This document shows positions 1-64,000 of a DNA stretch of 64,000 nt, piece after piece. The position numbers were made by a program, and so were the translations under genes. How positions within the stretch are numbered: position 1 is the first letter of the stretch; every line of letters starts with the position of its first letter. The stretch lies in NCBI RefSeq assembly GCF_003201105.1, contig NZ_QICJ01000011.1:62001-126000 (forward strand). The letters run 5' to 3'. Source of the DNA: Dyella sp. AtDHG13. GTDB taxonomy: Bacteria > Pseudomonadota > Gammaproteobacteria > Xanthomonadales > Rhodanobacteraceae. The notes under the pieces are model-generated. The model ran no database searches. It was not told the DNA's origin and saw only the letters and a program-made list of their open reading frames with translations.

Positions 1-837
1 AGGAAGAGCATGGAGAACATCGAGCAGCGCCTCGTTGCCCATGCGCCGGCCGAGCGGCGAACCATGCCGCCGCGCTTGCCTGGCCAGCGCAAGCGCGCGC
101 TGCTTCAGCGGGCGGATGGCCTGCTGATGCGCGCCGACCTGCCGGCGAACCGCGCCATCTATGCCGTCATCGCCGGTGGCGGCGTGCTGCTCGCGCTGGT
201 GGCGTGGTGGCGCATCGGCAGCGCACTGGCCATGCCGCTGGTGCTGGGCCTGTATGGCGCGCTGGTGTGGCTGTGGCTGCGCCGCCGCATCGAGAAGCAA
301 CAGCAGAAGCTGCTGGCGCAGCTGCCGGATTTCCTCGACGGCATGATCCGCATGACCAGCGTGGGCAACAGCCTGCCGATGGCTTTCCAGAGCACCACCA
401 AATCCGTGGCCATGCCGCTGCGCCGCGTGCTGGATCGCACCTTGTCGTCCATGCATGCCGGCGCCGACCTGGATCAGGCGCTGGCCATGGCCTCGCGCCC
501 ATATCACCTCGAAGAGCTGTCGCTGCTGCATGCCGTGTTTGGCATCGGCATGCGCGTGGGTGGCCGGGCCGATCACATCCTGCAGCGCATGAGCGACTTC
601 ATGCGCGACCACGCGCATGCACGCGCGGAGTTGAAGGCGATCACGTCGGAAACGCGCATGTCCGCCTGGGTGCTGGCCCTGCTGCCGGTGGCCGTGTCGG
701 TGTTCATGACGATGGTCGATCCGGCGTTCTTCAAGCCAATGTTCCACGAACCGCTGGGGCACCGGTTTTTGCTCATCGCGCTGGCCTTGGAAGTGAGCGG
801 AGGCTTGTTGCTCTATCGATTGGCCAAGTCGCTCTAG
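1..837 (+). CDS. tadB: Tad pilus assembly inner-membrane protein TadB (5' end probably outside the window)
   Basis: Type II secretion F-domain protein, an inner-membrane platform component of the Tad/Flp pilus machine. The visible part has two adjacent hydrophobic helices, then the cytoplasmic F domain (QLPDFLDGMIRMTSVGNSLP, later GMRVGGRADHIL) and two C-terminal helices. The frame is open to the window edge. An ATG at 10 follows AGGA and would give 275 residues, but TadB proteins usually carry another N-terminal helix and run to about 320 residues, so I infer a 5'-truncated gene. tadC follows 36 nt downstream, then tadD. The family is certain; the start is not. Confidence 0.85.
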   Translation, partial: RKSMENIEQRLVAHAPAERRTMPPRLPGQRKRALLQRADGLLMRADLPANRAIYAVIAGGGVLLALVAWWRIGSALAMPLVLGLYGALVWLWLRRRIEKQQQKLLAQLPDFLDGMIRMTSVGNSLPMAFQSTTKSVAMPLRRVLDRTLSSMHAGADLDQALAMASRPYHLEELSLLHAVFGIGMRVGGRADHILQRMSDFMRDHAHARAELKAITSETRMSAWVLALLPVAVSVFMTMVDPAFFKPMFHEPLGHRFLLIALALEVSGGLLLYRLAKSL

Positions 838-873
838 CCGCACAGCGACGGATTCGTTCACAGGGGGTATGCC

Positions 874-1824
874 GTGGAAACCGGTTGGATCATGGTGATG
901 GCCATCGTGGCCCTGGTGGCAGGCCTTGCCCTGCTAGCCAACGAAGCGGTGCGCCACGTTCGCCAGCGTCGGCTGGAAAGCCGCCTGATCGACCGCGCCC
1001 TGCTCGTGCCGCCCGCGGGCGGCGCGCAGGAAGCCGAGGAAGGCGAGCCCCACGGCTGGAAGGTGGTGATGCAATGGCTGGCGCTGCTGGGCAAGCGTTT
1101 CGAGAGCAGCCGGATCGGCCAGGCGCTGATTACCCCGGAAGACCGGCTGCTGCTGGGGCAGATCAACCGCAACACCGGTGAAGGGCGCGCGATGTTCCTC
1201 GGCCTTCGCCTTGCATTGGCCATGGCCGTGCCGCTGCCCGCCATCCTCTGGTTTGCGCCGGACGGCGCCACTGCTGTGGTGGTCTTTATCGGCGCGGCGG
1301 CCTTTGGACTCATCGCACCCAAGCTGGTGCTCAGCATGTGGGCCAAGCGGCTGCGCAAGCGCGCCGATGACGAACTGCCGCTGCTCATCGACCTGCTGCG
1401 CCTGCTGCAAGGCGTGGGTTTCAGCGTGGACCAGAGCCTGCAGATGGTGGCCGACCGCTTTCAGGAAGCGATGCCGCTGCTGAGCCGCGAAGTGGGCGAC
1501 GCCAACGCGCTGTACCTGCGCGGCCGCTCGCGTATGCAGTCGCTGCACCGCCTGTGCGAGTTCGACAACGACGGACTGAAGAGCCTGGTGCAGATTCTGG
1601 TGCAGGTGCACGAACACGGCGGCGCCGTGCAGGAGCCGCTGCGCCAGTTCGGCGACCGCCTGCGCGAGCAACGCAAACTGCGCATGCGGGAACAGAGCGG
1701 CAAGCTCTCCGTGAAGATGACCGTGGTGATGATGATCACGCTGATACCGGCCTTGATGGTGGTGCTGGCCGGGCCGGCCGTCATCTCGCTGGTCGCGAGC
1801 ATGGCGACATTCAAGGGACATTGA
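874..1824 (+). CDS. tadC: Tad pilus assembly inner-membrane protein TadC
   Basis: Second F-domain protein of the Tad secretion machine, 316 residues, expected to pair with TadB in the inner membrane. An N-terminal helix is followed by a soluble linker, two hydrophobic segments (about 115-155), the F domain (DDELPLLIDLLRLLQGVGFS) and a final membrane helix (VVMMITLIPALMVVLAGPAV). The start is a GTG preceded by AGGGGG. The nearby ATG at 869 is in another frame. Two bases separate its stop from the tadD start, so the genes are co-transcribed. Confidence 0.88.
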   Translation: METGWIMVMAIVALVAGLALLANEAVRHVRQRRLESRLIDRALLVPPAGGAQEAEEGEPHGWKVVMQWLALLGKRFESSRIGQALITPEDRLLLGQINRNTGEGRAMFLGLRLALAMAVPLPAILWFAPDGATAVVVFIGAAAFGLIAPKLVLSMWAKRLRKRADDELPLLIDLLRLLQGVGFSVDQSLQMVADRFQEAMPLLSREVGDANALYLRGRSRMQSLHRLCEFDNDGLKSLVQILVQVHEHGGAVQEPLRQFGDRLREQRKLRMREQSGKLSVKMTVVMMITLIPALMVVLAGPAVISLVASMATFKGH

Positions 1825-1826
1825 GC

Positions 1827-2660
1827 ATGAATCTCCACACTCCTTTCCAACGCCTGATGTTTGCCGCCACGGCCTGCGTGCTGCTCGCCGCCTGCGGCAA
1901 GACGCTGGGTGGCTATCCCAACCATGCACCGACCGCGTCACTGGTCGCGCCGAGCACCGGCGCGCGCGACGACAAGACGGTGTACATGGACCTGATCCGC
2001 CAGATGCAGCAGCAAGGCGCGTACTACGCCTCGCTCGCGCATATCGATGCCTACCGGCAGCGCTACGGCGCCACGCCCGAACTGCGACGCCGCCAGGCGG
2101 ATGCGTTGCGCGCCACGGGGCAACTGGATGCGGCGCGCACCATCTACCGCAGCCTGCTCAGCGGCGAACAGGCAGCCGCGGCATGGCACGGACTCGGGTT
2201 GGTCGAGGCGCAATCGGGTAATGCCGTGGCCGCTGACGAAGCGCTGCTGAAGGCGACCGAACTGGAGCCGGTGAATGCGGCGTATCTCAGCGACCTCGGC
2301 TACGCACGGCTGTGCGACGGACAGACCGCGACCGCAAAAGACCCGCTGGCGATGGCCGCCGAGCTCGATCCCACCAATGCCAAGGTGATCGCCAATCTCG
2401 CGCTGTGGGCCATGCTGACCGGCGACACCACGCGCGCGGACGCCATCATGCAGCGCGGCCAGCTGCCGGCCGACAGCCAGAACGATGTGCGCCGACTCGC
2501 CGTGCAGCTGGCTTCGCGCAAGCCGCGCACGGCGGCGGCGAGCCCTGTCCCTTCGACGCCTGCTAAGCGCACGAACAGCGCACCCGCACCGACGGACGTA
2601 CCCGCCAGCATGCTGCAACGCTTCACTACCGACGCCACCGCTTACGAGGCACGGCCATGA
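1827..2660 (+). CDS. tadD: Tad locus tetratricopeptide lipoprotein TadD
   Basis: 277-residue exported lipoprotein with TPR repeats. The signal peptide ends in a lipobox (LLAAC). Helical TPR units follow, with signatures such as AWHGLGLVEAQSGN and AAYLSDLGYARLCDGQ, and a Pro/Ala-rich tail. TadD-type lipoproteins act as pilotins or assembly factors in Flp pilus biogenesis. The ATG lies 2 nt after the tadC stop, and its own stop overlaps the next start by ATGA, so translation is probably coupled along the operon. Confidence 0.85.
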   Translation: MNLHTPFQRLMFAATACVLLAACGKTLGGYPNHAPTASLVAPSTGARDDKTVYMDLIRQMQQQGAYYASLAHIDAYRQRYGATPELRRRQADALRATGQLDAARTIYRSLLSGEQAAAAWHGLGLVEAQSGNAVAADEALLKATELEPVNAAYLSDLGYARLCDGQTATAKDPLAMAAELDPTNAKVIANLALWAMLTGDTTRADAIMQRGQLPADSQNDVRRLAVQLASRKPRTAAASPVPSTPAKRTNSAPAPTDVPASMLQRFTTDATAYEARP

Positions 2661-3076
2661 TGCTTTCGCACCGCCGTTACCGGTTCGCACTCGCCGCCTT
2701 GATCGCGTGCGCGGCGCCCTTGGGTGCCCATGCACAACAGACGCCGATCACCGGGCAGATGGGAGCACCGGCATCGCCACCGGCAGCTACGCAGCCTTCC
2801 GCCGAAACACCAGCAGCCGCTGCGCAGCCGGCGCCGAACGCCGACGCCGCGCCTGCGGACACCGAAGTGGGCGACGTCACCAGGCAATTGCTGGTCATGC
2901 AGAGGCAAGGCACGCATGCCGGCAAGGCATTGCCCATACCCGGCCAGGAGGCGTCGGCCAGCTATCTGCGCTACTTGAAGAGCTTCGAGCATCCGATCCC
3001 CGAGTTCTACGAGGGGGCGGTATCGAAGAATATCGGCGCAGGCGGCAATACCTCCGGCACGTCCGGCTCGCCATGA
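2657..3076 (+). CDS. DUF3613 domain protein of the Tad locus
   Basis: 139-residue exported protein. It has a Sec signal peptide (ALAALIACAAPLGAHAQ), an Ala/Pro-rich spacer and a C-terminal conserved block (GDVTRQLLVMQRQGTHAGKA, then YLRYLKSFEHPIPEFYE) that I recognise as DUF3613. Small DUF3613 proteins recur beside tadD/tadG genes in Burkholderiales and Xanthomonadales, so a periplasmic role in pilus assembly is inferred. No catalytic motif is visible. It overlaps tadD and the TadG-like gene by 4 nt at each end. Confidence 0.75.
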   Translation: MMLSHRRYRFALAALIACAAPLGAHAQQTPITGQMGAPASPPAATQPSAETPAAAAQPAPNADAAPADTEVGDVTRQLLVMQRQGTHAGKALPIPGQEASASYLRYLKSFEHPIPEFYEGAVSKNIGAGGNTSGTSGSP

Positions 3077-5205
3077 TGCCCATGCCCTTCACCTCTGCCA
3101 CGCGCCCCTCGCGTCGCACACAGCGCGGCGCCACCGCCGTCGGCATGCTACTGATGCTTCTGTTCATGATCAGCATGCTCGGCATCGTCGAGGTGGGTTA
3201 TCTGTATTGGGCCAAGCGCGATACGCAGAAGGTGGCGGACTTGGCGGCGCTGGCGGGGGCGCAGCAACTGAGCGCGTGCACGCCGGGCAATGCGAACAAC
3301 ACCGCCGCCTATGGCAACGCCTATACCGAAAATAAATTCACCAAGGGAACGCTGTCGGTCCAGTGCGGCACATGGGACCCGGTAGCCAATGCGGGCGTTA
3401 GCGATCACTTCAGCGCGACGGCCGCCGGCAGCACGCCCAATGCGGTAAAGGTCGTCGCCCAGCGGCCAGTGCTGCCCATCTGGGGATTCGCCGGCGCGTT
3501 GCCCAGCGTCAGCGCCGAAGCGGTGGCAGCGGGCCAGGAACCCACCGCGGTTTTCAGCATCGGCAGCACGCTGGCCACGGTGAGCGGCAAGTCCCCGCTG
3601 GGCCAGGCGCTGGCGGCGGTCGGACTCAATATCCCTGAGGCATCGCTGGTGGGCTACCAGGGCCTTGCCAATGCCACCATCACGCCATCCGGGCTGCTCA
3701 ACCAGCTTGGCGTGCAGTTGCCCACCAACCTCACCGCTGGCGGGCTCAACCAGTTTCTCGCCTCGTCGGTGCAGGCGCACGCCTTGATCGACGTGCTCAA
3801 TGCCACGGTGATCGCCGCCGGCCAGAAGCAATTGGTGAATGCCAACGCGACACTGGTCAACGCGGTGACGGCCGCCATTGGCAGCGCGCCGGGACAGGTC
3901 ACGCTGGGTTCCAACGGAACCACATCGGGGCTGTTCGCACAGATCACGGCGCCGGATTCGGCGGGTCTGCAATCCGCGCTCAACGCGCAGGTGAGCGCGC
4001 TGCAACTGATCAGCACGGCCATCGCCGTGGCGTCGGGGCAGCATGCATTGAGTGGCAACCTGTCCACGCCAGCCAATGCAATACCCGGACTCAACATCAG
4101 CACGGCGTTTGCCGTCATCGAGCCGCCGCAGATCGGCATTGGCGGCGTGGGTGCCACGGCCTCGACCGCGCAGGTGCGCGCCTTCGTCCATGTACAACTC
4201 AGTTCCAGCAGCGTGCCCTTGATCGGCACGCTGCTGAGCCCGCTTGCGACGATCAGCCTCGACCTGCCCATCGCCATCGATCTGGTCAATGCGCAGGCGA
4301 CGGTAGCCAGCCTGTGCACCAAGACGGATGGAAGCCCGGAAACGGCCACGTTCAACGTGAAGTCCTCCATCCTGCAGATGTGCGTGGGCGGCATCAGCCA
4401 GGCCAGCGCCTTCAGCACGGCGGGCAGCTGCGCGCAGATTCCCATCACCAACAACAATCCGCTCCTGACGGTGAAGACGGGCACGGCCACACTCGCGAGC
4501 GTGGGCCACCCTTTCACGCTGACTGGCCTGACATCCCAAGGAACAGGAACGCTCGCCGCCGGCCAGTCCGCCAACATTCCCTCCGATGGCACGCCGCTCG
4601 ACATCGGCTCGGCCGTGAGCAACTTGTTCACCGCGCTGACGACCGCCTTGATCACGCAGTCGACCACGCCATCGAACTCATCCACGATCTCGCTGCCTCT
4701 GGCCACGGACCTGTGGAACAACAACGCCGCTGCCCACACGGGGCTCACTCCCAACCTCAATCAGCTGCAGGCAGCGCTGAACCAACTGTCGAGCAGCACG
4801 GCGGGCTTGCAGGGCTTCCTGCAGAACACCACGAGCCAGGTGGGCAACATCCTGGGAAGCACCCTGACACTCAATGTTCCGGGACTGCTCACCGGGACCA
4901 GCAACGTGCTGGGCGGGGTGGTCAATCTGCTCGGCGGCATCGTTACCCAGACAGGGTGCGCGCTGGGTGGACAGTCTTCCTGCATCGCGGCCATCCAGAC
5001 CGCCATGAATGGTGGAACGACGGCGCTCCCCAATAGCCTCGTGGCCGTGCTTGGTTTCGTCGTACAGGCGCTGCAAGGGCCGCTCAACAACCTCGGTTCG
5101 CAGGTCCTCACGCCGCTGCTCACCAATGCGCTGGGCATCAACCTGGGCGTCAGCACCGTCACGTTGCAGTCATTGCAATGCCACGGTGTGCAGTTGGTCT
5201 ACTAG
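3073..5205 (+). CDS. TadG-like pilus-locus protein, 710 residues
   Basis: Last gene of the Tad operon. The N terminus has a short basic stretch and one membrane helix (TAVGMLLMLLFMISMLGIVE) followed by YWAKRDTQKVADLAALAGAQ, the usual start of TadE/TadG-like proteins anchored in the inner membrane. The remaining 650 residues are a low-charge, Ser/Thr/Asn/Gly-rich extracytoplasmic region with several Cys residues. I see no vWA metal-binding motif (DxSxS), unlike many TadG proteins. The ATG overlaps the preceding stop (ATGA). The same frame is open back to 2485, but that part is a shadow of the upstream genes. Confidence 0.75.
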   Translation: MMPMPFTSATRPSRRTQRGATAVGMLLMLLFMISMLGIVEVGYLYWAKRDTQKVADLAALAGAQQLSACTPGNANNTAAYGNAYTENKFTKGTLSVQCGTWDPVANAGVSDHFSATAAGSTPNAVKVVAQRPVLPIWGFAGALPSVSAEAVAAGQEPTAVFSIGSTLATVSGKSPLGQALAAVGLNIPEASLVGYQGLANATITPSGLLNQLGVQLPTNLTAGGLNQFLASSVQAHALIDVLNATVIAAGQKQLVNANATLVNAVTAAIGSAPGQVTLGSNGTTSGLFAQITAPDSAGLQSALNAQVSALQLISTAIAVASGQHALSGNLSTPANAIPGLNISTAFAVIEPPQIGIGGVGATASTAQVRAFVHVQLSSSSVPLIGTLLSPLATISLDLPIAIDLVNAQATVASLCTKTDGSPETATFNVKSSILQMCVGGISQASAFSTAGSCAQIPITNNNPLLTVKTGTATLASVGHPFTLTGLTSQGTGTLAAGQSANIPSDGTPLDIGSAVSNLFTALTTALITQSTTPSNSSTISLPLATDLWNNNAAAHTGLTPNLNQLQAALNQLSSSTAGLQGFLQNTTSQVGNILGSTLTLNVPGLLTGTSNVLGGVVNLLGGIVTQTGCALGGQSSCIAAIQTAMNGGTTALPNSLVAVLGFVVQALQGPLNNLGSQVLTPLLTNALGINLGVSTVTLQSLQCHGVQLVY

Positions 5206-5330
5206 TTGTAGGCCCGCGCCCCTTGACCCTCCCCGGCAGACCCTTAGACTGTCCCGGATGGCTCGGCCATGGAGGGGAATGCGCGCCCAGCGCGCCCCGG
5301 GGCCGGCCACGATCAGAGGGGAATGACGGG

Positions 5331-6080
5331 ATGAAGGCTTTGACTCGCAGCGCGAGCCCGCGGCGTGTGCTGTTCGCGATCGGCACCATGGTCCTGATGG
5401 CCACGTCGGCCTGCGCCAGCGCACCCGCCACCACCAACAACCCGTTGCCCCAGGCGACGGCCGCGCAGGCCACGCCGGCTGCCCAGCCGCGGGTGCCGCT
5501 GAGTACGGTGGAGAGCCTGCGCCAGCTGATCGACAACCATCAGCTCACCGAGATGCGCACGACGTACAACAGCACCTATGGCGCGAGCCTGCTGTTCCGT
5601 CCGGAAACGCTGGGCTATTACGTGGTGCTGTTCCACGGCAAGGAATTCTGGCGCGTGATGCAGACCGATTCCTTCGACGAGGCCGAAAGCCTTTACCGCA
5701 CCTTCGTGTCGCAGACGCAGACGCTGGGCCAGGTGGAGATCGACACCACGCGCCTGGATGCCGGCAACAAGTACGCCGAGCACATGATCGCGGTGAACGA
5801 GGCCAAGCTGCGCAGCCTGCAGCAGGACGCGAACAACCAGCAGCAGCAGGCCCGCCAGGTGGCCGAAGCGCAGGAGCAGGCCCGTCAGCAGGCCGTCACG
5901 CTCAGCAGCGACCTGCACAACACCAATGCGCAGCTCGAAGCGGTGAAGCAGCAGGTGCGCGCGCTGGAAGCCATGCAGGCCAACCCCGCGCTGGTGCTGC
6001 CCACGCCGGCGCCCGCCCCGGCAAGCACCACCGCCACGCCGGCCGCGCAGCCCCAGCAGCCGCCCGCCGCGTCGCCCTGA
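5331..6080 (+). CDS. DUF2968 family exported protein
   Basis: 249-residue exported protein with a hydrophobic signal segment ending near ATSAC, a weak lipobox, so a lipoprotein is possible. The conserved part (SLRQLIDNHQLTEMRTTYNS, GYYVVLFHGKEFWRVMQTD) matches DUF2968. A long Gln-rich coiled coil (about 150-215) and a Pro/Ala tail follow. The function is unknown. The ATG follows a GAGGGGAATGACGGG leader. A strong intrinsic terminator lies 29 nt after the stop, so this is probably a single-gene unit. Confidence 0.7.
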   Translation: MKALTRSASPRRVLFAIGTMVLMATSACASAPATTNNPLPQATAAQATPAAQPRVPLSTVESLRQLIDNHQLTEMRTTYNSTYGASLLFRPETLGYYVVLFHGKEFWRVMQTDSFDEAESLYRTFVSQTQTLGQVEIDTTRLDAGNKYAEHMIAVNEAKLRSLQQDANNQQQQARQVAEAQEQARQQAVTLSSDLHNTNAQLEAVKQQVRALEAMQANPALVLPTPAPAPASTTATPAAQPQQPPAASP

Positions 6081-6108
6081 TTCGCAGGAAATCAGCGCAA
6101 GACTCTGA

Positions 6109-6145
6109 CCGCCGCGTCCTCACGGATCGCGGCGGTTTTGTTTTT
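6109..6145 (+). terminator. Rho-independent terminator after the DUF2968 gene
   Basis: Perfect 8-bp stem CCGCCGCG/CGCGGCGG with an 11-nt loop, followed by TTTTGTTTTT. It sits 29 nt downstream of the stop codon and closes the unit before the first S10 peptidase. Confidence 0.9.
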
Positions 6146-6344
6146 GCGACGCGGCGGAACACGACGAAGCGACCGCGCGTTCGATCGATGTACCCGCAAT
6201 TCCCTGCGTCCGCACTGGGCTGACCAGCATCTCACCGCGAAATTCGTCAGCCAAAAGCAAGCCAACCAGTACTTTTGTCACGGTCGCCGGCGCGCTCCCG
6301 TTTGCATACTCGGGGCTTACATCGATCCAACCCCGGGGAGCTCC

Positions 6345-7889
6345 ATGCGTCGCCTTCTGACCCTGCTGATGGCCGGCAGCCTCGCGCTGTCGCCGTTTTC
6401 CATGACGCTGGCCAAGGACAAGCCAGCCGACAAACAAGCCGATGCCAGCAAGGACGACGAGGTCAAAGCGCCCAGCACCGAAACCGCCGTGCGCACCAAA
6501 CACAGCGTGAGCATCAACGGCCATTCGGTGTCCTACACCGCCACGGCCGGCACGGTGATCATCCGCGACGACAAGGGCGAGCCGCAGGCTAGCGTGTTCT
6601 ACGTGGCCTATACGGTGGACACCGGCAAGCCGGAGAAGCGGCCGGTGACGTTCCTCTACAACGGCGGCCCCGGGTCGTCGTCGATGTGGCTGCACATGGG
6701 CTCGTTCGGCCCGGTGCGCATCGCCACCGACAGCCCGGCCGCCACCGCGCCCGCGCCGTACAAGCTGGTGGCGAACAGCGACAGCCTGCTCGACAAGACC
6801 GACCTGGTCTTTATCGATGCGGTGGGCACGGGCTATTCGCGGCCGCTCGGCAAGGCCGAGGGCAAGGATTTCTGGGGCGTGGACCAGGACGTGTCGGCGT
6901 TTGCGCGCGCCATCCAGCGCTACGTGACGCTCAACAACCGCTGGAACTCGCCGAAGTTCCTCTACGGCGAAAGCTACGGCACCACGCGCTCGGGCGCGCT
7001 GGTGGATGCGCTGCAGGACAAGGGCATGTCGTTCAACGGCGTGATCATCATGTCCTCCATCCTCAACTATGGCATGCGCATGCCGGGCTACGACGAGATG
7101 TTCATCGGCTACGTGCCGAGCTATGCGGCCGCCGCGTGGTACCACAACAAGCTCGCCAACAAGCCTGCGGACCTGAAGGCCTATCTCGACCAGGTGCGTG
7201 CGTTCGCTCGTGGCCCGTATGCCACGGCATTGGCGAAGGGCCAGGACGTGCCGCCCGCGGAAGCCGATGCCGTGGCGCGCCAGCTGGCCGCCTACACCGG
7301 CCTCTCGGCGGAGTACATCAAGGAGGCGAACCTGCGCGTGGACCCGTCGCGCTTCCGCAAGGAACTGCTACGCAACGAACGCCGCACCATTGGCCGCTAT
7401 GACGTTCGCTTCGAGGGCGTGGACGAGGATTCCGCAGGTGAAGTGCCCGATTACGATGCGTCGGACACGGGCATCAGCGGCGCCTTCGTCACCGCGTTCC
7501 ACGACTACGTGAGCAACCAGCTCAACTATCACAGCGACCTGGACTATCGCCCGACGTTTGGCGACACCGGCAAGGCGTGGGACTGGAAGCACCAGGCCGC
7601 GGGCATCAAACGTCCGCTGCAGACGGCCTACGTGGCCGGCGACCTTGCGCACGCCATGCGCACCAATCCGCACCTGCAGTTGTTGTCGATCAACGGCTAC
7701 TACGATTTCGCCACGCCGTTCTTCAACACCGAGTACGACATCGCGCACATGAACCTGGAGCCGTCGCTGCGCGGCAACGTGCATTTCCTGTACTACCCGT
7801 CGGGGCACATGATCTACCTCAACACCGAAGCGCTGCAGCAGCTCAAGAGCGATCTGGCGCGGTATTACGACGCGACGACGCATTCGTAG
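6345..7889 (+). CDS. S10 family serine carboxypeptidase, first paralogue
   Basis: 514-residue exported peptidase. The signal peptide (LLTLLMAGSLALSPFSMTLA) is followed by a Lys/Asp-rich spacer and the S10 alpha/beta-hydrolase fold. The oxyanion loop is NGGPGSSS; the nucleophile Ser210 lies in GESYG. The likely acid is Asp454 (NGYYDFATP) and the base His488 (YPSGHMIY). The family removes C-terminal residues from peptides; a periplasmic or secreted location is inferred. GGGGAG precedes the ATG. A paralogue with the same spacing of motifs lies 197 nt downstream, so the pair looks like a tandem duplication. The intervening space is largely a REP-like repeat. Confidence 0.88.
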   Translation: MRRLLTLLMAGSLALSPFSMTLAKDKPADKQADASKDDEVKAPSTETAVRTKHSVSINGHSVSYTATAGTVIIRDDKGEPQASVFYVAYTVDTGKPEKRPVTFLYNGGPGSSSMWLHMGSFGPVRIATDSPAATAPAPYKLVANSDSLLDKTDLVFIDAVGTGYSRPLGKAEGKDFWGVDQDVSAFARAIQRYVTLNNRWNSPKFLYGESYGTTRSGALVDALQDKGMSFNGVIIMSSILNYGMRMPGYDEMFIGYVPSYAAAAWYHNKLANKPADLKAYLDQVRAFARGPYATALAKGQDVPPAEADAVARQLAAYTGLSAEYIKEANLRVDPSRFRKELLRNERRTIGRYDVRFEGVDEDSAGEVPDYDASDTGISGAFVTAFHDYVSNQLNYHSDLDYRPTFGDTGKAWDWKHQAAGIKRPLQTAYVAGDLAHAMRTNPHLQLLSINGYYDFATPFFNTEYDIAHMNLEPSLRGNVHFLYYPSGHMIYLNTEALQQLKSDLARYYDATTHS

Positions 7890-7913
7890 TGCTCAGTGCG
7901 GACTTCCATCCTG

Positions 7914-8035
7914 CCTCACCGTCATTCCCGCGAAAGCGGAAGGCGTCTTTCAACAGCCGAAAGGCTGGTCATCCAGTGACTTTCGTGCCGGCCCAAAAGC
8001 GCTGGATCCCCGCCTGCGCGGGGATGACGGTGAGG
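7914..8035. repeat. REP-like intergenic palindrome (copy 1)
   Basis: Outer arms CCTCACCGTCATTCCCGCG and CGCGGGGATGACGGTGAGG flank an internal module (7948-7978) that recurs in inverted orientation at 35352-35382. It lies between the two S10 peptidase genes. It has no coding potential, and the hairpin could affect mRNA processing between the genes. Confidence 0.8.
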
Positions 8036-8086
8036 AAACGACATACGCATCGACAGCCCTGATTTGGCTCCAAGGAAACCACTGAC

Positions 8087-9646
8087 ATGCGCCACTTCCC
8101 CTTCGCATCACTCGCCCTTGCCACGATCCTCGCGCTGGGCACCCTGCCGCTGCACGCCGCCGATACGCCCAAGGACGCGCCCAAGTCCGAACAGGGCGAC
8201 AAGGACAAGAAGGCCGACGAAAACGAGCAGCCCGCGCCGCCCGAACATGCGTCGGTAACCAGGCACAGCGTACGCGTGGGCAATCGCAGCATCAGCTACA
8301 CCGCCACCGCCGGTCGCCTCACCATCCGCGACGACAAGGGCAAGCCGACGGTGAGCTTCTTCTACGTCGCTTACACCACCGACGGCGGCAAGAACAGCAA
8401 GCGGCCGGTGACGTTCTTCTACAACGGCGGCCCAGGCTCTTCGTCGATGTGGCTGCACATGGGCTCGTTCGGGCCGGTGCGCGTGGCCAACGATGGCGAC
8501 AAGCCGATTCCGCCCGCGCCGTATCACTGGGTACCCAATGACCAGAGCCTGCTGGACAAGAGCGACCTGGTATTCATCGATGCGCCGGGCACCGGCTATT
8601 CGCGCCTGGTGGGCAAGACCGAGGGCAAGGACGTGTGGGGCGTGGACCAGGATGCCGAGGCATTCAACAAGTTCGTCACCCGCTACGTCAGCGTGAACAA
8701 CCGCTGGAACTCGCCCAAGTTCCTGTTCGGCGAGAGCTACGGCACCACGCGCTCCGCCGTGCTGGTGAAGTCGCTGCAGGAAAGCGGCATGGAGTTCAAC
8801 GGCGTCATCCTGATGTCGTCCATTCTCGATTTCTCCGTCGCCGCGCCGGGCATCGATCACGGTTACATCGTGAACCTGCCGACGGAAGCGGCGATTGCCT
8901 GGTACCACAACAAGGTGCCGAACAAGCCGGCGGACATCAAAACCTTCCTTGACGAAGTGCGCCGCTTCGCCTCGGGCGACTACACGCTGGCATTGGCCAA
9001 GGGCGATGCCATCGACCCGGCCGAAGCCGATCGCGTGGCCAACCAGATGAGCCGCTACCTGGGCATCTCGCCACAGTACATCAAGGAAGCCAACCTGCGC
9101 GTCAGCCCCAGCCGTTTCCGCAAGGAATTGCTGCGCGACCAGCGCCTGACCGTGGGACGTCTGGACGGCCGTTTCCAGGGCATCGACCCGGACGCCGCCG
9201 GCGAGACGCCCGATGGCGACACCGCCAGCGATGCGATCACCGGCGCCTACGTGGCGGCGTTCAACCAGTACGCCGCGACGGAACTCAAGTTCACCGACGA
9301 TCGCCCGTACCTGCCCAACAACTACGCCGCCATCGGCAAGAACTGGGACTGGAAGCGCAAGAAGAACGGCGGCTGGCTGCAGGCCACCTACGTGGGCGAC
9401 GACCTGGGCGATGCCATGCGCCGCAACCCGCACCTGAAGGTGTTCTCCGCAAACGGGTACTATGACCTGGCCACGCCGTTCTACGCGACCGAATTCGACC
9501 TCACCCACCTCGGGCTGGAGCCGGCGGAACGCAAGAACATCTCCTACGGCTTCTATCCGTCCGGTCACATGATCTATCTCGACCCGACCTCGCTGCAGGA
9601 GACCAAGGCGGACCTGTCCCGTTTCTATGATGACGCAGCACCGTGA
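8087..9646 (+). CDS. S10 family serine carboxypeptidase, second paralogue
   Basis: 519-residue paralogue of the upstream gene, with the same architecture: a signal peptide (LALATILALGTLPLHA), a charged spacer, NGGPGSSS, nucleophile Ser217 in GESYG, NGYYDLATP and YPSGHMIY. Expected to be an exported serine carboxypeptidase. Most differences from the first copy are in surface loops and the spacer, so the duplication is probably not recent. Its stop overlaps the GTG start of the phosphoesterase gene (GTGA), indicating coupled translation of peptidase and phosphatase. Confidence 0.88.
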   Translation: MRHFPFASLALATILALGTLPLHAADTPKDAPKSEQGDKDKKADENEQPAPPEHASVTRHSVRVGNRSISYTATAGRLTIRDDKGKPTVSFFYVAYTTDGGKNSKRPVTFFYNGGPGSSSMWLHMGSFGPVRVANDGDKPIPPAPYHWVPNDQSLLDKSDLVFIDAPGTGYSRLVGKTEGKDVWGVDQDAEAFNKFVTRYVSVNNRWNSPKFLFGESYGTTRSAVLVKSLQESGMEFNGVILMSSILDFSVAAPGIDHGYIVNLPTEAAIAWYHNKVPNKPADIKTFLDEVRRFASGDYTLALAKGDAIDPAEADRVANQMSRYLGISPQYIKEANLRVSPSRFRKELLRDQRLTVGRLDGRFQGIDPDAAGETPDGDTASDAITGAYVAAFNQYAATELKFTDDRPYLPNNYAAIGKNWDWKRKKNGGWLQATYVGDDLGDAMRRNPHLKVFSANGYYDLATPFYATEFDLTHLGLEPAERKNISYGFYPSGHMIYLDPTSLQETKADLSRFYDDAAP

Positions 9647-11340
9647 GCAAACTCCCTCCCCCGCCTTTCCCCGACATCGCTGAAGAACAACCTGTCGATC
9701 CCGCGCGACGCCGTCTGCTGGGCGGCCTCGCGCTGGGCGGCGCGGCGCTCGCCATCGGCGGCACCGAGGCGTTGGCTGGTGGCGCCACCGGCGCACCTTC
9801 GCCGGTGGCGCCGGCCAGCATCGACGAGGCGCTGCGCGCGCAGGTGCAGAAGGTGGTGGTGATCTATCTGGAGAACCGCAGCTTCAACAACCTGTTCGCC
9901 AACTTCCCCGGCGTGGAGAAGCCGCTCAGCGCGCTCAAGCCCGAGGAGTACCTGCAGCGCGACCGCGACGGCACAGTGCTCGCCAAGCTGCCGCCGATCT
10001 GGCACGGCCTGGCGTCGCACAAGCAGACGGTGAACCATCGCACTTACCAGGTGATGCAGGACGACATCACCGACTTGCCGAATGCACCATGGGCGCTGCG
10101 CACGGGCAGCGGCGACCCGCTGCCGCACGGCGTGGTGACGCGCGACCTGGTGCATGCGTTCTACGAGAACCAGCGGCAGATCAACGGCGGCAAGAACGAC
10201 GGCTTCGTGGCCTGGGGCGACACCGGCGCGATGGTGATGGGCCACTACGACGACAGCGCCTCGAACCTGCGCCTGTGGCAGCTCGCGCGGCAATACACGC
10301 TGTGCGACAACTGGTTCATGGGCGCGTTCGGCGGCTCGTTCCTCAATCATCAGTATCTGGTCGCTGCGCAGCCGCCGTTCTATCCGGATGCAGACAAGAG
10401 CCCCGCGAAGTTCAACATCGCCATCACCGAAAGCGGCAAGGCGGATGATCCGCGCCTGCGGCTGGCCGACGATTCCCCCGCCAGCGCCATGCAGGGCCGA
10501 CCGAAGTTCGCCTCGCGCAGCCAGCTCACGCCCGATTTCTGGGCGGTGAACACGATGATGCCGCCGTACCAGCCGACCAGCACGCAATCGGGCGAGGACC
10601 CCACGCTCGCCGCCGAGGACAGCCCGAGCACGCTGCCGCCGCAGGAACACAAGACCATCGGCGATGTGCTTTCCGAGAAAGGTGTGGACTGGGCGTGGTA
10701 CGCCGGCGCGTGGCAACTGGCGCTGGACGGCAAGGGCGACGGCGACGAACACCAGTTCCCGCAACGGCCCAACTTCCAGATCCACCATCAGCCGCTGAAC
10801 TACTTCAAGAGCTTCGCGCCCAACACTCAGGCGCGCGCAAAACACCTGCGCGACGCTGGCGTGGGCGAAACACCGAAGACCAACCGTTTCCTCGCCGACA
10901 TCCAGGCCAACCGCCTGCCCGCTGTGAGCTTCTACAAGCCGCAGGGCGATCTCAACATGCACGCCGGCTATTCGGACGTGGATGCGGGCGACCGCCACGT
11001 AATGACCATCGTCCACGCGTTGCAGAAATCGGCGGCGTGGAAGCATACGGTGGTCATCATCACCGTCGACGAGAACGGCGGCTGGTGGGACCACGTGGCA
11101 CCACCCAAGGGCGACCGCTGGGGGCCAGGCTCGCGCATTCCCGCGCTCATCGTGTCGCCGCTGGCGAAGAAGGGCTACGTGGACCACACCATCTACGACA
11201 CCGGCTCCATCGCCCGTTTCCTCACGCGCCGCTTCGGGCTGGAAAAGCTGCCCGGCCTGACCCTGCGCGAAGAGGCCATGGTGGCCGCCGGCGGCCCGCC
11301 GCCGGGCGACCTCACCAACGCCCTGGAACTGGGCACCTGA
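9643..11340 (+). CDS. AcpA/phospholipase C-type phosphoesterase, Tat-like signal
   Basis: 565-residue phosphoesterase of the PF04185 (acid phosphatase AcpA/phospholipase C) family. The N terminus has ARRRLLGGLALGGAALA, which resembles a twin-arginine signal. The metal and nucleophile region VVVIYLENRSFNNLFANFPG and later DLNMHAGYSDVDAGDRHV and VDENGGWWDHVAPP match the family. It probably hydrolyses phosphate esters outside the cytoplasm. The GTG start overlaps the upstream S10 stop, so it belongs to the same operon, perhaps as a nutrient-scavenging set. A hairpin without a T tract follows the stop. Confidence 0.85.
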   Translation: MSKLPPPPFPDIAEEQPVDPARRRLLGGLALGGAALAIGGTEALAGGATGAPSPVAPASIDEALRAQVQKVVVIYLENRSFNNLFANFPGVEKPLSALKPEEYLQRDRDGTVLAKLPPIWHGLASHKQTVNHRTYQVMQDDITDLPNAPWALRTGSGDPLPHGVVTRDLVHAFYENQRQINGGKNDGFVAWGDTGAMVMGHYDDSASNLRLWQLARQYTLCDNWFMGAFGGSFLNHQYLVAAQPPFYPDADKSPAKFNIAITESGKADDPRLRLADDSPASAMQGRPKFASRSQLTPDFWAVNTMMPPYQPTSTQSGEDPTLAAEDSPSTLPPQEHKTIGDVLSEKGVDWAWYAGAWQLALDGKGDGDEHQFPQRPNFQIHHQPLNYFKSFAPNTQARAKHLRDAGVGETPKTNRFLADIQANRLPAVSFYKPQGDLNMHAGYSDVDAGDRHVMTIVHALQKSAAWKHTVVIITVDENGGWWDHVAPPKGDRWGPGSRIPALIVSPLAKKGYVDHTIYDTGSIARFLTRRFGLEKLPGLTLREEAMVAAGGPPPGDLTNALELGT

Positions 11341-11355
11341 TCTCGCTGCGTTGAA

Positions 11356-11380
11356 GCAGCCCGGCACCGCGCCGGGCTGC
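11356..11380 (+). terminator. Hairpin after the phosphoesterase gene
   Basis: Perfect 10-bp stem GCAGCCCGGC/GCCGGGCTGC with a 5-nt loop, 15 nt after the stop. There is no T tract, so it may stabilise the 3' end or be a weak terminator. Confidence 0.5.
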
Positions 11381-11447
11381 GCCCGAACGATCTGCTCACA
11401 TCCGCGGTGACATACTCCGCCCGCCTTTTCAGGGAGAGAGATTCACC

Positions 11448-11762
11448 ATGCGCCGCACTGCCCTCATCATCGCCGCACTCGCCGTCTTCGCCGCCAGCGC
11501 CAGCCACGCGCAGACGGGCCTGGGCGCCATCGCCAACCAGGCGCAGAACAACCTCAAGAACTTCGACATCGCCGACAAGAACAAGGATGGCCTGTTGACG
11601 AAGGAAGAAGCCGAGAAGGGCCCGGTGCCCTTTATCCGCGCGCATTTCGACGCCATCGACAAGAGCCATCGTGGCGCCGTATCCAAGCAGGACGTGATCG
11701 ACTACGTGCAGTCGCTGCAGCATCCGCAGGCGGCACCGGCGTCGGCGGGGTCGACGCACTGA
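11448..11762 (+). CDS. Small exported EF-hand protein
   Basis: 104-residue secreted or periplasmic protein with a clear signal peptide (ALIIAALAVFAASASHAQ). One canonical EF-hand loop is visible (DKNKDGLLTKEE), with acidic residues at the positions that bind calcium. A second degenerate loop (DKSHRGAVSKQD) follows, giving the paired arrangement usual for EF-hands. The target is unknown. It has its own promoter region with a CATACT -10-like box at 11411-11416 and a GGGAGAGAG ribosome site. Confidence 0.75.
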   Translation: MRRTALIIAALAVFAASASHAQTGLGAIANQAQNNLKNFDIADKNKDGLLTKEEAEKGPVPFIRAHFDAIDKSHRGAVSKQDVIDYVQSLQHPQAAPASAGSTH

Positions 11763-11806
11763 GTTAGGGTGCGCTGGCGAGGGCTTCGTCTCCAAGACAG
11801 CTACCC

Positions 11807-11948
11807 CTCACCGTCATCCCGGCGCAGGCCGGGATCCAGTCTCCGCTGTGGCCGGCTGTCGCCCATTGCCCGCCAAAGAAACACGTTGGCGTATCGCGAC
11901 AACCATGAACCGACGAAACTGGATCCCGGCCTTCGCCGGGATGACGAG
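11807..11948. repeat. REP-like intergenic palindrome (copy 2)
   Basis: Long inverted repeat between the EF-hand gene and the M1 aminopeptidase gene. Each arm is itself a small hairpin (CCCGGCGCAGGCCGGG and CCCGGCCTTCGCCGGG), flanked by CGTCATC/GATGACG. Same family as copies at 7914, 19364, 24026 and 35289. Confidence 0.8.
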
Positions 11949-12053
11949 CCTTGGACTGAGGCCTTGCCCGACAAACCCAGCGTGACCATCCACACCCGCG
12001 GCCAGCCACCCGCCAATGGCATACTCGGCGTTCCTGCTTTTGGAGTGACCCCG

Positions 12054-13910
12054 ATGCGCCCGTCCCACCTTCTCGCCATCGGCGCGCTTGCGCTGCCGCT
12101 GAGCGCCTTCGCCGCCGATCCGCATTCCTATGCCCAGCCCGACCAGGTTCGCGTGACGCACCTGGACCTGGACCTGAAGGTGGACTTTCCGCACAAGCAG
12201 CTGGACGGCCAGGCCACGCTGAAGCTGGATTGGAAGGACGCCAAGGCGAAGTCGCTGGTGCTGGACACGCGCGACCTGAAGATCGCCAGCGTCGAGGGCA
12301 TCGACGCGGCCGGCAAGGCCAGCGCGCTGAAGTACGCACTGGCGCCGCGCGACAAGGAACTGGGCAGCAAGCTCACCATCGACACGCCGGCGCATCCGGC
12401 ACAGGTGCGCATTGTCTATACGACCGCACCGACCGCCTCAGGCCTGCAGTGGCTGACGCCGGAGCAGACCGCGGACAAGAAGCTGCCCTTCATGTTCTCG
12501 CAGTCCGAATCCATCCACGCGCGCTCGTGGGTGCCGCTGCAGGATTCGCCGGCCATCCGCTTCACCTATGACGCGCACGTCACCGCGCCGAAGGACGTGC
12601 GCGTGGTGATGAGCGCACTGAACGACGCCGGCCATCCGCTGGATGGTGATTTCAGGTTCAGCCAGCCGCACCCGATTCCCTCGTACCTGCTTGCCATTGC
12701 TGCGGGCGATATCGCGGCGAAGGAAACTGGCCCGCGTTCGGCCGTCTATGCGGAACCGAGCATCGTCGGCAAGGCCGCGAAGGAATTCGAGGACACCGAA
12801 AAGCTGATCAAGACCGCCGAGTCGCTGTACGGCCCGTACGCCTGGGGCCGTTACGACCTGCTGGTGCTGCCGCCCTCGTTCCCGTTCGGCGGCATGGAAA
12901 ACCCCAACATGACCTTCGCCACGCCGACCCTGCTGGTGGGCGACAAGAGCCTGGTGTCGGTGATCTCGCATGAGCTGGCCCATTCGTGGTCGGGCAACCT
13001 CGTCACCAGCGCCGCGTGGCGCGACATCTGGCTCAACGAGGGTTTCACCACCTACGTGCAAGGCCGCATCACTGAGGCCGTCTACGGCAAGACGCTGGCG
13101 GACGAAGAAGCGCTGATCTCCGCGCGCGGCCTGGAAAAGAACCTCAAGGACATGCCGGAGAACGCGCAGCGCCTGGCGCCGAAGCCCGGCATCGGCGCGG
13201 ACGATTCGATCTCCGAGGTGCCGTATGACAAGGGCAGCTGGTGCCTGCGCACGCTGGAAGCGCGTTTCGGCCGCGAGACGTTCGACGCCTACCTCAAGGG
13301 CTATTTCGCGCATTTCGCCTTCCAGAGCATCACCACGGAGCAGATGCTCGACTACCTGAAGGCCAACCTGTTCGACAAGAACCCCGGCAAGATGAGCTGG
13401 GATGAAGTGCAGCAGTGGGTGTACGAGCCGGGCGTGCCCAAGAATGCGCCGCTGCCTGATTCGCCACGCTTCAACGCCATCGACAAGGAACGCGCCGCCT
13501 TCCTCGCCGGCTCGCTTGCCACCGGCAAGCTCGACGCGAAGAGCTGGAACACGCAGGAGTGGATGTATTTCCTCGACGGCCTGCCGGACGTGACGCCGCT
13601 GGACAAGATCAAGCAGATCGACGCCGCGTGGCACCTCACCGGCACGCCGAATGCGGAAATCGGCATGCGCTGGTACAGCCACGCCATCGCCGCGGGCGAC
13701 AAGGACGTGTGGCCGGCCGCCGCCGAGCACATGACGCGCATCGGCCGCCTGTACCTGACCATGCCGCTGTACCGCGCCTTCGTGAAGACGCCCGACGGCC
13801 TGGCCTACGCCGAACAGGTCTACGCCAAGGCCAAGAGCGGCTACCACCCGCTGACGCAGGACGCGGTGGAGTCGCTGTTCGCCAAGGCGAAGAAGGGCAC
13901 GAGCAAGTAA
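12054..13910 (+). CDS. M1 family metallo-aminopeptidase (leukotriene A4 hydrolase-like)
   Basis: 618-residue exported zinc aminopeptidase. A signal peptide ends near AFAADPHS. The N-terminal beta domain carries the substrate-anchoring motif GGMEN (about 279-283). The zinc site is HELAH (306-310), with the third ligand Glu329 in NEGFTTY. A C-terminal helical leukotriene-A4-hydrolase-type domain (TPNAEIGMRWYSHAIAAGD) follows. It releases N-terminal residues from peptides and complements the carboxypeptidases encoded upstream. The chosen ATG immediately precedes the signal peptide; the longer open frame upstream runs through the repeat and is rejected. Confidence 0.9.
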   Translation: MRPSHLLAIGALALPLSAFAADPHSYAQPDQVRVTHLDLDLKVDFPHKQLDGQATLKLDWKDAKAKSLVLDTRDLKIASVEGIDAAGKASALKYALAPRDKELGSKLTIDTPAHPAQVRIVYTTAPTASGLQWLTPEQTADKKLPFMFSQSESIHARSWVPLQDSPAIRFTYDAHVTAPKDVRVVMSALNDAGHPLDGDFRFSQPHPIPSYLLAIAAGDIAAKETGPRSAVYAEPSIVGKAAKEFEDTEKLIKTAESLYGPYAWGRYDLLVLPPSFPFGGMENPNMTFATPTLLVGDKSLVSVISHELAHSWSGNLVTSAAWRDIWLNEGFTTYVQGRITEAVYGKTLADEEALISARGLEKNLKDMPENAQRLAPKPGIGADDSISEVPYDKGSWCLRTLEARFGRETFDAYLKGYFAHFAFQSITTEQMLDYLKANLFDKNPGKMSWDEVQQWVYEPGVPKNAPLPDSPRFNAIDKERAAFLAGSLATGKLDAKSWNTQEWMYFLDGLPDVTPLDKIKQIDAAWHLTGTPNAEIGMRWYSHAIAAGDKDVWPAAAEHMTRIGRLYLTMPLYRAFVKTPDGLAYAEQVYAKAKSGYHPLTQDAVESLFAKAKKGTSK

Positions 13911-13914
13911 ATTC

Positions 13915-13946
13915 CGCGCGCGCCTCCTTGCAAAGGAAGGCGCGCG
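13915..13946 (+). terminator. GC-rich hairpin after the M1 aminopeptidase gene
   Basis: A near-perfect stem (GCGCGCCTCCTT paired with AAGGAAGGCGCGC) begins a few bases after the stop codon. It has no T tract, so termination is plausible but not proven. Confidence 0.45.
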
Positions 13947-13985
13947 ACGCCATCGATAGCTGCGCTTCCCACTGACGGTTTCCCC

Positions 13986-14990
13986 ATGGCCACCCAGAAA
14001 ACGACGCCCGTCACGCCTGCTTCCACGCGCCCGCTCTGGCAGCGGCTCGCCTTGCGCCGGCTCAAGTTCCTCGGCTTTGTCGCCATCGTGCTCGCCGTCG
14101 TGCTCGGCGGCTCCTACCTGTTCGCACCGCAATGGCTGCTGAGCGCCGACATCAAGCGCCAGGCCATGGCCGCGCACGTGGACAAGCACTCCGTACAGGT
14201 GGGCGACACGAACTGGGTGTACTACGAAGGCGGCGAAGGCCCCACCTTGCTCATGCTGCACGGCTTCGCCGCCAGCAAGGAAGTGTGGATGAAGCAGATG
14301 GAGCAGCTGTCGCCGCACTTCCACGTGATCGCGCCGGACCTGCCCGGCTGGGGCGAATCCAGCCGCGTCGATGGCGCCAGCTACAACATCGATGCGCAGG
14401 CGTCACGCCTGCAAGCGTTTATCGAAGCGCTGCATCTGCCGAAGGTGGTGCTGATCGGACATTCCATGGGCGGCGCCATCGCCGGCGTCTACGCCGCCGA
14501 GCATCCCGAACACGTCGCCGAGCTCGCCCTGCTCGATTCGTTCGGCCTGAAGGCCAACGAAAATGATTTCTCGCGCACGGCGATGTCCGGCAAGAATGTG
14601 TTCCTCTTCGACAACCGCGAGCAATTCGCCCAAGCCACCGCATGGGCATTCGCCAAGCCGCTGAACATTCCCGGCCGCTTCCAGGACGTGCTGATCGCAC
14701 GCAACCAGAAGGACCGCGCCTTCCTCGAACACACCTTCAACGAACTGCGCGACCCCTCGCAATACCTGTCGCTGCAGAGCCGCCTGGACAAGCTGCAGAT
14801 GCCGGTGCTCGGCCTGTGGTGCCACGACGACAAGATCATCGACATCTCCGCGCTCGACAGCCTGCGCAACGGCCTGAAGAACGCCAGCGGCATCAGCACC
14901 AGCATGCTGACCGGCTGCAACCACATGCCGATTGTCGAGAAGCCGGAGGAAACGGCGCGGATCATTACGCAGTTTGCGTTGTCGCACTGA
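13986..14990 (+). CDS. Membrane-anchored alpha/beta hydrolase
   Basis: 334-residue alpha/beta-fold hydrolase. An N-terminal membrane helix (LGFVAIVLAVVLGGSYLFA) anchors it. The oxyanion region is LLMLHGFAASKEVW. The nucleophile Ser160 is in GHSMGG, an Asp lies in LWCHDDKIIDI and the His in NHMPIVEKPEE. The substrate cannot be inferred; lipid or ester hydrolysis is typical of such proteins. It stands alone between the M1 aminopeptidase gene and the convergent sigma-factor operon. Confidence 0.82.
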   Translation: MATQKTTPVTPASTRPLWQRLALRRLKFLGFVAIVLAVVLGGSYLFAPQWLLSADIKRQAMAAHVDKHSVQVGDTNWVYYEGGEGPTLLMLHGFAASKEVWMKQMEQLSPHFHVIAPDLPGWGESSRVDGASYNIDAQASRLQAFIEALHLPKVVLIGHSMGGAIAGVYAAEHPEHVAELALLDSFGLKANENDFSRTAMSGKNVFLFDNREQFAQATAWAFAKPLNIPGRFQDVLIARNQKDRAFLEHTFNELRDPSQYLSLQSRLDKLQMPVLGLWCHDDKIIDISALDSLRNGLKNASGISTSMLTGCNHMPIVEKPEETARIITQFALSH

Positions 14991-15073
14991 TATCGATGGG
15001 CGCAGCTTAAACACGGTCGCCGCCTGATTCACCTGCGCGCCGCCGCATGAGCGGCCGCGCGCACTGGTTTTCC

Positions 15074-15640
15074 TCAATCCGCGAATCCGAGATTCACCGG
15101 TGCGCCAGGCAAGGTGTGCGCCGCGTCGTCGGTCACTGGCACATCCTTGCCTACCACTTCGAACTTCAAGCCGTCGGCCCAAACCTGGCCCTTGTTCTGC
15201 AGAAGCACGCCAAAGGCAATGTCCCGCGCATCGTTGGGCACGTCCAGCACGATGTCGTACCGCTGCCAGTCATGATCGCCCTGCGGTGCGCGGAGTTCCA
15301 TGTTGTCGAACGCCGCGCTCTTGCGATCGGCACCGTCGACGCGCATCCATAGCTGTCCCTTGCCCGCACCCTTCGTGCGCAGATAGCCGGAAAGACGTAC
15401 GCGCTTGCCATGATAGGCATCCGCATCGATGGTCTGCATCACGCTGCCGAAGCCCGCGTTCTCTTCTTTCGCACGGAGATAGACGCTGGTGCCACCCGAC
15501 ACCCGCGCGCTGCTTTCCGTACCGACGTCATAGCTGCTGGCTGCCGTACCGGTGACAAACCAGCCCTTTGGCACCGCCGCATGGGCGCCACTGGCAAGCA
15601 GGCTGCTCAGCAGCAACATGCAGGTAAAGCTCTTTTTCAT
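15074..15640 (-). CDS. Exported protein of unknown function in an ECF sigma operon
   Basis: 188-residue exported protein with a clear signal peptide (MKKSFTCMLLLSSLLASGAHA). The mature part is beta-rich (GGTSVYLRAKEENAGFGSVM, GKRVRLSGYLRTKGAGKGQL, WQRYDIVLDVPNDARDIAFG). The pattern resembles jelly-roll carbohydrate-binding-like domains, but I cannot assign a family. Its start overlaps the stop of the putative anti-sigma gene by 4 nt, so it is the third gene of a sigma/anti-sigma operon. It may be a co-regulated envelope component. Confidence 0.6.
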   Translation of the reverse strand: MKKSFTCMLLLSSLLASGAHAAVPKGWFVTGTAASSYDVGTESSARVSGGTSVYLRAKEENAGFGSVMQTIDADAYHGKRVRLSGYLRTKGAGKGQLWMRVDGADRKSAAFDNMELRAPQGDHDWQRYDIVLDVPNDARDIAFGVLLQNKGQVWADGLKFEVVGKDVPVTDDAAHTLPGAPVNLGFAD

Positions 15641-15999
15641 GGCGAGTTCCTTGTGTCAGGGAAAGGGTTAACGGGTGGCGTGTTCATCAAGAAGCGATCC
15701 GTCTCGCTAGGCGGAGGCGTAACATCCATGCGCAGCAACTCGGCCCGGGTACGGCCGACGTCCAGCCCTGCGTTCGCAGTGAGCGCAAGGTCGTCGGCAT
15801 GCCGGGGCCCGCTCGCCACGACCCAGATCAGCAACAAGGCTGCAGCGGCCAGAGGCCATGCTGCGCGATGGCCGATGCGGCGCAGCGCAGCCACGCGATC
15901 CGCGGCGCGCAGGATGCGCGCGTCCACCTGCGCCGCCGGCGTTTCCCGGGCTGAACGTCGATAGAGCGACAGCACCTCGTCCATGGCGTCGTCGCTCAT
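15637..15999 (-). CDS. Putative anti-sigma factor, single-pass membrane protein
   Basis: 120-residue protein with a cytoplasmic N-terminal part of about 45 residues, one membrane helix (AAWPLAAAALLLIWVVAS) and a short periplasmic tail. This layout, plus 4-nt overlaps with an ECF sigma gene upstream and an exported protein gene downstream, suggests an anti-sigma factor. No zinc-binding HxxxCxxC motif is present, so the assignment rests on context. Confidence 0.55.
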   Translation of the reverse strand: MSDDAMDEVLSLYRRSARETPAAQVDARILRAADRVAALRRIGHRAAWPLAAAALLLIWVVASGPRHADDLALTANAGLDVGRTRAELLRMDVTPPPSETDRFLMNTPPVNPFPDTRNSP

Positions 16000-16670
16000 C
16001 GCCAGGCCTCCAATGCATCGCGCAATTTCTGCTGCGCATAGCGCAGACGGCTCTTGACCGTTTCGCGCGTGGTACCCGTGGCGAGCGCGATATCCTCCAG
16101 ACTCAGCTCGCCTTCCGCCTTCATCAGGAAGGCCTCGCGTTGCGGCAGCGGCAACGCCTGTACGGCATCGATCAGCGCACGACCCAGGGCGTCGTTGTGC
16201 AGCAGCCGGTCCGGTGCATGCAGGGTCGATCCGGCGTGATGCTCAAGCGCTTCCTCGTCGCCGCACGCATCGATCGCGTCCGGCGCATGCCGGCCGAGTA
16301 CGCGCCAGCGGTCCGCGGCGCGCCGATGGGCAATGCCGAACAGCCAGGCAGCGAACGATGCCTGCGGCTCGTAGCGGTCCTTGCCGTGCACCACGGCCAT
16401 CCATACGTCCTGGAAAATCTCATCCGCTTCGCTGGCCCGGCCAGCCAGACGCAAGGCGTAGCGATGCAGCTTGTCGCGATAGCGTGTGTAGAGCACGCGA
16501 AAGGCTTGGGCATCGCCACGACGATAGCGCCTCATGCACTCGGCGTCGCTCCATGGCAATGATTCCGTCGCGGTCTCCGGACGCGAAGGCGCCCACGGCT
16601 CTTGCAGGTGAGCCAGCGCGCTTGCGCAGGCCTGCGTCCAGTCCAGGGGCAGTGTGAGGGTGGCCGACAT
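15996..16670 (-). CDS. ECF-type RNA polymerase sigma factor
   Basis: 224-residue sigma-70 family protein. Region 2 is visible as AFRVLYTRYRDKLHRYALRL and DEIFQDVWMAVVHG, and region 4 as LPLPQREAFLMKAEGELSLE plus TRETVKSRLRYAQQKLRDAL. A 45-residue N-terminal extension precedes region 2. It directs polymerase to a small regulon, probably including its own operon. The downstream membrane protein gene overlaps its stop by 4 nt. The promoter should lie in the 124-nt gap above 16670. Confidence 0.85.
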   Translation of the reverse strand: MSATLTLPLDWTQACASALAHLQEPWAPSRPETATESLPWSDAECMRRYRRGDAQAFRVLYTRYRDKLHRYALRLAGRASEADEIFQDVWMAVVHGKDRYEPQASFAAWLFGIAHRRAADRWRVLGRHAPDAIDACGDEEALEHHAGSTLHAPDRLLHNDALGRALIDAVQALPLPQREAFLMKAEGELSLEDIALATGTTRETVKSRLRYAQQKLRDALEAWR

Positions 16671-16794
16671 GGCGTTCTTTCCGTTGGCGATACTTCCATG
16701 ATCGCCGGGAATGCCGGAATGGGGTTAACGGGAGCCGGGAATCACATGCATCGACACTCCGCACACGATGGCCGTCAGGCCTGCGGACTCGCGG

Positions 16795-17373
16795 CTATAG
16801 CACGCCAGGAATCAAGGCCTTGGTCCGCTGCATGTACTGTTCGTAAGAGGCGCCGAAATTCTCGCGCATCCAGCGCTCTTCCAGCCTCAGTTTGAACCAG
16901 AACGACAGTGCCACGATCACCACCGCAAGCGCGCCGCGCCACTCGCCGATCGCCACAGCCGTTCCCAGGAAAGCCAGCAACAAGCCGGTGTAGATGGGAT
17001 GGCGCACCCAACGGTAAGGACCGGCCTGGATCAGTTCGTGGTCTTGCTTCACCTGGACCACCGAACTCCAGTTGCGCCCGAGCACCTGGCGCGCCCAACA
17101 GGCAAAGGCAACACCCAACATGGTGAGCAAGGCGCCCGACACGGCGCCGGCCAGCGTCGCCGGATACACGCGCGATCCCAGCCATGTGCCATGAAACCAT
17201 GGTTCGGGACCGATCAGCAGCGCCGCGAGCATCAACGGCAGCCAGTACTTCAGCAGGCGCGGCAACACCGGCTCGCTGCGCCTGGCATCCTTCACGCGGC
17301 GCCAGCCCCATAGCCAGTACAGCACGAACAGCATCCATGATGCCTTGATCACCGGCTCGATCGACAATGCCAT
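16795..17373 (-). CDS. Isoprenylcysteine carboxyl methyltransferase (ICMT) family protein
   Basis: 192-residue integral membrane protein with about five hydrophobic helices. The C-terminal signature GPYRWVRHPIYTGLLLAFLG, followed by LRLEERWMRENFGASYEQYM, is typical of ICMT/PEMT-type SAM-dependent methyltransferases. The bacterial substrate is generally unknown. The gene stands alone between the sigma gene and a DUF45 peptidase gene on the same strand, with gaps of about 125-135 nt on both sides. Confidence 0.75.
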   Translation of the reverse strand: MALSIEPVIKASWMLFVLYWLWGWRRVKDARRSEPVLPRLLKYWLPLMLAALLIGPEPWFHGTWLGSRVYPATLAGAVSGALLTMLGVAFACWARQVLGRNWSSVVQVKQDHELIQAGPYRWVRHPIYTGLLLAFLGTAVAIGEWRGALAVVIVALSFWFKLRLEERWMRENFGASYEQYMQRTKALIPGVL

Positions 17374-17506
17374 GAGGAGTCTCCACCTGATCGTCGTGGC
17401 GATAGCGTCCGCCCGCCATGGGCACGCAACAAGTGGCAGTTGTCATCCGGCTTGTGTGTCACCGGCGCAGTTGCCTGGCCGTGGCTCGAACGGTCCGACG
17501 ATGCGC

Positions 17507-18277
17507 TCAATCCGCCACGTCGGCAATCAACCGATCCAGCTCCGTCTTCAGCCACGCGCCGTTGAGGCGCAGCCAGTCGCGTTGTTCGCGCCATTCGTGG
17601 AACAGGCCTTCGACCTGCTGCCAGAAGCGGGGGGCGTGGCTGCGTACTTTCAGGTGGCAAAGCTCGTGTGCCAGGACGTACTTCAATGCGTTGGGTGGCG
17701 CGAGCGCGAGGGCGAGGTCGAGGTTGATGCGGTCGCGTGTGTCCAGGCTGCCCCACAGGCTTTTCATGGGGCGCACGCGCAGTGCGGTGGGTGCCAGGCC
17801 GAGTTGTGGCACGTAGCCGGCGAGCCAGCGCGATACGTCGCGGCGGATCTGCGCCTCGAAGTACGAGGCGAGCAGTCCGCGCGCCACGGGCAAGGCACGC
17901 GTGTGCGGACGTGGAATCACCAGGGTGAGCGTGCCTTCGCCGGCTTCGACCTTGGGGTACGGTCCATCCATCCAGTCGAGCTGCACGGTTTCGCCGCGCA
18001 GCGGAAATTCCGTGGGCGTGCCCACGCGCAAGGGAGGCAGCGGTTTGACGACCAGATGCAGCTCGTCGAGCTTGCGCTCGAGCCAGTCGGCGTGATGGCG
18101 AAGGAAGGCGCTGACCTGCGCCGGATGCGTGCCGTGCGGATACGACACGCGCGCGCCCTTGGGCGTCACGGTGAGGCGTAAACGGCGCGCGCGCGGATGC
18201 GCGGCCTTGAGCACGCGGATAGTGCTACCGCTTGCGGTGGCCAGTTCCAGCCAATCGCCTTCGAGGTGCTGCGTCAT
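17507..18277 (-). CDS. YgjP/DUF45-type M48-like metallopeptidase
   Basis: 256-residue cytoplasmic protein of the DUF45 (YgjP) family. The zinc motif HELCH appears in YVLAHELCHLKVRSHAPRFW, and the upstream block RPMKSLWGSLDTRDRINLDL is a family hallmark. It is predicted to be a zinc-dependent hydrolase; the physiological substrate is not known. The ATG start lies at the left edge of the 145-nt spacer that separates it from rdgC, which has the same orientation. Confidence 0.8.
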   Translation of the reverse strand: MTQHLEGDWLELATASGSTIRVLKAAHPRARRLRLTVTPKGARVSYPHGTHPAQVSAFLRHHADWLERKLDELHLVVKPLPPLRVGTPTEFPLRGETVQLDWMDGPYPKVEAGEGTLTLVIPRPHTRALPVARGLLASYFEAQIRRDVSRWLAGYVPQLGLAPTALRVRPMKSLWGSLDTRDRINLDLALALAPPNALKYVLAHELCHLKVRSHAPRFWQQVEGLFHEWREQRDWLRLNGAWLKTELDRLIADVAD

Positions 18278-18422
18278 GTTCCCCGCCCTACTACGACTAC
18301 GTGGCGTCCAGGCCCATCAGTGTCCCAAAGGGAATGTGGGGGGAGCATGCAGGCTTCGCAAGACGGCGCTGTGACCGCCCCAAAACCATACGGCGGGGGC
18401 GGCCCAGGCTGAACGAAGCGAC

Positions 18423-19340
18423 TCAGGCTTCGGCGGGACGCGGCAGGCCGAACCATTCCTCCAGCTTGCCGAGCAGGCGCTCGAGCTCCAGGGTGAGCAG
18501 GGCGAAGGTGGCGTCGGCCTCGGCGGCGGCGTCGGGGTGGCTGTCGCCCAGTTCGTCCGTCACTATGTCGAGGAACTTGAGCTTGCGGACGATCAGGTCC
18601 TCGCCGAGCACGAAGCTCATGCGCTCATCGAAGATGAGACCGAGCTGGAACACCTGCTTGCCGTTGCGCAGGTGCTCCTTCACTTCCTCGCCGTCCAGGT
18701 CCTGGCGGCGGCACTTGGCGATGGCGCCGGTGGCCGAGGCCGGGTCGCGCAGCTCCACTTCGTCGCCCAGGGCGAGGCCGGCCGGCAGGTTGCCGTTGGC
18801 CAGCCAGTCGGTCATGAGCACGCGCGGGCCCTCTTCCGGGGCCAGCGGCACGGCCGGGAAGCTGCCCAGCGCCTCGCGCATCTGGGTGAGCGTGTTCTCA
18901 GCGGACTTGCGACTGGAGGTGTCCAGCACCAGCCAGCCATTCTTCTTGTCCACGTAGGCGCGCTGGCGCGAGCTGCGGATGAAGGCGCGCGGCACCAGCT
19001 CGTTGAGCACGTCTTCCTTCAGGCGCTTGCGCTCGCGGCCGCCGACCTTGCGGCCTTCCTCTTCGGCGATCTTCTGCACGCGGCGGTGCAGCTCGTCGTT
19101 CACCACGGCGCCGGGCAGGAGTTTGTCCTCGCTGCCCACGGTGACCATGGTGCAGGCGTGCACGGCGTGGGTGAGCGGGGCCTCATCGCCCCGGCCCACC
19201 GGCGGCACGAAGCCCTTGGTGCCCATTTCCATGGGGCCGCAGGGGCGCAGGCGATAGTCGCCCAGCACCTCGTCGAGGCGGTTCAGGTCATCGGCAACGG
19301 CGGGGGAAAAGCGGAACAGCGTGAGATTGCGGAAGAACAT
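18423..19340 (-). CDS. rdgC: Recombination-associated protein RdgC
   Basis: 305-residue RdgC, a ring-shaped DNA-binding protein that limits RecA activity and is nucleoid-associated. It is recognised from MFFRNLTLFRF, the block CGPMEMGTKGFVPP, the acidic-basic linker EEEGRKVGGRERKRLKEDVL and ANGNLPAGLALGDEVELRDP. The length matches E. coli RdgC (303). A REP-like repeat lies immediately upstream of its start, between it and the aminotransferase gene. Confidence 0.95.
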   Translation of the reverse strand: MFFRNLTLFRFSPAVADDLNRLDEVLGDYRLRPCGPMEMGTKGFVPPVGRGDEAPLTHAVHACTMVTVGSEDKLLPGAVVNDELHRRVQKIAEEEGRKVGGRERKRLKEDVLNELVPRAFIRSSRQRAYVDKKNGWLVLDTSSRKSAENTLTQMREALGSFPAVPLAPEEGPRVLMTDWLANGNLPAGLALGDEVELRDPASATGAIAKCRRQDLDGEEVKEHLRNGKQVFQLGLIFDERMSFVLGEDLIVRKLKFLDIVTDELGDSHPDAAAEADATFALLTLELERLLGKLEEWFGLPRPAEA

Positions 19341-19363
19341 TCGGTATCCGTGCTTGTTTCTTT

Positions 19364-19450
19364 GTCGTCATCCCCGCGCAGGCGGGGTTCCAGCGACTTC
19401 AGGCGCGCCAAAGTCACTGGGTCCCCGCCTGCGCGGGGACGACGGTGAGG
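19364..19450. repeat. REP-like intergenic palindrome (copy 3)
   Basis: Inverted repeat with arms that contain CCCCGCGCAGGCGGGG and CCCCGCCTGCGCGGGG, edged by CGTCATC/GACGACG. It fills most of the space between rdgC and the aromatic aminotransferase gene. Confidence 0.8.
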
Positions 19451-19462
19451 GAAGTGTGGAAC

Positions 19463-20662
19463 TCAGCGGCTGACCGCCGCCACCGCGTTCACCACCGTAT
19501 CCAGGTTGGCGCGGTTGAGCGCGGCCACGCAGATGCGGCCGGTGCCCACGGCGTAGATGCCGTACTCCTCGCGCAAGCGGTCCACCTGGGCCTTGGACAG
19601 GCCCGAGTAGGAGAACATGCCCGCCTGCTCCTGGATGAAGCCGAACTGCGGCGAACCGGCGGCGGCGAGCTTTTCCACCATGCCGGCGCGCATGGCGTGG
19701 ATGCGCTCGCGCATCTCGCCCAGCTCCTGCTCCCACAGCGCCTTCAGCTCCTTGCTGTTGAGCACGGCGGAAACCAGCGCGCCGCCGTGCGTGGCCGGGC
19801 TGGAGTAGTTGGAGCGGATGGTGCGCTTGACCAGCGACTGCACGCGCAGTGCCTCGTCGCGGTCCTTGCCCACGATAGACAGCGCGCCCACGCGCTCGCC
19901 ATACAGCGAGAACGACTTGGAGTACGAGTTGGCGACCACGAAGGCGTCGATGCCCGAGGCAGCGAACAGGCGCACGGCGGTGGCGTCGGCGTCGATGCCC
20001 TCGTCGAAGCCCTGGTAGGCCATGTCCACGAACGGCAGCAGGCCGTGATCCTTCACCAGGTCCACCACTTGCTGCCACTGCTCGGCGGTGAGATCCACGC
20101 CGGTCGGGTTGTGGCAGCACGCGTGCAGCAGCACCACGGTGCCCGGCTCCAGCTTGCCGAGGTCGGCCAGCATGCCGGCGAAATCCAGGCCGTGCGTGGC
20201 GGCGTCGTAGTAAGCGTAGTCGACCACCTCGAAACCGGCGGCGCTGAACACCACGCGGTGGTTTTCCCAGCTCGGGTTACTGATGGCGATTTTGGCCTTG
20301 GGCAGCACCTTCTTCAGCAGGTCGGCGCCGATGCGCAGCGCGCCGCTGCCGCCGATGGTCTGCGAGGTGGCCACGCGGCCGGCGGCCAGCAGTGGGGAAT
20401 CTTCGCCGAACACCAGCTTCTGCGTGGCGATGTTGTAGGTCGGCATGCCGTCGATGGGCAGGTAGCCGCGCGGCTTGGCTTCCAGCGCCAGCGATTTCTC
20501 CACCTCGTGCACGGCGCGCATCAGCGGGATGCGGCCCTGCTCGTCGTAATAGATGCCCACGCCCAGGTTGACCTTGCCCGGGCGGCTGTCGGCCAGATAG
20601 GCCTCGGTGAGTCCCAGGATCGGATCGCCCGGGGTCATTTCAACGCTAGAAAAAAGAGACAC
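19463..20662 (-). CDS. tyrB: Aromatic amino acid aminotransferase (TyrB/AspC family)
   Basis: PLP-dependent class I aminotransferase, about 399 residues, converting aspartate and aromatic amino acids with 2-oxoglutarate. Visible family blocks are GRIPLMRAVHEVEKSLALEA, RGYLPIDGMPTYN, NPSWENHRVVFSAAGFEVVD, HACCHNPTGVDLTAEQW and the PLP-lysine region VANSYSKSFSLYGERVGALS. I chose the GTG at 20662 (VSLFSSVEMTPGDPILGL) because it aligns with the family start. A GTG at 20695 forms a 4-nt GTGA overlap with the ttcA stop and would add 11 residues. It is co-directional with ttcA. Confidence 0.9.
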   Translation of the reverse strand: MSLFSSVEMTPGDPILGLTEAYLADSRPGKVNLGVGIYYDEQGRIPLMRAVHEVEKSLALEAKPRGYLPIDGMPTYNIATQKLVFGEDSPLLAAGRVATSQTIGGSGALRIGADLLKKVLPKAKIAISNPSWENHRVVFSAAGFEVVDYAYYDAATHGLDFAGMLADLGKLEPGTVVLLHACCHNPTGVDLTAEQWQQVVDLVKDHGLLPFVDMAYQGFDEGIDADATAVRLFAASGIDAFVVANSYSKSFSLYGERVGALSIVGKDRDEALRVQSLVKRTIRSNYSSPATHGGALVSAVLNSKELKALWEQELGEMRERIHAMRAGMVEKLAAAGSPQFGFIQEQAGMFSYSGLSKAQVDRLREEYGIYAVGTGRICVAALNRANLDTVVNAVAAVSR

Positions 20663-20691
20663 GGCTTTACTCGATTCGGAAGTGGAAAGGT

Positions 20692-21555
20692 TCACGACTC
20701 GTCCGGCGTGCCGGCAAGCCACTGGTGCGCATCGGCGCGAGCGACACCTTCGCGCGCGCCTAGCGACGCGAAGTCGAACAGGTTGCGGTCGGCAAGCTGG
20801 GAGGGTGCCACGTTGCCCAGCGCGCGGAAAATGTTTTCGGCGCGGCCGGGCTGGGTCTGCTCCCAGTCCTCCATCATGCGCTTGACCGCCTTGCGTTGCA
20901 GGTTTTCCTGCGAGCCGCACAGGTTGCAGGGAATGATCGGGAACGCGCGCGCCTCGGCGTAGGCGGCGATGTCGCTTTCCCGGCAGTACGCCAGCGGGCG
21001 GATCACCACGTGGCGGCCATCGTCCGAACGCAGCTTGGGCGGCATGGCCTTGAGCTGCGCCTGGTAGAACAGGTTCAGGAAGAACGTGCCCAGGATGTCG
21101 TCGCGGTGATGGCCCAGCGCGATCTTGGTGACGCCGTTGGCCGCCGCCCAGTGATACAACGCGCCGCGCCGCAGGCGCGAGCACAGGCTGCACATGGTCT
21201 TCCCTTCCGGAATGACGCGGGTGACCGTGCTGTAGGTGTCCTGTTCGATGATGTGGAACGGCACGCCGCGCGCGGTCAGGTACTCCGGCAGCACGTGCGC
21301 GGGGAACCCCGGCTGCTTCTGGTCCAGGTTCACCGCCACGATCTCGAAGCGCACCGGCGCCTTGGCCTGCAGCGACAGCAGGATGTCGAGCAAGGTGTAG
21401 GAATCCTTGCCGCCGGACAGGCACACCATCACCTTGTCGCCGTCCTCGATCATGTTGAAGTCGGCCACGGCCTGGCCCACCTGATGGCGCAGGCGCTTGG
21501 CCAGCTTGGCGGCCTCGTAGTGCTGCTTGCGGGTGGCTTCGGGCTGGGCGGACAT
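20692..21555 (-). CDS. ttcA: tRNA 2-thiocytidine(32) synthetase TtcA
   Basis: 287-residue iron-sulfur enzyme that thiolates cytidine 32 of certain tRNAs. The ATP-binding PP-loop is SGGKDS (47-52). The cluster-binding cysteines are Cys122 and Cys125 (CSLC) and the C-terminal pair at 210/213 (CNLC). The [19 protein letters not shown] block is family-specific. The start at MSAQPEA is chosen; the frame is open further upstream but lacks conservation there. A divergent YdcH-like gene starts 133 nt away. Confidence 0.95.
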
Positions 21556-21687
21556 GGACGCGATTGGGCGGGACGGCCTCCCATTGTAGCGGGCCAGTCG
21601 CCGGGCTGCCCCGGCCGCACGGCGCAGCCCACCCGCGGCCCCGGCGGCGGTACACTGGCGGGGTTCCCTCCCAAGCCCTTCGCCGTC

Positions 21688-21894
21688 ATGCAGGTCCAGG
21701 ACCAAGCCGAGATCGCCCATCTGCTGGCCGAGTTGCGCGTCGAGCACCGCGACCTCGACGTGGCCATCGAGCACCTCGCCTCGTCGCTCAGCCGCGACGA
21801 GCTGCAGCTCACCCGCATGAAGAAGCGCAAGCTGCTGCTGAAGGACCACATCGCGCGGCTGGAAAGCAGGCTGATCCCCGACCTGGACGCCTGA
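21688..21894 (+). CDS. YdcH-like DUF465 small protein
   Basis: 68-residue protein of the DUF465/YdcH family, a short, highly charged helical hairpin. Characteristic are the spacing [20 protein letters not shown] and the basic motif [17 protein letters not shown]. The function of the family is unknown. It is followed 23 nt later by a GNAT acetyltransferase gene, with which it is probably co-transcribed. The much longer frame upstream is a shadow of ttcA. Confidence 0.85.
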
Positions 21895-21917
21895 GCGTCC
21901 TCTCTCCCGGAGCACCG

Positions 21918-22514
21918 ATGTCCGCCTTGACGCCAGTCCTGCTGGAAGACGCCTTTGTCGCCCTCGAACCCCTGACGCCCGAACACGCGCCCGCCCTCGA
22001 GGCCGCCGCGGCCGACGGCGAACTGTGGAACCTATGGTTCACCAGCGCGCCCACGCCGGGCGAAGCGGCGGCGTACATCGCCAAGGCGCTGGAAGGGCAG
22101 AAGGCCGGCCTGATGCTGCCCTTCGCGGTGCGCGAGAAAAGCAGCGGGGACATCGTCGGTACCACGCGCTTCTACGACTTCGTCAACGACCCGCGCCGCG
22201 TCGCCGTCGGCTACACCTGGTACGCCAAGCGCTGGCAGAAAAGCCACCTCAACACCGCCTGCAAGCGCCTGCTGTTCCAGCACGCGTTCGACACGCTGGG
22301 CTGCGTGGCGGTGGAGCTGCACACCGACCATCGCAACCTCGACTCGCAACGCGCCATCGAGCGCCTCGGCGCGGTGCGCGAAGGCATGCTGCGCAACCAC
22401 AAGCGCCGCCCCGACGGCACGCTGCGCCACACCGTGTGCTTCAGTGTGATCGACAGCGAATGGCCGGACGTGGCGCGCTGGCTGGCCATGCGGCTGGAGC
22501 GGCTGGCGGGCTGA
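21918..22514 (+). CDS. GNAT family N-acetyltransferase (RimJ/RimL-like)
   Basis: 198-residue acetyltransferase of the RimJ/RimL group. It begins with the usual [14 protein letters not shown] block, then [40 protein letters not shown] and the acetyl-CoA/C-terminal region [20 protein letters not shown]. It transfers acetyl from acetyl-CoA to an amine, either a protein N terminus or a small molecule; the substrate is not evident. It shares a transcript with the YdcH-like gene and converges on pssA, leaving 15 nt between the stops. Confidence 0.82.
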
Positions 22515-22529
22515 AGCCTCGCGTCGCCG

Positions 22530-23924
22530 TCAGAGCAATCGGCCGATAAGGCGATCCAGCCGCACGCGCCGCAGGCGGCGCAGCAGCTTGCGCACTTCCG
22601 GCGGATAACTGCGCGCGCCTGGCAGATCGCGATAGTGCGTCACGCGCGTCGCATGGCTGCGCAACGACTGCCACTCCGCATCGTGCTGCGCGAGCAGCTG
22701 GCGCGACTGGTCGCGCAGCAGCAAGCCGTTTTCCAGATCCAGCGCCCACGCGCGCGGATTGAGGTTGTTGCCGGTGAGCACGGCAATCTCCTCGTCCACG
22801 AACAGGCCCTTGAGGTGATACGTGTTGTCGCCGTCACGCCACAACCACAGATTGAGCTGGCCGCTGTCGATGGCGCGCTGGTGCGTGCGCGCGAACCGGC
22901 GCAGGTTGGCTTCGTACAGGTATGGCAGCAGGCCGATGCGGTTGAACGGCTGCTCGGGCGGAATGTAGAAATCGTTGGCGGTCTTGTCGCCCACCATGAT
23001 GTCCAGCCGGCAGCCACGTCGCAGCAGTTGGCCAATCGCAGCGCGCACCGGTTGCGGCAGGTTGAAGTAAGGCGTCAGCAGGATCACGCGTCGCTGCGCA
23101 CCGCGCAGCAGGTCCAGCAGGGTTTCGTTGAGCACGTTGTCGGCGCGCCCGAAACCGGCGAGCGGAATCACGACGACATCGCCGTGGCGCGGCACCTCGC
23201 TCTCGCCCGTGTACTGCGCCTCCTGCAGCGACTGGCGCAGGCGGCGGATCGGTTCCTGCAGTTCGCGCGGGCGCGGCTGCGGCAGGCGATCCAGTCGCGG
23301 CACGGCGTCGCTGTCGCGGAACTGGCCGTCGACGAAGGCGACCATGCTGTCGGCAAGCGGCTGGTGGCGGATCACGTGGTAGCGGTCGAGCCGATAGCGG
23401 CCATGTTTCGCCAGGTAGACATCGTTGAGGCTGGCGCCACTGTAGAGCACGGTGTCGTCGATGACGAAACCCTTCAGGTGCAGCACGCCGAACAGCTCGC
23501 GCGTCTGCACCGGCACGCCGCGGATCACCACGCCCTCGCCGAAACGTTCGGCGTACTGGCGGTACATGGCGGCATTGCCTTCGCTGTTGCCCTTGCCGAT
23601 CAGGCCGCGGCGGGCGCGATGCCAGTCGACATAGACCTCCACGGAGAGGCCGGGCCGCGCCGCGCGTGCGGCGTGCAGCGCCTCCAGCACTTCGCGGCCG
23701 GCATCGTCATCCTGCAGGTACAGCGCCACCAGCACGATGCGCTGCTGCGCGCTGGCGATCAGCGACAGCAGGGTTTCACGGAAGGCCGCGGGTCCCGACA
23801 GCGTGGTGATCGCCTCCGCCGGCACGGCGAAATTCACGTGCGCGGACAGATCGGGCCCGCGCCGCCGACGCAGCGAAAGCAGTCGGCGGGCAAGGCTGCG
23901 TGGCGAGGGAAGCGGTCGATTCAT
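22530..23924 (-). CDS. pssA: CDP-diacylglycerol-serine O-phosphatidyltransferase PssA
   Basis: 464-residue PssA of the phospholipase D superfamily (E. coli type, 451 residues). It makes phosphatidylserine, the precursor of phosphatidylethanolamine, at the membrane surface. Two HKD motifs are seen at residues 149-156 (HLKGFVID) and 370-377 (HLKGLFVD). Signature blocks shared with E. coli PssA include YSGASLNDVYL, VGDKTANDFYIP, GNNLNPRAWALDLEN and the basic tail RKLLRRLRRVRLDRLI. A REP-like palindrome lies upstream of the promoter. Confidence 0.93.
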   Translation of the reverse strand: MNRPLPSPRSLARRLLSLRRRRGPDLSAHVNFAVPAEAITTLSGPAAFRETLLSLIASAQQRIVLVALYLQDDDAGREVLEALHAARAARPGLSVEVYVDWHRARRGLIGKGNSEGNAAMYRQYAERFGEGVVIRGVPVQTRELFGVLHLKGFVIDDTVLYSGASLNDVYLAKHGRYRLDRYHVIRHQPLADSMVAFVDGQFRDSDAVPRLDRLPQPRPRELQEPIRRLRQSLQEAQYTGESEVPRHGDVVVIPLAGFGRADNVLNETLLDLLRGAQRRVILLTPYFNLPQPVRAAIGQLLRRGCRLDIMVGDKTANDFYIPPEQPFNRIGLLPYLYEANLRRFARTHQRAIDSGQLNLWLWRDGDNTYHLKGLFVDEEIAVLTGNNLNPRAWALDLENGLLLRDQSRQLLAQHDAEWQSLRSHATRVTHYRDLPGARSYPPEVRKLLRRLRRVRLDRLIGRLL

Positions 23925-24025
23925 GGGGCGTCATGGTAGCAATCCGCTCCTGAAGGCGTGGAGTGGCCGTGCGCACCCCGCTGCAAATAGGCGCCCGCAC
24001 AAACCTCGCATGAGCGTGCGTATCC

Positions 24026-24126
24026 CCTCACCGTCATCCCCGCGAAAGCGGGGATCCAGCGACTTTATTCGCTGCGAGAGAGCTTAAAGACACTGGATCC
24101 CCGCTTTCGCGGGGATGACGGTGAGG
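24026..24126. repeat. REP-like intergenic palindrome (copy 4), perfect 34-bp arms
   Basis: The arms at 24026-24059 and 24093-24126 are exact reverse complements over 34 bp, separated by 33 nt. Each arm contains CCCCGCGAAAGCGGGG. It lies between pssA and the end of the AaeA-like gene. This is the most perfect of the five copies in the window. Confidence 0.9.
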
Positions 24127-24220
24127 AGAAATGTGTACTCACGCGAGATTTTGAACAGGCGCTTGTTTGCGCTTGTCCACGCCTCAGGCCGCGCAAGTTC
24201 TCCCCACGGCCTGCTTCGCC

Positions 24221-25255
24221 CTACCGCTGCACCTGCTCATTGTCAGCCACCGCATGCGGCTGCACGTCGATGCTGGCCGTCATGCCGGCGGCGAGGATCA
24301 AACCCTTGGGGATGCTGTTCTCTTCGATCTCGATGCGCACCGGCACGCGCTGCGCCAGGCGCACCCAGTTGAAGGTGGGATTGACGTCCGCCAGCAGGTC
24401 GCGGCCGGTGGGGTTGTCGCGGTCGGTGATGCCGCGCGCCACGCCGATGATGCGGCCCTTCAAGTGCGTGCCGCCGCTCATCAGGCGGATCTGCACCGGG
24501 TCGCCGATGCGCAGGTGCGGCAGCTTGGTTTCCTCGAAATAGCCGTAGATGTAGTAGCTGTGGCGATCGATCAGCGCCAGGCGCGGGCTGCCGGTGGAGG
24601 CGTAGTCGCCCACGCGCACGTCGAGGTTCGTCACGTAGCCGTCCACCGGCGCGCGTACTTCGGTGCGCTCCAGGTCGAGCTTGGCGCGATCCACGGCGAC
24701 CTGCGCCTGCACCACGGCGGCTTCGGCCTGCTCGCGCGAGGCGTTGGCTTGGTGGCCGCTGGCCTGGGCCTGTTCCCAGATGGCGCGGGCGGTCGTGGCG
24801 GCGGATTTGGCGTCGGTGCGTTCTTCCTTTGGCACCACGTCGGCCAGTTCCTGGCGGCGCTGGGCCTGCTCCTGGCGCATCTCGTACTCGGCCTTGCGCG
24901 CGGCGGCGCTGGCCAATACCGCATCGATATTGGCGCCGGCGGCGCGCGCGGCGGCCTTGGCGGAGTTGAGGTTGGCCTCGGCCTGGGCCAGCGCGATCTG
25001 GTAGCGCTGCGGGTCGATTTCGAACAGCACGTCGCCCTTCTTCACTTCGGCGTTGTCGATCACCGGCACGCGCGTGACCAGGCCGGAGACGTCGGGCGCG
25101 ATGCGCACCACCTCGGCGCGCACGCGGCCGTCGCGCGTCCACGGCGAGTACATGTAATGCCGCCACAGGATGTGGCAGAGCACGAGCGCCACGATCACGA
25201 CGACCGCGGTGATGGCAAATCGGAGCAGGGCTTGAGGTTGCAGTTTCATGGTCAT
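24221..25255 (-). CDS. HlyD/AaeA-like membrane fusion protein
   Basis: 344-residue periplasmic adaptor of an efflux pump. The N-terminal membrane helix (LLRFAITAVVVIVALVLCHI) is followed by a biotinyl-lipoyl half (APDVSGLVTRVPVIDNAEVK), a long coiled coil rich in Ala/Glu/Gln (about 90-180), the second lipoyl half (VRAPVDGYVTNLDVRVGDYA) and a beta barrel. The ATG at 25255 overlaps the DUF1656 stop by ATGA. With the DUF1656 and FUSC genes it forms an AaeXAB-type system for export of aromatic acids or similar compounds; the substrate is inferred from family only. Confidence 0.88.
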   Translation of the reverse strand: MTMKLQPQALLRFAITAVVVIVALVLCHILWRHYMYSPWTRDGRVRAEVVRIAPDVSGLVTRVPVIDNAEVKKGDVLFEIDPQRYQIALAQAEANLNSAKAAARAAGANIDAVLASAAARKAEYEMRQEQAQRRQELADVVPKEERTDAKSAATTARAIWEQAQASGHQANASREQAEAAVVQAQVAVDRAKLDLERTEVRAPVDGYVTNLDVRVGDYASTGSPRLALIDRHSYYIYGYFEETKLPHLRIGDPVQIRLMSGGTHLKGRIIGVARGITDRDNPTGRDLLADVNPTFNWVRLAQRVPVRIEIEENSIPKGLILAAGMTASIDVQPHAVADNEQVQR

Positions 25256-25452
25256 GGGTACAGGAGCAGGCCGGCTGCGCCGAACAGCACGAAGAACACG
25301 GCGACACGGAACAGAGAGGGATGCCACACGTAGCGGTACAGGCCGTAGCGGCCGACGATGGTGTCGATCAGCCAGAGCACCAGCAGGCAGCCTGCGTACA
25401 CCAGCAGGATGCCGGGCACGAGCGCGTCGGCAAGGGCTATTTCACGCGGCAT
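25252..25452 (-). CDS. AaeX-like DUF1656 small membrane protein
   Basis: 66-residue membrane protein with two hydrophobic helices (LVPGILLVYAGCLLVLWLI and VAVFFVLFGAAGLLLYP) and the linker YGLYRYVWHPSLF, a DUF1656 signature. In E. coli, AaeX is encoded with AaeA and AaeB. Its start overlaps the end of the FUSC gene by 11 nt, and its stop overlaps the start of the adaptor gene by 4 nt, so it lies in the middle of the operon. Confidence 0.85.
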   Translation of the reverse strand: MPREIALADALVPGILLVYAGCLLVLWLIDTIVGRYGLYRYVWHPSLFRVAVFFVLFGAAGLLLYP

Positions 25453-27583
25453 GGGTGTTCTCCGGAACCTTGACGATGTACGGCGCCAGTGCGGATTCAT
25501 CATCGCGCAGCGCAATGCGCAGCTGCAGCAGGTGACCCAGGGCCGGCTGGCAGCTGGCGCGCGCCTGCGGCAGTGTCTGGGAAGTCAGCGTGATGGCGTG
25601 GTCAACGGCGGCATCGGCCTGCTGCCAGCGCGCCTTGTCGGGCGCGTCGTAGAGGCGGGCCATGCCGTCCAGCACGCGCTGCATGGCATCGACCAGCGGC
25701 GGCGGCAGTTCGGCGTGCGCCATGTCCTGGCGCAGCTCGATGATCGCGCGGCCGCAGTCGTGCACGGCCAGCGCCCAGCTCAGCAGGTCGCGGGACTCCG
25801 CGCTGCCCTGCTGGGTGAACTGCACGATCTGGTGATAGAGGTCGCGATTGACGCTCTCGAAGGTATACAGGATGCCTTCCATCGGCGCGGTCGCGGCGAA
25901 CACCACCTGGCGGCGCAGCTGCGCCAGCTGGCGGCGGCGCATCCACGCGGTGCCGATCACGGTGGGAATGACCATGAAGGCCGCGCCACTCATCATCAGG
26001 CCGAACAACGACGCGATGGCGTCGTTGAAGAAGCGCTCCGGCGCGTAGACCATCGGGTTCTTCACGGCGAGAATGTAGACGTAGCCCAGCGTGTAGCCCG
26101 CGCCGATGCCCGGCAGCGTGGCGTTGCGCGTGGTGAGGTACGGCCCTATCGCCAGCAACGGGCCGGTGACCAGCATGAACATCACGAAGCCGTCGCTGCC
26201 CGGCATGATCCAGAACACCACGAAGTACGCCGCGAACATGCCGACCGCGTAGCCGATCCAGGTGTTGGCCGTGGCCGCCAGCGGCGACGGCGAGGTGGCG
26301 AGCAGCCCGCTGAAGATGGTCGCCAGCAGCATCGCGCTCGGCCCGAACGGCCAGCCGGTGGCGATCCAGAACACGCTCAGCGTGATCATGGTGAGGAAGG
26401 TGCGCAGCACGGCGATGGCCGGCGAGGCGTAGTCGTTGGCGCGTTTGAAATCCACGCGTTCCACCGTGCCGCCGAGCACGCCCTGGGTTTCGCGCAGGGT
26501 GGCTTCCAGCGAGGTGAAATCGCGCAGCTCGCTCACGAAGCGGCGCAGGATCATGGTGCCGCTGTCGAATTCCAGCAGCAGTTCCGGATCCTGCCGCAGC
26601 TCTTCGCGCAGCTGGGCGGCGAGCGCCGGCAAGGTGGCTTCGCAGGCTTCGAGCCGCGTGGCGAGCAGGCGCGGCCTGGTTTGTTCGCTGGGTTCGGGCG
26701 ACAACGCCACGCCCACCGGCGCATACAGCCGGATCAACGCGGCCGCCGTGCGCGGATGGTTGTTGCGTTGCAGACGGTTGATCAGGTGATGCAGCGACTG
26801 GAAGCTGGTCGCGGCGGCCATGTAGCGCAGGTTGAGCAGCTGCATGCGGCTGCTGCGCGCGCGGGCTTCGGGATCTTCGAAGATCACCGAGGCGCGCATG
26901 TCCTCGATCTGCACGGCCGCGCGCACGAAGCGCAGGTGCAGCTTCTCCATCTCCGCGCGGGGAATGGCGCCGCCCAGGCTGCCGCGCGCGAAATCGATGA
27001 AGTGCGAATAGTGTTCGCGCGCGACGCGGCGCAGCAGCTGGCGCAGGCGTTCCGGCAGCACCACGTCGCTGACCAGGCCGGCCACGACGATGCCGAGCAT
27101 CACCTCGCTCACGCGCATCATGGCCGAGTCGAACACGTTGTACGGATCGTTGATGGCCGGCAGCGCCACGATGGCCGCCGTGTAGCCCGCCAGCACGAAG
27201 CCGTAGGACATGAAGTTGCGGTACAGCACCGCGCCGCCTGCGCACAGGCCGACCCACAGCGACAGCGCCGGCAGGAACAGCTCGCGCTGCTGCGGGAACG
27301 CCGCCATCAGCAGCACGCCGACCAGGCTACCCGCGCAGGTGCCGATGGCGCGGTAGAAGCTCTTCGCCAGCACCATGCCGCTGTGCGGATGCATCACGAT
27401 GGACACCGTGATCATCGTAGTCGACGGCTGCTCCAGCTGGAACAGCATGGAGAACCACGCGGCGATGTAGAACGCCAGCATGCACTTGACCACGAAGATC
27501 CATGCCTGGCGTTCTTCCGTGGCGAACTCGCGCAGCCACGGCGGATGGCGCCAGGACGGGAGGTCGGTGGGTACGGCCGACAT
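25442..27583 (-). CDS. FUSC/AaeB-like inner-membrane efflux protein
   Basis: 713-residue transporter of the fusaric acid resistance (FUSC/AaeB) family. Two sets of membrane helices are separated by a large cytoplasmic region. The first set includes FVVKCMLAFYIAAWFSMLFQ and SVLMAAFPQQ; the second includes VLRTFLTMITLSVFWIATGW and GYAVGMFAAYFVVFWIMPGS. It is expected to move aromatic carboxylates or similar toxic weak acids across the inner membrane, working with the adaptor. A 130-bp inverted-repeat element lies directly upstream of the start, and no strong Shine-Dalgarno is free of it. Confidence 0.88.
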   Translation of the reverse strand: MSAVPTDLPSWRHPPWLREFATEERQAWIFVVKCMLAFYIAAWFSMLFQLEQPSTTMITVSIVMHPHSGMVLAKSFYRAIGTCAGSLVGVLLMAAFPQQRELFLPALSLWVGLCAGGAVLYRNFMSYGFVLAGYTAAIVALPAINDPYNVFDSAMMRVSEVMLGIVVAGLVSDVVLPERLRQLLRRVAREHYSHFIDFARGSLGGAIPRAEMEKLHLRFVRAAVQIEDMRASVIFEDPEARARSSRMQLLNLRYMAAATSFQSLHHLINRLQRNNHPRTAAALIRLYAPVGVALSPEPSEQTRPRLLATRLEACEATLPALAAQLREELRQDPELLLEFDSGTMILRRFVSELRDFTSLEATLRETQGVLGGTVERVDFKRANDYASPAIAVLRTFLTMITLSVFWIATGWPFGPSAMLLATIFSGLLATSPSPLAATANTWIGYAVGMFAAYFVVFWIMPGSDGFVMFMLVTGPLLAIGPYLTTRNATLPGIGAGYTLGYVYILAVKNPMVYAPERFFNDAIASLFGLMMSGAAFMVIPTVIGTAWMRRRQLAQLRRQVVFAATAPMEGILYTFESVNRDLYHQIVQFTQQGSAESRDLLSWALAVHDCGRAIIELRQDMAHAELPPPLVDAMQRVLDGMARLYDAPDKARWQQADAAVDHAITLTSQTLPQARASCQPALGHLLQLRIALRDDESALAPYIVKVPENTHAA

Positions 27584-27586
27584 GGT

Positions 27587-27716
27587 TAGGGATGCCCCGT
27601 TCTATTCAGCACAGGCGTCACCGTTGCTGTATGGCCGCAGCTCCGCGCCGCGCTCCATGCCCTGCGCACCGGCTGGGCACCATGCCACCCGCGCTGAATA
27701 GAACAGGGCATCCCTA
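27587..27716. repeat. 130-bp inverted-repeat element between marR-like and FUSC genes
   Basis: Arms of 24 bp (27587-27610 and 27693-27716) match at 23 of 24 positions and enclose 82 nt. One arm contains the stop codon of the MarR-like gene. The other ends 3 nt before the FUSC ATG and so covers its ribosome binding region. It is not related to the REP-like family elsewhere in the window. It may be a miniature element or an mRNA structure that gates FUSC translation. Confidence 0.8.
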
Positions 27717-28205
27717 GCGCTCCAGTTGATCGAGGAATTTCTTGAGCAGGCGCTCGAGTTGCGCGACGTCGCGCTGGGGAAGCTCACCGACCTGCCACTC
27801 CAGCAAGGCGCAGACATCGGGCAGGAAGCTCTCGATCAGCGCGACGCCGTCCTTGGTGAGGGTGAGCGTGACCTTGCGACGATCCTCTTCGCTGGCGTTT
27901 CGCGCAATCAGACCTTTGTCGGCCAGCTCGTTGGTGAGCCGCGTGATGTTGGCGGATTTCTCGCCCGCCGCGTCGGCCAGCTCGGTGGGATGCAGCGAGT
28001 AGCCCTCGGTGCCGTACAGCATCATCAGCAGGTTGTATTCCGGGTGATTGATGCCGTACGGGCGCAGCATCGCGTTCGCGTCGTCATGCACGCGCTTGTA
28101 GATGTGCTTGATCAGGCGGATGAGCACGGCAGCGTCCCGCGGAAACGCGGGATAACGCTGGCGCGTGACCGCCAGTCGCTGCTCGGTGGGATGGAAGCTG
28201 CTCAT
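27714..28205 (-). CDS. MarR family transcriptional regulator
   Basis: 163-residue MarR-type repressor with a winged helix-turn-helix (HPTELADAAGEKSANITRLT, wing ASEEDRRKVTLTLTKDG). It is the first gene of the unit that continues into the FUSC/DUF1656/HlyD efflux genes and most likely represses it, with release by an aromatic ligand. A perfect 12-bp AT-rich palindrome 19 nt upstream of the start is the probable operator. The long open frame upstream of the ATG at 28205 is not conserved. Confidence 0.85.
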   Translation of the reverse strand: MSSFHPTEQRLAVTRQRYPAFPRDAAVLIRLIKHIYKRVHDDANAMLRPYGINHPEYNLLMMLYGTEGYSLHPTELADAAGEKSANITRLTNELADKGLIARNASEEDRRKVTLTLTKDGVALIESFLPDVCALLEWQVGELPQRDVAQLERLLKKFLDQLER

Positions 28206-28223
28206 GGCGCGCGGCCCAGTTAG

Positions 28224-28235
28224 TACATATATGTA
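28224..28235 (-). promoter_or_regulatory. Probable MarR operator, palindrome TACATATATGTA
   Basis: Perfect 12-bp palindrome in a short AT-rich patch (about 28219-28258) within GC-rich surroundings, just upstream of the MarR-like start codon. MarR proteins typically bind such palindromes overlapping their own promoters. The patch probably also holds the -10 region. Confidence 0.6.
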
Positions 28236-28298
28236 ATATATGCATGTGAATTTTATGCCCGCACCGATGGGCTTGCAAGAGCGTCGACCCATGCGCGT

Positions 28299-28323
28299 GA
28301 AAAAGGCGCCACGAGGGCGCCTT
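28299..28323 (-). terminator. Rho-independent terminator of the DUF4156 lipoprotein gene
   Basis: Read on the minus strand: stem AAGGCGCC/GGCGCCTT with a 5-nt loop, followed by TTTTTC. It lies about 75 nt past the stop at 28400. Confidence 0.8.
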
Positions 28324-28399
28324 CGGGGTAACTGCGGGAGTGGTACGCCCGCCGCCCGCGGAGCCCGGGGCGGTGGCGCAGGTTCGCCGGCGGTTCCGG

Positions 28400-28825
28400 T
28401 CAGTTGCCCTTGACCGGATACGTCTCGAACCCGCTGGGCGTCGCCGTGTTCGGCTGGGTCGGGGCCGGGTTTGCCGGATTGGCCGGACGTGCCGACGGCG
28501 CCAGCTGGGCGCTGCCGCACTGGTAGGCGCCCCAGGGCTGCGAGCCGTCCTTGGGGTCGGCCAGCGGCTTGATGGTGTCGGCGTGCATCTTGGCGGCTTC
28601 GTTGCGCGCCATCACTTCCAGCTCGTCGCGCACCTTGATGTCGTTGCGGTCAATCGGGCCGACATGGTCCATCACGGACACGGTGACCTTGCCCAGGTCA
28701 CGGCAGGAAGACACATCGCCGCTCCAGGCCGTGCGGACGTTCTTCCCGGCATCGTCCAGCGTGATGCCATAGGTGCACGCGCCGAGCAGCGCGATGGGAA
28801 CGAGCAACAGCAGGGTCTTGCGCAT
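28400..28825 (-). CDS. DUF4156 family lipoprotein
   Basis: 141-residue lipoprotein with a signal peptide ending in a good lipobox (ALLGAC). The conserved core CRDLGKVTVSVMDHVGPIDR, RDELEVMARNEAAKMHADTI and WGAYQCG matches DUF4156. The C-terminal 35 residues are Pro/Ala/Asn-rich. The function is unknown. It has its own terminator downstream, and the M16 peptidase terminator lies just upstream, so it is probably an independent unit. Confidence 0.75.
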   Translation of the reverse strand: MRKTLLLLVPIALLGACTYGITLDDAGKNVRTAWSGDVSSCRDLGKVTVSVMDHVGPIDRNDIKVRDELEVMARNEAAKMHADTIKPLADPKDGSQPWGAYQCGSAQLAPSARPANPANPAPTQPNTATPSGFETYPVKGN

Positions 28826-28852
28826 GGATTACTCCGCGGTGACATGAAACAT

Positions 28853-28882
28853 GAAAAGGCCGGACGGTTTCCCGCCCGGCCT
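28853..28882 (-). terminator. Rho-independent terminator of the M16 peptidase gene
   Basis: On the minus strand a GC-rich stem (AGGCCGGGCGGG paired with CCGTCCGGCCT, one bulge) with a short AAA loop runs into TTTTC. It starts about 55 nt after the stop codon at 28937. Confidence 0.75.
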
Positions 28883-28936
28883 CCATCCTAACCCGGGGAC
28901 GTGAACGTCCGCCCCCTCGAGCTCAAGATCGCGCGC

Positions 28937-31819
28937 TTACTTCGACGGCTTTTCCGACACCGCCTTGCCGTCGCCGTCGATCACCTGCACCTCGCCCAGC
29001 TTCAGGGCGCGCACGGGGGCTTCGATCTTCTTGAGGTCGCCCACGATCACCCAGGTCAGCGCGTTCGGCTTGATGATCTCCTTGATCGCGTCCTCCGCCT
29101 GCGGCTGGGTCACCGCCTCCGTGCGGGCCTTGAGGGTCTGCACGTAGTCTTCCGGGCGGTTGTACTGGACGATCTCGGTCATGGCGCCGAGCACTTCAGA
29201 GGCCGTCTCGAAGCTGCCCGGCAGGCCGCGCACATTGGAGTCCTTGATCTTGTCCACCTCCTGCTGGGTGAGCGGACGCGCGGCGATGACGGCGTTGGCT
29301 TCCTTGGACACTTCGTTGGCGGACTCGGCCGTCTTGTCGGTCTGCACCGGCGCGTACATCAGGAACGGACGCTGGCCGATCGCATCGCGCATGAAGCTGA
29401 AGGCGCCATAGGCCCAGCGCTTGTCCTCGCGCAGGTTCATGTTGAGGCGCGAGGTGAAGCTGCCGCCGAAGGCGCCGTTGGCCACATCGATGGCCAGCTC
29501 GTTCGGCGCCTTGCTCGAAGGCGCGAGCAGGCCGGCAAGGATCAGCGACTGCGGCGCATCCGGCTTGTCGATGAGGAACACGCGCGGCTTGGACTGCGCG
29601 GCCACGGTGGCGACGTTCTTCTTCGGCACGGCGCTGGACGGCGCCTTCCAGTCACCGAAGGCGGCATCGAGCTGCGGGATGATCTGCTGCAGCGTGGTGT
29701 CGCCGGCGACCAGGATCTTCACGTTGTCCGGGCGCAGCCAGTCGCGCTGGAACGCGGACAGGTCCGACGCCTGCATCGACTTGATGGCCTCCTCCGTGCC
29801 CGAGCCGGTGAACGGGATGCCGTAGGCGTGGTTGGCGCCGTACAGCAGCGGCGGCAATGTGCGCAGCGCCAGCGCGGTGGGCTGGGTCTTTTCCTGCGCG
29901 ATGCCGGCCAGCCACTGGCCGCGGATGCGCTCGATGTCGTCGGACTTGAACGCCGGGTTGCGCACGATGTCGGCGAACAGCGCCAGCGAGGGCTGCAACT
30001 GGTCGTTCAAGGCGTTGAGCGAGGCCGAGCACGCGTCGAGGCCGCAACCGACGCGGGTGATCGCGCCCAGGCGCTGCTTGCGCTTGGCCACTTCCACCGA
30101 GTCGAGATCCTTGGTGCTCTCGTTCATCAGCGTGGTGGTGAAGCTGGCGGTGCCGAGCTTGCGGCCCTGGTCGGCCGCGTAGCCGGCATCGAACAGCAGC
30201 TGGATGTGCGTCACCGGGATGGTGTGGCGCTTCGCCAGGATCACCTCGATGCCGTTCTTGAGCTTGCCGTGCTCCAGCTCCGGGAATTTCAGATCCGGGA
30301 ACTGCGCCACCTCGGGCACGCCCTTGCTGCGGTCCACCTGGCTCTTGCCCACGGTGTACTCGTGCCTGGCCGGCATCCTGGCGGCGGGGCGGCCTTCCTG
30401 CGGGCCCAGCGCGGCGACCTTGGCGTCCTCGGCGTCGAGGTTGTCGTTGGGGCCGGCCGGCAGCACGGTCAGCAGGTAGTCGCCCTTGATCAGCCACTTG
30501 TCGGCGGCGGCCTTGACGCTGGCCGGCGTGGCGGCGTCGGCGCGCTCCAGGTCTTTCTTGTAGGCGGCCGGGTCACCGCGATAGACCTGACCTTCCGCCA
30601 GGATCACCGCCTTGCCGCCGGAGCCGCCGACCTTTTCCAGGCCGCGCACGAAGCCGGCGCGGTTGCCGATCTTGGCGCGCTCCAGTTCGTCGGCGGTGGG
30701 ACCGTCGGCCAGGAACTTCTTCAGCTCTTCGGCGATGACCGCCTCGACCTTGGCCTGATCCACGCCTTCCTTGATGTCGGCCTGGATCTGGAACTGGCTG
30801 GCCAGCGCGAACGGCGAAATGCTGGCGGACACGTCATCCACCAGCTTGTCCTGATAGACCAGGCGCTGGTACAGGCGCGAGGTCTTGCCGCCACCGAGCA
30901 CGGTGGAGGCAAGGTCGAGCAGGACGGAATCGTCGGTGCCCAGCTGCGGCACCACCCAGGTGCGGTAGATGCGCGGCTGCGCCACGTGGTCGTGCTGGAT
31001 GCCGCGCGTGGATTTTTCCAGCGGCGTGATCCACGCCTGCTGGCGCGGCACCGGCGGGCCGGCCGGGATGTCGCCGAAGTACTTCTCGGCCTTGGCCTTG
31101 GCTTCCGCCACGGTGATGTCGCCCGCCAGCACCAGGGTGGTGTTGGCCGCGCCGTAGTAATCGTGGAACCACTGCTTCACGTCGGCCAGCGAGGCCGCGT
31201 TGAGGTCTTCCATCGAGCCGATGGTGTCGTGCTGGTACGGATGGTTGGCCGGATAGGTGTTGGACAGGATGTTCTGGTCCACGCGGCCATACGGGCGGTT
31301 CTCGCCCTGGCGCTTTTCGTTCTGCACCACGCCGCGCTGGGTATCGAGCTCCTTCTGGCCGATGGCGCCCAGCAGGTGGCCCATGCGGTCGGACTCCATC
31401 CACAGCGCCATGTCGAGCGCGGTGGTGGGCACGGTTTCGAAATAGTTGGTGCGGTCGAACCAGGTGGTGCCGTTCATGTCGGTGGCGCCGGCCAGCTCGA
31501 ACGGCTGGAAGTACGTGCCCTTGTGGTTCTCCGAGCCGGAGAACATCAGGTGCTCGAACAGGTGCGCGAAGCCGGTCTTGCCCTTGGGTTCGTCGGCCGA
31601 GCCCACGTGATACCAGATGCTCACGGCCACCACGGGCGCCTTGTGGTCCTCATGCACCACCACGGTCAGGCCGTTGGGCAGGGTGAAGCGCGTGAAGGCG
31701 ATGTCCGGCACGGCCTGGGTGGACTCGACGGGCGCCGCCTGGGGCGCGGCGATCGCGGGCAAGCCGGCCGACATGCTGAGTACACCTGCGACGAGCAGGG
31801 CGAGGGGCTTTCTTGCCAT
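28937..31819 (-). CDS. M16 family zinc peptidase, two-domain, exported
   Basis: 960-residue exported metallopeptidase of the pitrilysin (M16) family. The signal peptide is LALLVAGVLSMSAGLPAIAA. The inverted zinc motif HLFEH (86-90) is in the N-terminal half. The C-terminal half repeats the M16 fold without the motif (PVTHIQLLFDAGYAADQGRK), as is usual. Such enzymes degrade short peptides in the periplasm. The ATG at 31819 fits the signal peptide. A strong terminator follows the gene. The 321-nt space upstream contains regulatory palindromes that may serve this gene, the divergent peptide gene, or both. Confidence 0.9.
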   Translation of the reverse strand: MARKPLALLVAGVLSMSAGLPAIAAPQAAPVESTQAVPDIAFTRFTLPNGLTVVVHEDHKAPVVAVSIWYHVGSADEPKGKTGFAHLFEHLMFSGSENHKGTYFQPFELAGATDMNGTTWFDRTNYFETVPTTALDMALWMESDRMGHLLGAIGQKELDTQRGVVQNEKRQGENRPYGRVDQNILSNTYPANHPYQHDTIGSMEDLNAASLADVKQWFHDYYGAANTTLVLAGDITVAEAKAKAEKYFGDIPAGPPVPRQQAWITPLEKSTRGIQHDHVAQPRIYRTWVVPQLGTDDSVLLDLASTVLGGGKTSRLYQRLVYQDKLVDDVSASISPFALASQFQIQADIKEGVDQAKVEAVIAEELKKFLADGPTADELERAKIGNRAGFVRGLEKVGGSGGKAVILAEGQVYRGDPAAYKKDLERADAATPASVKAAADKWLIKGDYLLTVLPAGPNDNLDAEDAKVAALGPQEGRPAARMPARHEYTVGKSQVDRSKGVPEVAQFPDLKFPELEHGKLKNGIEVILAKRHTIPVTHIQLLFDAGYAADQGRKLGTASFTTTLMNESTKDLDSVEVAKRKQRLGAITRVGCGLDACSASLNALNDQLQPSLALFADIVRNPAFKSDDIERIRGQWLAGIAQEKTQPTALALRTLPPLLYGANHAYGIPFTGSGTEEAIKSMQASDLSAFQRDWLRPDNVKILVAGDTTLQQIIPQLDAAFGDWKAPSSAVPKKNVATVAAQSKPRVFLIDKPDAPQSLILAGLLAPSSKAPNELAIDVANGAFGGSFTSRLNMNLREDKRWAYGAFSFMRDAIGQRPFLMYAPVQTDKTAESANEVSKEANAVIAARPLTQQEVDKIKDSNVRGLPGSFETASEVLGAMTEIVQYNRPEDYVQTLKARTEAVTQPQAEDAIKEIIKPNALTWVIVGDLKKIEAPVRALKLGEVQVIDGDGKAVSEKPSK

Positions 31820-31962
31820 CACGACACTCCTGTTTTTGATGGATGAGCGAATCGAGGCTAGCCACGCCCCAGGGGCTTTGGCAAATGACCAATGGCATGG
31901 TGGACCACCCGCGGGCCGCTTCGTTCGTCGCCACGGCGCCATAACCAGAACGCACCCCGTCC

Positions 31963-32014
31963 GGACAGTGTCCGCGCCCTGTCCGGCCACGCCCGGTCGC
32001 TGTCCGCGGACAGC
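31963..32014 (+). promoter_or_regulatory. Array of TGTCC/GGACA boxes, putative enhancer for a sigma-54 activator
   Basis: GGACA-G-TGTCC at 31963-31973, a single TGTCC at 31980-31984 and the perfect 16-bp palindrome GCTGTCCGCGGACAGC at 31999-32014. The array is centred about 115 nt upstream of the predicted start of transcription, the usual position for activators of sigma-54 promoters. The protein that binds it is not encoded nearby. Confidence 0.6.
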
Positions 32015-32078
32015 GAAGCGCCTTCCCTGAAAAACAGAAATTCCCGAAAAGACAGCCACTTGAGCCACAAGCAGCCGT

Positions 32079-32093
32079 TGGCACGGCGCTTGC
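32079..32093 (+). promoter_or_regulatory. Sigma-54-type (-24/-12) promoter
   Basis: TGGCAC-N5-TTGC with the exact GG-N10-GC spacing (GG 32080-32081, GC 32092-32093). It matches the sigma-54 consensus closely. Transcription would start near 32104, leaving a leader of about 37 nt to the ATG at 32141. Confidence 0.7.
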
Positions 32094-32140
32094 CATATCT
32101 ACCGTGCAGGACCTACCCCACTTTCATCGGAGACATGATC

Positions 32141-32350
32141 ATGAAATTCGAAACCCTGATGCTGCGCGGCCTCTTCGTTGCCTGCCTGCTGGTTTGCGGA
32201 CTCGTGCTGGGTGCCATGGTGAACGCGACTCCCCAGGCCATTCGCCTCGCCGCCGCCGGCAGCGCCGGCCAGTTGATCGCCACGCCCGCCGCCACCGCGT
32301 GCGCCTTGCCGCCCGATGGCGTGGTGTGCCCCCGCATCACCAACGGCTGA
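32141..32350 (+). CDS. Small exported or membrane peptide behind a sigma-54 promoter
   Basis: 69-residue product with an N-terminal hydrophobic segment (LMLRGLFVACLLVCGLVLGA) that could be a signal peptide or membrane anchor. A 40-residue Ala/Pro-rich tail contains two Cys residues near the end (CALPPDGVVCPRITNG), perhaps a disulfide. I do not recognise a family. The ATG at 32141 is chosen because GGAG lies 8 nt upstream; an ATG at 32135 is only 2 nt from it. A hairpin (CAACGG/CCGTTG, 32341-32369) overlaps the stop. Coding status is supported by the promoter, ribosome site and signal-like N terminus. Confidence 0.6.
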   Translation: MKFETLMLRGLFVACLLVCGLVLGAMVNATPQAIRLAAAGSAGQLIATPAATACALPPDGVVCPRITNG

Positions 32351-32413
32351 GCAAGGACGCTCGCCGTTGGGCGGCCACTACGCGGGGGATGGGAGAACCC
32401 CGATAATGGCCGG

Positions 32414-32881
32414 ATGCTGCATGTCATCCTCTTTCGACCGGAAATACCCCCCAACACCGGCAACGCGATCAGGTTGTGCGCCAACACCGGCGCCTCGTTG
32501 CACCTGATCCGCCCCCTGGGATTCGAGCTGGACGATGCCCGCCTGCGCCGCGCAGGCCTGGACTATCACGAATACGCGCAGCTGGCCGTGCATGACGACC
32601 TTGCCAGCTGCCTCGAGCGCATCGGCCAGCCACGCGTGTTCGCCTTCTCCACGCGCGGTCGCGTGGCCCATGTCGACGCCCGCTTCGCCGAAGGCGACGC
32701 CCTGCTGTTCGGCTGCGAAACCGCCGGCCTGCCCGGCGAGGTGCTCGACGCCATTCCCGAAGCGCAGCGCCTGCGGCTGCCGATGCGGCCGGACAGTCGC
32801 AGCCTCAATCTGTCCAATACCGTGGCGGTGGCGGTGTATGAGGCGTGGCGGCAGATGGGGTTTGTCGGCGCGGCGCGGTGA
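32414..32881 (+). CDS. trmL: tRNA (cytidine/uridine(34)-2'-O)-methyltransferase TrmL
   Basis: 155-residue SPOUT methyltransferase that modifies the wobble nucleotide of tRNA-Leu isoacceptors. The sequence starts with [20 protein letters not shown]. The trefoil-knot SAM site is seen in [11 protein letters not shown], then [20 protein letters not shown], the diagnostic motif 3. Length and motifs match E. coli TrmL (157). Confidence 0.95.
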
Positions 32882-32983
32882 TGGCGTGCGCGGGCGCGGC
32901 CCACACCCGAAGATCGCGCGTGCTGTCGACATCGACAAAACCGCCCGCACCGGCCGCGCAACGCGAGCGGCTACAATCGCCCA

Positions 32984-33637
32984 ATGACCGCCCCATCCCT
33001 CCAGTCATTGCTCCCTCGCCCGCTGCGCGCCCTCGCCGGCCGCGCGCTGGAAACCGCGCTTAACCACACCTTGTCGCTCGACCCGGAAACGCAGGGCCGG
33101 CTGTCCGCGCTCGATGGCCGCAGCGTGCAATTGCATCTGCGCGGCCCGGAACTCGCGCTGTCGGTGACGGTGCAAGGTGACCGGCTGAAGGTTGGCCCCG
33201 CACAGGACGACAACCACCTGCGCGTCGCCGCCACGCCGGGCAGCCTGCTCGCCATGCTGGTGAAGCGCGATGACGAGGGCGTGGCGCCGGGCAAGGTGGA
33301 GATCGCGGGCGATGCGGACCTCGCCCGCCGCCTGGAAAAACTCGCCAGCAAGTTCGCCCCCGATTTTGAAGAGGCCTTTGCGCGCACCTTCGGCGAGGTG
33401 CTCGGCGTGCCGCTGGCCAAGGCCGTGCGCCAAGGCCTGGCGCATGCCAAGGAAACCGCCAGCCACCTCACCGCCGATACCGCCGACTGGCTGCGCGATG
33501 AAGCGCGCGTGGCGGCAGCGCCGGGCGAAGTGGAAGGTTTCCTGGATGGCGTGGACGATCTGCGCGAACGCGCCGATCGCCTCGAGGCGCGACTGGCACG
33601 GCTGGAGCAACGCCTGAAGAAGGGGCCGGTCGCGTGA
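32984..33637 (+). CDS. ubiJ: Ubiquinone biosynthesis accessory factor UbiJ
   Basis: 217-residue protein with an SCP2-like lipid-binding domain in the N-terminal half ([40 protein letters not shown]) and a coiled-coil C terminus ([20 protein letters not shown]). UbiJ supports the soluble ubiquinone biosynthesis complex. The stop overlaps the GTG of ubiB by 4 nt, a conserved pairing, although ubiE, which often precedes it, is not here. Confidence 0.9.
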
Positions 33638-35283
33638 GGGTTCCCCTGAAGGTCGTACCGCGCGTGATACGCGTGGCTTCCGTGCTGCTGGCCTATCGCC
33701 TCGACGAGCTGGTGGACGACGCGCACCTGTTCCGCCCGTTGAAGCTGGTGCGCCCGTTCGTGGCGCGCCCGCGCACCGACATCACGCAGCTTTCCCGCGG
33801 CGCGCGCCTGCGCCTGGCGCTCACCGAGCTGGGCCCCATCTTCGTCAAGGCCGGCCAGGTGCTGTCCACGCGCCGCGACCTGGTGCCGGCGGATATCGCT
33901 GACGAACTCGCGCAACTGCAGGATCAGGTGCCGCCGTTTCCGGGCGCCGAGGCACGCGCGATCATTGAGCAGGAACTGAAGGCGCCGGTCACTTCGCTGT
34001 ACACGAGTTTTGACGAGACGCCGCTGGCCTCCGCATCCATCGCGCAGGTGCATGCGGCCACGCTGGAAGACGGCAGCGCGGTGGTGGTCAAGGTGCTGCG
34101 TCCGGGCATCGACCAGCGCATCGAACGCGACATCAAGCTGCTGCGCTCGCTGGGCGAACTGGCGCAGCGCTGGCACCCGAATGCCGACAAGATCCGCCCG
34201 CTCGACGTGGTCGCCGAAGTCGAGAAAATGCTGGAGAACGAGCTGGACCTGCAGCGCGAAGGCGCCAGCGCCAGCCTGCTGCGCCGCAATTTCCAGAGCG
34301 GCGAGGACCTCTACGTGCCCGCGGTGCACTGGGACCTGACCAGCGCGCGCGTGCTCACCTTGGAGCGCGTCTACGGCGTGAGCTGCGACGACATCGCCTC
34401 GCTCGACGCCGCCGGCATCGACCGCAAGGCGCTCGCGGTAAAGGGCGTGCGGCTGTTCTACGAACAGGTGTTCCGCGACAACTTCTTCCACGCCGATGCG
34501 CACCCCGGCAACATCTGGGTGGACACGTCGCGGCCGAACGATGCGCGCTTCATCGCGCTGGATTTCGGCATCATGGGTTCGCTGCCGGAGCAGGACCAGT
34601 ACTGGCTGGCGCAGAACTTCATCGCGCTGTTCGAGCGCGACTATGCGCGCATCGCGCAACTGCACGTGGACGCGGGCTGGATGCCCTCGACCGTGCGCCT
34701 GGACGAGCTCACCGCCGCCGTACGCACCGTGTGCGAGCCGTACTTCACCCGCCCGCTGTCGCAGATTTCGCTGGCCGAGCTGGTGGTGAAACTGTTCCAG
34801 ACCGCACGGCGCTATGAGCTGACGCTGCAGCCGCAGCTGATCCTGCTGCAGAAGACCCTGCTCAATATCGAAGGCGTGGGCCGCATGCTCGATCCGGAGA
34901 TCGACATCTGGGCCGTGGCGCATCCGGTGCTCAAGCGCATCCTGCGCGAACGCTACAGCCCGCGCCGCACATTGCGCGAACTGCGCAAGCATCTGCCGGA
35001 ATGGTTCCACGCCGCGCCCCAATTCCCGGAACTGGTGCGCAACGCGCTGCAGCAGGTGGCCAAGGGCGAACGCCAGACCATCAGCGATCCGCGCGCACTG
35101 GAGCAGCAACGCGACGAGGCGCAGCGCACGCGCCGCGTGGTGTCGTTTGGCTTGCTAGGCAGCAGCCTGTTGATCGGTAGTGCGGTGGTGTGGGCGCTGG
35201 CGCCGGAGCATGGTGCGTGGCATGCGGCCGTGGTCGGTGTGGCAGGTCTGATTGCTTTCGTAGTGGGCTGGCCGCGGCGTTAA
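33634..35283 (+). CDS. ubiB: Ubiquinone biosynthesis kinase-like protein UbiB
   Basis: 549-residue ABC1/ADCK atypical kinase-like protein required for coenzyme Q synthesis. The KxGQ motif is seen in [20 protein letters not shown]. The Ala-rich loop replacing the glycine loop is [11 protein letters not shown], the catalytic region [11 protein letters not shown] and the metal site LDFGIMG. Two C-terminal hydrophobic helices anchor it in the membrane. The GTG start lies within the ubiJ stop (GTGA). The gene is followed by a REP-like element. Confidence 0.93.
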
Positions 35284-35288
35284 ACCTG

Positions 35289-35411
35289 CCTCAACGTCGT
35301 CCCGGCGCAGGCCGGGACCCAGGGCCTCAGGGCACATACAGGCGGTTACGCCACTGGATGACCAGCCTTTCGGCTGTTGAAAAGCGCCTCCGGCCTACGC
35401 CGGAATGACGG
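35289..35411. repeat. REP-like intergenic palindrome (copy 5)
   Basis: Imperfect outer arms (CGTCGTCCCGGCGCAGGCCGGG and CCGGCCTACGCCGGAATGACG shortened here to their core GGC-rich hairpins) enclose the 31-nt module 35352-35382 that is identical in reverse complement to 7948-7978. It lies between ubiB and truC. Confidence 0.75.
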
Positions 35412-35453
35412 CTTCGTTGTATGGCGCGAGACCTTTGCGCGCCACTTTGGACA

Positions 35454-36161
35454 ATGACAGTGCTCGACATCCTCCACCAAGACGACGCCATCATCGCGGT
35501 CAACAAACCTGCGGGCTTGGCCGTGCACCGCTCCAAAATGGTCGGCAACGCGGAGGAGTTCCTCATCGACGTGCTGCGCGAACAGGTCGGCGGCACGACC
35601 TATCTCGCGCACCGGCTGGATCGCGCCACCAGCGGCGTGATCCTGGTCGCCCGTTCCTCGGAAATCGCCGCTGCGCTCGGCGAGCAGTTCATGGGGCGCG
35701 ACGTGCACAAACAGTACCTGGCCGTGGTGCGCGGCTGGCCGGAGCCGGAGGAAGCGCTGATCGACTACGCCCTGCCCGGCTCGCGCGACACCGGGCCGCG
35801 CCGCGAGGCGAGCACCAGCTATCGCCGGCTCGCCACGGTGGAAGTGCCCATCGCGCTCGGGCGCTACCCGCAGCAGCGCTACGCGATGGTGCTGGCCGAG
35901 CCGCACACCGGCCGCTTTCGCCAGATCCGCAAGCACATGGCGCATATCCACCATCCGATCATCGGCGACTGCCAGCACGGCCGCAGCGACCACAACCGCC
36001 TATACAAGCAGTATTTCGGCTGCCACCGCATGCTGCTGCACGCCTGGCGGTTGAGCTTCGCGCACCCCGTCAGCGGCGAGCCGATGCGGCTGCAGGCGCC
36101 GCTGGACGCGGCGTACGCCGCCCTGCTCGTGCGCTTCGGCTGGACGCTGCCCACGCTCTGA
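35454..36161 (+). CDS. truC: tRNA pseudouridine(65) synthase TruC
   Basis: 235-residue RluA-family pseudouridine synthase. The block AVNKPAGLAVHRSKM, the catalytic motif HRLDRATSGVIL (with the essential Asp) and KQYLAVVRGW plus RFRQIRKHMAHIHHPIIGDC match TruC, which modifies U65 of certain tRNAs. RluA-type rRNA enzymes share the fold, but the overall pattern and C terminus favour TruC. The ATG at 35454 is preceded by the repeat rather than by a clear Shine-Dalgarno. Confidence 0.85.
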   Translation: MTVLDILHQDDAIIAVNKPAGLAVHRSKMVGNAEEFLIDVLREQVGGTTYLAHRLDRATSGVILVARSSEIAAALGEQFMGRDVHKQYLAVVRGWPEPEEALIDYALPGSRDTGPRREASTSYRRLATVEVPIALGRYPQQRYAMVLAEPHTGRFRQIRKHMAHIHHPIIGDCQHGRSDHNRLYKQYFGCHRMLLHAWRLSFAHPVSGEPMRLQAPLDAAYAALLVRFGWTLPTL

Positions 36162-36210
36162 TGCGCTGCGTCGTGGCGGCCTGTCACCTGCGCCCGCTAA
36201 ACTTTGCGCC

Positions 36211-36633
36211 ATGCTCACGATCAGCCGATCCATCGTCCTGCCCGAGACCGAGCTGACTGAGCGTTTCCTTCGCGCAGACGGCCCCGGCGGACAACACGTC
36301 AACCGCACCGAAAGCGCGGTGGAGCTGCGTTTCGACGTGGCGCGCTCGCCTTCCCTGCCCGAACCGCTGCGCGCACGCCTGCTGGCCCGCCGCGACCGCC
36401 GCCTGACCGACGAGGGCGTGCTGGTGATCCAGGCGCGCCGCTTCCGCGACCAGGGCCGCAACCGCGAAGACGCCCGCGAGCGGCTGGTGGAGATCATCCG
36501 CGCCGCGCTCGTGGTGCCCAAGGCGCGCATCGCCACCAAACCCACCCGCGGCTCGCAGGAACGGCGCCTCGCCGGCAAGCAACAGCGCGGCAAGATCAAG
36601 CAAACACGGTCGCGTGACTGGAGTCGCGAATGA
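36211..36633 (+). CDS. arfB: Alternative ribosome-rescue factor ArfB (YaeJ)
   Basis: 140-residue peptidyl-tRNA hydrolase that frees stalled ribosomes. The GGQ catalytic motif is at residues 26-28 (ADGPGGQHVNRTESAVELRF). The basic C-terminal tail (RGSQERRLAGKQQRGKIKQT) inserts into the empty mRNA channel in known homologues. Its length matches E. coli ArfB (140). The stop overlaps the next start by 4 nt. Confidence 0.93.
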   Translation: MLTISRSIVLPETELTERFLRADGPGGQHVNRTESAVELRFDVARSPSLPEPLRARLLARRDRRLTDEGVLVIQARRFRDQGRNREDARERLVEIIRAALVVPKARIATKPTRGSQERRLAGKQQRGKIKQTRSRDWSRE

Positions 36634-37226
36634 GCACGCCGATGCTCCCCCCTGCCCCACCCGAAGCCCCCAAACTCAAGAGCAAATTCTGGCCGTGGTT
36701 CGCCCGCTGCCTGCTGCGGCTGTCCGGCTGGAAACTGATCGGCCAGCTGCCGAACGAGCCCAAGCTGATCATCATCGGCGCGCCGCATTCCTCCTATTGG
36801 GACGGCTACTACGGACTGCTGATGAAGATCGGCATCGGCGTGGACATCAACATCATGATCAAGCGCGAGGTGCTGGACGGCCCGCTCGGCATCATCCTGC
36901 GCCCCATCGGCATGATCCCGATCAACCGCAGCGCCGCGCTCAACGTGGTGGACCAGATGGTGCAGCGCTTCCGCGAGAAGGACCGCATGTGGCTGGGCAT
37001 CACGCCCGAAGGCACTCGCAAGAAGGTCAAGAACTGGAAGTCCGGCTTCCTGCGCATCGCGCGTGACGCCAACGTGCCGATCCAGACGCTGTTCCTGGAT
37101 TACCCGTCCAAGACGTTTACCTTTGGCCCTGTGGTGCGCGCCACGGACGATCCCGATGCCGACATGGCGCGCATCCGCGCGCTGTTCACGCCCTATCGCG
37201 GCAAACACCGTAACGCGAACGACTGA
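36630..37226 (+). CDS. PlsC-like 1-acylglycerol-3-phosphate acyltransferase family protein
   Basis: 198-residue acyltransferase of the PlsC/LPLAT group. The catalytic HX4D motif is HSSYWD, followed by the substrate block IKREVLDGPLGIILRPIGMI and TPEGTRKKVKNWKSGF. It would transfer an acyl chain to a lysophospholipid or a related lipid at the inner membrane. It is shorter than classical PlsC (about 245 residues). Translation is coupled to arfB by ATGA overlap, although a functional link is not obvious. Confidence 0.82.
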   Translation: MSTPMLPPAPPEAPKLKSKFWPWFARCLLRLSGWKLIGQLPNEPKLIIIGAPHSSYWDGYYGLLMKIGIGVDINIMIKREVLDGPLGIILRPIGMIPINRSAALNVVDQMVQRFREKDRMWLGITPEGTRKKVKNWKSGFLRIARDANVPIQTLFLDYPSKTFTFGPVVRATDDPDADMARIRALFTPYRGKHRNAND

Positions 37227-37232
37227 TCGATC

Positions 37233-37868
37233 ATGGGCTCACTCGGCATCCAGCACTTCGACGCCTTCCTGCTCGCGTGCATCGCGCTGGACCTCACGCC
37301 GGGGCTGGATACGTTCTACATCCTCACCCGCAGCGGCCGCGAGGGCCGTGGCGTGGGCGTAGCGGCGGCGCTGGGCATCAATGCGGGATGCATCGTGCAT
37401 ACGCTGGCGGCGGTGCTTGGCATTTCGGCGGTCCTGATGACGTCCGCGCTTGCCTTCAGCGTGTTGAAGTATGCGGGCGCGGCGTACCTGGTGTGGATCG
37501 GCCTGCGCATGCTGCTGTCGCCTGGCGGTGCGCGTAAATCCGCGGAGACGCGCGGCCGTGGGCTCGGCGCCGCATTCCGCCAGGGCATGCTGACCAATGT
37601 GCTGAATCCCAAGGTGGCGCTGTTCTTCCTGGCGTTTCTGCCGCAGTTCGTGTCGATGCAGGCGACGCATCCGCAGCTTGGCCTGCTGGTGCTGGGCCTG
37701 AGCTTTATCGGCACGGGAACCGTGTGGTCGATGGTGCTCGCCCTGCTAGGCGGAAAGATCCATCACCTGCTGACCACGCGCCCGCGTGTCGGGCAATGGA
37801 TGGATCGCGTCTGCGGCACGGTGCTGCTGGGTTTCGGCGTGAAGCTGGCACTGCAGCGCCCAGCCTGA
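37233..37868 (+). CDS. LysE/RhtB family amino acid exporter
   Basis: 211-residue membrane protein with about six hydrophobic helices. The N-terminal signature LDLTPGLDTFYILTRSGREG and the central PKVALFFLAFLPQFV define the LysE/RhtB translocator family, which exports amino acids or derivatives such as homoserine or threonine. The substrate cannot be predicted. It follows the acyltransferase by 6 nt and converges on the LysR gene. Confidence 0.85.
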   Translation: MGSLGIQHFDAFLLACIALDLTPGLDTFYILTRSGREGRGVGVAAALGINAGCIVHTLAAVLGISAVLMTSALAFSVLKYAGAAYLVWIGLRMLLSPGGARKSAETRGRGLGAAFRQGMLTNVLNPKVALFFLAFLPQFVSMQATHPQLGLLVLGLSFIGTGTVWSMVLALLGGKIHHLLTTRPRVGQWMDRVCGTVLLGFGVKLALQRPA

Positions 37869-37882
37869 CAAACGCATCGAGC

Positions 37883-38929
37883 CTAGCGCTCGGAATGCCC
37901 CGACTCGTCGTAGTCGCGATGCGTGAGCATGCCCGGCTTCACCAGATCGATGAACGCCCTCGCCTCCGGGCTCAGGAATTTGCCCTTGCGCATCACCACG
38001 CCGTAGCTGCGCTGGGGGAAGTATTGCTTCATGTTTCGGACGGCCAGACGTCCGCGGTCGGCCTCGGTGATGCAGATGCCGGTGACGATGGAAATGCCCA
38101 GCCCCATCGCCACGTATTCCTTGATCACATCCCAGCCGCCCACCTCGATGGCGACGCGGTACGGCACCTGCTGCTGCTGGAACACAAGGTCCACCAGTCG
38201 ATACGTGGACAGGCGCTGCGGCGGAAGAATCAGGCCGTAGGGCGAGAGATCCTGCAGCGTGATCGTCGCCTTCGCCGCCAGCGGGTGGTCGGGCGGCATG
38301 ATCAGCATCGGGTCATAGTGATGCACTGGCGCCCAGGCGATGTCGTTGGGCACGTCGAGCATGGAGCCCACGGCAAAATCCGCCTCATCGGCGCGCAATA
38401 GCGCCAGGCCGTCCTTGCCGGTCACGTTGGCGAGCTGCAACTGCACCTCGGGAAAGCGTTCGCGGTAACGGCGCACCAGATCCGGCAGCAGGTACTGGAT
38501 GGTCGAGGTGCCGGCGGCGATAGTCAGGCGCCCGCCCTGCATGCCCTTCACCTTGGCGTGGAAGTCGCGGTCCAGGTTCTCCCAGCCCTCCACCAGCGGG
38601 CGGGCCAGCTCGTACAGGGCCTCGCCGGCATCGGTGAGGTTGATGCGGCGGCGGCGGCGCTCCAGCAGGCTGACGCCCAGCTCGCGTTCCAGCGCCTGAA
38701 GCTGAAGGCTCACCGTGGGCTGAGACAGGAACAGCGCCTCGGCGGCACGGGTCAGGGTGCCCAGCTTCACGGTGTAGACAAAGGCCCGCATCTGCTTCTG
38801 CCGGTTGCCCTTGTAATAGAACCGGCCCGATTCGTCGGCCCGACCATGCGCTGCCGTACGGCGCTTGCCGGCGGCGGAACGGGTCTTTTTTGGCTTGTTC
38901 AGGGGTTTGGCGGCCATTTTAATGCCCAT
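37883..38929 (-). CDS. LysR family regulator, CysB-like, divergent from aceBA
   Basis: 348-residue LysR-type regulator. A basic N-terminal extension of about 45 residues precedes the helix-turn-helix (GTLTRAAEALFLSQPTVSLQ). The effector domain resembles the CysB/Cbl branch (AAGTSTIQYLLPDLVRRYRE). It is divergent from malate synthase and isocitrate lyase genes and most likely controls the glyoxylate shunt. Start options are ATG 38929, ATG 38917 and TTG 38932. The palindrome CAACTCA-A-TGAGTTG overlaps the region just upstream, which fits autoregulation. Confidence 0.85.
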   Translation of the reverse strand: MGIKMAAKPLNKPKKTRSAAGKRRTAAHGRADESGRFYYKGNRQKQMRAFVYTVKLGTLTRAAEALFLSQPTVSLQLQALERELGVSLLERRRRRINLTDAGEALYELARPLVEGWENLDRDFHAKVKGMQGGRLTIAAGTSTIQYLLPDLVRRYRERFPEVQLQLANVTGKDGLALLRADEADFAVGSMLDVPNDIAWAPVHHYDPMLIMPPDHPLAAKATITLQDLSPYGLILPPQRLSTYRLVDLVFQQQQVPYRVAIEVGGWDVIKEYVAMGLGISIVTGICITEADRGRLAVRNMKQYFPQRSYGVVMRKGKFLSPEARAFIDLVKPGMLTHRDYDESGHSER

Positions 38930-38944
38930 CAACTCAATGAGTTG
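38930..38944. promoter_or_regulatory. Palindrome at the LysR gene start
   Basis: CAACTCA and TGAGTTG with a single central base. It directly abuts the LysR start codon and could be an autoregulatory operator in the aceB/LysR divergent promoter. Confidence 0.5.
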
Positions 38945-38982
38945 CCCATTGCATTAAGAAAGACAATAGCAAAAATTGAAAC

Positions 38983-39003
38983 ATTTGCTTTGTCAAAGCA
39001 AAT
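38983..39003. promoter_or_regulatory. Perfect palindrome in the aceB promoter
   Basis: Arms ATTTGCTTTG and CAAAGCAAAT are exact reverse complements separated by one T, 45 nt upstream of the aceB ATG in an AT-rich patch. It is the best candidate for the site that the divergent LysR protein, or another metabolic regulator, binds to control aceBA. Confidence 0.6.
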
Positions 39004-39047
39004 TTCCGTGACCTAGTGTCATCCCATCGTCATCACGGAGATTCCTC

Positions 39048-40649
39048 ATGGCCGTTCCCAAGGAACGCGTTGCGCTTTCCCCGGCCCAGGTCCAGGCCCC
39101 GGGCGGGATACGCCCCGAGCATGCCGCCATCCTGACGCCGGAGGCCCTGGCCTTTCTGGCCGAGCTGCACCGCCAGTTCGACGCCCGGCGGCTTGAGTTG
39201 CTGGCCGCCCGCGAGGCGCGCCAGGCCCGCTACGACGCCGGCGAGCTGCCGGACTTCCGCGCCGACACCGCCGCCATCCGCGAGGGCAGCTGGACGGTGG
39301 CGCCGATCCCGCCGGCCCTGCGCGACCGCCGGGTGGAGATCACCGGCCCGGTCGAGCGCAAGATGATCATCAACGCGCTCAATTCCGGCGCAAAGGTGTT
39401 CATGGCGGACTTCGAGGATTCCTCCGCGCCCACCTTCGACAACCAGATCGACGGCCAGATCAACCTGCGCGACGCGGTGAACGGCTCGATCGAGTACACC
39501 TCGCCGGAGGGCAAGCACTACCGCGTCAACGGCAACCCGGCCGTGCTGATCGTGCGTCCACGCGGCTGGCATCTGCCGGAGCGTCACATCACCGTCGATG
39601 GCGAGCCCATGGCCGGCGCGCTGGTGGACTTCGGCCTGTTCGCCTTCCACAACGCCCGTGCGCTGCAGGCTCGCGACCGCGGCCCCTACTTCTACCTGCC
39701 CAAGCTGCAGGCGATGGAAGAGGCCGCGCTGTGGGACGACGTGATGGCCGCCGCCGAGACCGCGCTCGACCTGCCGTCCGACTGCATGAAGGCCACGGTG
39801 CTGATCGAAACGCTGCCGGCCGTGTTCCAGATGCACGAGATCCTGCACGCGCTGCGCGGCCGCGCGGTCGGCCTCAACTGCGGCCGCTGGGATTACATCT
39901 TTTCCTACCTCAAGACCTTCCGCAGCCATCGCGACCGCCTGCTGCCCGATCGCAGCCAGGTGTTGATGACGGTGCCTTTCCTGAAGGCCTATTCGGAACT
40001 GCTGATCCAGACCTGCCATCGCCGCGGCGCCTTCGCCATGGGCGGCATGGCCGCGCAGATTCCGATCAAGGGTGACGACGAAGCCAACGAAGCCGCACTG
40101 GCCAAGGTGCGCGCCGACAAGCTGCGCGAGGTGCAGGCCGGCCACGACGGCACGTGGGTGGCGCATCCGGCGCTGGTGCCGGTGGCGCAGGAAGTGTTCG
40201 ACAAGTACATGCCCTCGCCCAACCAGCTCAACGTGACGCGCAGCGACGTGAAGGTGTGCCGCGACCAGCTGATCGCACCGTGCAGCGGCACGATTACGCG
40301 CGCCGGCTTCGACAACAACGTGGAAGTGGCGCTGCGCTACACCGCGTCGTGGCTGGACGGGCAGGGCTGCGTGCCCATCCATCACCTGATGGAAGACGCC
40401 GCCACCGCCGAAATCGCGCGCTCGCAGATCTGGCAGTGGCTGCATCGCGGCCCGCTGGAATTCACCGACCACGCACCGATCGACTTTGCCTTGTTCGATC
40501 ACGCGCTCACCAAACACACGCACCGGCTGATCGAAAGCAAGGGCCCGTACGCGCATCGCGCCGAACAGGCGGCGGCACTGCTCAGGCAGCTTACGCACGC
40601 CGACGAACTCGGCGACTTCCTCACCCTGGCGGCTTACCAGCAGCTTTGA
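39048..40649 (+). CDS. aceB: Malate synthase A
   Basis: 533-residue malate synthase A, which condenses glyoxylate with acetyl-CoA in the glyoxylate shunt. Family blocks include [80 protein letters not shown] and [16 protein letters not shown]. The length agrees with E. coli AceB (533). It forms an operon with aceA 37 nt downstream. The TCACGGAGATTCCTC leader supplies the ribosome site. Confidence 0.95.
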
Positions 40650-40686
40650 AGTCCGCTCTGTCATCACGCATGCAGGAGTCATCACC

Positions 40687-41991
40687 ATGAAGAACACGCT
40701 GCCCACCGCCGAACAGATCGCGCTCGACTGGAAGAACAATCCCCGCTGGAGCGGCATCCAGCGCAACTACAGCGCGGACGACGTGGCGCGCCTGCGCGGC
40801 ACCGTGCCGGTGGAGCACTCGCTGGCCCGCCGCGGCGCGGAACGCCTGTGGAAGTCGCTGCACAAGGAGGATTTCGTCAACGCGCTCGGCGCGCTCACCG
40901 GCAATCAGGCCATGCAGCAGGTGAAGGCCGGGTTGCAGGCCATCTACCTGAGCGGCTGGCAGGTGGCGGCCGATGCGAATCTCGCCGGCGAGATGTATCC
41001 CGACCAGTCGCTGTACCCGGCCAACTCCGTGCCGCAGGTGGTCAAGCGCATCAACAATACGCTGATGCGCGCCGACCAGCTGCATCACGCGGAAGGGCAG
41101 GACGACATCGACTGGATAGTGCCCATCGTGGCCGACGCGGAAGCGGGCTTCGGCGGCGTCCTCAACGCGTTCGAGCTGATGAAGGCGATGATCGAGGCGG
41201 GCGCCGCCGGCGTTCACTTCGAAGACCAGCTTGCCTCGGTCAAGAAGTGCGGCCACATGGGCGGCAAGGTGCTGGTGCCGACGCGCGAGGCGGTGGACAA
41301 GCTCAACGCCGCACGTCTCGCCGCCGACGTGCTCGGCGTGCCGACCTTGATCGTGGCGCGCACCGATGCCGACGCGGCCGACCTGCTCACCTCCGACATC
41401 GACGACAACGACAAGCCGTTCGTTACCGGCGAGCGCACGGTCGAAGGCTTTTTCCGCGTGCGTCCCGGCCTGGACCAGGCCATCAGCCGCGGCCTGGCGT
41501 ATGCGCCGTATGCCGATCTCGTGTGGTGCGAGACCAGCAAGCCCAACCTGGAGGAGGCACGCAAGTTCGCCGAGGCCATCCACGCGCGCTATCCGGGCAA
41601 GCTGCTGGCCTACAACTGCTCGCCCAGCTTCAACTGGAAGAAGAACCTGGACGACGCCACCATCGCCAAGTTCCAGAAAGAACTGGGCGCCATGGGCTAC
41701 AAGTTCCAGTTCATCACCCTGGCCGGCTTCCACAGTCTTAACTACGGCATGTTCGATCTGGCTTATGGTTATGCCCGTCGTCAGATGAGCGCCTTCGTGG
41801 AGCTGCAGGAGAAGGAGTTCGCCGCCGCCGAGCGCGGCTTCACCGCGGTGAAGCACCAGCGCGAAGTGGGCACGGGTTACTTCGATGCCGTGACGCAGGC
41901 CATCCAGCAGGGGCAGTCGTCCACCACCGCGCTCAAGGGTTCCACCGAAGAGGCGCAGTTCCACGCCTCGCGTCAGGCCAGCGCGGCCTGA
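40687..41991 (+). CDS. aceA: Isocitrate lyase
   Basis: 434-residue isocitrate lyase, cleaving isocitrate to succinate and glyoxylate. The catalytic motif KKCGHMGGK has its cysteine at residue 188. Also seen are [35 protein letters not shown] and the C-terminal [20 protein letters not shown]. Its length matches the short bacterial form. It is the second gene of the aceBA operon. A long GC-rich hairpin lies beyond the stop. Confidence 0.96.
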
Positions 41992-42029
41992 TCGTTGCCT
42001 GCCTCGCGTAAGCCGACAGGGACGTCGGC

Positions 42030-42077
42030 GCGTGCGTGGGGAGCGCGGCCCTGTCCAGCGCCCCCACGCATGCACGC
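42030..42077. terminator. GC-rich hairpin between convergent aceA and antiporter genes
   Basis: GTGCGTGGGG and CCCCCACGCATGC form the core of a long stem in the 100-nt space between two convergent stops. There is no T tract on either side, so a bidirectional terminator role is only inferred. Confidence 0.4.
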
Positions 42078-42091
42078 AGGGAATGCGTTCG

Positions 42092-43882
42092 CTACGACGC
42101 CGAATCCGGCGGCACCAGCGCGATCACCGTCCAGCCCGGACGCGGTTCCAGCTCGCGCTTCACCGATGCCACGCGCAGCGCGCCTTTCTCCTCCACGCCA
42201 AACAGCAGCACTGTCGGCGAACCGTATTGCTCGATGAAGTGGGGCCAGTCGAACGTGGCGGTGAGCCGCGTCGACTTGATGCGCCAGCCTTCGGCAAGAC
42301 GCTCGAGGAAGCGCTCGTGCGTCATGTCCGCCTCGAACAGGCTGGGCGCGGAAAGATCGCCGCCCAGGCGCACGCGGCTGCCGGTGTCCTGGCCATCCTC
42401 GTTGCTCAGCCGATAGACCTTGCCGCGCCCGAATTCCTGCCGGTAATACACGCAGGCAAGCGCATTGCGCTCGCGATGCGTCGACATGGCCAGCAACCGG
42501 CCGATGCCGGTGAGATCCAGATGCCGCTCGGCATACGACGACGCAGGAAAACCGAAGAAGGTCTGCAGGCCCTCCATGCGTGCGCGCTTGATGCCTTCCC
42601 AGTGCTCGTCCGCCACCACCACGTGAAAACCCGCATCCGCCAGCGCGCGCGCCACGGCGCGTCCCGCCTCGTCGGCACCGTAGATCAGCACGCCCGTGGG
42701 ATCGGGCTCGGCCACCTTCAACCAACGAGCCAGCGGACGCGCCGTCGCGCTCTGCAGCACCACGGTGCCGATGATCAGGATGAAGACCAGCGGCACCAGT
42801 TGTCCCGCGCCCTGCATGCCCAGCGCTTCGAGCTTCAGCGCGAACAGCGCGGACACCGCCGCCGCCACGATGCCGCGCGGCGCTATCCAGGCGATCAGGG
42901 CGCGCTCGCGCCAGCTCAGGCTGCTGCCCACGCTGGCGATCGCCACCGTCACCGGCCGCACGATCAACTGCGCCACCACGAAGATGGCGATGCCCGACCA
43001 CAGCAGGCCATCCGGCAGTGGCCAGTGCAGGCGTGCCGCCAGCAGGATGAACAAGGTCGACACCAGCAGCGTGGTGAGGTTTTCCTTGAAATCGAGAATG
43101 TCGTCGATGTGCATGCCGCGCATATTGCCCAGCGCCATGCCCATCACCGTCACGGTGAGCAGCCCCGATTCGTGCGTGATCGCATTGGAAAGCGTGAAGG
43201 CCAACAGCACCGCGCACAGCGTGCCGTAGTTCTGCAGATACTCCGGGATCATCTGCCGGCGCAGCAGGAAGGCGAGCAGCCCCGCCGCCAGCAGGCCGAT
43301 CAGCACGCCGCTGGCGATCACCGCTAGAAACACGCCGATGGTGTGTCCCTGGTGACGCGACACGATGGCCTCGTAGATCAGCACGCCGAACAACGCGCCC
43401 AGCGGATCGATCACGATGCCTTCCCACCGCAGCGTGTTGGCGATGCGCGCGTTCGGACGCACCGTGCGCAACATCGGCGCGATTACCGTGGGACCGGTGA
43501 CGCAGGTCAGCGCGCCGAACAGCAAGGCGACTTCCCAGCTCAAGCCCGCCAGGTAATGGGCAGCCACGCCCAGCAGGAACACGGCGATGATCGCGCCATA
43601 CGTCACCAGCCCGCGCACGCCGCGGCCGATCTCGCGCAGTTCGCTGAAGTGCAGCGTCAGGCTGCCTTCAAACAGGATCACCGCCACCGCCAGCGCCGCG
43701 ACGGGGAACAGCAAGGGGCCCAGTAATCGATCCGGCTTCAGCACGCCGCCGACCGGCCCCATCAGGATGCCCGCCAGCAGCAGGAACAGGATCGCCGGCA
43801 GCTTCACCCGCCAGGCGAGCCACTGGCAGAGGAAACCAACACCCAGGATGCAAACCAGCAGCAGTCCGAGATCGAGCGTCAT
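42092..43882 (-). CDS. CPA-type cation:proton antiporter with TrkA-N domain
   Basis: 596-residue transporter. The first 400 residues form about 12 membrane helices of the sodium/hydrogen exchanger family (LFGALTCVTGPTVIAPMLRT, WIAPRGIVAAAVSALFALKL). A cytosolic Rossmann TrkA-N domain follows (VLIYGADEAGRAVARALADA), then a regulatory tail. It probably exchanges Na+ or K+ for protons under nucleotide control. ATG 43882 is chosen since the open frame upstream crosses a hairpin with a G-rich loop that looks regulatory. Confidence 0.85.
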   Translation of the reverse strand: MTLDLGLLLVCILGVGFLCQWLAWRVKLPAILFLLLAGILMGPVGGVLKPDRLLGPLLFPVAALAVAVILFEGSLTLHFSELREIGRGVRGLVTYGAIIAVFLLGVAAHYLAGLSWEVALLFGALTCVTGPTVIAPMLRTVRPNARIANTLRWEGIVIDPLGALFGVLIYEAIVSRHQGHTIGVFLAVIASGVLIGLLAAGLLAFLLRRQMIPEYLQNYGTLCAVLLAFTLSNAITHESGLLTVTVMGMALGNMRGMHIDDILDFKENLTTLLVSTLFILLAARLHWPLPDGLLWSGIAIFVVAQLIVRPVTVAIASVGSSLSWRERALIAWIAPRGIVAAAVSALFALKLEALGMQGAGQLVPLVFILIIGTVVLQSATARPLARWLKVAEPDPTGVLIYGADEAGRAVARALADAGFHVVVADEHWEGIKRARMEGLQTFFGFPASSYAERHLDLTGIGRLLAMSTHRERNALACVYYRQEFGRGKVYRLSNEDGQDTGSRVRLGGDLSAPSLFEADMTHERFLERLAEGWRIKSTRLTATFDWPHFIEQYGSPTVLLFGVEEKGALRVASVKRELEPRPGWTVIALVPPDSAS

Positions 43883-43996
43883 GCACGGTCCTTCGAGCGA
43901 TCGCAATGGAGCTATCGGACCACGCGCGCGGCGCCATCGTCCATTGGCAATGGAGCGAATCGGCCAAGAACACAGGGGGAAGGAGAGAGGGCCAAG

Positions 43997-44043
43997 CCCC
44001 GGTATCGGACGGGGGAGGGGGGGAGGGAGTACCGATACCGGGG
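43997..44043. promoter_or_regulatory. Perfect hairpin with G-rich loop upstream of the antiporter gene
   Basis: Arms CCCCGGTATCGG (43997-44008) and CCGATACCGGGG (44032-44043) are exact reverse complements. The 23-nt loop holds G runs of 5, 7 and 3. It lies 115 nt upstream of the antiporter ATG (minus strand). It could be an operator or a structured leader. Confidence 0.5.
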
Positions 44044-44161
44044 TGGCTGGCATAGTTCAATGCAGAACTAGCGGGTACAGATAATACGCCTGGCTCGAAC
44101 CAAGTCAATACCCGTCAGTTCAAAAATTACCCGCAAGGGCCATAAGGCCTACGCCGCCGTC

Positions 44162-45661
44162 TCAGAAACGGCGATACATCAGGGCTTCGGCTAGGTGGGT
44201 GCGGTCCAGCAAGGCGGCGCCGCCGTCCAGGTCGGCGATGGTGCGGGCGACGCGCAGGGTGCGGTGATAGGCGCGCGCCGACAGGCCAAGGCGCTCCAGC
44301 GCGCCTTCAAACCAATGGCGTTCGGCCTGGCCCAGCGCGCAATCGCGTTCCAGTTCGCGGGTGCTGATCTCGGCGTTCGCGCGGCCGGCGCGCATCAGTC
44401 CGTGCTGGCGGGCTTTCACCACGCGGGCGCGGACGGTGGCCGAATCCTCGTCGTTGGCGCCGCGCGACGTGCCAAGCTCGCCCAGGGGAACGCGCGGCAC
44501 TTCGATGCACAGGTCGATGCGGTCCATCAATGGACCGGAAATGCGCGCCCGATAGCGCTGGATCTGGTCGGGCGTGCACTGGCAACGGTTGCGCGGATCA
44601 CCCGCATAACCGCAGGGACAGGGGTTCATCGCCGCCACCAGCTGGAACTGGGCCGGGAAGGTCGACTGGCGCGCCGCGCGCGAGATGACGATATGGCCCG
44701 ACTCCATCGGCTCGCGCAGCACATCCAGCACGTGTCGGCCGAACTCCGGCAGCTCGTCGAGGAACAGCACGCCGTTGTGGGCCAGCGAGATCTCGCCGGG
44801 TCGGGGCACCGCGCCGCCGCCCACCAGGGCGACGGCCGAACTCGTGTGGTGCGGCGCGCGGAAGGGGCGGCGCCGCCATAGTTTCGGGTCCACCGATTGC
44901 CCGGCCACGGAAAGCACGGCACAGGTTTCCAGCGCCTCAGACTCGCTCAGCGGCGGCAGGATGCCCGGCAGGCGCTCGGCCAGCATGGTCTTGCCCGTGC
45001 CTGGAGGGCCAAGCAGCAATAGATGGTGGCCGCCCGCGGCGGCGATCTCCAGCGCACGGCGCGCCTGCAGCTGGCCGCGCACGTCGGCCAGGTCGGGCCC
45101 GATGGTTTCGTCGTAGACGCCGGACGCCTCGCCCGGCGGGGCCAGGTCCTGCGCGCCGCGCAGCCAGCCGCAGACATCGGCCAGGGTATCGGCGACCAGC
45201 ACCTCGGCATCGGAAACCAGGGCGGCTTCGGCCGCGTTGGCGCGAGGCACCACCACGCGCCGGCCGCGCGCACGGGCGCGCAACAGCGCCGGCAGGACGC
45301 CCGATACCCCGCGCAGGGCGCCGGATAGAGCCAGTTCGCCAAGGAATTCGCAGTCGTCGAGCTTTTCGCGCGGCACCTGCCCGCCCGCCGCCAGGATGCC
45401 CAGCGCGATGGCGAGGTCGAAGCGGCCGCCGTCCTTGGGCAGCTCGGCCGGGGCGAGATTCACCGTGACCTTGCGGTTGGGGTATTCGAACGCGGTGTTC
45501 TGGATGGCCACGCGCACGCGGTCGCGCGCTTCGCGCACGGCCGCTTCGGGCAAACCGACGATATTGGTGCCCGGCAGGCCGCCGGACAGGTGGACTTCCA
45601 CCATGACCTGGGGCGCCGCTACGCCTTCCTGGGCTCGACTGAGGGTGACGGCAAGGCTCAT
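44162..45661 (-). CDS. comM: ComM/YifB family AAA+ ATPase
   Basis: 499-residue Mg-chelatase-like AAA+ protein. The N-terminal domain contains VEVHLSGGLPGTNIVGLPEA. The Walker A motif is GPPGTGKTM and Walker B is GVLFLDELPEF. A Cys-rich insert NPCPCGYAGDPRNRCQC and the C-terminal ARTIADLDG block are typical. ComM is a hexameric helicase that promotes branch migration during natural transformation. The start MSLAVTLSRAQEG is the conserved family start; the open frame extends further upstream without conservation. Confidence 0.93.
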   Translation of the reverse strand: MSLAVTLSRAQEGVAAPQVMVEVHLSGGLPGTNIVGLPEAAVREARDRVRVAIQNTAFEYPNRKVTVNLAPAELPKDGGRFDLAIALGILAAGGQVPREKLDDCEFLGELALSGALRGVSGVLPALLRARARGRRVVVPRANAAEAALVSDAEVLVADTLADVCGWLRGAQDLAPPGEASGVYDETIGPDLADVRGQLQARRALEIAAAGGHHLLLLGPPGTGKTMLAERLPGILPPLSESEALETCAVLSVAGQSVDPKLWRRRPFRAPHHTSSAVALVGGGAVPRPGEISLAHNGVLFLDELPEFGRHVLDVLREPMESGHIVISRAARQSTFPAQFQLVAAMNPCPCGYAGDPRNRCQCTPDQIQRYRARISGPLMDRIDLCIEVPRVPLGELGTSRGANDEDSATVRARVVKARQHGLMRAGRANAEISTRELERDCALGQAERHWFEGALERLGLSARAYHRTLRVARTIADLDGGAALLDRTHLAEALMYRRF

Positions 45662-45734
45662 GGCGCTCGCACAAGCCGGGCGCGGGAGTAGCTGCCAGTT
45701 TGAAACACGGAGCAACTCCCTCACGCAGCCTGCA

Positions 45735-45792
45735 AAGAAAAATAGCCGCCCCCGATCGTTCTCGGGGTGAGGGTGACGGATCGGGGGCGGCT
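45735..45792 (-). terminator. Rho-independent terminator downstream of ubiK
   Basis: A 14-bp perfect stem (AGCCGCCCCCGATC at 45744-45757 with its complement at 45779-45792) and a 21-nt loop. On the minus strand it is followed by ATTTTTCTTT. It separates ubiK from comM. Confidence 0.85.
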
Positions 45793-45825
45793 CCCGGGAC
45801 GTGGGCCCGTGCCGCACCTCGTCAG

Positions 45826-46074
45826 TCAGGTGCCCGCACCAGCCTCGAGATCTGCGATTCGCTTCTCCAGGGCCTCGACCTTGGCACGGGTGCGTGCCAA
45901 GAGCTGGCTCTGGACTTCAAACTCCTCGCGGGTGACTAGATCAAGGCGGCGCAATCCCTGCGCCAGGACATCGCCGAAGTTGGTGCGCAAATCCTGATGC
46001 GCCTGAGCCAATCCATTTGGAACCAACGAAACAAGACGCTGGGCAAGTTGATCGATATCCTGCCTATCCATCAT
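45826..46074 (-). CDS. ubiK: Ubiquinone biosynthesis accessory factor UbiK (BMFP protein)
   Basis: 82-residue coiled-coil protein of the BMFP/YqiC family. Typical are the start DRQDIDQLAQRLVSLVP, the amphipathic segment DLRTNFGDVLAQGLRRLDLV, then TREEFEVQSQLLARTRAKVE and LEKRIADLEA. UbiK binds UbiJ and assists ubiquinone synthesis. GAGGT precedes the ATG at 46074; a second ATG directly follows. A PII gene lies divergently about 194 nt away. Confidence 0.88.
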   Translation of the reverse strand: MMDRQDIDQLAQRLVSLVPNGLAQAHQDLRTNFGDVLAQGLRRLDLVTREEFEVQSQLLARTRAKVEALEKRIADLEAGAGT

Positions 46075-46200
46075 GGACAGCACCTCGAACTCGTCGGATG
46101 AAAGTTTAGGTTCATAGCTTTTGCTGCCACTATCGGCTTGCTCCACTTCTACTTGTAGGCATTTTCCTACAGTGCACCGAAAGGCGACAGCTGCAGGCTC

Positions 46201-46216
46201 TGGCAGGCAAAATGCC
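46201..46216 (+). promoter_or_regulatory. Possible sigma-54 promoter of the PII gene
   Basis: TGGCAGGCAAAATGCC keeps the GG-N10-GC spacing of -24/-12 promoters, with one mismatch in the -12 element (ATGC for TTGC). An NtrC half-site-like TGCACC is at 46173-46178. PII genes are often NtrC/sigma-54 controlled, so the fit is plausible but weaker than at 32079. Confidence 0.4.
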
Positions 46217-46225
46217 GCTCCCTGA

Positions 46226-46606
<381 letters not shown>

Positions 46607-46618
46607 GGCGTTAAGGCG

Positions 46619-47140
46619 TCACGTCGCCAGCTGCGCCCGCTCGAAGCGGCGGTGATGCACCAGCAGCCCCGCGAAGTAGCAGACGTAGTAGCCGATCATC
46701 AGCCCGAAGATGGCGAGCGTCAGCGGGCTGTTGCCCATGGCGGGCGTGGCGTGGGCGGTCGCCGGGTCCTGCAGCTGCGGCAGGGCCACCAGGAAACGCC
46801 AGGCCAGGCGGCCGATCAGCAGGACGGTCAGCAGGCCGCCGATCCAGGCATTGGGTATGTAGAGGTCCTGGCCTGCGGCGTCGCGCTCGAAGCGCGTCAG
46901 GCGCAGGCCGGCCACGCCCAGCGCGGCGCCCGCCAGCGCGCCACCGATCAGACCTTCCAGCAGGCGCAGGTTGTGCAGGCCGCCCAGCGCCAGCAGGGCG
47001 GCGATGACGCTGAAGATGGCGATGCGGGCGATCATGCGCTTGCGCCGGATCGGCTGCGGCCCGAAGCTGCCGCGCACGCGCCGCCAGACGGCGAAGGCCA
47101 TCAGCGGAATCATGAGCGCATAGATCATGTTCGGGGTCAT
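46619..47140 (-). CDS. DUF1453/CcdC-like membrane protein
   Basis: 173-residue integral membrane protein with about five hydrophobic segments. The start MTPNMIYALMIPLMAFAVWR, the basic loop RRKRMIARIAI and the central ALLALGGLHN fit the DUF1453 (CcdC-like) group. The function is unknown. It converges on the PII gene with 12 nt between stops. Confidence 0.65.
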   Translation of the reverse strand: MTPNMIYALMIPLMAFAVWRRVRGSFGPQPIRRKRMIARIAIFSVIAALLALGGLHNLRLLEGLIGGALAGAALGVAGLRLTRFERDAAGQDLYIPNAWIGGLLTVLLIGRLAWRFLVALPQLQDPATAHATPAMGNSPLTLAIFGLMIGYYVCYFAGLLVHHRRFERAQLAT

Positions 47141-47251
47141 CGCGGTCGCCTCGTCGTGGGATGAGCGCAGCTTAGCGACCTGGCGTGGCCCGCACGACTG
47201 ACGGCCCACAACCATCGCGGATGACGGCTGTCATCCGCGATCGGCCTTGCC

Positions 47252-47995
47252 TTACTTCGCCTTGCCCTGGTTCGCCACGGCGGCCATCTTCGCGGCGATG
47301 GCGTCGGCGTCGCCCAGGTAGTAGTGGCGCAGCGGCTTGAGGTTCTCGTCAAACTCGTACACCAGCGGCACGCCGTTGGGGATGTTGAGTTCCACGATTT
47401 CTTCGTCGGAGACGTTGTCCAGGTACTTCACCAGCGCGCGCAGCGAGTTGCCGTGCGCGGCCACCACCACGTTCTGGCCGGAGCGGATGGCCGGGGCCAG
47501 CACGTCGTGCCAGTAGGGCACCACGCGGTCCACGGTGTCCTTCAGGCACTCGGTGTCCGGGATCATCGAGGGATCGAGGTTGGCGTAGCGCGGGTCGGTC
47601 ACCGACTCGTTGCTGGCGCGGTCCAGCGGCGGCGGCGGAATGTCGTAGCTGCGGCGCCATACCTTGACTTGGTCCTCGCCGTACTTGGCCGCGGTCTCGG
47701 CCTTGTTGAGGCCGGTGAGGCCGCCGTAGTGGCGCTCGTTGAGGCGCCAGTCGGTGACCACCGGCAGCCACATCTGGTCCATCGCATCCAACACGCCCCA
47801 CAGGGTGCGCACGGCGCGCTTGAGCACGGAGGTGTGCGCGACGTCGAAGCGATAGCCTTCGGCCTTGAGCAGTCGGCCCGCCTCGGCGGCTTCGGCCAGG
47901 CCCTGTTCGGTGAGATCCACGTCGGCCCAGCCGCTGAAGCGGTTATCGAGGTTCCACTGGGACTGGCCGTGACGAATGAGTACGAGCTTGTACAT
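47252..47995 (-). CDS. gpmA: 2,3-bisphosphoglycerate-dependent phosphoglycerate mutase
   Basis: 247-residue phosphoglycerate mutase of glycolysis and gluconeogenesis. The phosphorylated His9 is in [10 protein letters not shown]. Other hallmarks are [34 protein letters not shown] and [16 protein letters not shown] (second His). The length fits E. coli GpmA (250). A divergent repeat-protein gene starts 147 nt away. Confidence 0.95.
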
Positions 47996-48142
47996 GGCGG
48001 GATTTCGCGGCGGGAAACCCGTGATGGTGAGGCCCCGCCCCGGCTCCGTCAAATCACCCGCCGACCCTGTCGAAGGTCATGCTAAACCCCGACCCGCGCG
48101 GGCGCATCTTAGGTGCATTACCCACCCGATACGGAGTTCGCC

Positions 48143-48801
48143 ATGCGTCGTCACCTGCTTGCCATCGCCCTCGCCCTGACCTTGCCCGCCCTGGCCCAGG
48201 CCGCCGACGGCGACATCGACAAGGTCAACGGCACCGTCCACGTGGATGCCGGCCAGCACGCGGGCAATGTCAGCACCGTCAACGGGGCGGTGCACATCGG
48301 CGACAACGCCGTGGTACAGAAGGCCAGCACGGTCAATGGCGCGGTGGAGCTGGGCGACCACGTGCAGGCCGCCGCCATCGACACCGTCAACGGCGGCGTC
48401 ACCGTGGGTTCCAGCAGCCGCGTCGCCGGCACGGTCAGCACCACCAATGGCGGCGTGCACCTGGGCAAGAGCGCCGACGTGGCCGGCAAGGTCGGCACGG
48501 TGAACGGCACCATCAACCTGGACGCGGCTCACGTGGGCGGCGGCCTGCAGACGTCCAACGGCGACATCCTGGTGGGCGCCAACTCGCACGTGGAAGGCGG
48601 CATCCTCATGGAGAAGCCGGGCGGCTGGTTCAACTGGAACAGCAACAACCGCCTGCCGCACGTGGTGATCGGCCCCCACGCCGTGGTGCAGGGCACGCTG
48701 GAATTCCGCCGCGACGTGGTGCTGCAGGTCAGCGACAGCGCGCAGATCGGCCCCGTGAAGGGCGCCACGCCGGTGAAGTTCAGCGGCGACGCTCCGAAAG
48801 A

Positions 48802-48805
<4 letters not shown>
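48143..48805 (+). CDS. Exported beta-helix-like repeat protein
   Basis: 220-residue exported protein with a signal peptide (HLLAIALALTLPALAQA). The mature part has about seven repeats of the form TVNGxVxxG every 17-20 residues, for example TVNGAVHIG, TVNGAVELG and TTNGGVHLG. The regular pattern suggests a beta-helix similar to bactofilin or polymer-forming cytoskeletal proteins, but exported. The function is unknown. Its stop codon lies at the edge of a GAGTGAG-rich palindrome shared with the 53.5-kb junction. Confidence 0.7.
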
Positions 48806-49845
<1,040 letters not shown>

Positions 49846-49891
49846 TTAGCAAGCGATGCGCGATGACCCGCTGCGGCGGCGCGTCGCGCGG

Positions 49892-50704
49892 TCAGCTGAG
49901 GCGTTCGGCGATGCGCCGGTGGCCGATCAACCTGGCCCAGCGCAAGCCGATGTCGATCCACATGAGGTAACCCGATTCGGCCAGCAACCGCACCACGTAT
50001 CGGCGGTTGAGCACCAGGGCCGGCTCCGCCGCCACCGGTACGCTGCGAAAGCCCAGCCGGCGCGCGAGCAGCAAGCAGCGCGCCAGGTGGTAGCGGCTGG
50101 TCACCAGGGCCACCGGCGGCAAGGTGCGCATCACGGGGCCGTCTTCCTGCAGCAGGCTGCGTGCATGGCGCAGGTTTTCCAGCGAATCGACCGAGGCCTG
50201 CTCCAGCTGCAGCACCACGCCCGGCGGCACGTCGTGCTGGTCCAGCCACGCCCGCCCGGCCTCCGCTTCGCTGAGGAGGCTGCCGCCGCTGCGCCCGCCC
50301 AGCAGGAGCACATGCTCCGTGGCCTGCGAACGCATCAGCGCCAACGCCCGCGACAGGCGTTGCTGGTAGTCCTTCTCCGGCGCATCGCCGACCAACCGGC
50401 GGCCGAACACGAGGGTGGTCATCGGCTCGGCCAGGGTCACCGGGCTGCGCGCCGCCACCCGCCATACATGAACGAGGTAGCCGACCCAGACCAGGCCGAG
50501 ACTGAGCACGACGGCCACGCTGGTCACCACGGCGGCATGCAGCACGTCACGATCGCTGAGATAGCGCCAGGGGCCGCGTTTGAACGGAGCGAAAAAGGGT
50601 GGCACGGTCGTACGGCGCAGGGCCAGGGTGGCCGGTAGCGCAGTGTGCGCAGCCCGTGAATGGCGCGCAATCGGGCGTATGGCGCAGGCCGGCAAGATGA
50701 ACAA
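49892..50704 (-). CDS. YdcF/SanA-type DUF218 membrane protein
   Basis: 270-residue protein with one N-terminal membrane helix (AAVVTSVAVVLSLGLVWVGY) and a DUF218 domain: LVFGRRLVGDAPEKDYQQRL, HVLLLGGRSGGSLLSEAEAG, SVDSLENLRHARSLL and ALVTSRYHLARCLLLARRLG. DUF218 proteins (SanA, ElyC, YdcF) affect envelope integrity or lipid carrier use. The start is a TTG at 50704 with GGGGGAG 5 nt upstream; a GTG at 50605 is less likely. It is divergent from the pigment ketosynthase gene, 61 nt away. Confidence 0.75.
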   Translation of the reverse strand: MFILPACAIRPIARHSRAAHTALPATLALRRTTVPPFFAPFKRGPWRYLSDRDVLHAAVVTSVAVVLSLGLVWVGYLVHVWRVAARSPVTLAEPMTTLVFGRRLVGDAPEKDYQQRLSRALALMRSQATEHVLLLGGRSGGSLLSEAEAGRAWLDQHDVPPGVVLQLEQASVDSLENLRHARSLLQEDGPVMRTLPPVALVTSRYHLARCLLLARRLGFRSVPVAAEPALVLNRRYVVRLLAESGYLMWIDIGLRWARLIGHRRIAERLS

Positions 50705-50765
50705 GGTCGCTCCCCCGCAATTGTCCAGACTAGGAAATAGGGCAGCCGGTCGTTAGGCTCGCGCG

Positions 50766-51965
50766 ATGTCAGTACCGATCCACCCCCTTGCCGTCAGCGC
50801 ATACACGGCGACGTCGGCGCTTGGCCAAGGCCTTGAAAGCCATCTCGCGGCCCTGTCCTCGGGCCGCGGCGGTCTCCGCGAAAACGACTTCAGCAGCGCC
50901 CCGCTGGCGTGCTGGATAGGCCGTGTCGATGGCGTCGAAGAGGCCGAGCTGCCCGCCGCTCACGCCGCCTGGGAATGCCGCAACAACCGGCTGGCCTGGC
51001 TGGGCCTGCGCCAGAACCGTTTCCTCGAACACGCACTGGATGCCCGCCAGCGCTACGGCGCCGCGCGCGTGGCGCTGGTGCTGGGCACGTCCACCGCGAG
51101 CATCGGCGCCAGCGAGGAAGCCTATCGCCACCTCGACGAACACGGGCAGATGCCGGCCGAACTGCGCCGGCCGCTGATCCATGCGCCGCATTCGCTGGCC
51201 GGTTTCGTGGCCGAGGCGCTGGGCCTGGAAGGGCCATGCCTGACGGTGTCCACGGCCTGCTCGTCCAGCGCCAAGGTGTTCGCCAACGCCGAGCGGCTGA
51301 TTCGCCTCGGCCTTGCGGATGCCGCCATCGTCGGCGGCGTGGATACCTTGTGCGACAGCGTGCTGTTCGGCTTCAACGCGTTGGAGCTGGTCTCGCCGGA
51401 GCCCTGCCGCCCGTTCGACCAGGCTCGCCACGGCATTTCCATCGGCGAGGCGGCCGGCTTTGCGCTGCTCGAGCGCGTCGACGCCGCACCGGATGCGCCG
51501 CGCCTGCTTGGCTATGGCGAATCCAGCGACGCGCACCACATGTCCACGCCGCATCCCGAGGGCCTGGGCGCGGAACTCGCGCTGCGCGATGCGCTGGTGC
51601 GCGCGGGGCTGAGCGCGGAACAGGTCGATTACATCAACCTGCACGGCACGGCCAGCCTGAAGAACGACGAAGTCGAAGCCGCCCTGGTGGCGCGCGCATT
51701 TCCCGCGAGCACGCGGGCCAGTTCCACCAAGGGCTTCACCGGGCACACGCTGGGCGCGGCGGGCATTCTGGAAGCCGCGTTCGCGCTGCTGGCGATCCGC
51801 GAGGGCCTGGTTCCCGGCAATCTCGGCTGCACGCACCCGGACGCCGCCTGCGGACCGCAACTCGCGCTGCAGAGCGAGCAACGCACGGTCAACGTGGCCC
51901 TGAGCAACTCGTTCGGATTTGGCGGCAACAACGCCTGCCTGGCCTTCGGGAGGGCGCCCGCATGA
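50766..51965 (+). CDS. Aryl-polyene-type beta-ketoacyl-ACP synthase
   Basis: 399-residue FabB/F-like condensing enzyme, first gene of the plus-strand pigment operon. The Cys-His-His triad is visible: Cys165 (VSTACSSSAK), His293 (INLHGTASLKND) and His327 (GFTGHTLGAAG). In aryl polyene or xanthomonadin pathways such an enzyme elongates an aryl starter with malonyl units. The next gene overlaps by ATGA and encodes a chain-length-factor-like partner, as in the type II system. The family is certain and the pathway follows from the cluster. Confidence 0.88.
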   Translation: MSVPIHPLAVSAYTATSALGQGLESHLAALSSGRGGLRENDFSSAPLACWIGRVDGVEEAELPAAHAAWECRNNRLAWLGLRQNRFLEHALDARQRYGAARVALVLGTSTASIGASEEAYRHLDEHGQMPAELRRPLIHAPHSLAGFVAEALGLEGPCLTVSTACSSSAKVFANAERLIRLGLADAAIVGGVDTLCDSVLFGFNALELVSPEPCRPFDQARHGISIGEAAGFALLERVDAAPDAPRLLGYGESSDAHHMSTPHPEGLGAELALRDALVRAGLSAEQVDYINLHGTASLKNDEVEAALVARAFPASTRASSTKGFTGHTLGAAGILEAAFALLAIREGLVPGNLGCTHPDAACGPQLALQSEQRTVNVALSNSFGFGGNNACLAFGRAPA

Positions 51966-52759
51966 GTGGCTTGCAGGTTTACGTGGAAGGCATCGGGCTG
52001 TGGTCGCCCCAACTGGCCGATTTCGCCGCGCTGAAGGCGTGGCTCGCCGGCGAGCCGGTGACCGCGCCGCCCGCCCGTCCGCCGGCCGCCGTGCTGCCGC
52101 CGAACGAGCGCCGCCGCGCGCCGGAAAGCGTGCTGCTCGCGGTGGAAGCAGCTGGGCAGGCGGTGGCCATGAGCGGCCAGGAAGCGCGCGAGCTGCCGTG
52201 CGTCTTCAGCTCCGCCTTCGGCGACCAGCACATCTCCGATTACATGTGCGCGACCTTGGCCAGCGCGCCGGTGGAACTGTCGCCCACGCGCTTCCACAAC
52301 TCGGTGCACAACGCGCCGGCCGGTTACTGGACCATCGCCACCGGCTGCCATGCGACGTCCAGCGCCATCACCGCTGGCCACGCCAGCTTCGGCGCCGGCC
52401 TGCTGGAAGCGGCCACCCTCGCCGCGACCGAGCAGCGCCCCGTGCTGCTGGTGTGCAGCGACATCGCCGGTCACGGCCCGCTGGGCGAGATGACCGGCAC
52501 GCGCCAGGCGTTCGGCATCGCGCTGGTGCTGGCGCCCACCGCCACGGCCCGTTCGATCGCCTGCCTTGAGCTGGACCTGGTGCCCCATGCCATCGACGCA
52601 CTGCGCCCCGCGCCTGCCACAGGCGCGTGGTACGAAGGCAACCCGATTGCCGCATCCGCCTGGCCGCTGATGCAAAATCTCGCTACGGGCGAAGGTGACT
52701 GCACCCTTGCCGCCGCCGAAACCCTGGCGTTGAGGGTTGCCGTGGAGACACCTGCTTGA
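51962..52759 (+). CDS. Beta-ketoacyl synthase chain-length-factor-like protein
   Basis: 265-residue protein with the N-terminal ketosynthase half only (PF13723-like). Signature blocks are HNSVHNAPAGYWTIATGCHA and GHASFGAGLLEAATLAATEQ. The standard active-site TACSSS motif is absent; the aligned stretch reads GCHATSS, so it is probably a non-condensing partner that forms a heterodimer with the upstream ketosynthase. It overlaps both neighbours by 4 nt (ATGA before, TTGA after). Confidence 0.8.
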   Translation: MSGLQVYVEGIGLWSPQLADFAALKAWLAGEPVTAPPARPPAAVLPPNERRRAPESVLLAVEAAGQAVAMSGQEARELPCVFSSAFGDQHISDYMCATLASAPVELSPTRFHNSVHNAPAGYWTIATGCHATSSAITAGHASFGAGLLEAATLAATEQRPVLLVCSDIAGHGPLGEMTGTRQAFGIALVLAPTATARSIACLELDLVPHAIDALRPAPATGAWYEGNPIAASAWPLMQNLATGEGDCTLAAAETLALRVAVETPA

Positions 52760-53514
52760 ATACGTCCGATGTCCGCTGGTGCGTGCTGATTCCCTGCCTC
52801 AACGAAGAGGCCGCGATCGGCAGGATCGTCCAGTCCGTCCTGGCGCTTGGCGTGCCCGTGATCGTGGTCGACGACGGCTCGGACGATCGCACCCCCGATA
52901 TCGTGCGCGAGCTTCCCGTCACGCTGCTGCGCCACCCGCAACGCAGCGGCAAGGGCGAGGCGCTGCGCACGGGCTTTCGCGAAGCGCTGCGCCAGGGCTA
53001 CGACGCCGTGCTCACCATGGACGGCGACGGCCAGCATCTGGCCAGCGACATTCCGCGCATCGCGGCCGCCGCGCAGCGCTATCCCAACCACATCATCATC
53101 GGCGCGCGCCTGCTCGAACGCGAGCAGCAGCCCAAGGCGCGCCGCCGCGCCAATGCGGTCGCCGACTGGGGCATTTCGTGGGCCTGCGCGCAGCCGGTGG
53201 CCGACACGCAGAGCGGCCAGCGCTGGTATCCGCGCGCCGCACTGGACCTGGTGGACCTGCCGGCGGAGAACTTCGTGTTCGAGGCGGCCATCCTTATCGC
53301 CGCTTCGCGCGAGAAAGGGCTGGGCGTGGTGTCGGTGCCCATCGCTTCGCGCTACGAAGGCGAGTTCCGCATCAGCCATTTCAGCCCGATCCGCGACGTC
53401 ACGCGCATCACCACCTACACGATCGGACAGGTGATCCGCCACGGCGACGTCATGGCGAGCTATCGCCGCTCACGCGCCTCGCAGCCCATCGTGTTCGATG
53501 CGGCCGTAACGTAA
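52756..53514 (+). CDS. Family 2 glycosyltransferase of the pigment cluster
   Basis: 252-residue GT2 enzyme with the GT-A start CVLIPCLNEEAAIGRIVQSV, the nucleotide region VVDDGSDDRTP and the DxD-type MDGDGQH. It lacks the long C-terminal membrane segment of dolichol-phosphate mannose synthases. In aryl polyene clusters such enzymes may glycosylate the lipid headgroup; this is inferred. The TTG start overlaps the previous stop (TTGA). The operon ends just before palindrome B. Confidence 0.8.
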   Translation: MNTSDVRWCVLIPCLNEEAAIGRIVQSVLALGVPVIVVDDGSDDRTPDIVRELPVTLLRHPQRSGKGEALRTGFREALRQGYDAVLTMDGDGQHLASDIPRIAAAAQRYPNHIIIGARLLEREQQPKARRRANAVADWGISWACAQPVADTQSGQRWYPRAALDLVDLPAENFVFEAAILIAASREKGLGVVSVPIASRYEGEFRISHFSPIRDVTRITTYTIGQVIRHGDVMASYRRSRASQPIVFDAAVT

Positions 53515-53519
53515 GAGCG

Positions 53520-53600
53520 AGGAGTGAGTGAAGAGGAGTGAGAAGTGAGAGAAGAGCACGCCGCTCTCTCTGTTTTTCTCACTCCTCTTCACTCACTCCT
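53520..53600. repeat. GAGTGAG-family palindrome B at a convergent junction
   Basis: The arms at 53520-53544 and 53576-53600 are perfect 25-bp reverse complements, separated by 31 nt. It lies in the 90-nt gap between the two convergent pigment operons. The right arm is preceded by TTTTT, so it could act as a terminator hairpin for one or both strands. Confidence 0.85.
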
Positions 53601-53604
53601 GCCC

Positions 53605-54342
53605 TCAAGCCATGCCGCCGTTGACGCCGATCACCTGGCCGTTGATGTAGCCGGCTGCGTCGGAACACAGGAAGGCCACCAGGGCCGCCACTTCCTCCGG
53701 CTTGCCGGCGCGCTGGGCGGGCACGATCTCGCGGATGCGTTCCGGCGGGAAATCCTCGCCGATCATGCGCCCTTCGATCACGCCGGGGGCCACCACGTTG
53801 GCGGTGATGCCGCGCGAGGCCATCTCGCGCGCCAGCGAGCGGGTGGCGCCGTGCAGGGCCGACTTCGCCGCCGCGTAATTGGCCTGTCCGCGATTGCCGA
53901 GCTGCGCCGCCACCGAACTCACCGACACGATGCGCCCGAAGCGCGCGCGCGCCATCGGCAACAGCAGCGGCTGGGTGACGTGGAAGAAACCGTGCAGGGA
54001 AACATCGATCACGCGGCGCCACGCGTCTTCCGACATGCCCGCCATCGGGCTGTCTTCATGCACGCCGGCATTGTTGACCACGGCGTGGATGGGGCCGTCG
54101 GCCAGCAGGGTTTCCAGCGCGTGGCGCGTAGCGGCGCCATCGGTCACGTCGAAGGCGACGGCCTGCGCGCTGCCGCCTGCGTCGCGGATGGCCGCGGCCA
54201 CGTCGTCCGCGCGCGCCAGGCCGGCGTTCGCATGCACGATCACGTGATAACCGCCGGCCGCGAGCGCGCGCGCGATCGCCCCGCCCAGGTCGCCGCTGCC
54301 GCCGGTCACCAGCGCGCGACGGGGAGAATGAGCCTGTGACAT
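53605..54342 (-). CDS. 3-ketoacyl-ACP reductase (FabG-like) of the pigment cluster
   Basis: 245-residue short-chain dehydrogenase. The NAD(P) site is ALVTGGSGDLGGAIARALAA. NNAGVHEDSP and the catalytic Ser-Tyr-Lys set (SVSSVAAQLG, NYAAAKSAL) are present. It would reduce the keto group after each condensation in aryl polyene synthesis. It is last in the minus-strand pigment operon, 14 nt after a dehydratase gene. Many FabG paralogues exist per genome; its assignment to pigment synthesis comes from position. Confidence 0.85.
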   Translation of the reverse strand: MSQAHSPRRALVTGGSGDLGGAIARALAAGGYHVIVHANAGLARADDVAAAIRDAGGSAQAVAFDVTDGAATRHALETLLADGPIHAVVNNAGVHEDSPMAGMSEDAWRRVIDVSLHGFFHVTQPLLLPMARARFGRIVSVSSVAAQLGNRGQANYAAAKSALHGATRSLAREMASRGITANVVAPGVIEGRMIGEDFPPERIREIVPAQRAGKPEEVAALVAFLCSDAAGYINGQVIGVNGGMA

Positions 54343-54356
54343 GGCGACCTCGCTGA

Positions 54357-54791
54357 TCAAAGAGCGGGATGAATGACGGCAGCCCTGCCGCTCACCAGCA
54401 CGCGGCCGTTCTGCTCCACGCGGAACGCGTACTGCGCGCCAGCCGGCTCGGCGTAGAGGCTTTCCGCATGGACGTCCAGACGGCCGCACGCCGGGTCGAC
54501 ATATTCGACCGCCAGCGATACGTCGCGCAGGCTCACCAGTCGTCCCGGCCGCGCCTTGGTCTCACCCTGCTCGCGTGACAGCAGGGCGCCGTGCACGGCC
54601 ATCGCCTGCGCGCCGTACTCGGCCAGATGCACCGCGTGCAGGCCATCGGGCCCGCGCAACGGATGATCGGCCAGCGCGTGGCTGTCAGCCACGGCGTGGA
54701 TGGTCGTTTCGTCCCACGCCGCCACGCTGTCGAGCAGGCACATCGCGCCCTGGTGCGGAATGAGTCGGGCCCAGTCAGTCTTGGCGAGCAT
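54357..54791 (-). CDS. ApeP-like hotdog-fold dehydratase
   Basis: 144-residue hotdog-fold protein like the ApeP dehydratase of aryl polyene clusters. The start WARLIPHQGAMCLLDSVAAW holds the catalytic-type His13. The central helix HAVHLAEYGAQAMAVHGALL and the beta strand RLVSLRDVSLAV are typical. It would dehydrate the 3-hydroxyacyl-ACP intermediates to extend the conjugated chain. It overlaps the exporter gene by 17 nt. Confidence 0.8.
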   Translation of the reverse strand: MLAKTDWARLIPHQGAMCLLDSVAAWDETTIHAVADSHALADHPLRGPDGLHAVHLAEYGAQAMAVHGALLSREQGETKARPGRLVSLRDVSLAVEYVDPACGRLDVHAESLYAEPAGAQYAFRVEQNGRVLVSGRAAVIHPAL

Positions 54792-57093
54792 GCGGAGCCA
54801 TCAGGATCGAAAGACAGAAATGGAAGGCCACGCCCAGGCTGACCGTCAGCCCGATGGCGCGCAGCACGGGAATCGTGCTCCAAGCCAGCATGCCGAACAC
54901 CAGCAGGGCGGACAACACGCACACCAGCGTGGCGTGCAAGGTGCGGCGCTGCTCGGCCGCATCGCCGGTGTCGCGCTCGAAGAACAGCGCGTAGTGCAGG
55001 CCCAGGCCGGCCGCGAGTATCAACGCGACCAGATGGAACAGCGACACCTCCACGCCCGCGACGCGCTCCACCGCCAGCACCAGGAAGGTCGCCAGCGTCA
55101 TCGGTGCAAGCACATGCCACGCGCGCCGGAAACTGCGCAACGCGACGACGATGGCCACCACCAGCAGCACGGTGGCGCCGAGCAGCGCGTGCAGGATGCG
55201 CGTGCGGTAATCGACCACCAGGGATTCGGCGGCGCTCTTCAGATCGAGCAACCGCACGGCGCCACCGCTGTCGCGCGCCAACGCCTGCAAGGCGTCCACA
55301 TCGTGCACGCCGCTCAGCGTGCCCAGGCCCAGCCAATGCCCATCGCGCTGCGCCAGCATGCCGGACAGGCGCTGGCCCAAGGGCGACGAGGCGAACCGCT
55401 GCGGCGTGAGCAACGGCAGTTCGCGCGCTTTCTGCACGTCATCGACAAAGGGCTTGAACAGACCCGGCTGGAACGGCATGCCTTGCTCGGCCTGCTCCAG
55501 CGCGGCGTCGAGCGCCGGGCGCGCCGGCAAGGCCTGCTGGCGCGCGCGCTGCACCGCCTCGCTCGGCAGGTAGCGCGAGGGCAGTTCCACGGCGTCCACC
55601 GCGTGACGCGCGACCAGGGCGTCCAGCGCAGGCTCCATGCGTTCCGAAAGCGCGAGCACGCCCTGCGCGTCGGCTGCCTGCAGCACCAGCAGATAGCGCA
55701 CGTCCGGCGCGCCAAGTGCTTCGCGCAGACGCGCATCGCGCATCAGCAGATCGCGCGGCAAGGGCGTCAGAGCCGACAGGTCGTTCTGCCAGAACAGACC
55801 TTGCGCGAACGCCAGCATTAATACGGTGGCCACGGCCACCAGCGCGGGAATCCAGCGCGGGCGCGGCAGATGGTCCACGATCCGCCGTGCGCGCACGAGC
55901 CAGCCCATCCCGGCCACGTCATGCACGCGCGTGGGCAACAGGTACGGCAGCAGGTAACGCGTGCTGAAACCCGCCACCAGCAATCCCGTGACAGTGAAGA
56001 CCGCCAGCTGGCGAAGCCCGTTCACGCCTGATGCGAAGAAGGCCAGATAGGCAATGCACGCCGACGCGATGGCGGTGAGCAGCAATGGCCACAGATCGCG
56101 CACGCTCTGTACCGCGCTCTCGTCGGCGCGGCGATGGCTGAGCACGCGGATCGGGTATTCCTGCGCCACGCCGAGCAAGGTGAAACCGAAGGCCAGCGTG
56201 ATGCCATGAACCTGGGGAAACAGCGCGATCAAGGCTGCGATGCCGGCCAGCGCGGCGCTGGCGATGGGCAGCGCCGAGAACAGCAACGAACCGATGCTGC
56301 GGTACGCCAGCAACAGCAGCACGATGAAACCTACGGTGGAAATGCGGCCGATCCACTCGGCCTGGCCGCGCGTCTGCGCATTCGCGACCACGCTGAAATA
56401 GCCCGGGCCACTCACGACCACCGAGGCGCCCGCATGATCCGGCAGCGCGTCGAACGCGCGATGGATGCCATCGATGGCGTCGGCCTGCGCATCCGGATCG
56501 AAACCCGGCGCCCGGGTCAGCACCAGCAGCAGGGCTTCGTGCTCCGGGGAGAACCACACGCCCTGCACGACTTCGGGCGACTTGGGCGGCGACCAGCGCT
56601 CGGCCAGCTTGAGCACTTCCAGCGTGGGATCGCGCGGCAGCAGGCCCTTCAACAGGCTCGCGGCCGGCGAGGACAGATCGTCCAGGCGCTGCTCCAGCTG
56701 ATCGCGCAGATAGGCGGCATCCAGGCGCTGGTGATCCAGCGTGGGCGACAGCAGGTAGCGATAAGGCAGCAGGGCATCGTCGAGCTCACCGATGTCGAAG
56801 CTGCCATTGAGCACTTGGCTATAGCGCGCGTCCTTGCGCAGCGCGGCCGAAAGTTGCTGGCTCAGGTTGGCCAACTGCTCGTCGGATTTGCCGGCAATCG
56901 CCAGCAGCAGCAGGCGCGAGCCGGGACCCTCGCCCACCTGTTCCATCAGCAGGCGTTGATCCGGCGTGGTCGGCGCGGGCATGAAGCTGCGCAGGTCGGT
57001 GCTCACCGTGAGGTGCTTCACCACGAACACGCCCAGCAAGGCCAAGGCGGCCAGCCACAGCACCAGCAGGGTCACACGCCCGGGGCGACGCAC
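54775..57093 (-). CDS. MMPL/RND-type exporter of the pigment cluster
   Basis: 772-residue RND/MMPL transporter, about 12 helices in two halves, each half with one helix, a large periplasmic loop and five more helices (first half ALLGVFVVKHLTVSTDLRSF; second half ALVAVATVLMLAFAQGLFWQ). Exporters of this type belong to aryl polyene clusters and probably deliver the lipid-linked polyene towards the outer membrane with the LolA-like partner. The GTG at 57093 is chosen, 2 nt after the LolA-like stop. A GTG at 57075 is also possible. Confidence 0.85.
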   Translation of the reverse strand: MRRPGRVTLLVLWLAALALLGVFVVKHLTVSTDLRSFMPAPTTPDQRLLMEQVGEGPGSRLLLLAIAGKSDEQLANLSQQLSAALRKDARYSQVLNGSFDIGELDDALLPYRYLLSPTLDHQRLDAAYLRDQLEQRLDDLSSPAASLLKGLLPRDPTLEVLKLAERWSPPKSPEVVQGVWFSPEHEALLLVLTRAPGFDPDAQADAIDGIHRAFDALPDHAGASVVVSGPGYFSVVANAQTRGQAEWIGRISTVGFIVLLLLAYRSIGSLLFSALPIASAALAGIAALIALFPQVHGITLAFGFTLLGVAQEYPIRVLSHRRADESAVQSVRDLWPLLLTAIASACIAYLAFFASGVNGLRQLAVFTVTGLLVAGFSTRYLLPYLLPTRVHDVAGMGWLVRARRIVDHLPRPRWIPALVAVATVLMLAFAQGLFWQNDLSALTPLPRDLLMRDARLREALGAPDVRYLLVLQAADAQGVLALSERMEPALDALVARHAVDAVELPSRYLPSEAVQRARQQALPARPALDAALEQAEQGMPFQPGLFKPFVDDVQKARELPLLTPQRFASSPLGQRLSGMLAQRDGHWLGLGTLSGVHDVDALQALARDSGGAVRLLDLKSAAESLVVDYRTRILHALLGATVLLVVAIVVALRSFRRAWHVLAPMTLATFLVLAVERVAGVEVSLFHLVALILAAGLGLHYALFFERDTGDAAEQRRTLHATLVCVLSALLVFGMLAWSTIPVLRAIGLTVSLGVAFHFCLSILMAPHARQD

Positions 57094-57095
57094 CC

Positions 57096-57743
57096 TCAGC
57101 CGCCTCCGCAAAGCGACGCCAGCGCGTCGCGCGTGGGCGCGTCCGGCATCTTCGCCGCGTAGGCGCCGAGCAGATCGATGGCCACGTCGCCATCGGCTTC
57201 CTGCATGCGCATGCAGTGCGGCTCGTTGCCACTGCCATCGATGTCGATGCGGCTCACCGTCTGCGCGAGCTTGGCGTCGCGCGGTGTCAGGGTCAGCGTC
57301 CAGTGCCCGCCGCCATCGGCGTGGTGCTCGACCACGAAGGCCTGCTCCAGCCGTGACGCGTCGCCGCCAAGCAAGGCAACGAAGCTGTCGAGCAGCAGCT
57401 GCAGCTGCGGCGCGCGTTTCAGGGAGAAGCTGCGCGTGGAACGGCCCTCGCGCTGCTGCGTCACTTCGCCGTTGGCGATGGTCGACACTTCGCGGTTGGG
57501 GTGCTCGACGGAACGCTCCAGGCGATCTTCGCCCAGCCACGCGAGTTGGCCCGACACCACCAGTGGCTTGTCGAGCATCTTCATGAAGCGCGCTTCGGCA
57601 AACGGCGTGCGCGCCGGCGCCGGCCGCCCCAGCGAGGCCACCAGCGCGCGCGTGGTGGCGGCGTCCTCAGGCGCCGACGCGTTCGCGCACAGCGACAGCA
57701 TCAGGCCGCACAGCAGTATTCGCGTCTTGCTGCCAGAAGTCAT
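57096..57743 (-). CDS. LolA-like outer-membrane lipoprotein carrier protein
   Basis: 215-residue exported protein with a signal peptide (RILLCGLMLSLCANASA) and the beta-barrel half of the LolA family (FAEARFMKMLDKPLVVSGQL, LSRIDIDGSG-like C-terminal strands). It is found beside the RND exporter in aryl polyene clusters and may ferry the product through the periplasm. The ATG lies inside the acyltransferase gene, overlapping it by 77 nt. Confidence 0.78.
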   Translation of the reverse strand: MTSGSKTRILLCGLMLSLCANASAPEDAATTRALVASLGRPAPARTPFAEARFMKMLDKPLVVSGQLAWLGEDRLERSVEHPNREVSTIANGEVTQQREGRSTRSFSLKRAPQLQLLLDSFVALLGGDASRLEQAFVVEHHADGGGHWTLTLTPRDAKLAQTVSRIDIDGSGNEPHCMRMQEADGDVAIDLLGAYAAKMPDAPTRDALASLCGGG

Positions 57744-58620
57744 AGAAGTTGAACCAGTTGTAGGGAGCGGCGTGGATGTAGTGCTCCACGCGACGGGCGA
57801 AGCGGGCCAGCACGGCATCCAGCGCCTGGGCGCGATCCTGCCGCGGAATCTCGATGCGCTCGGCGAAGGGCTCGAAGACGAGGCGATAGCGGTTGCCGCC
57901 TTCGTACAGGCCGAAGCACAGCATCACCGGCGCGCGCAGGGTGTGCGCGAGCAGCCACGGCCCCACCGGAAACGGCGCGGGCTCGCCCAGCAGCGGCACG
58001 CGCCGCAGCACTTCGTGCTCGCGGCCGCGATCGGCCAGCAAGGCCACCATGGCGCCTTGCTCGCAGGCTTCGGCCATCGCCAGCGCGATCGACGCGCCGC
58101 CCTGCGACGCATCGATGACCTGGGCGCCCACGTCCGGCGCCAGGGCTTCGAGCAGTTCGGTCATGGCCGGCGTCTTCTGCTTGTCCAGCACGACGCGCAG
58201 CGGAATGTCGGGACGACGCGAACTGATGGCGCGCAAGGCCTCAAAACTGCCCTGATGCGTGCCCAGCAGCAGCAGGCCGCGGCCCTCGGCCAGGCAGGCT
58301 TCCAGCACATCCAGCCCTTCCACGGTGACATCGAAGTTCTTCTCGCCGTGGGCGAGCAGGAAGATGCGATCGAGGATGGTGGCCGCGAAGCAATGGATGT
58401 GCTTCATCACCTGCCAGGGCGTGACCGGCTTGCCGAGCACGCGCTCGAGGAAACTGCGCGATGCGCGGCGTTCGGGCCCGCGGCGCAGGTAGAAGTACAG
58501 CGTGATCGGATAGAGCAACACGCGTCCGAGCGGACGGCCGCCGCGCAAGGCGATCGTGCGGATCAGCCACAGCGCGAAGCGTCCGCCGCCTTCCGGGCGG
58601 CTTTGCCAGTGCTCGGTCAT
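57667..58620 (-). CDS. LpxL-like lipid acyltransferase of the pigment cluster
   Basis: 317-residue acyltransferase of the LpxL/HtrB group. One N-terminal membrane region precedes the HX4D-like motif LLLGTHQGSFEALR. Later blocks are DRGREHEVLRRVPLLGEPAP, FPVGPWLLAHTLRAPVMLCF and the terminal NWFNFYDFW. It may transfer the aryl polyene acyl chain to a lipid. Its start overlaps the dehydratase stop by ATGA, and its end overlaps the LolA-like gene. Confidence 0.85.
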   Translation of the reverse strand: MTEHWQSRPEGGGRFALWLIRTIALRGGRPLGRVLLYPITLYFYLRRGPERRASRSFLERVLGKPVTPWQVMKHIHCFAATILDRIFLLAHGEKNFDVTVEGLDVLEACLAEGRGLLLLGTHQGSFEALRAISSRRPDIPLRVVLDKQKTPAMTELLEALAPDVGAQVIDASQGGASIALAMAEACEQGAMVALLADRGREHEVLRRVPLLGEPAPFPVGPWLLAHTLRAPVMLCFGLYEGGNRYRLVFEPFAERIEIPRQDRAQALDAVLARFARRVEHYIHAAPYNWFNFYDFWQQDANTAVRPDAVAVRERVGA

Positions 58621-58916
58621 GGCGCTCCCTCGATGGTGCCGCGAGCGAGCAGTTCGTCGCCGCGGCGTATCTCGAAGCGCACGCGTCCGTTCGCATCGGC
58701 GAGCGCGATCCGCGCCTCGTGCTCGGGCAGCAGCGGCGCCACGAACTTCGCTTCCACCACGCGGGCCAGGCGTTCGCCACGCCACTCGCGCAGGGCCAGC
58801 GCGACCTGCTCCAGCAGCATCACGCCAGGCACCAGCGGCGAGCCTGGAAAGTGTCCGGGCAGGCTGGGATGATCGGCCGCCACGCGGAACACGCGCTGAT
58901 AGGTGGCATGGCTCAT
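58617..58916 (-). CDS. ApeI/FabZ-like hydroxyacyl-ACP dehydratase
   Basis: 99-residue single hotdog domain. The sequence HPSLPGHFPGSPLVPGVMLL has the FabA/FabZ-type catalytic His22 and the FPG turn. It is shorter than FabZ (about 150 residues), as is usual for ApeI-type enzymes of aryl polyene clusters. It overlaps the genes on both sides by 4 nt. Confidence 0.8.
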   Translation of the reverse strand: MSHATYQRVFRVAADHPSLPGHFPGSPLVPGVMLLEQVALALREWRGERLARVVEAKFVAPLLPEHEARIALADANGRVRFEIRRGDELLARGTIEGAP

Positions 58917-59638
58917 GGCGAGGCGGGATCCTCGCCGCGCACCAGTTTCGGCCAGCGCGTGGCCACACCCAGCACCAGCTCGTGCAGGCTGGGATGATGG
59001 ACGTGGCGCAGATGCCAGCGCCGGAAAACATGCTCGAGCAGAAAGGCGCTGGCGATCAGCATGTAACCGCCCACGTGCGCATACGACTGCGCAAGCTCCG
59101 CCGGCACGGGCCACGGCGTGGCGACACCGAGCGTGCTGAGCAGGCCGCCGGGCTCCGCACAGAACAGCAGCACCGTGAGCACCAGCGCCTGCGCGGCCGT
59201 GAGCAAGGTCCAGAACCAGGTGAGGTGGCGCGCGTAGTCGGCCACGCCACGCACGCGCAGGCGCTCGGGGCCTTCCAGCGCTTCGATGATGCGTGCGATC
59301 AGCGGCGCATGGCCGGCGCGCAGGCTGCGTCCGAACAGGCAGGCCAACAGCACGTTGATCGCGATGGGCACGCATTCCAGCAACAGGCCGGCCATGCCGT
59401 GCAGGCCCAGCCATGCCATGGCCGCCAGCGCGCCGAGCCACCCGGCCCACGGCAGCGGCCGCCGCGAGGACAGCGCAGGCACCATCAACACCGTGAGCAA
59501 GAGCGCGCACGCCGCCAGCGAAAACCCTTGCCGATGCGTCAGCACGCCCGCCATCGCCAGCACCGGATAGCCGAACATCAACGGCAACCAGCGCCGCGAT
59601 GTCGAAGTCGGTGTTGAAGAAGCGGAGGATGACGACAT
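58913..59638 (-). CDS. COG4648-type membrane protein of the pigment cluster
   Basis: 241-residue integral membrane protein with about six helices (LPLMFGYPVLAMAGVLTH, LAACALLLTVLMVPALSS, then SAFLLEHVFRRWHLRHVHHP). Proteins of this type (COG4648) are found only in or near aryl polyene clusters; the role is not known. ATG 59638 is chosen; an ATG at 59680 would add 14 residues. It follows the ACP gene on the same strand by 80 nt. Confidence 0.7.
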   Translation of the reverse strand: MSSSSASSTPTSTSRRWLPLMFGYPVLAMAGVLTHRQGFSLAACALLLTVLMVPALSSRRPLPWAGWLGALAAMAWLGLHGMAGLLLECVPIAINVLLACLFGRSLRAGHAPLIARIIEALEGPERLRVRGVADYARHLTWFWTLLTAAQALVLTVLLFCAEPGGLLSTLGVATPWPVPAELAQSYAHVGGYMLIASAFLLEHVFRRWHLRHVHHPSLHELVLGVATRWPKLVRGEDPASP

Positions 59639-59718
59639 GGGTGATTCGTCCGGTCGGGCGACGATGGGGCAGACGCTCATAGTCTGCCGCGCGCGCAACC
59701 CATCATGCCCGATCTTGG

Positions 59719-59988
59719 TTAAACGGCGCGGTGCTGCTCGATGTGCTCGGACAGCGTGCGCAGACTGGTGAAAATCTTGCGATTCTCGGGATTGTCCGAA
59801 CGCAGCTGGAAGCCGTAGCGCTTGGATACCGCCAGGGCGATTTCGAGCGCGTCGATCGAATCCAGGCCCAGATCGCCGCCGAAAAGCGGTGCATCGGGGT
59901 CGATCTGGTCGGCCGTGACGGTTTCCAGATTGAGGCTGTCCACAATCAGGGTGGCCAGTTCGTGTTGTGCGGTGCTCTGCTCGGCCAT
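59719..59988 (-). CDS. Acyl carrier protein of the pigment cluster
   Basis: 89-residue acyl carrier protein with the phosphopantetheine attachment serine at Ser44 (GLDSIDALE). It is the first gene of the minus-strand pigment operon and would carry the growing polyene. Aryl polyene clusters usually have two ACPs; only one is found here. The promoter shares an 85-nt divergent space with the chorismatase gene. Confidence 0.88.
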   Translation of the reverse strand: MAEQSTAQHELATLIVDSLNLETVTADQIDPDAPLFGGDLGLDSIDALEIALAVSKRYGFQLRSDNPENRKIFTSLRTLSEHIEQHRAV

Positions 59989-60073
59989 GCCGTTTGATAC
60001 CCGGATACTTGCGCCTCTCCCCCAGTGGCGCCGGCCGGCCAGTGTAACATAGCGGCCCCGTTTCTCCGGTTGG

Positions 60074-61066
60074 ATGCCGATGGTTCAGGGTTGTGAAAAC
60101 GTCAGGCCGGCGCTGCGCCGCGCGCCACGGGTGTCCTATCGTTGGGCCGATCCCGAGCAGATCCTGCAGGAAGCGGGCACGCTGGCCGTGTTCGGCTTCG
60201 GCACCGGCGCGCCGCACAGCGACGACCCGCGCTGGCTCGGGGTGGACCTGGAAAGCTTCGACGCCCCCACGCCGCTGGAGGTGTGGAAGGTCGACGGCCC
60301 GGTAAGCCATGGCCGCCTGGGCGACCTGCAGTGGTCCAGCGGCGATGGTTGGCTGTTCGCGGCCATCACGCTGGACGAAGCCGTCCATGGCGGCCCGTGC
60401 GCCACGGCAGTGTCCGCCTATGCCCAGCTGTGCGACTTCGTCGTCACGCGCCGCGAGCGCCACGTGCAGCGCATCTGGAATTACCTGGGCGACATCAACC
60501 AGGGCGAAGGCGACGGCGAGCGCTACAAGCAGTTCTGCGACGGGCGCGCCGAGGGCATGGGCAACGCCTTCGCGGAGGGCTTTCCCGCCGCCACCGCCAT
60601 CGGCCATCACGCCACGGCGATGCGCCTGCAGGTTTACCTGCTGGCCTGCGACGAACCCGGCGAGCGCGTGGAAAATCCCCGCCAGGTCAGCGCCTGGCGC
60701 TACCCCCGCCAGTACGGTCGCACGCCGCCCAGCTTTGCCCGCGCCATGGCGCTGCCGGCCCAGGACGCGCTGGCCATCTCCGGCACCGCCGCGGTGGTCG
60801 GCCACGCGTCCGCCCATCAGGACGACCTGCTGGCGCAGCTCGACGAAACGCTGGTCAACCTGGAAACGCTGCTGGCCAGCGCGGGCATGCCCAGCGGTTT
60901 CGATACGCAGTCGCCGCTGAAGGCTTATGTGCGGCACCCGACCGATGCCCCCGCCGTGCACGACTTCCTGCAGCGCCGACTGCCGGGCGTGCCCGTGTTG
61001 CTGCTGCACGGCGATGTCTGCCGCAGCGAACTGCTGGTGGAGATCGACGGCTGGCGTTACGCCTGA
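60074..61066 (+). CDS. xanB2: XanB2-type chorismatase (3-/4-hydroxybenzoate forming)
   Basis: 330-residue chorismatase of the XanB2/FkbO/Hyg5 family, historically named pteridine-dependent deoxygenase-like. Visible blocks are LAVFGFGTGAPHSDDPRWLG, IWNYLGDINQGEGDGERYKQ, FAEGFPAATAIGHHATAMRL, ISGTAAVVGHASAHQDDLLA and the C-terminal VLLLHGDVCRSELLVEIDGW. It splits chorismate into hydroxybenzoates and pyruvate; 3-hydroxybenzoate is the xanthomonadin starter and 4-hydroxybenzoate feeds ubiquinone. An ATG at 60080 is an alternative start. Confidence 0.9.
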   Translation: MPMVQGCENVRPALRRAPRVSYRWADPEQILQEAGTLAVFGFGTGAPHSDDPRWLGVDLESFDAPTPLEVWKVDGPVSHGRLGDLQWSSGDGWLFAAITLDEAVHGGPCATAVSAYAQLCDFVVTRRERHVQRIWNYLGDINQGEGDGERYKQFCDGRAEGMGNAFAEGFPAATAIGHHATAMRLQVYLLACDEPGERVENPRQVSAWRYPRQYGRTPPSFARAMALPAQDALAISGTAAVVGHASAHQDDLLAQLDETLVNLETLLASAGMPSGFDTQSPLKAYVRHPTDAPAVHDFLQRRLPGVPVLLLHGDVCRSELLVEIDGWRYA

Positions 61067-61111
61067 GCCGAGCTCAGGCTGGCTGTCAGTTCGGCGCCAT
61101 GACGTCCGCCA

Positions 61112-61663
61112 TCAGGAAGCGGGCGAGCTTGCGTACGTCGGATCCAGATGCTTCAGGAAGTCGCGCACCTGCGCGTCGAGATACGGATTGGCGGCGCCAT
61201 GGTCGCGGTCGGCCATGTCTTCCTTGCGCCAGGTCATCGACTTGAGCAGCTTGCCCGTGGCCGCGTCGAACACGTGGACGTTCGCGACGTAGCTGATCAG
61301 CGGCAGGCCGGTGGCTCCGCTGACAAGGGAATTGCTGACCGATCCCATTTCCGGCGCATAGCGCACGGTGACGCGGTAAGGAGTGTCTTCTGCCGGGTCC
61401 TTCGCCATGTCGGCAGGAAGGCTGGCCGCCTGCTCGGGCGTCACCGTGTGCACGTTCACGCCGCGATCGTCGGCCCAGCGGCCGAACATGCGCTCGATGA
61501 TCCCGCAATCGACCGACTTGCTGACGCAGGCCAGGTAGAAGGCGAAGCGCGGTTCGCCATGGTCGGTGAACAGTTGCACGCTCGAACCTGCATGCGCCTT
61601 GGCGGCGATGCCCTGCCATGCCAGTAAACCCAGGATGCCGATGAGGATCGCCCGACTGCGCAT
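61112..61663 (-). CDS. Exported protein of unknown function
   Basis: 183-residue exported protein with a signal peptide (AILIGILGLLAWQGIAAKAHA shortened to its core GILGLLAWQGIAAKAHA). The mature part has two Cys residues close together (YLACVSKSVDCG), probably a disulfide, and a conserved-looking C terminus (MTWRKEDMADRDHGAANPYL). I do not recognise the family. It lies downstream of glmU on the same strand with a 42-nt gap and converges on the chorismatase gene. Confidence 0.6.
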   Translation of the reverse strand: MRSRAILIGILGLLAWQGIAAKAHAGSSVQLFTDHGEPRFAFYLACVSKSVDCGIIERMFGRWADDRGVNVHTVTPEQAASLPADMAKDPAEDTPYRVTVRYAPEMGSVSNSLVSGATGLPLISYVANVHVFDAATGKLLKSMTWRKEDMADRDHGAANPYLDAQVRDFLKHLDPTYASSPAS

Positions 61664-61705
61664 GCGCTGCTCCCTGTGCCGTGGATAGCCGCCGTGGCGG
61701 CGACC

Positions 61706-63079
61706 TTACTTCTGTTTGGTGGGCCTGTGCCAGCCGGTGAGCGTGACCTGCTTGGCGCGCGCCAGCGTCAGTTCGCCGGCCGGCGCGTCCTTGCCGATCA
61801 CCGAGCCCGCGCCGATGGTCGCGTCCGCGCCAATGTTCACCGGCGCCACCAATGCGCTGTTGGAGCCGATGAAGGCGCGGTCGCCGATGGTGGTGAGGTG
61901 CTTGTTCACGCCGTCGTAGTTGCAGGTGATGGTGCCGGCGCCGATGTTCACGCCGCTGCCGACGACGGTGTCGCCCAGGTAGGTGAGGTGATTGGCCTTG
62001 CTGCCTTCGCCCAGGCTGGCCTTCTTGGTCTCGACGAAGTTGCCGATGTGCACGCCTGCCGCCAGCTCGGTGCCCGGACGCAGCCGCGCGAACGGCCCGA
62101 TGATGCACGGACCATGCGTCACAACGCCTTCGAGGTCGCAATGCGCCTGCACCACGGTGCCTGCGGCCAGGCTCACGTCCTTCAGGCGCGTGAACGGCCC
62201 GATCCGCACGTCGTCGCCCAGCGTCACCTCGCCTTCGAGAATGACGTCGATGTCGATCTCCACGTCCAGGCCGGCGTGGACCTTGCCGCGCACGTCGATG
62301 CGCAACGGATCGCAGATGCGCACGCCTTCCAGCGCCAGCGCTTTCGCGTTGCGCGCGCGGAACTCGGCTTCGAGCTCGGCCAATTGCCAGGGATTGTTCG
62401 CGCCGGCAGCCTCGAATTCGTCCGCGCACTCCACGCAGGCCGCCGCGCGGTTTTCCTCGGCGGCCATGGCGAAGATGTCGGTGAGGTAGTACTCGCCCTG
62501 CACGTTGTTGCGGTCGAGCCGCGAGGTCCAGCGCTTCAGCGCGTCGGCTTCGGCGGCGACGATGCCGGTGTTGATCAGGTTGATGGCGCGCTGCGTGTCG
62601 TCCGCGTCCTTCTCTTCCACCACGGCACGCACGAAGCCGTTGCCGTCGCGCAGGACGCGGCCGTAGCCGAACGGTTGTGCCACGCGCGTGGCGAGCAGGC
62701 TCACGGTGCCTTCGGCGCGCACCAGTTTCTCCAGCGTCTGCGCGCGGGTCAGCGGCACGTCCCCATACAGCACGAGCACCGTCGCGTCGTCCGGCACGTC
62801 CAGCAGCGCCTCGCGCACGGCATGCCCCGTGCCCAGGCGCTGGGATTGCAGCACCCAGCGCAGATCGTCCTGCCCTTCGAACGCAGCCCGCACCTGGTCG
62901 CCGCAATGGCCGTAGACCACATGGACCGCCTGCGGCTGCAGGGCGCGCGCCGCTTCGAGCACGTGGGCCAGCAGCGGGCGCCCCGCCAGCGGCATGAGCA
63001 CCTTCGCCTTCTTCGATTTCATGCGCTTGCCCTCACCGGCGGCGAGGACGATGACGTGGAGCGGGGCGTTCTTGGGCAT
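61706..63079 (-). CDS. glmU: Bifunctional GlmU (N-acetylglucosamine-1-phosphate uridyltransferase / glucosamine-1-phosphate acetyltransferase)
   Basis: 457-residue GlmU. The N-terminal pyrophosphorylase domain has [20 protein letters not shown] and [18 protein letters not shown]. The C-terminal left-handed beta-helix shows hexapeptide repeats and [20 protein letters not shown]. It makes UDP-GlcNAc for peptidoglycan and LPS. The order atpC, TonB-domain gene, glmU on the minus strand matches the usual closeness of glmU to the atp operon in gammaproteobacteria. Confidence 0.96.
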
Positions 63080-63162
63080 GAGTCGAGCCTGTGTTCGGTT
63101 AGCGGCGGAGGATAACAGCCAGCGCGCGCGTCCCCAGGGGCCTGAGGAGGCAGATCGTCTGG

Positions 63163-63711
63163 CTATTTCGGGCTATGCGGCGACGCCGAGGCATCCGTGA
63201 CCGGCTTGCCGTCCTTCCAGGCAAAACGAAATACATAGTCCATGCTGAACGGACGCGTTTCGCTGCCCACCACGTGTGTGTTGCCGCCGGCATCCGCCGC
63301 CCATTGATTGACGCGCAGCGGCTCGAAGCGCCATTGCATGACGGCGGCGCGCACCGCTTCGTCGAACAGGCGTGTATCGGCATCCGCCGGCGCTTCGCCG
63401 GCCATGCGCACTTCGGAAACGCGGCCTTGCTCGTCAACGATCAACCGCGCCAGCACTTCACGGGGCGGCAGCCGCCGGTCGAGCAGCGAGGGCGGATAGA
63501 CCGGCGCCGGCTGCTCGCGCGGGACCGCGCCGGTCGACACCTGCCCAAGGGCGAGCGGGTAATGCTGAAGATCGTTCCTGGCGACACCTTGGGTGCCCGG
63601 CCTGGACGGGCCCGCGGGCGGCGTACTCGCACAGCCCGCCAGGCCCATCGCCAGCAAGGCGGGCCAAAGGAACAGGCGCCTCGGCCAGCCCACGATGCGC
63701 TTCACATCCAT
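63163..63711 (-). CDS. TonB C-terminal domain lipoprotein
   Basis: 182-residue lipoprotein with a signal peptide ending in LAGC. The C-terminal half resembles a TonB C-terminal domain ([57 protein letters not shown]). It lacks the long Pro-rich spacer of TonB and is anchored by lipid rather than a helix, so it is not a classical energy transducer. The longer open frame starting at 63795 runs through the atpC terminator and is rejected. Confidence 0.7.
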
Positions 63712-63743
63712 GGCGCAGCCTCCGTGTCGGGAGGCGGCAGCAT

Positions 63744-63773
63744 AAACAAAAACGCCGGCACGAGGCCGGCGTT
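63744..63773 (-). terminator. Rho-independent terminator of the atp operon
   Basis: On the minus strand: stem AACGCCGGC/GCCGGCGTT with a 5-nt loop, followed by TTTGTTT. It lies about 30 nt past the atpC stop. Confidence 0.9.
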
Positions 63774-63801
63774 CCGTGGGTTGTTGCCCGGGCAAGTCCG
63801 C

Positions 63802-64000
63802 TCAGTGCTTGAGCGTCTTGCGCAGGCGTTCCAGCGCCTGCAGCTGGGTGATGGCTTCGGCCAGCTTGGCCTGCGCCTCGGCGATCTCGACCGCGTCGGT
63901 GCGGTTGGCCAGGGCGTCCTCGGCTTCCTGCTTGGCGCGCTGGGCGGCGGCTTCGTCCAGGTCGGACGCGCGCGCGGCGGTATCGGCCAGCACGGTGACG
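63802..64000 (-). CDS. atpC: ATP synthase epsilon subunit, C-terminal part (cut by the window edge)
   Basis: The last 66 codons of the F1 epsilon subunit. The visible residues begin VTVLADTAARASDLDEAAAQ, the end of the beta-barrel domain, then the two C-terminal helices (AKLAEAITQLQALERLRKTL) that regulate ATP hydrolysis. The 5' part and presumably the rest of the atp operon lie beyond 64000. A strong terminator follows. Confidence 0.93.
   Translation of the reverse strand, partial: VTVLADTAARASDLDEAAAQRAKQEAEDALANRTDAVEIAEAQAKLAEAITQLQALERLRKTLKH

Follow-up and report, generated by a model that had tools for sequence, protein, structure and literature searches.

The window, by which we mean the whole 64,000-nt stretch of DNA that was analysed, carries a small peptide gene between a divergent M16 peptidase gene and a downstream gene that we take to be a TrmL/SpoU-type tRNA methyltransferase. 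Ahead of the peptide gene lies a σ54-type promoter with an upstream array of TGTCC/GGACA boxes. The features of the locus are as follows.

28940-31819, minus strand: divergent M16 peptidase gene (Pfam PF05193 and PF00675)
31963-31967, minus strand: outer box GGACA, a half-site in reverse orientation; 61% mean identity in 20 same-genus orthologues
31969-31973, plus strand: outer box TGTCC, which with the box at 31963 makes GGACA-N-TGTCC; 44% mean identity in 20 same-genus orthologues
31980-31984, plus strand: box TGTCC, its first base 21 bp ahead of the core palindrome; 100% in 20/20 orthologues
31999-32014, unstranded: 16-bp palindrome, its core TGTCCGCGGACA at 32001-32012 invariant in 20/20 orthologues
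32050-32062, plus strand: degenerate IHF-like site AGACAGCCACTTG, 6/9 consensus letters, 29 bp upstream of the -24 element
32079-32084, plus strand: -24 element TGGCAC, exact; 100% in 20/20 orthologues
32090-32093, plus strand: -12 element TTGC, exact; 100% in 20/20 orthologues
32129-32132, plus strand: ribosome-binding site GGAG, 8 nt upstream of the ATG at 32141
32141-32350, plus strand: predicted 69-aa small membrane peptide of the MKFE family, long type with a C-x8-C tail (alignment, dN/dS, helix prediction)
32414-32881, plus strand: downstream neighbour, presumably the TrmL/SpoU-type tRNA methyltransferase; synteny in 46/46 long-type loci

A preliminary description had placed a σ54-type promoter at 32079-32093, paired and single TGTCC/GGACA boxes with a 16-bp palindrome at 31963-32014, and a good ribosome site before the ATG at 32141, and all of these were located there. 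The promoter, TGGCACggcgcTTGC, matches TGGCAC-N5-TTGC exactly, contains the GG-N10-GC core of σ54 promoters and is the sole exact match in the window, where 0.22 matches were expected and at least one copy occurred in 21 of 100 shuffles. The distance from TTGC to the ATG was 47 nt; the 48 nt given before was thus off by one, and the positions of promoter and ATG stood. The core of the perfect palindrome GCTGTCCGCGGACAGC, which reads TGTCCNNGGACA, is found once in the window (0.06 expected; present in 6/100 shuffles). TGTCC words across the window numbered 107 against 109.6 expected and were not enriched, so the weight rests on the clustering of the boxes and on their conservation. By shuffling, the window alone gave moderate evidence for promoter and palindrome, and it was the comparison with relatives that settled the observation. 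The genome also encodes rpoN and NtrC-type activators, with six strong EBP matches.

The comparison within the genus used 20 orthologues, counting the window among them. The palindrome core, the box at 31980-31984, TGGCAC and TTGC were identical in every one, and the ribosome-site block at 32123-32134 was 98% identical. The spacer between palindrome and promoter showed 44% identity over 32016-32045, 63% over 32046-32066 (the IHF-like block) and 35% over 32067-32077, and the 16 bases separating the box at 31980 from the palindrome were fairly well kept. As a group, the boxes were more conserved than the other bases of 31956-32078 (0.81 versus 0.57, p=4.8e-5). Conservation of the boxes and the -24/-12 elements in relatives had been proposed as a check, and it came out in favour of the promoter and array. 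One correction to the array as first described is needed: since the two outermost boxes, at 31963 and 31969, are weakly conserved, the conserved core consists of the box at 31980 and the palindrome, which is presumed to be the primary site of the σ54 activator.

The peptide ORF runs from the ATG at 32141 to a stop ending at 32350; an alternative in-frame ATG at 32135 is too near GGAG to serve as the start. Among the 20 same-genus orthologues dN/dS was 0.16 overall, 0.10 for codons 1-27, 0.18 for the remainder and 0.28 for the last 18 aligned codons. Judged by these ratios, the 69-codon gene is real and under purifying selection. AlphaFold2 modelled one helix at residues 2-28 (block-mean pLDDT 87, 97 and 85) and a tail of low confidence (pLDDT 46-56). 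From this predicted helix and the hydropathy, by which a single hydrophobic helix accounts for most of the conserved protein, we read the product as a small single-span membrane protein. The preliminary description recognised no family in it, and indeed neither the window peptide nor its 51-aa paralogue matched any family in Pfam or NCBIfam; a 28-aa member gave two far sub-threshold NCBIfam matches only, at 12.7 and 12.8 bits.

A single-sequence search of 61 genomes returned peptide matches in 33 of them, comprising 20/20 of the genus and 13/17 other family members, and in 0/24 other members of the order. In a separate pattern scan, the named relatives among the matches listed belong to Dyella, Rhodanobacter and Frateuria. 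Two of the matches were weak. That in G023 (E=0.003, one of the 33) proved spurious when its boxes, promoter and neighbours were inspected. That in G020 (E=0.005; locus L281, contig C4) is a genuine, highly diverged peptide, MKTELFFLRSLLL...CPDRIRDYVICP, which retains K2, E4, L8 and M26, the boxes, an exact promoter and the M16 and TrmL neighbours. The profile search that had been suggested for the peptide matched 1 of 369 class-level genomes, the window's own; at most 16 candidates were scored per genome and G032 was the sole other family genome among those listed, so its sensitivity was limited. Outside Rhodanobacteraceae the MKFE peptide appeared once only in the searches run, in G460, assigned to family f2. 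This Rhodanobacter-like peptide has a full promoter (L245), and its contig is likely an assembly contamination.

In the fetched loci, 90 raw matches gave 64 distinct peptides once upstream-start variants were removed and 43 after thinning at ~86% similarity. Of these, 37 were aligned and six were omitted by hand, in which K2, E4, L8 and M26 were present by eye. In the alignment M1, K2, E4, L8 and M26 never vary, and C19 is conserved to at least 90%. Members with ~5 extra N-terminal residues (e.g. L038, L118, L122, L129 and L132) were missed by the search expression and stand outside the alignment; inspected by eye, they retain the module behind the extra residues. Lengths range from 27 to 72 residues. 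Nine of the 37 aligned members have only 27-29 residues and are the hydrophobic module alone, and long-type members end in C-x8-C or C-x9-C (CALPPDGVVC in the window). In several loci a short peptide followed by a long one was read directly as a tandem. The earlier wording, an exported peptide with a two-Cys tail, therefore describes one sub-type: what is conserved is the hydrophobic segment at the N terminus, and several members have nothing else.

We then followed the palindrome and promoter as a pair. The window's genome has 14 TGTCC-N0-2-GGACA sites, against 3 for the reversed control. In three cases an exact TGGCACN5TTGC follows at 77-91 bp, for a chance expectation of ~0.003 by our own rough estimate, and these three sites precede the window peptide, the 51-aa paralogue (C1:592352) and a gene run at the start of contig C6. 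A strict pattern, TGTCCNNGGACA-N55-85-TGGCNCN5TTGC, was found in 134/197 family genomes, covering 22 of 26 genera, with 0/197 for the reversed control; across the order it occurred in 64/299 genomes, beyond the family only in G259 and G265. The strict pair was not found in 63 of the 197 family genomes, and when 40 of these were searched with a relaxed promoter, TGGCAY-N6-TGC, 14 matched and 26 did not. Since the relaxed pattern occurs in just 7/149 genomes of f2, the sister family, expansion of the regulon seems to be a trait of Rhodanobacteraceae. With no reversed-control match in 197 genomes the DNA signature is specific, and much of the regulon can be read from sequence.

Over 137 distinct segments the start-to-start distance from palindrome to promoter was 75-81 bp in 119, 64-68 bp in 15, 54-55 bp in two and 96 bp in one (reversed control, 1). 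These distance classes lie about one helical turn apart, a phased spacing of the kind that distal activator sites show. Extra half-sites cluster as well, with TGTCC at -12, -21 and -32/-33 and GGACA at -27 and -38; TGTCC at -21 is the commonest position (54/135 segments). Seventeen of the 61 peptide promoters have the IHF consensus WATCAR-N4-TTR (shuffle mean 0.1), each time 28-30 bp upstream of the -24 element; among 99 other promoters it occurs in seven. The IHF-like site of the window is weak and occupies the same place as in the other peptide promoters. Sites of the PhoB/OmpR direct-repeat type were considered, since TGTCC half-sites recur every 9-12 bp, and this reading was dropped in view of the σ54 promoter and the Fis-type EBP.

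The 162 distinct palindrome-promoter segments lay before HlyD in 57 cases, before MKFE peptides in 67 (62 assigned by script and five read from the script's 'other' list), before a permease in 17, and before an S33-like hydrolase (6), pcm (5, one genus), DUF4440 (3) and a 216-aa protein (1), counts that are not frequencies, as the loci were partly picked for diversity or oddity. The remaining six comprise two before a 55-aa small peptide of family f4 and four without an assigned target. The hydrolases in the regulon are the S33-like proteins and a DUF885 protein.

Several of these targets carry observations of their own. The DUF4440 proteins (L108, L109 and L111) and the S33-like hydrolases (L110, L112, L114, L123, L131 and L159) are scattered members whose N termini resemble signal sequences by eye; one of each was scanned against Pfam. 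The f4 peptide, MNYRRSTRAQ..., is unrelated to the MKFE family and stands behind the same palindrome and promoter (L195 and L196), and at another locus of that family (L241) a 42-codon hydrophobic ORF lies between promoter and HlyD, overlapping the HlyD start. In the window's genome pcm is followed by the gene for a TolC-type outer-membrane efflux protein. A copy of TGTCCGCGGACA precedes this pair (L283, C4:301376), and no GG-N10-GC site with 6/10 letters was found there; genus g42, unlike the window's genome, has a full array promoter before pcm.

The run on C6 encodes, on one strand, HlyD, an ABC ATPase, ten MacB/FtsX-type permease ORFs, a DUF885 protein, an EBP and a histidine kinase. The permease ORFs, at 2523-15510, were recognised by a motif script in nine cases; the first is the sole one scanned against Pfam. 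The EBP occupies a 470-codon frame at 17625-19037, has receiver (PF00072), Sigma54_activat (PF00158) and Fis HTH (PF02954) domains, each above cut-off, and carries GAYTGA at the σ54-contact motif. It scored below the cut-off of each of the best 25 of 108 matching NCBIfam equivalog models, among them AtoC (360.2/714), PEP_resp_reg (342.9/502.6), NtrC (338.7/558.6) and GlrR (290.9/763). Its identity was 80-100% in the peptide-bearing family genomes examined, 74% in G020 and 65-70% in families f2, f3, f4 and f12. The kinase has hydropathy windows starting at residues 8-14 and 53-61, with an external loop of very roughly 20-30 aa.

About 17 kb separate the array from the EBP. The DUF885 gene is preceded by a gap of ~210 nt, the EBP gene by one of 90-165 nt. 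A simple terminator scan of these two gaps found none; EBP and kinase may share the HlyD transcript. By eye, the gap before the DUF885 gene (15511-15721, L075) contains a long inverted repeat, CTGTTAGCACTAT ... ATAGTGCTAACAG. Separately, a small predicted exported protein is encoded between EBP and kinase (19041-19403, L061/L075). This protein and its relatives among L165-L194 end in C-x7/8-C[HR], as in NCVPMGPGGACH and NCAATPMDPSCR, and the frame was not picked up in several of 30 loci. The resemblance of this spacing to the C-x8-C of the window peptide hints at a possible shared partner or disulfide feature.

Upstream of HlyD, 29 loci were compared, 13 from the family and 16 from other families of the order (29 of 30 searched genomes matched). 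A -24/-12-like element stood directly upstream of HlyD in 29/29. At least two exact boxes were present in 26/29 (13/13 family and 13/16 other-family loci), so that the loci with fewer than two were 3 of the 16 from other families, and the exact palindrome was found in 10/13 and 7/16, respectively. Coordinates of both HlyD and the EBP were available for 22 genomes; in 19 of these the two genes share a strand and lie no more than 21 kb apart, and in G027, G039 and G056 they are unlinked. Because the palindrome-promoter pair precedes both the peptides and the HlyD run, and boxes precede HlyD in most of the other-family loci, the EBP of this run is the likely activator; the C6 EBP, at the end of an array-driven gene run, is the best candidate.

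Taken together, we consider it fairly probable that the array is the enhancer of a σ54 promoter controlled by a response-regulator EBP, most likely the C6 EBP, that drives both the exporter run and the small membrane peptides. The promoter, the array, their conservation, the shared regulon and the predicted single-helix peptide family can be read from the sequences compared; from these we infer the identity of the EBP, the IHF step, a place for EBP and kinase on the HlyD transcript, and the location and role of the peptide. On stimulation, the partner histidine kinase, with its two membrane spans and short external loop, would phosphorylate the EBP, which would assemble on the palindrome and flanking half-sites. 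Bending by an IHF-type protein would bring it to RNA polymerase-σ54 at the -24/-12 elements, and the EBP would raise its own exporter and regulator genes and, in parallel, the small membrane peptides. The window peptide would insert as one helix with its tail outside. Instead of being released as a free signal, it would work in the inner membrane as a partner of the exporter or kinase, in an accessory or feedback role.

The invariance of palindrome and -24/-12 elements in the genus and the pair found in 134 of 197 family genomes, with none in the control, argue for this circuit. Against it stand the pcm palindrome without -24/-12 elements, the poorly conserved outer boxes and the weak IHF-like site of the window, as well as the 63 family genomes in which the strict pattern was not found, the three genomes with HlyD and EBP unlinked, the three other-family HlyD loci with fewer than two boxes, and the ~17 kb from array to EBP. 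The tie between peptide and exporter is further weakened by HlyD runs with boxes in families where no MKFE peptide was detected, and co-occurrence of peptide and EBP is confounded by ancestry, because both follow the same clade. A more specific form of the proposal is tentative and less likely than not: a self-activating σ54 two-component exporter module would exist across the order, and its Rhodanobacteraceae output would be a new family of peptides of 27-72 residues that, by docking through the K2/E4/L8/M26 helix, set the gain of either the exporter or the short-loop kinase.

The peptides could instead be precursors of a secreted signal or bacteriocin-like peptide, exported by the array-driven HlyD/MacB/TolC system and sensed by the kinase in an autoinducing loop. 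Among the curated neighbours of the exporter are the darobactin exporter and a family of putative bacteriocin exporters. The gene after pcm is of TolC type, and in one genus pcm has array and promoter (5 segments); short and long peptides sometimes stand in tandem. However, the scores fall far short of both darobactin cut-offs (375 and 450), and the most conserved residues sit in the hydrophobic segment. The nine aligned members of 27-29 residues end inside the predicted membrane helix, and therefore no cargo is left in them. By eye, no cleavage or double-glycine motif was seen. RiPPs and bacteriocins have a leader, a variable core and a maturation gene; here the neighbours of the long type are M16 and TrmL, and no leader motif was seen, again by eye only. 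We regard such a loop as unlikely.

Just as doubtful, in our estimate, is that the array answers to a different activator, whether one of the five remaining EBPs or some other DNA-binding protein, with the HlyD-linked EBP a mere co-target or neighbour. The six strong EBP matches in the genome leave room for this, as do the three genomes in which HlyD and EBP are unlinked. Sites of Fis-type EBPs are usually dyads, and TGTCC direct repeats ~9-12 bp apart are atypical of them. One further EBP (C4:319230) lies ~18 kb from the palindrome at C4:301376, much like the distance of the C6 EBP from its array; other genes intervene, and at that place no array promoter was detected. On the other side, boxes precede HlyD in several families, HlyD-EBP linkage holds in 19/22 genomes, and the other five EBPs are all more than 17 kb away from each of the 14 genomic palindromes, the C6 EBP being the only one of the six in a same-strand run that starts at an array promoter.

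The preliminary description also hinted at a peptide-peptidase pair. Synteny fits this idea: where 700 nt or more of upstream sequence was available, a divergent M16 gene adjoins 37/37 long-type copies, and the diverged G020 copy has one too. Towards the M16 gene there was a single partial and weak -24/-12 match of 7/10 letters on the minus strand (first base 31871). Of 19 short-type copies with as much upstream sequence, 11 lack an M16 neighbour; eight of 28 distinct short-type copies sit at the M16-TrmL site, which is also the long-type site. A block at 31878-31897 (the TTTGGCAAATGACCAATGGCA region) by the M16 start is near-invariant in the genus and recognisable in other genera, and is probably the M16 gene's own control site. 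Weighing the synteny against the short-type loci and the weak match, we rejected the pairing as the main idea: membership of M16 in the array regulon is not supported, and it is very improbable that peptide and peptidase share the array as a functional pair, be it as substrate and protease or as toxin and protease.

The σ54 circuit that we favour is assembled from parts of known kinds, namely σ54 enhancer promoters, two-component EBPs, MacB-type exporters and small membrane proteins. Within the portions of the open-licence literature that our search reached, no description of the array, the regulon or the peptide was found, and the combination, the DNA site and the peptide family were not seen. 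One testable circuit would join an uncatalogued peptide family, a σ54 two-component regulator and a MacB-type exporter run that several families of the order have and that is uncharacterised. Assigning small membrane proteins is difficult, and here a shared switch points to likely partners.

GlrR/glmY, with TGTC-N10-GACA sites, and NtrC/glnA are σ54 promoters served by NtrC-type response regulators, and the array resembles them in its -24/-12 elements, distal palindromic sites, intervening IHF-like site and receiver-AAA-Fis activator. It differs in its site, TGTCC-N2-GGACA with direct half-sites, in an EBP below the NCBIfam cut-offs (for the best 25 of 108 models), and in its targets, an exporter and small membrane peptides. 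Compared with the darobactin exporter DarBCD, the ATPase gave its best curated score (NF038007, 259.9 bits) and the adaptor its third (NF038010, 84.6 bits), whereas the cut-offs were not reached (259.9/375 and 84.6/450) and the window peptide looks unlike a RiPP precursor. AcrZ, MgrB and YohP are small single-span bacterial membrane proteins. The MKFE peptides, mostly of 27-72 aa, share one hydrophobic helix with them; they differ in having no family match and in a σ54 control common to an exporter and two-component run. Finally, BceAB-BceRS modules combine an FtsX-like ABC transporter with a short-loop kinase, the BceRS-type sensor having two spans and a loop of ~25 aa or less beside an FtsX-type transporter. 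The C6 run resembles them in its FtsX-family permeases near a kinase with two hydrophobic spans, whose external loop of very roughly 20-30 aa may be short enough for this type, and is set apart by an HlyD adaptor of the tripartite type, ten permease ORFs and a σ54-type regulator. Should the circuit sense peptide antibiotics or envelope damage, which is speculation, Gram-negative bacteria would have in it a σ54-based counterpart of the Bce-type modules.
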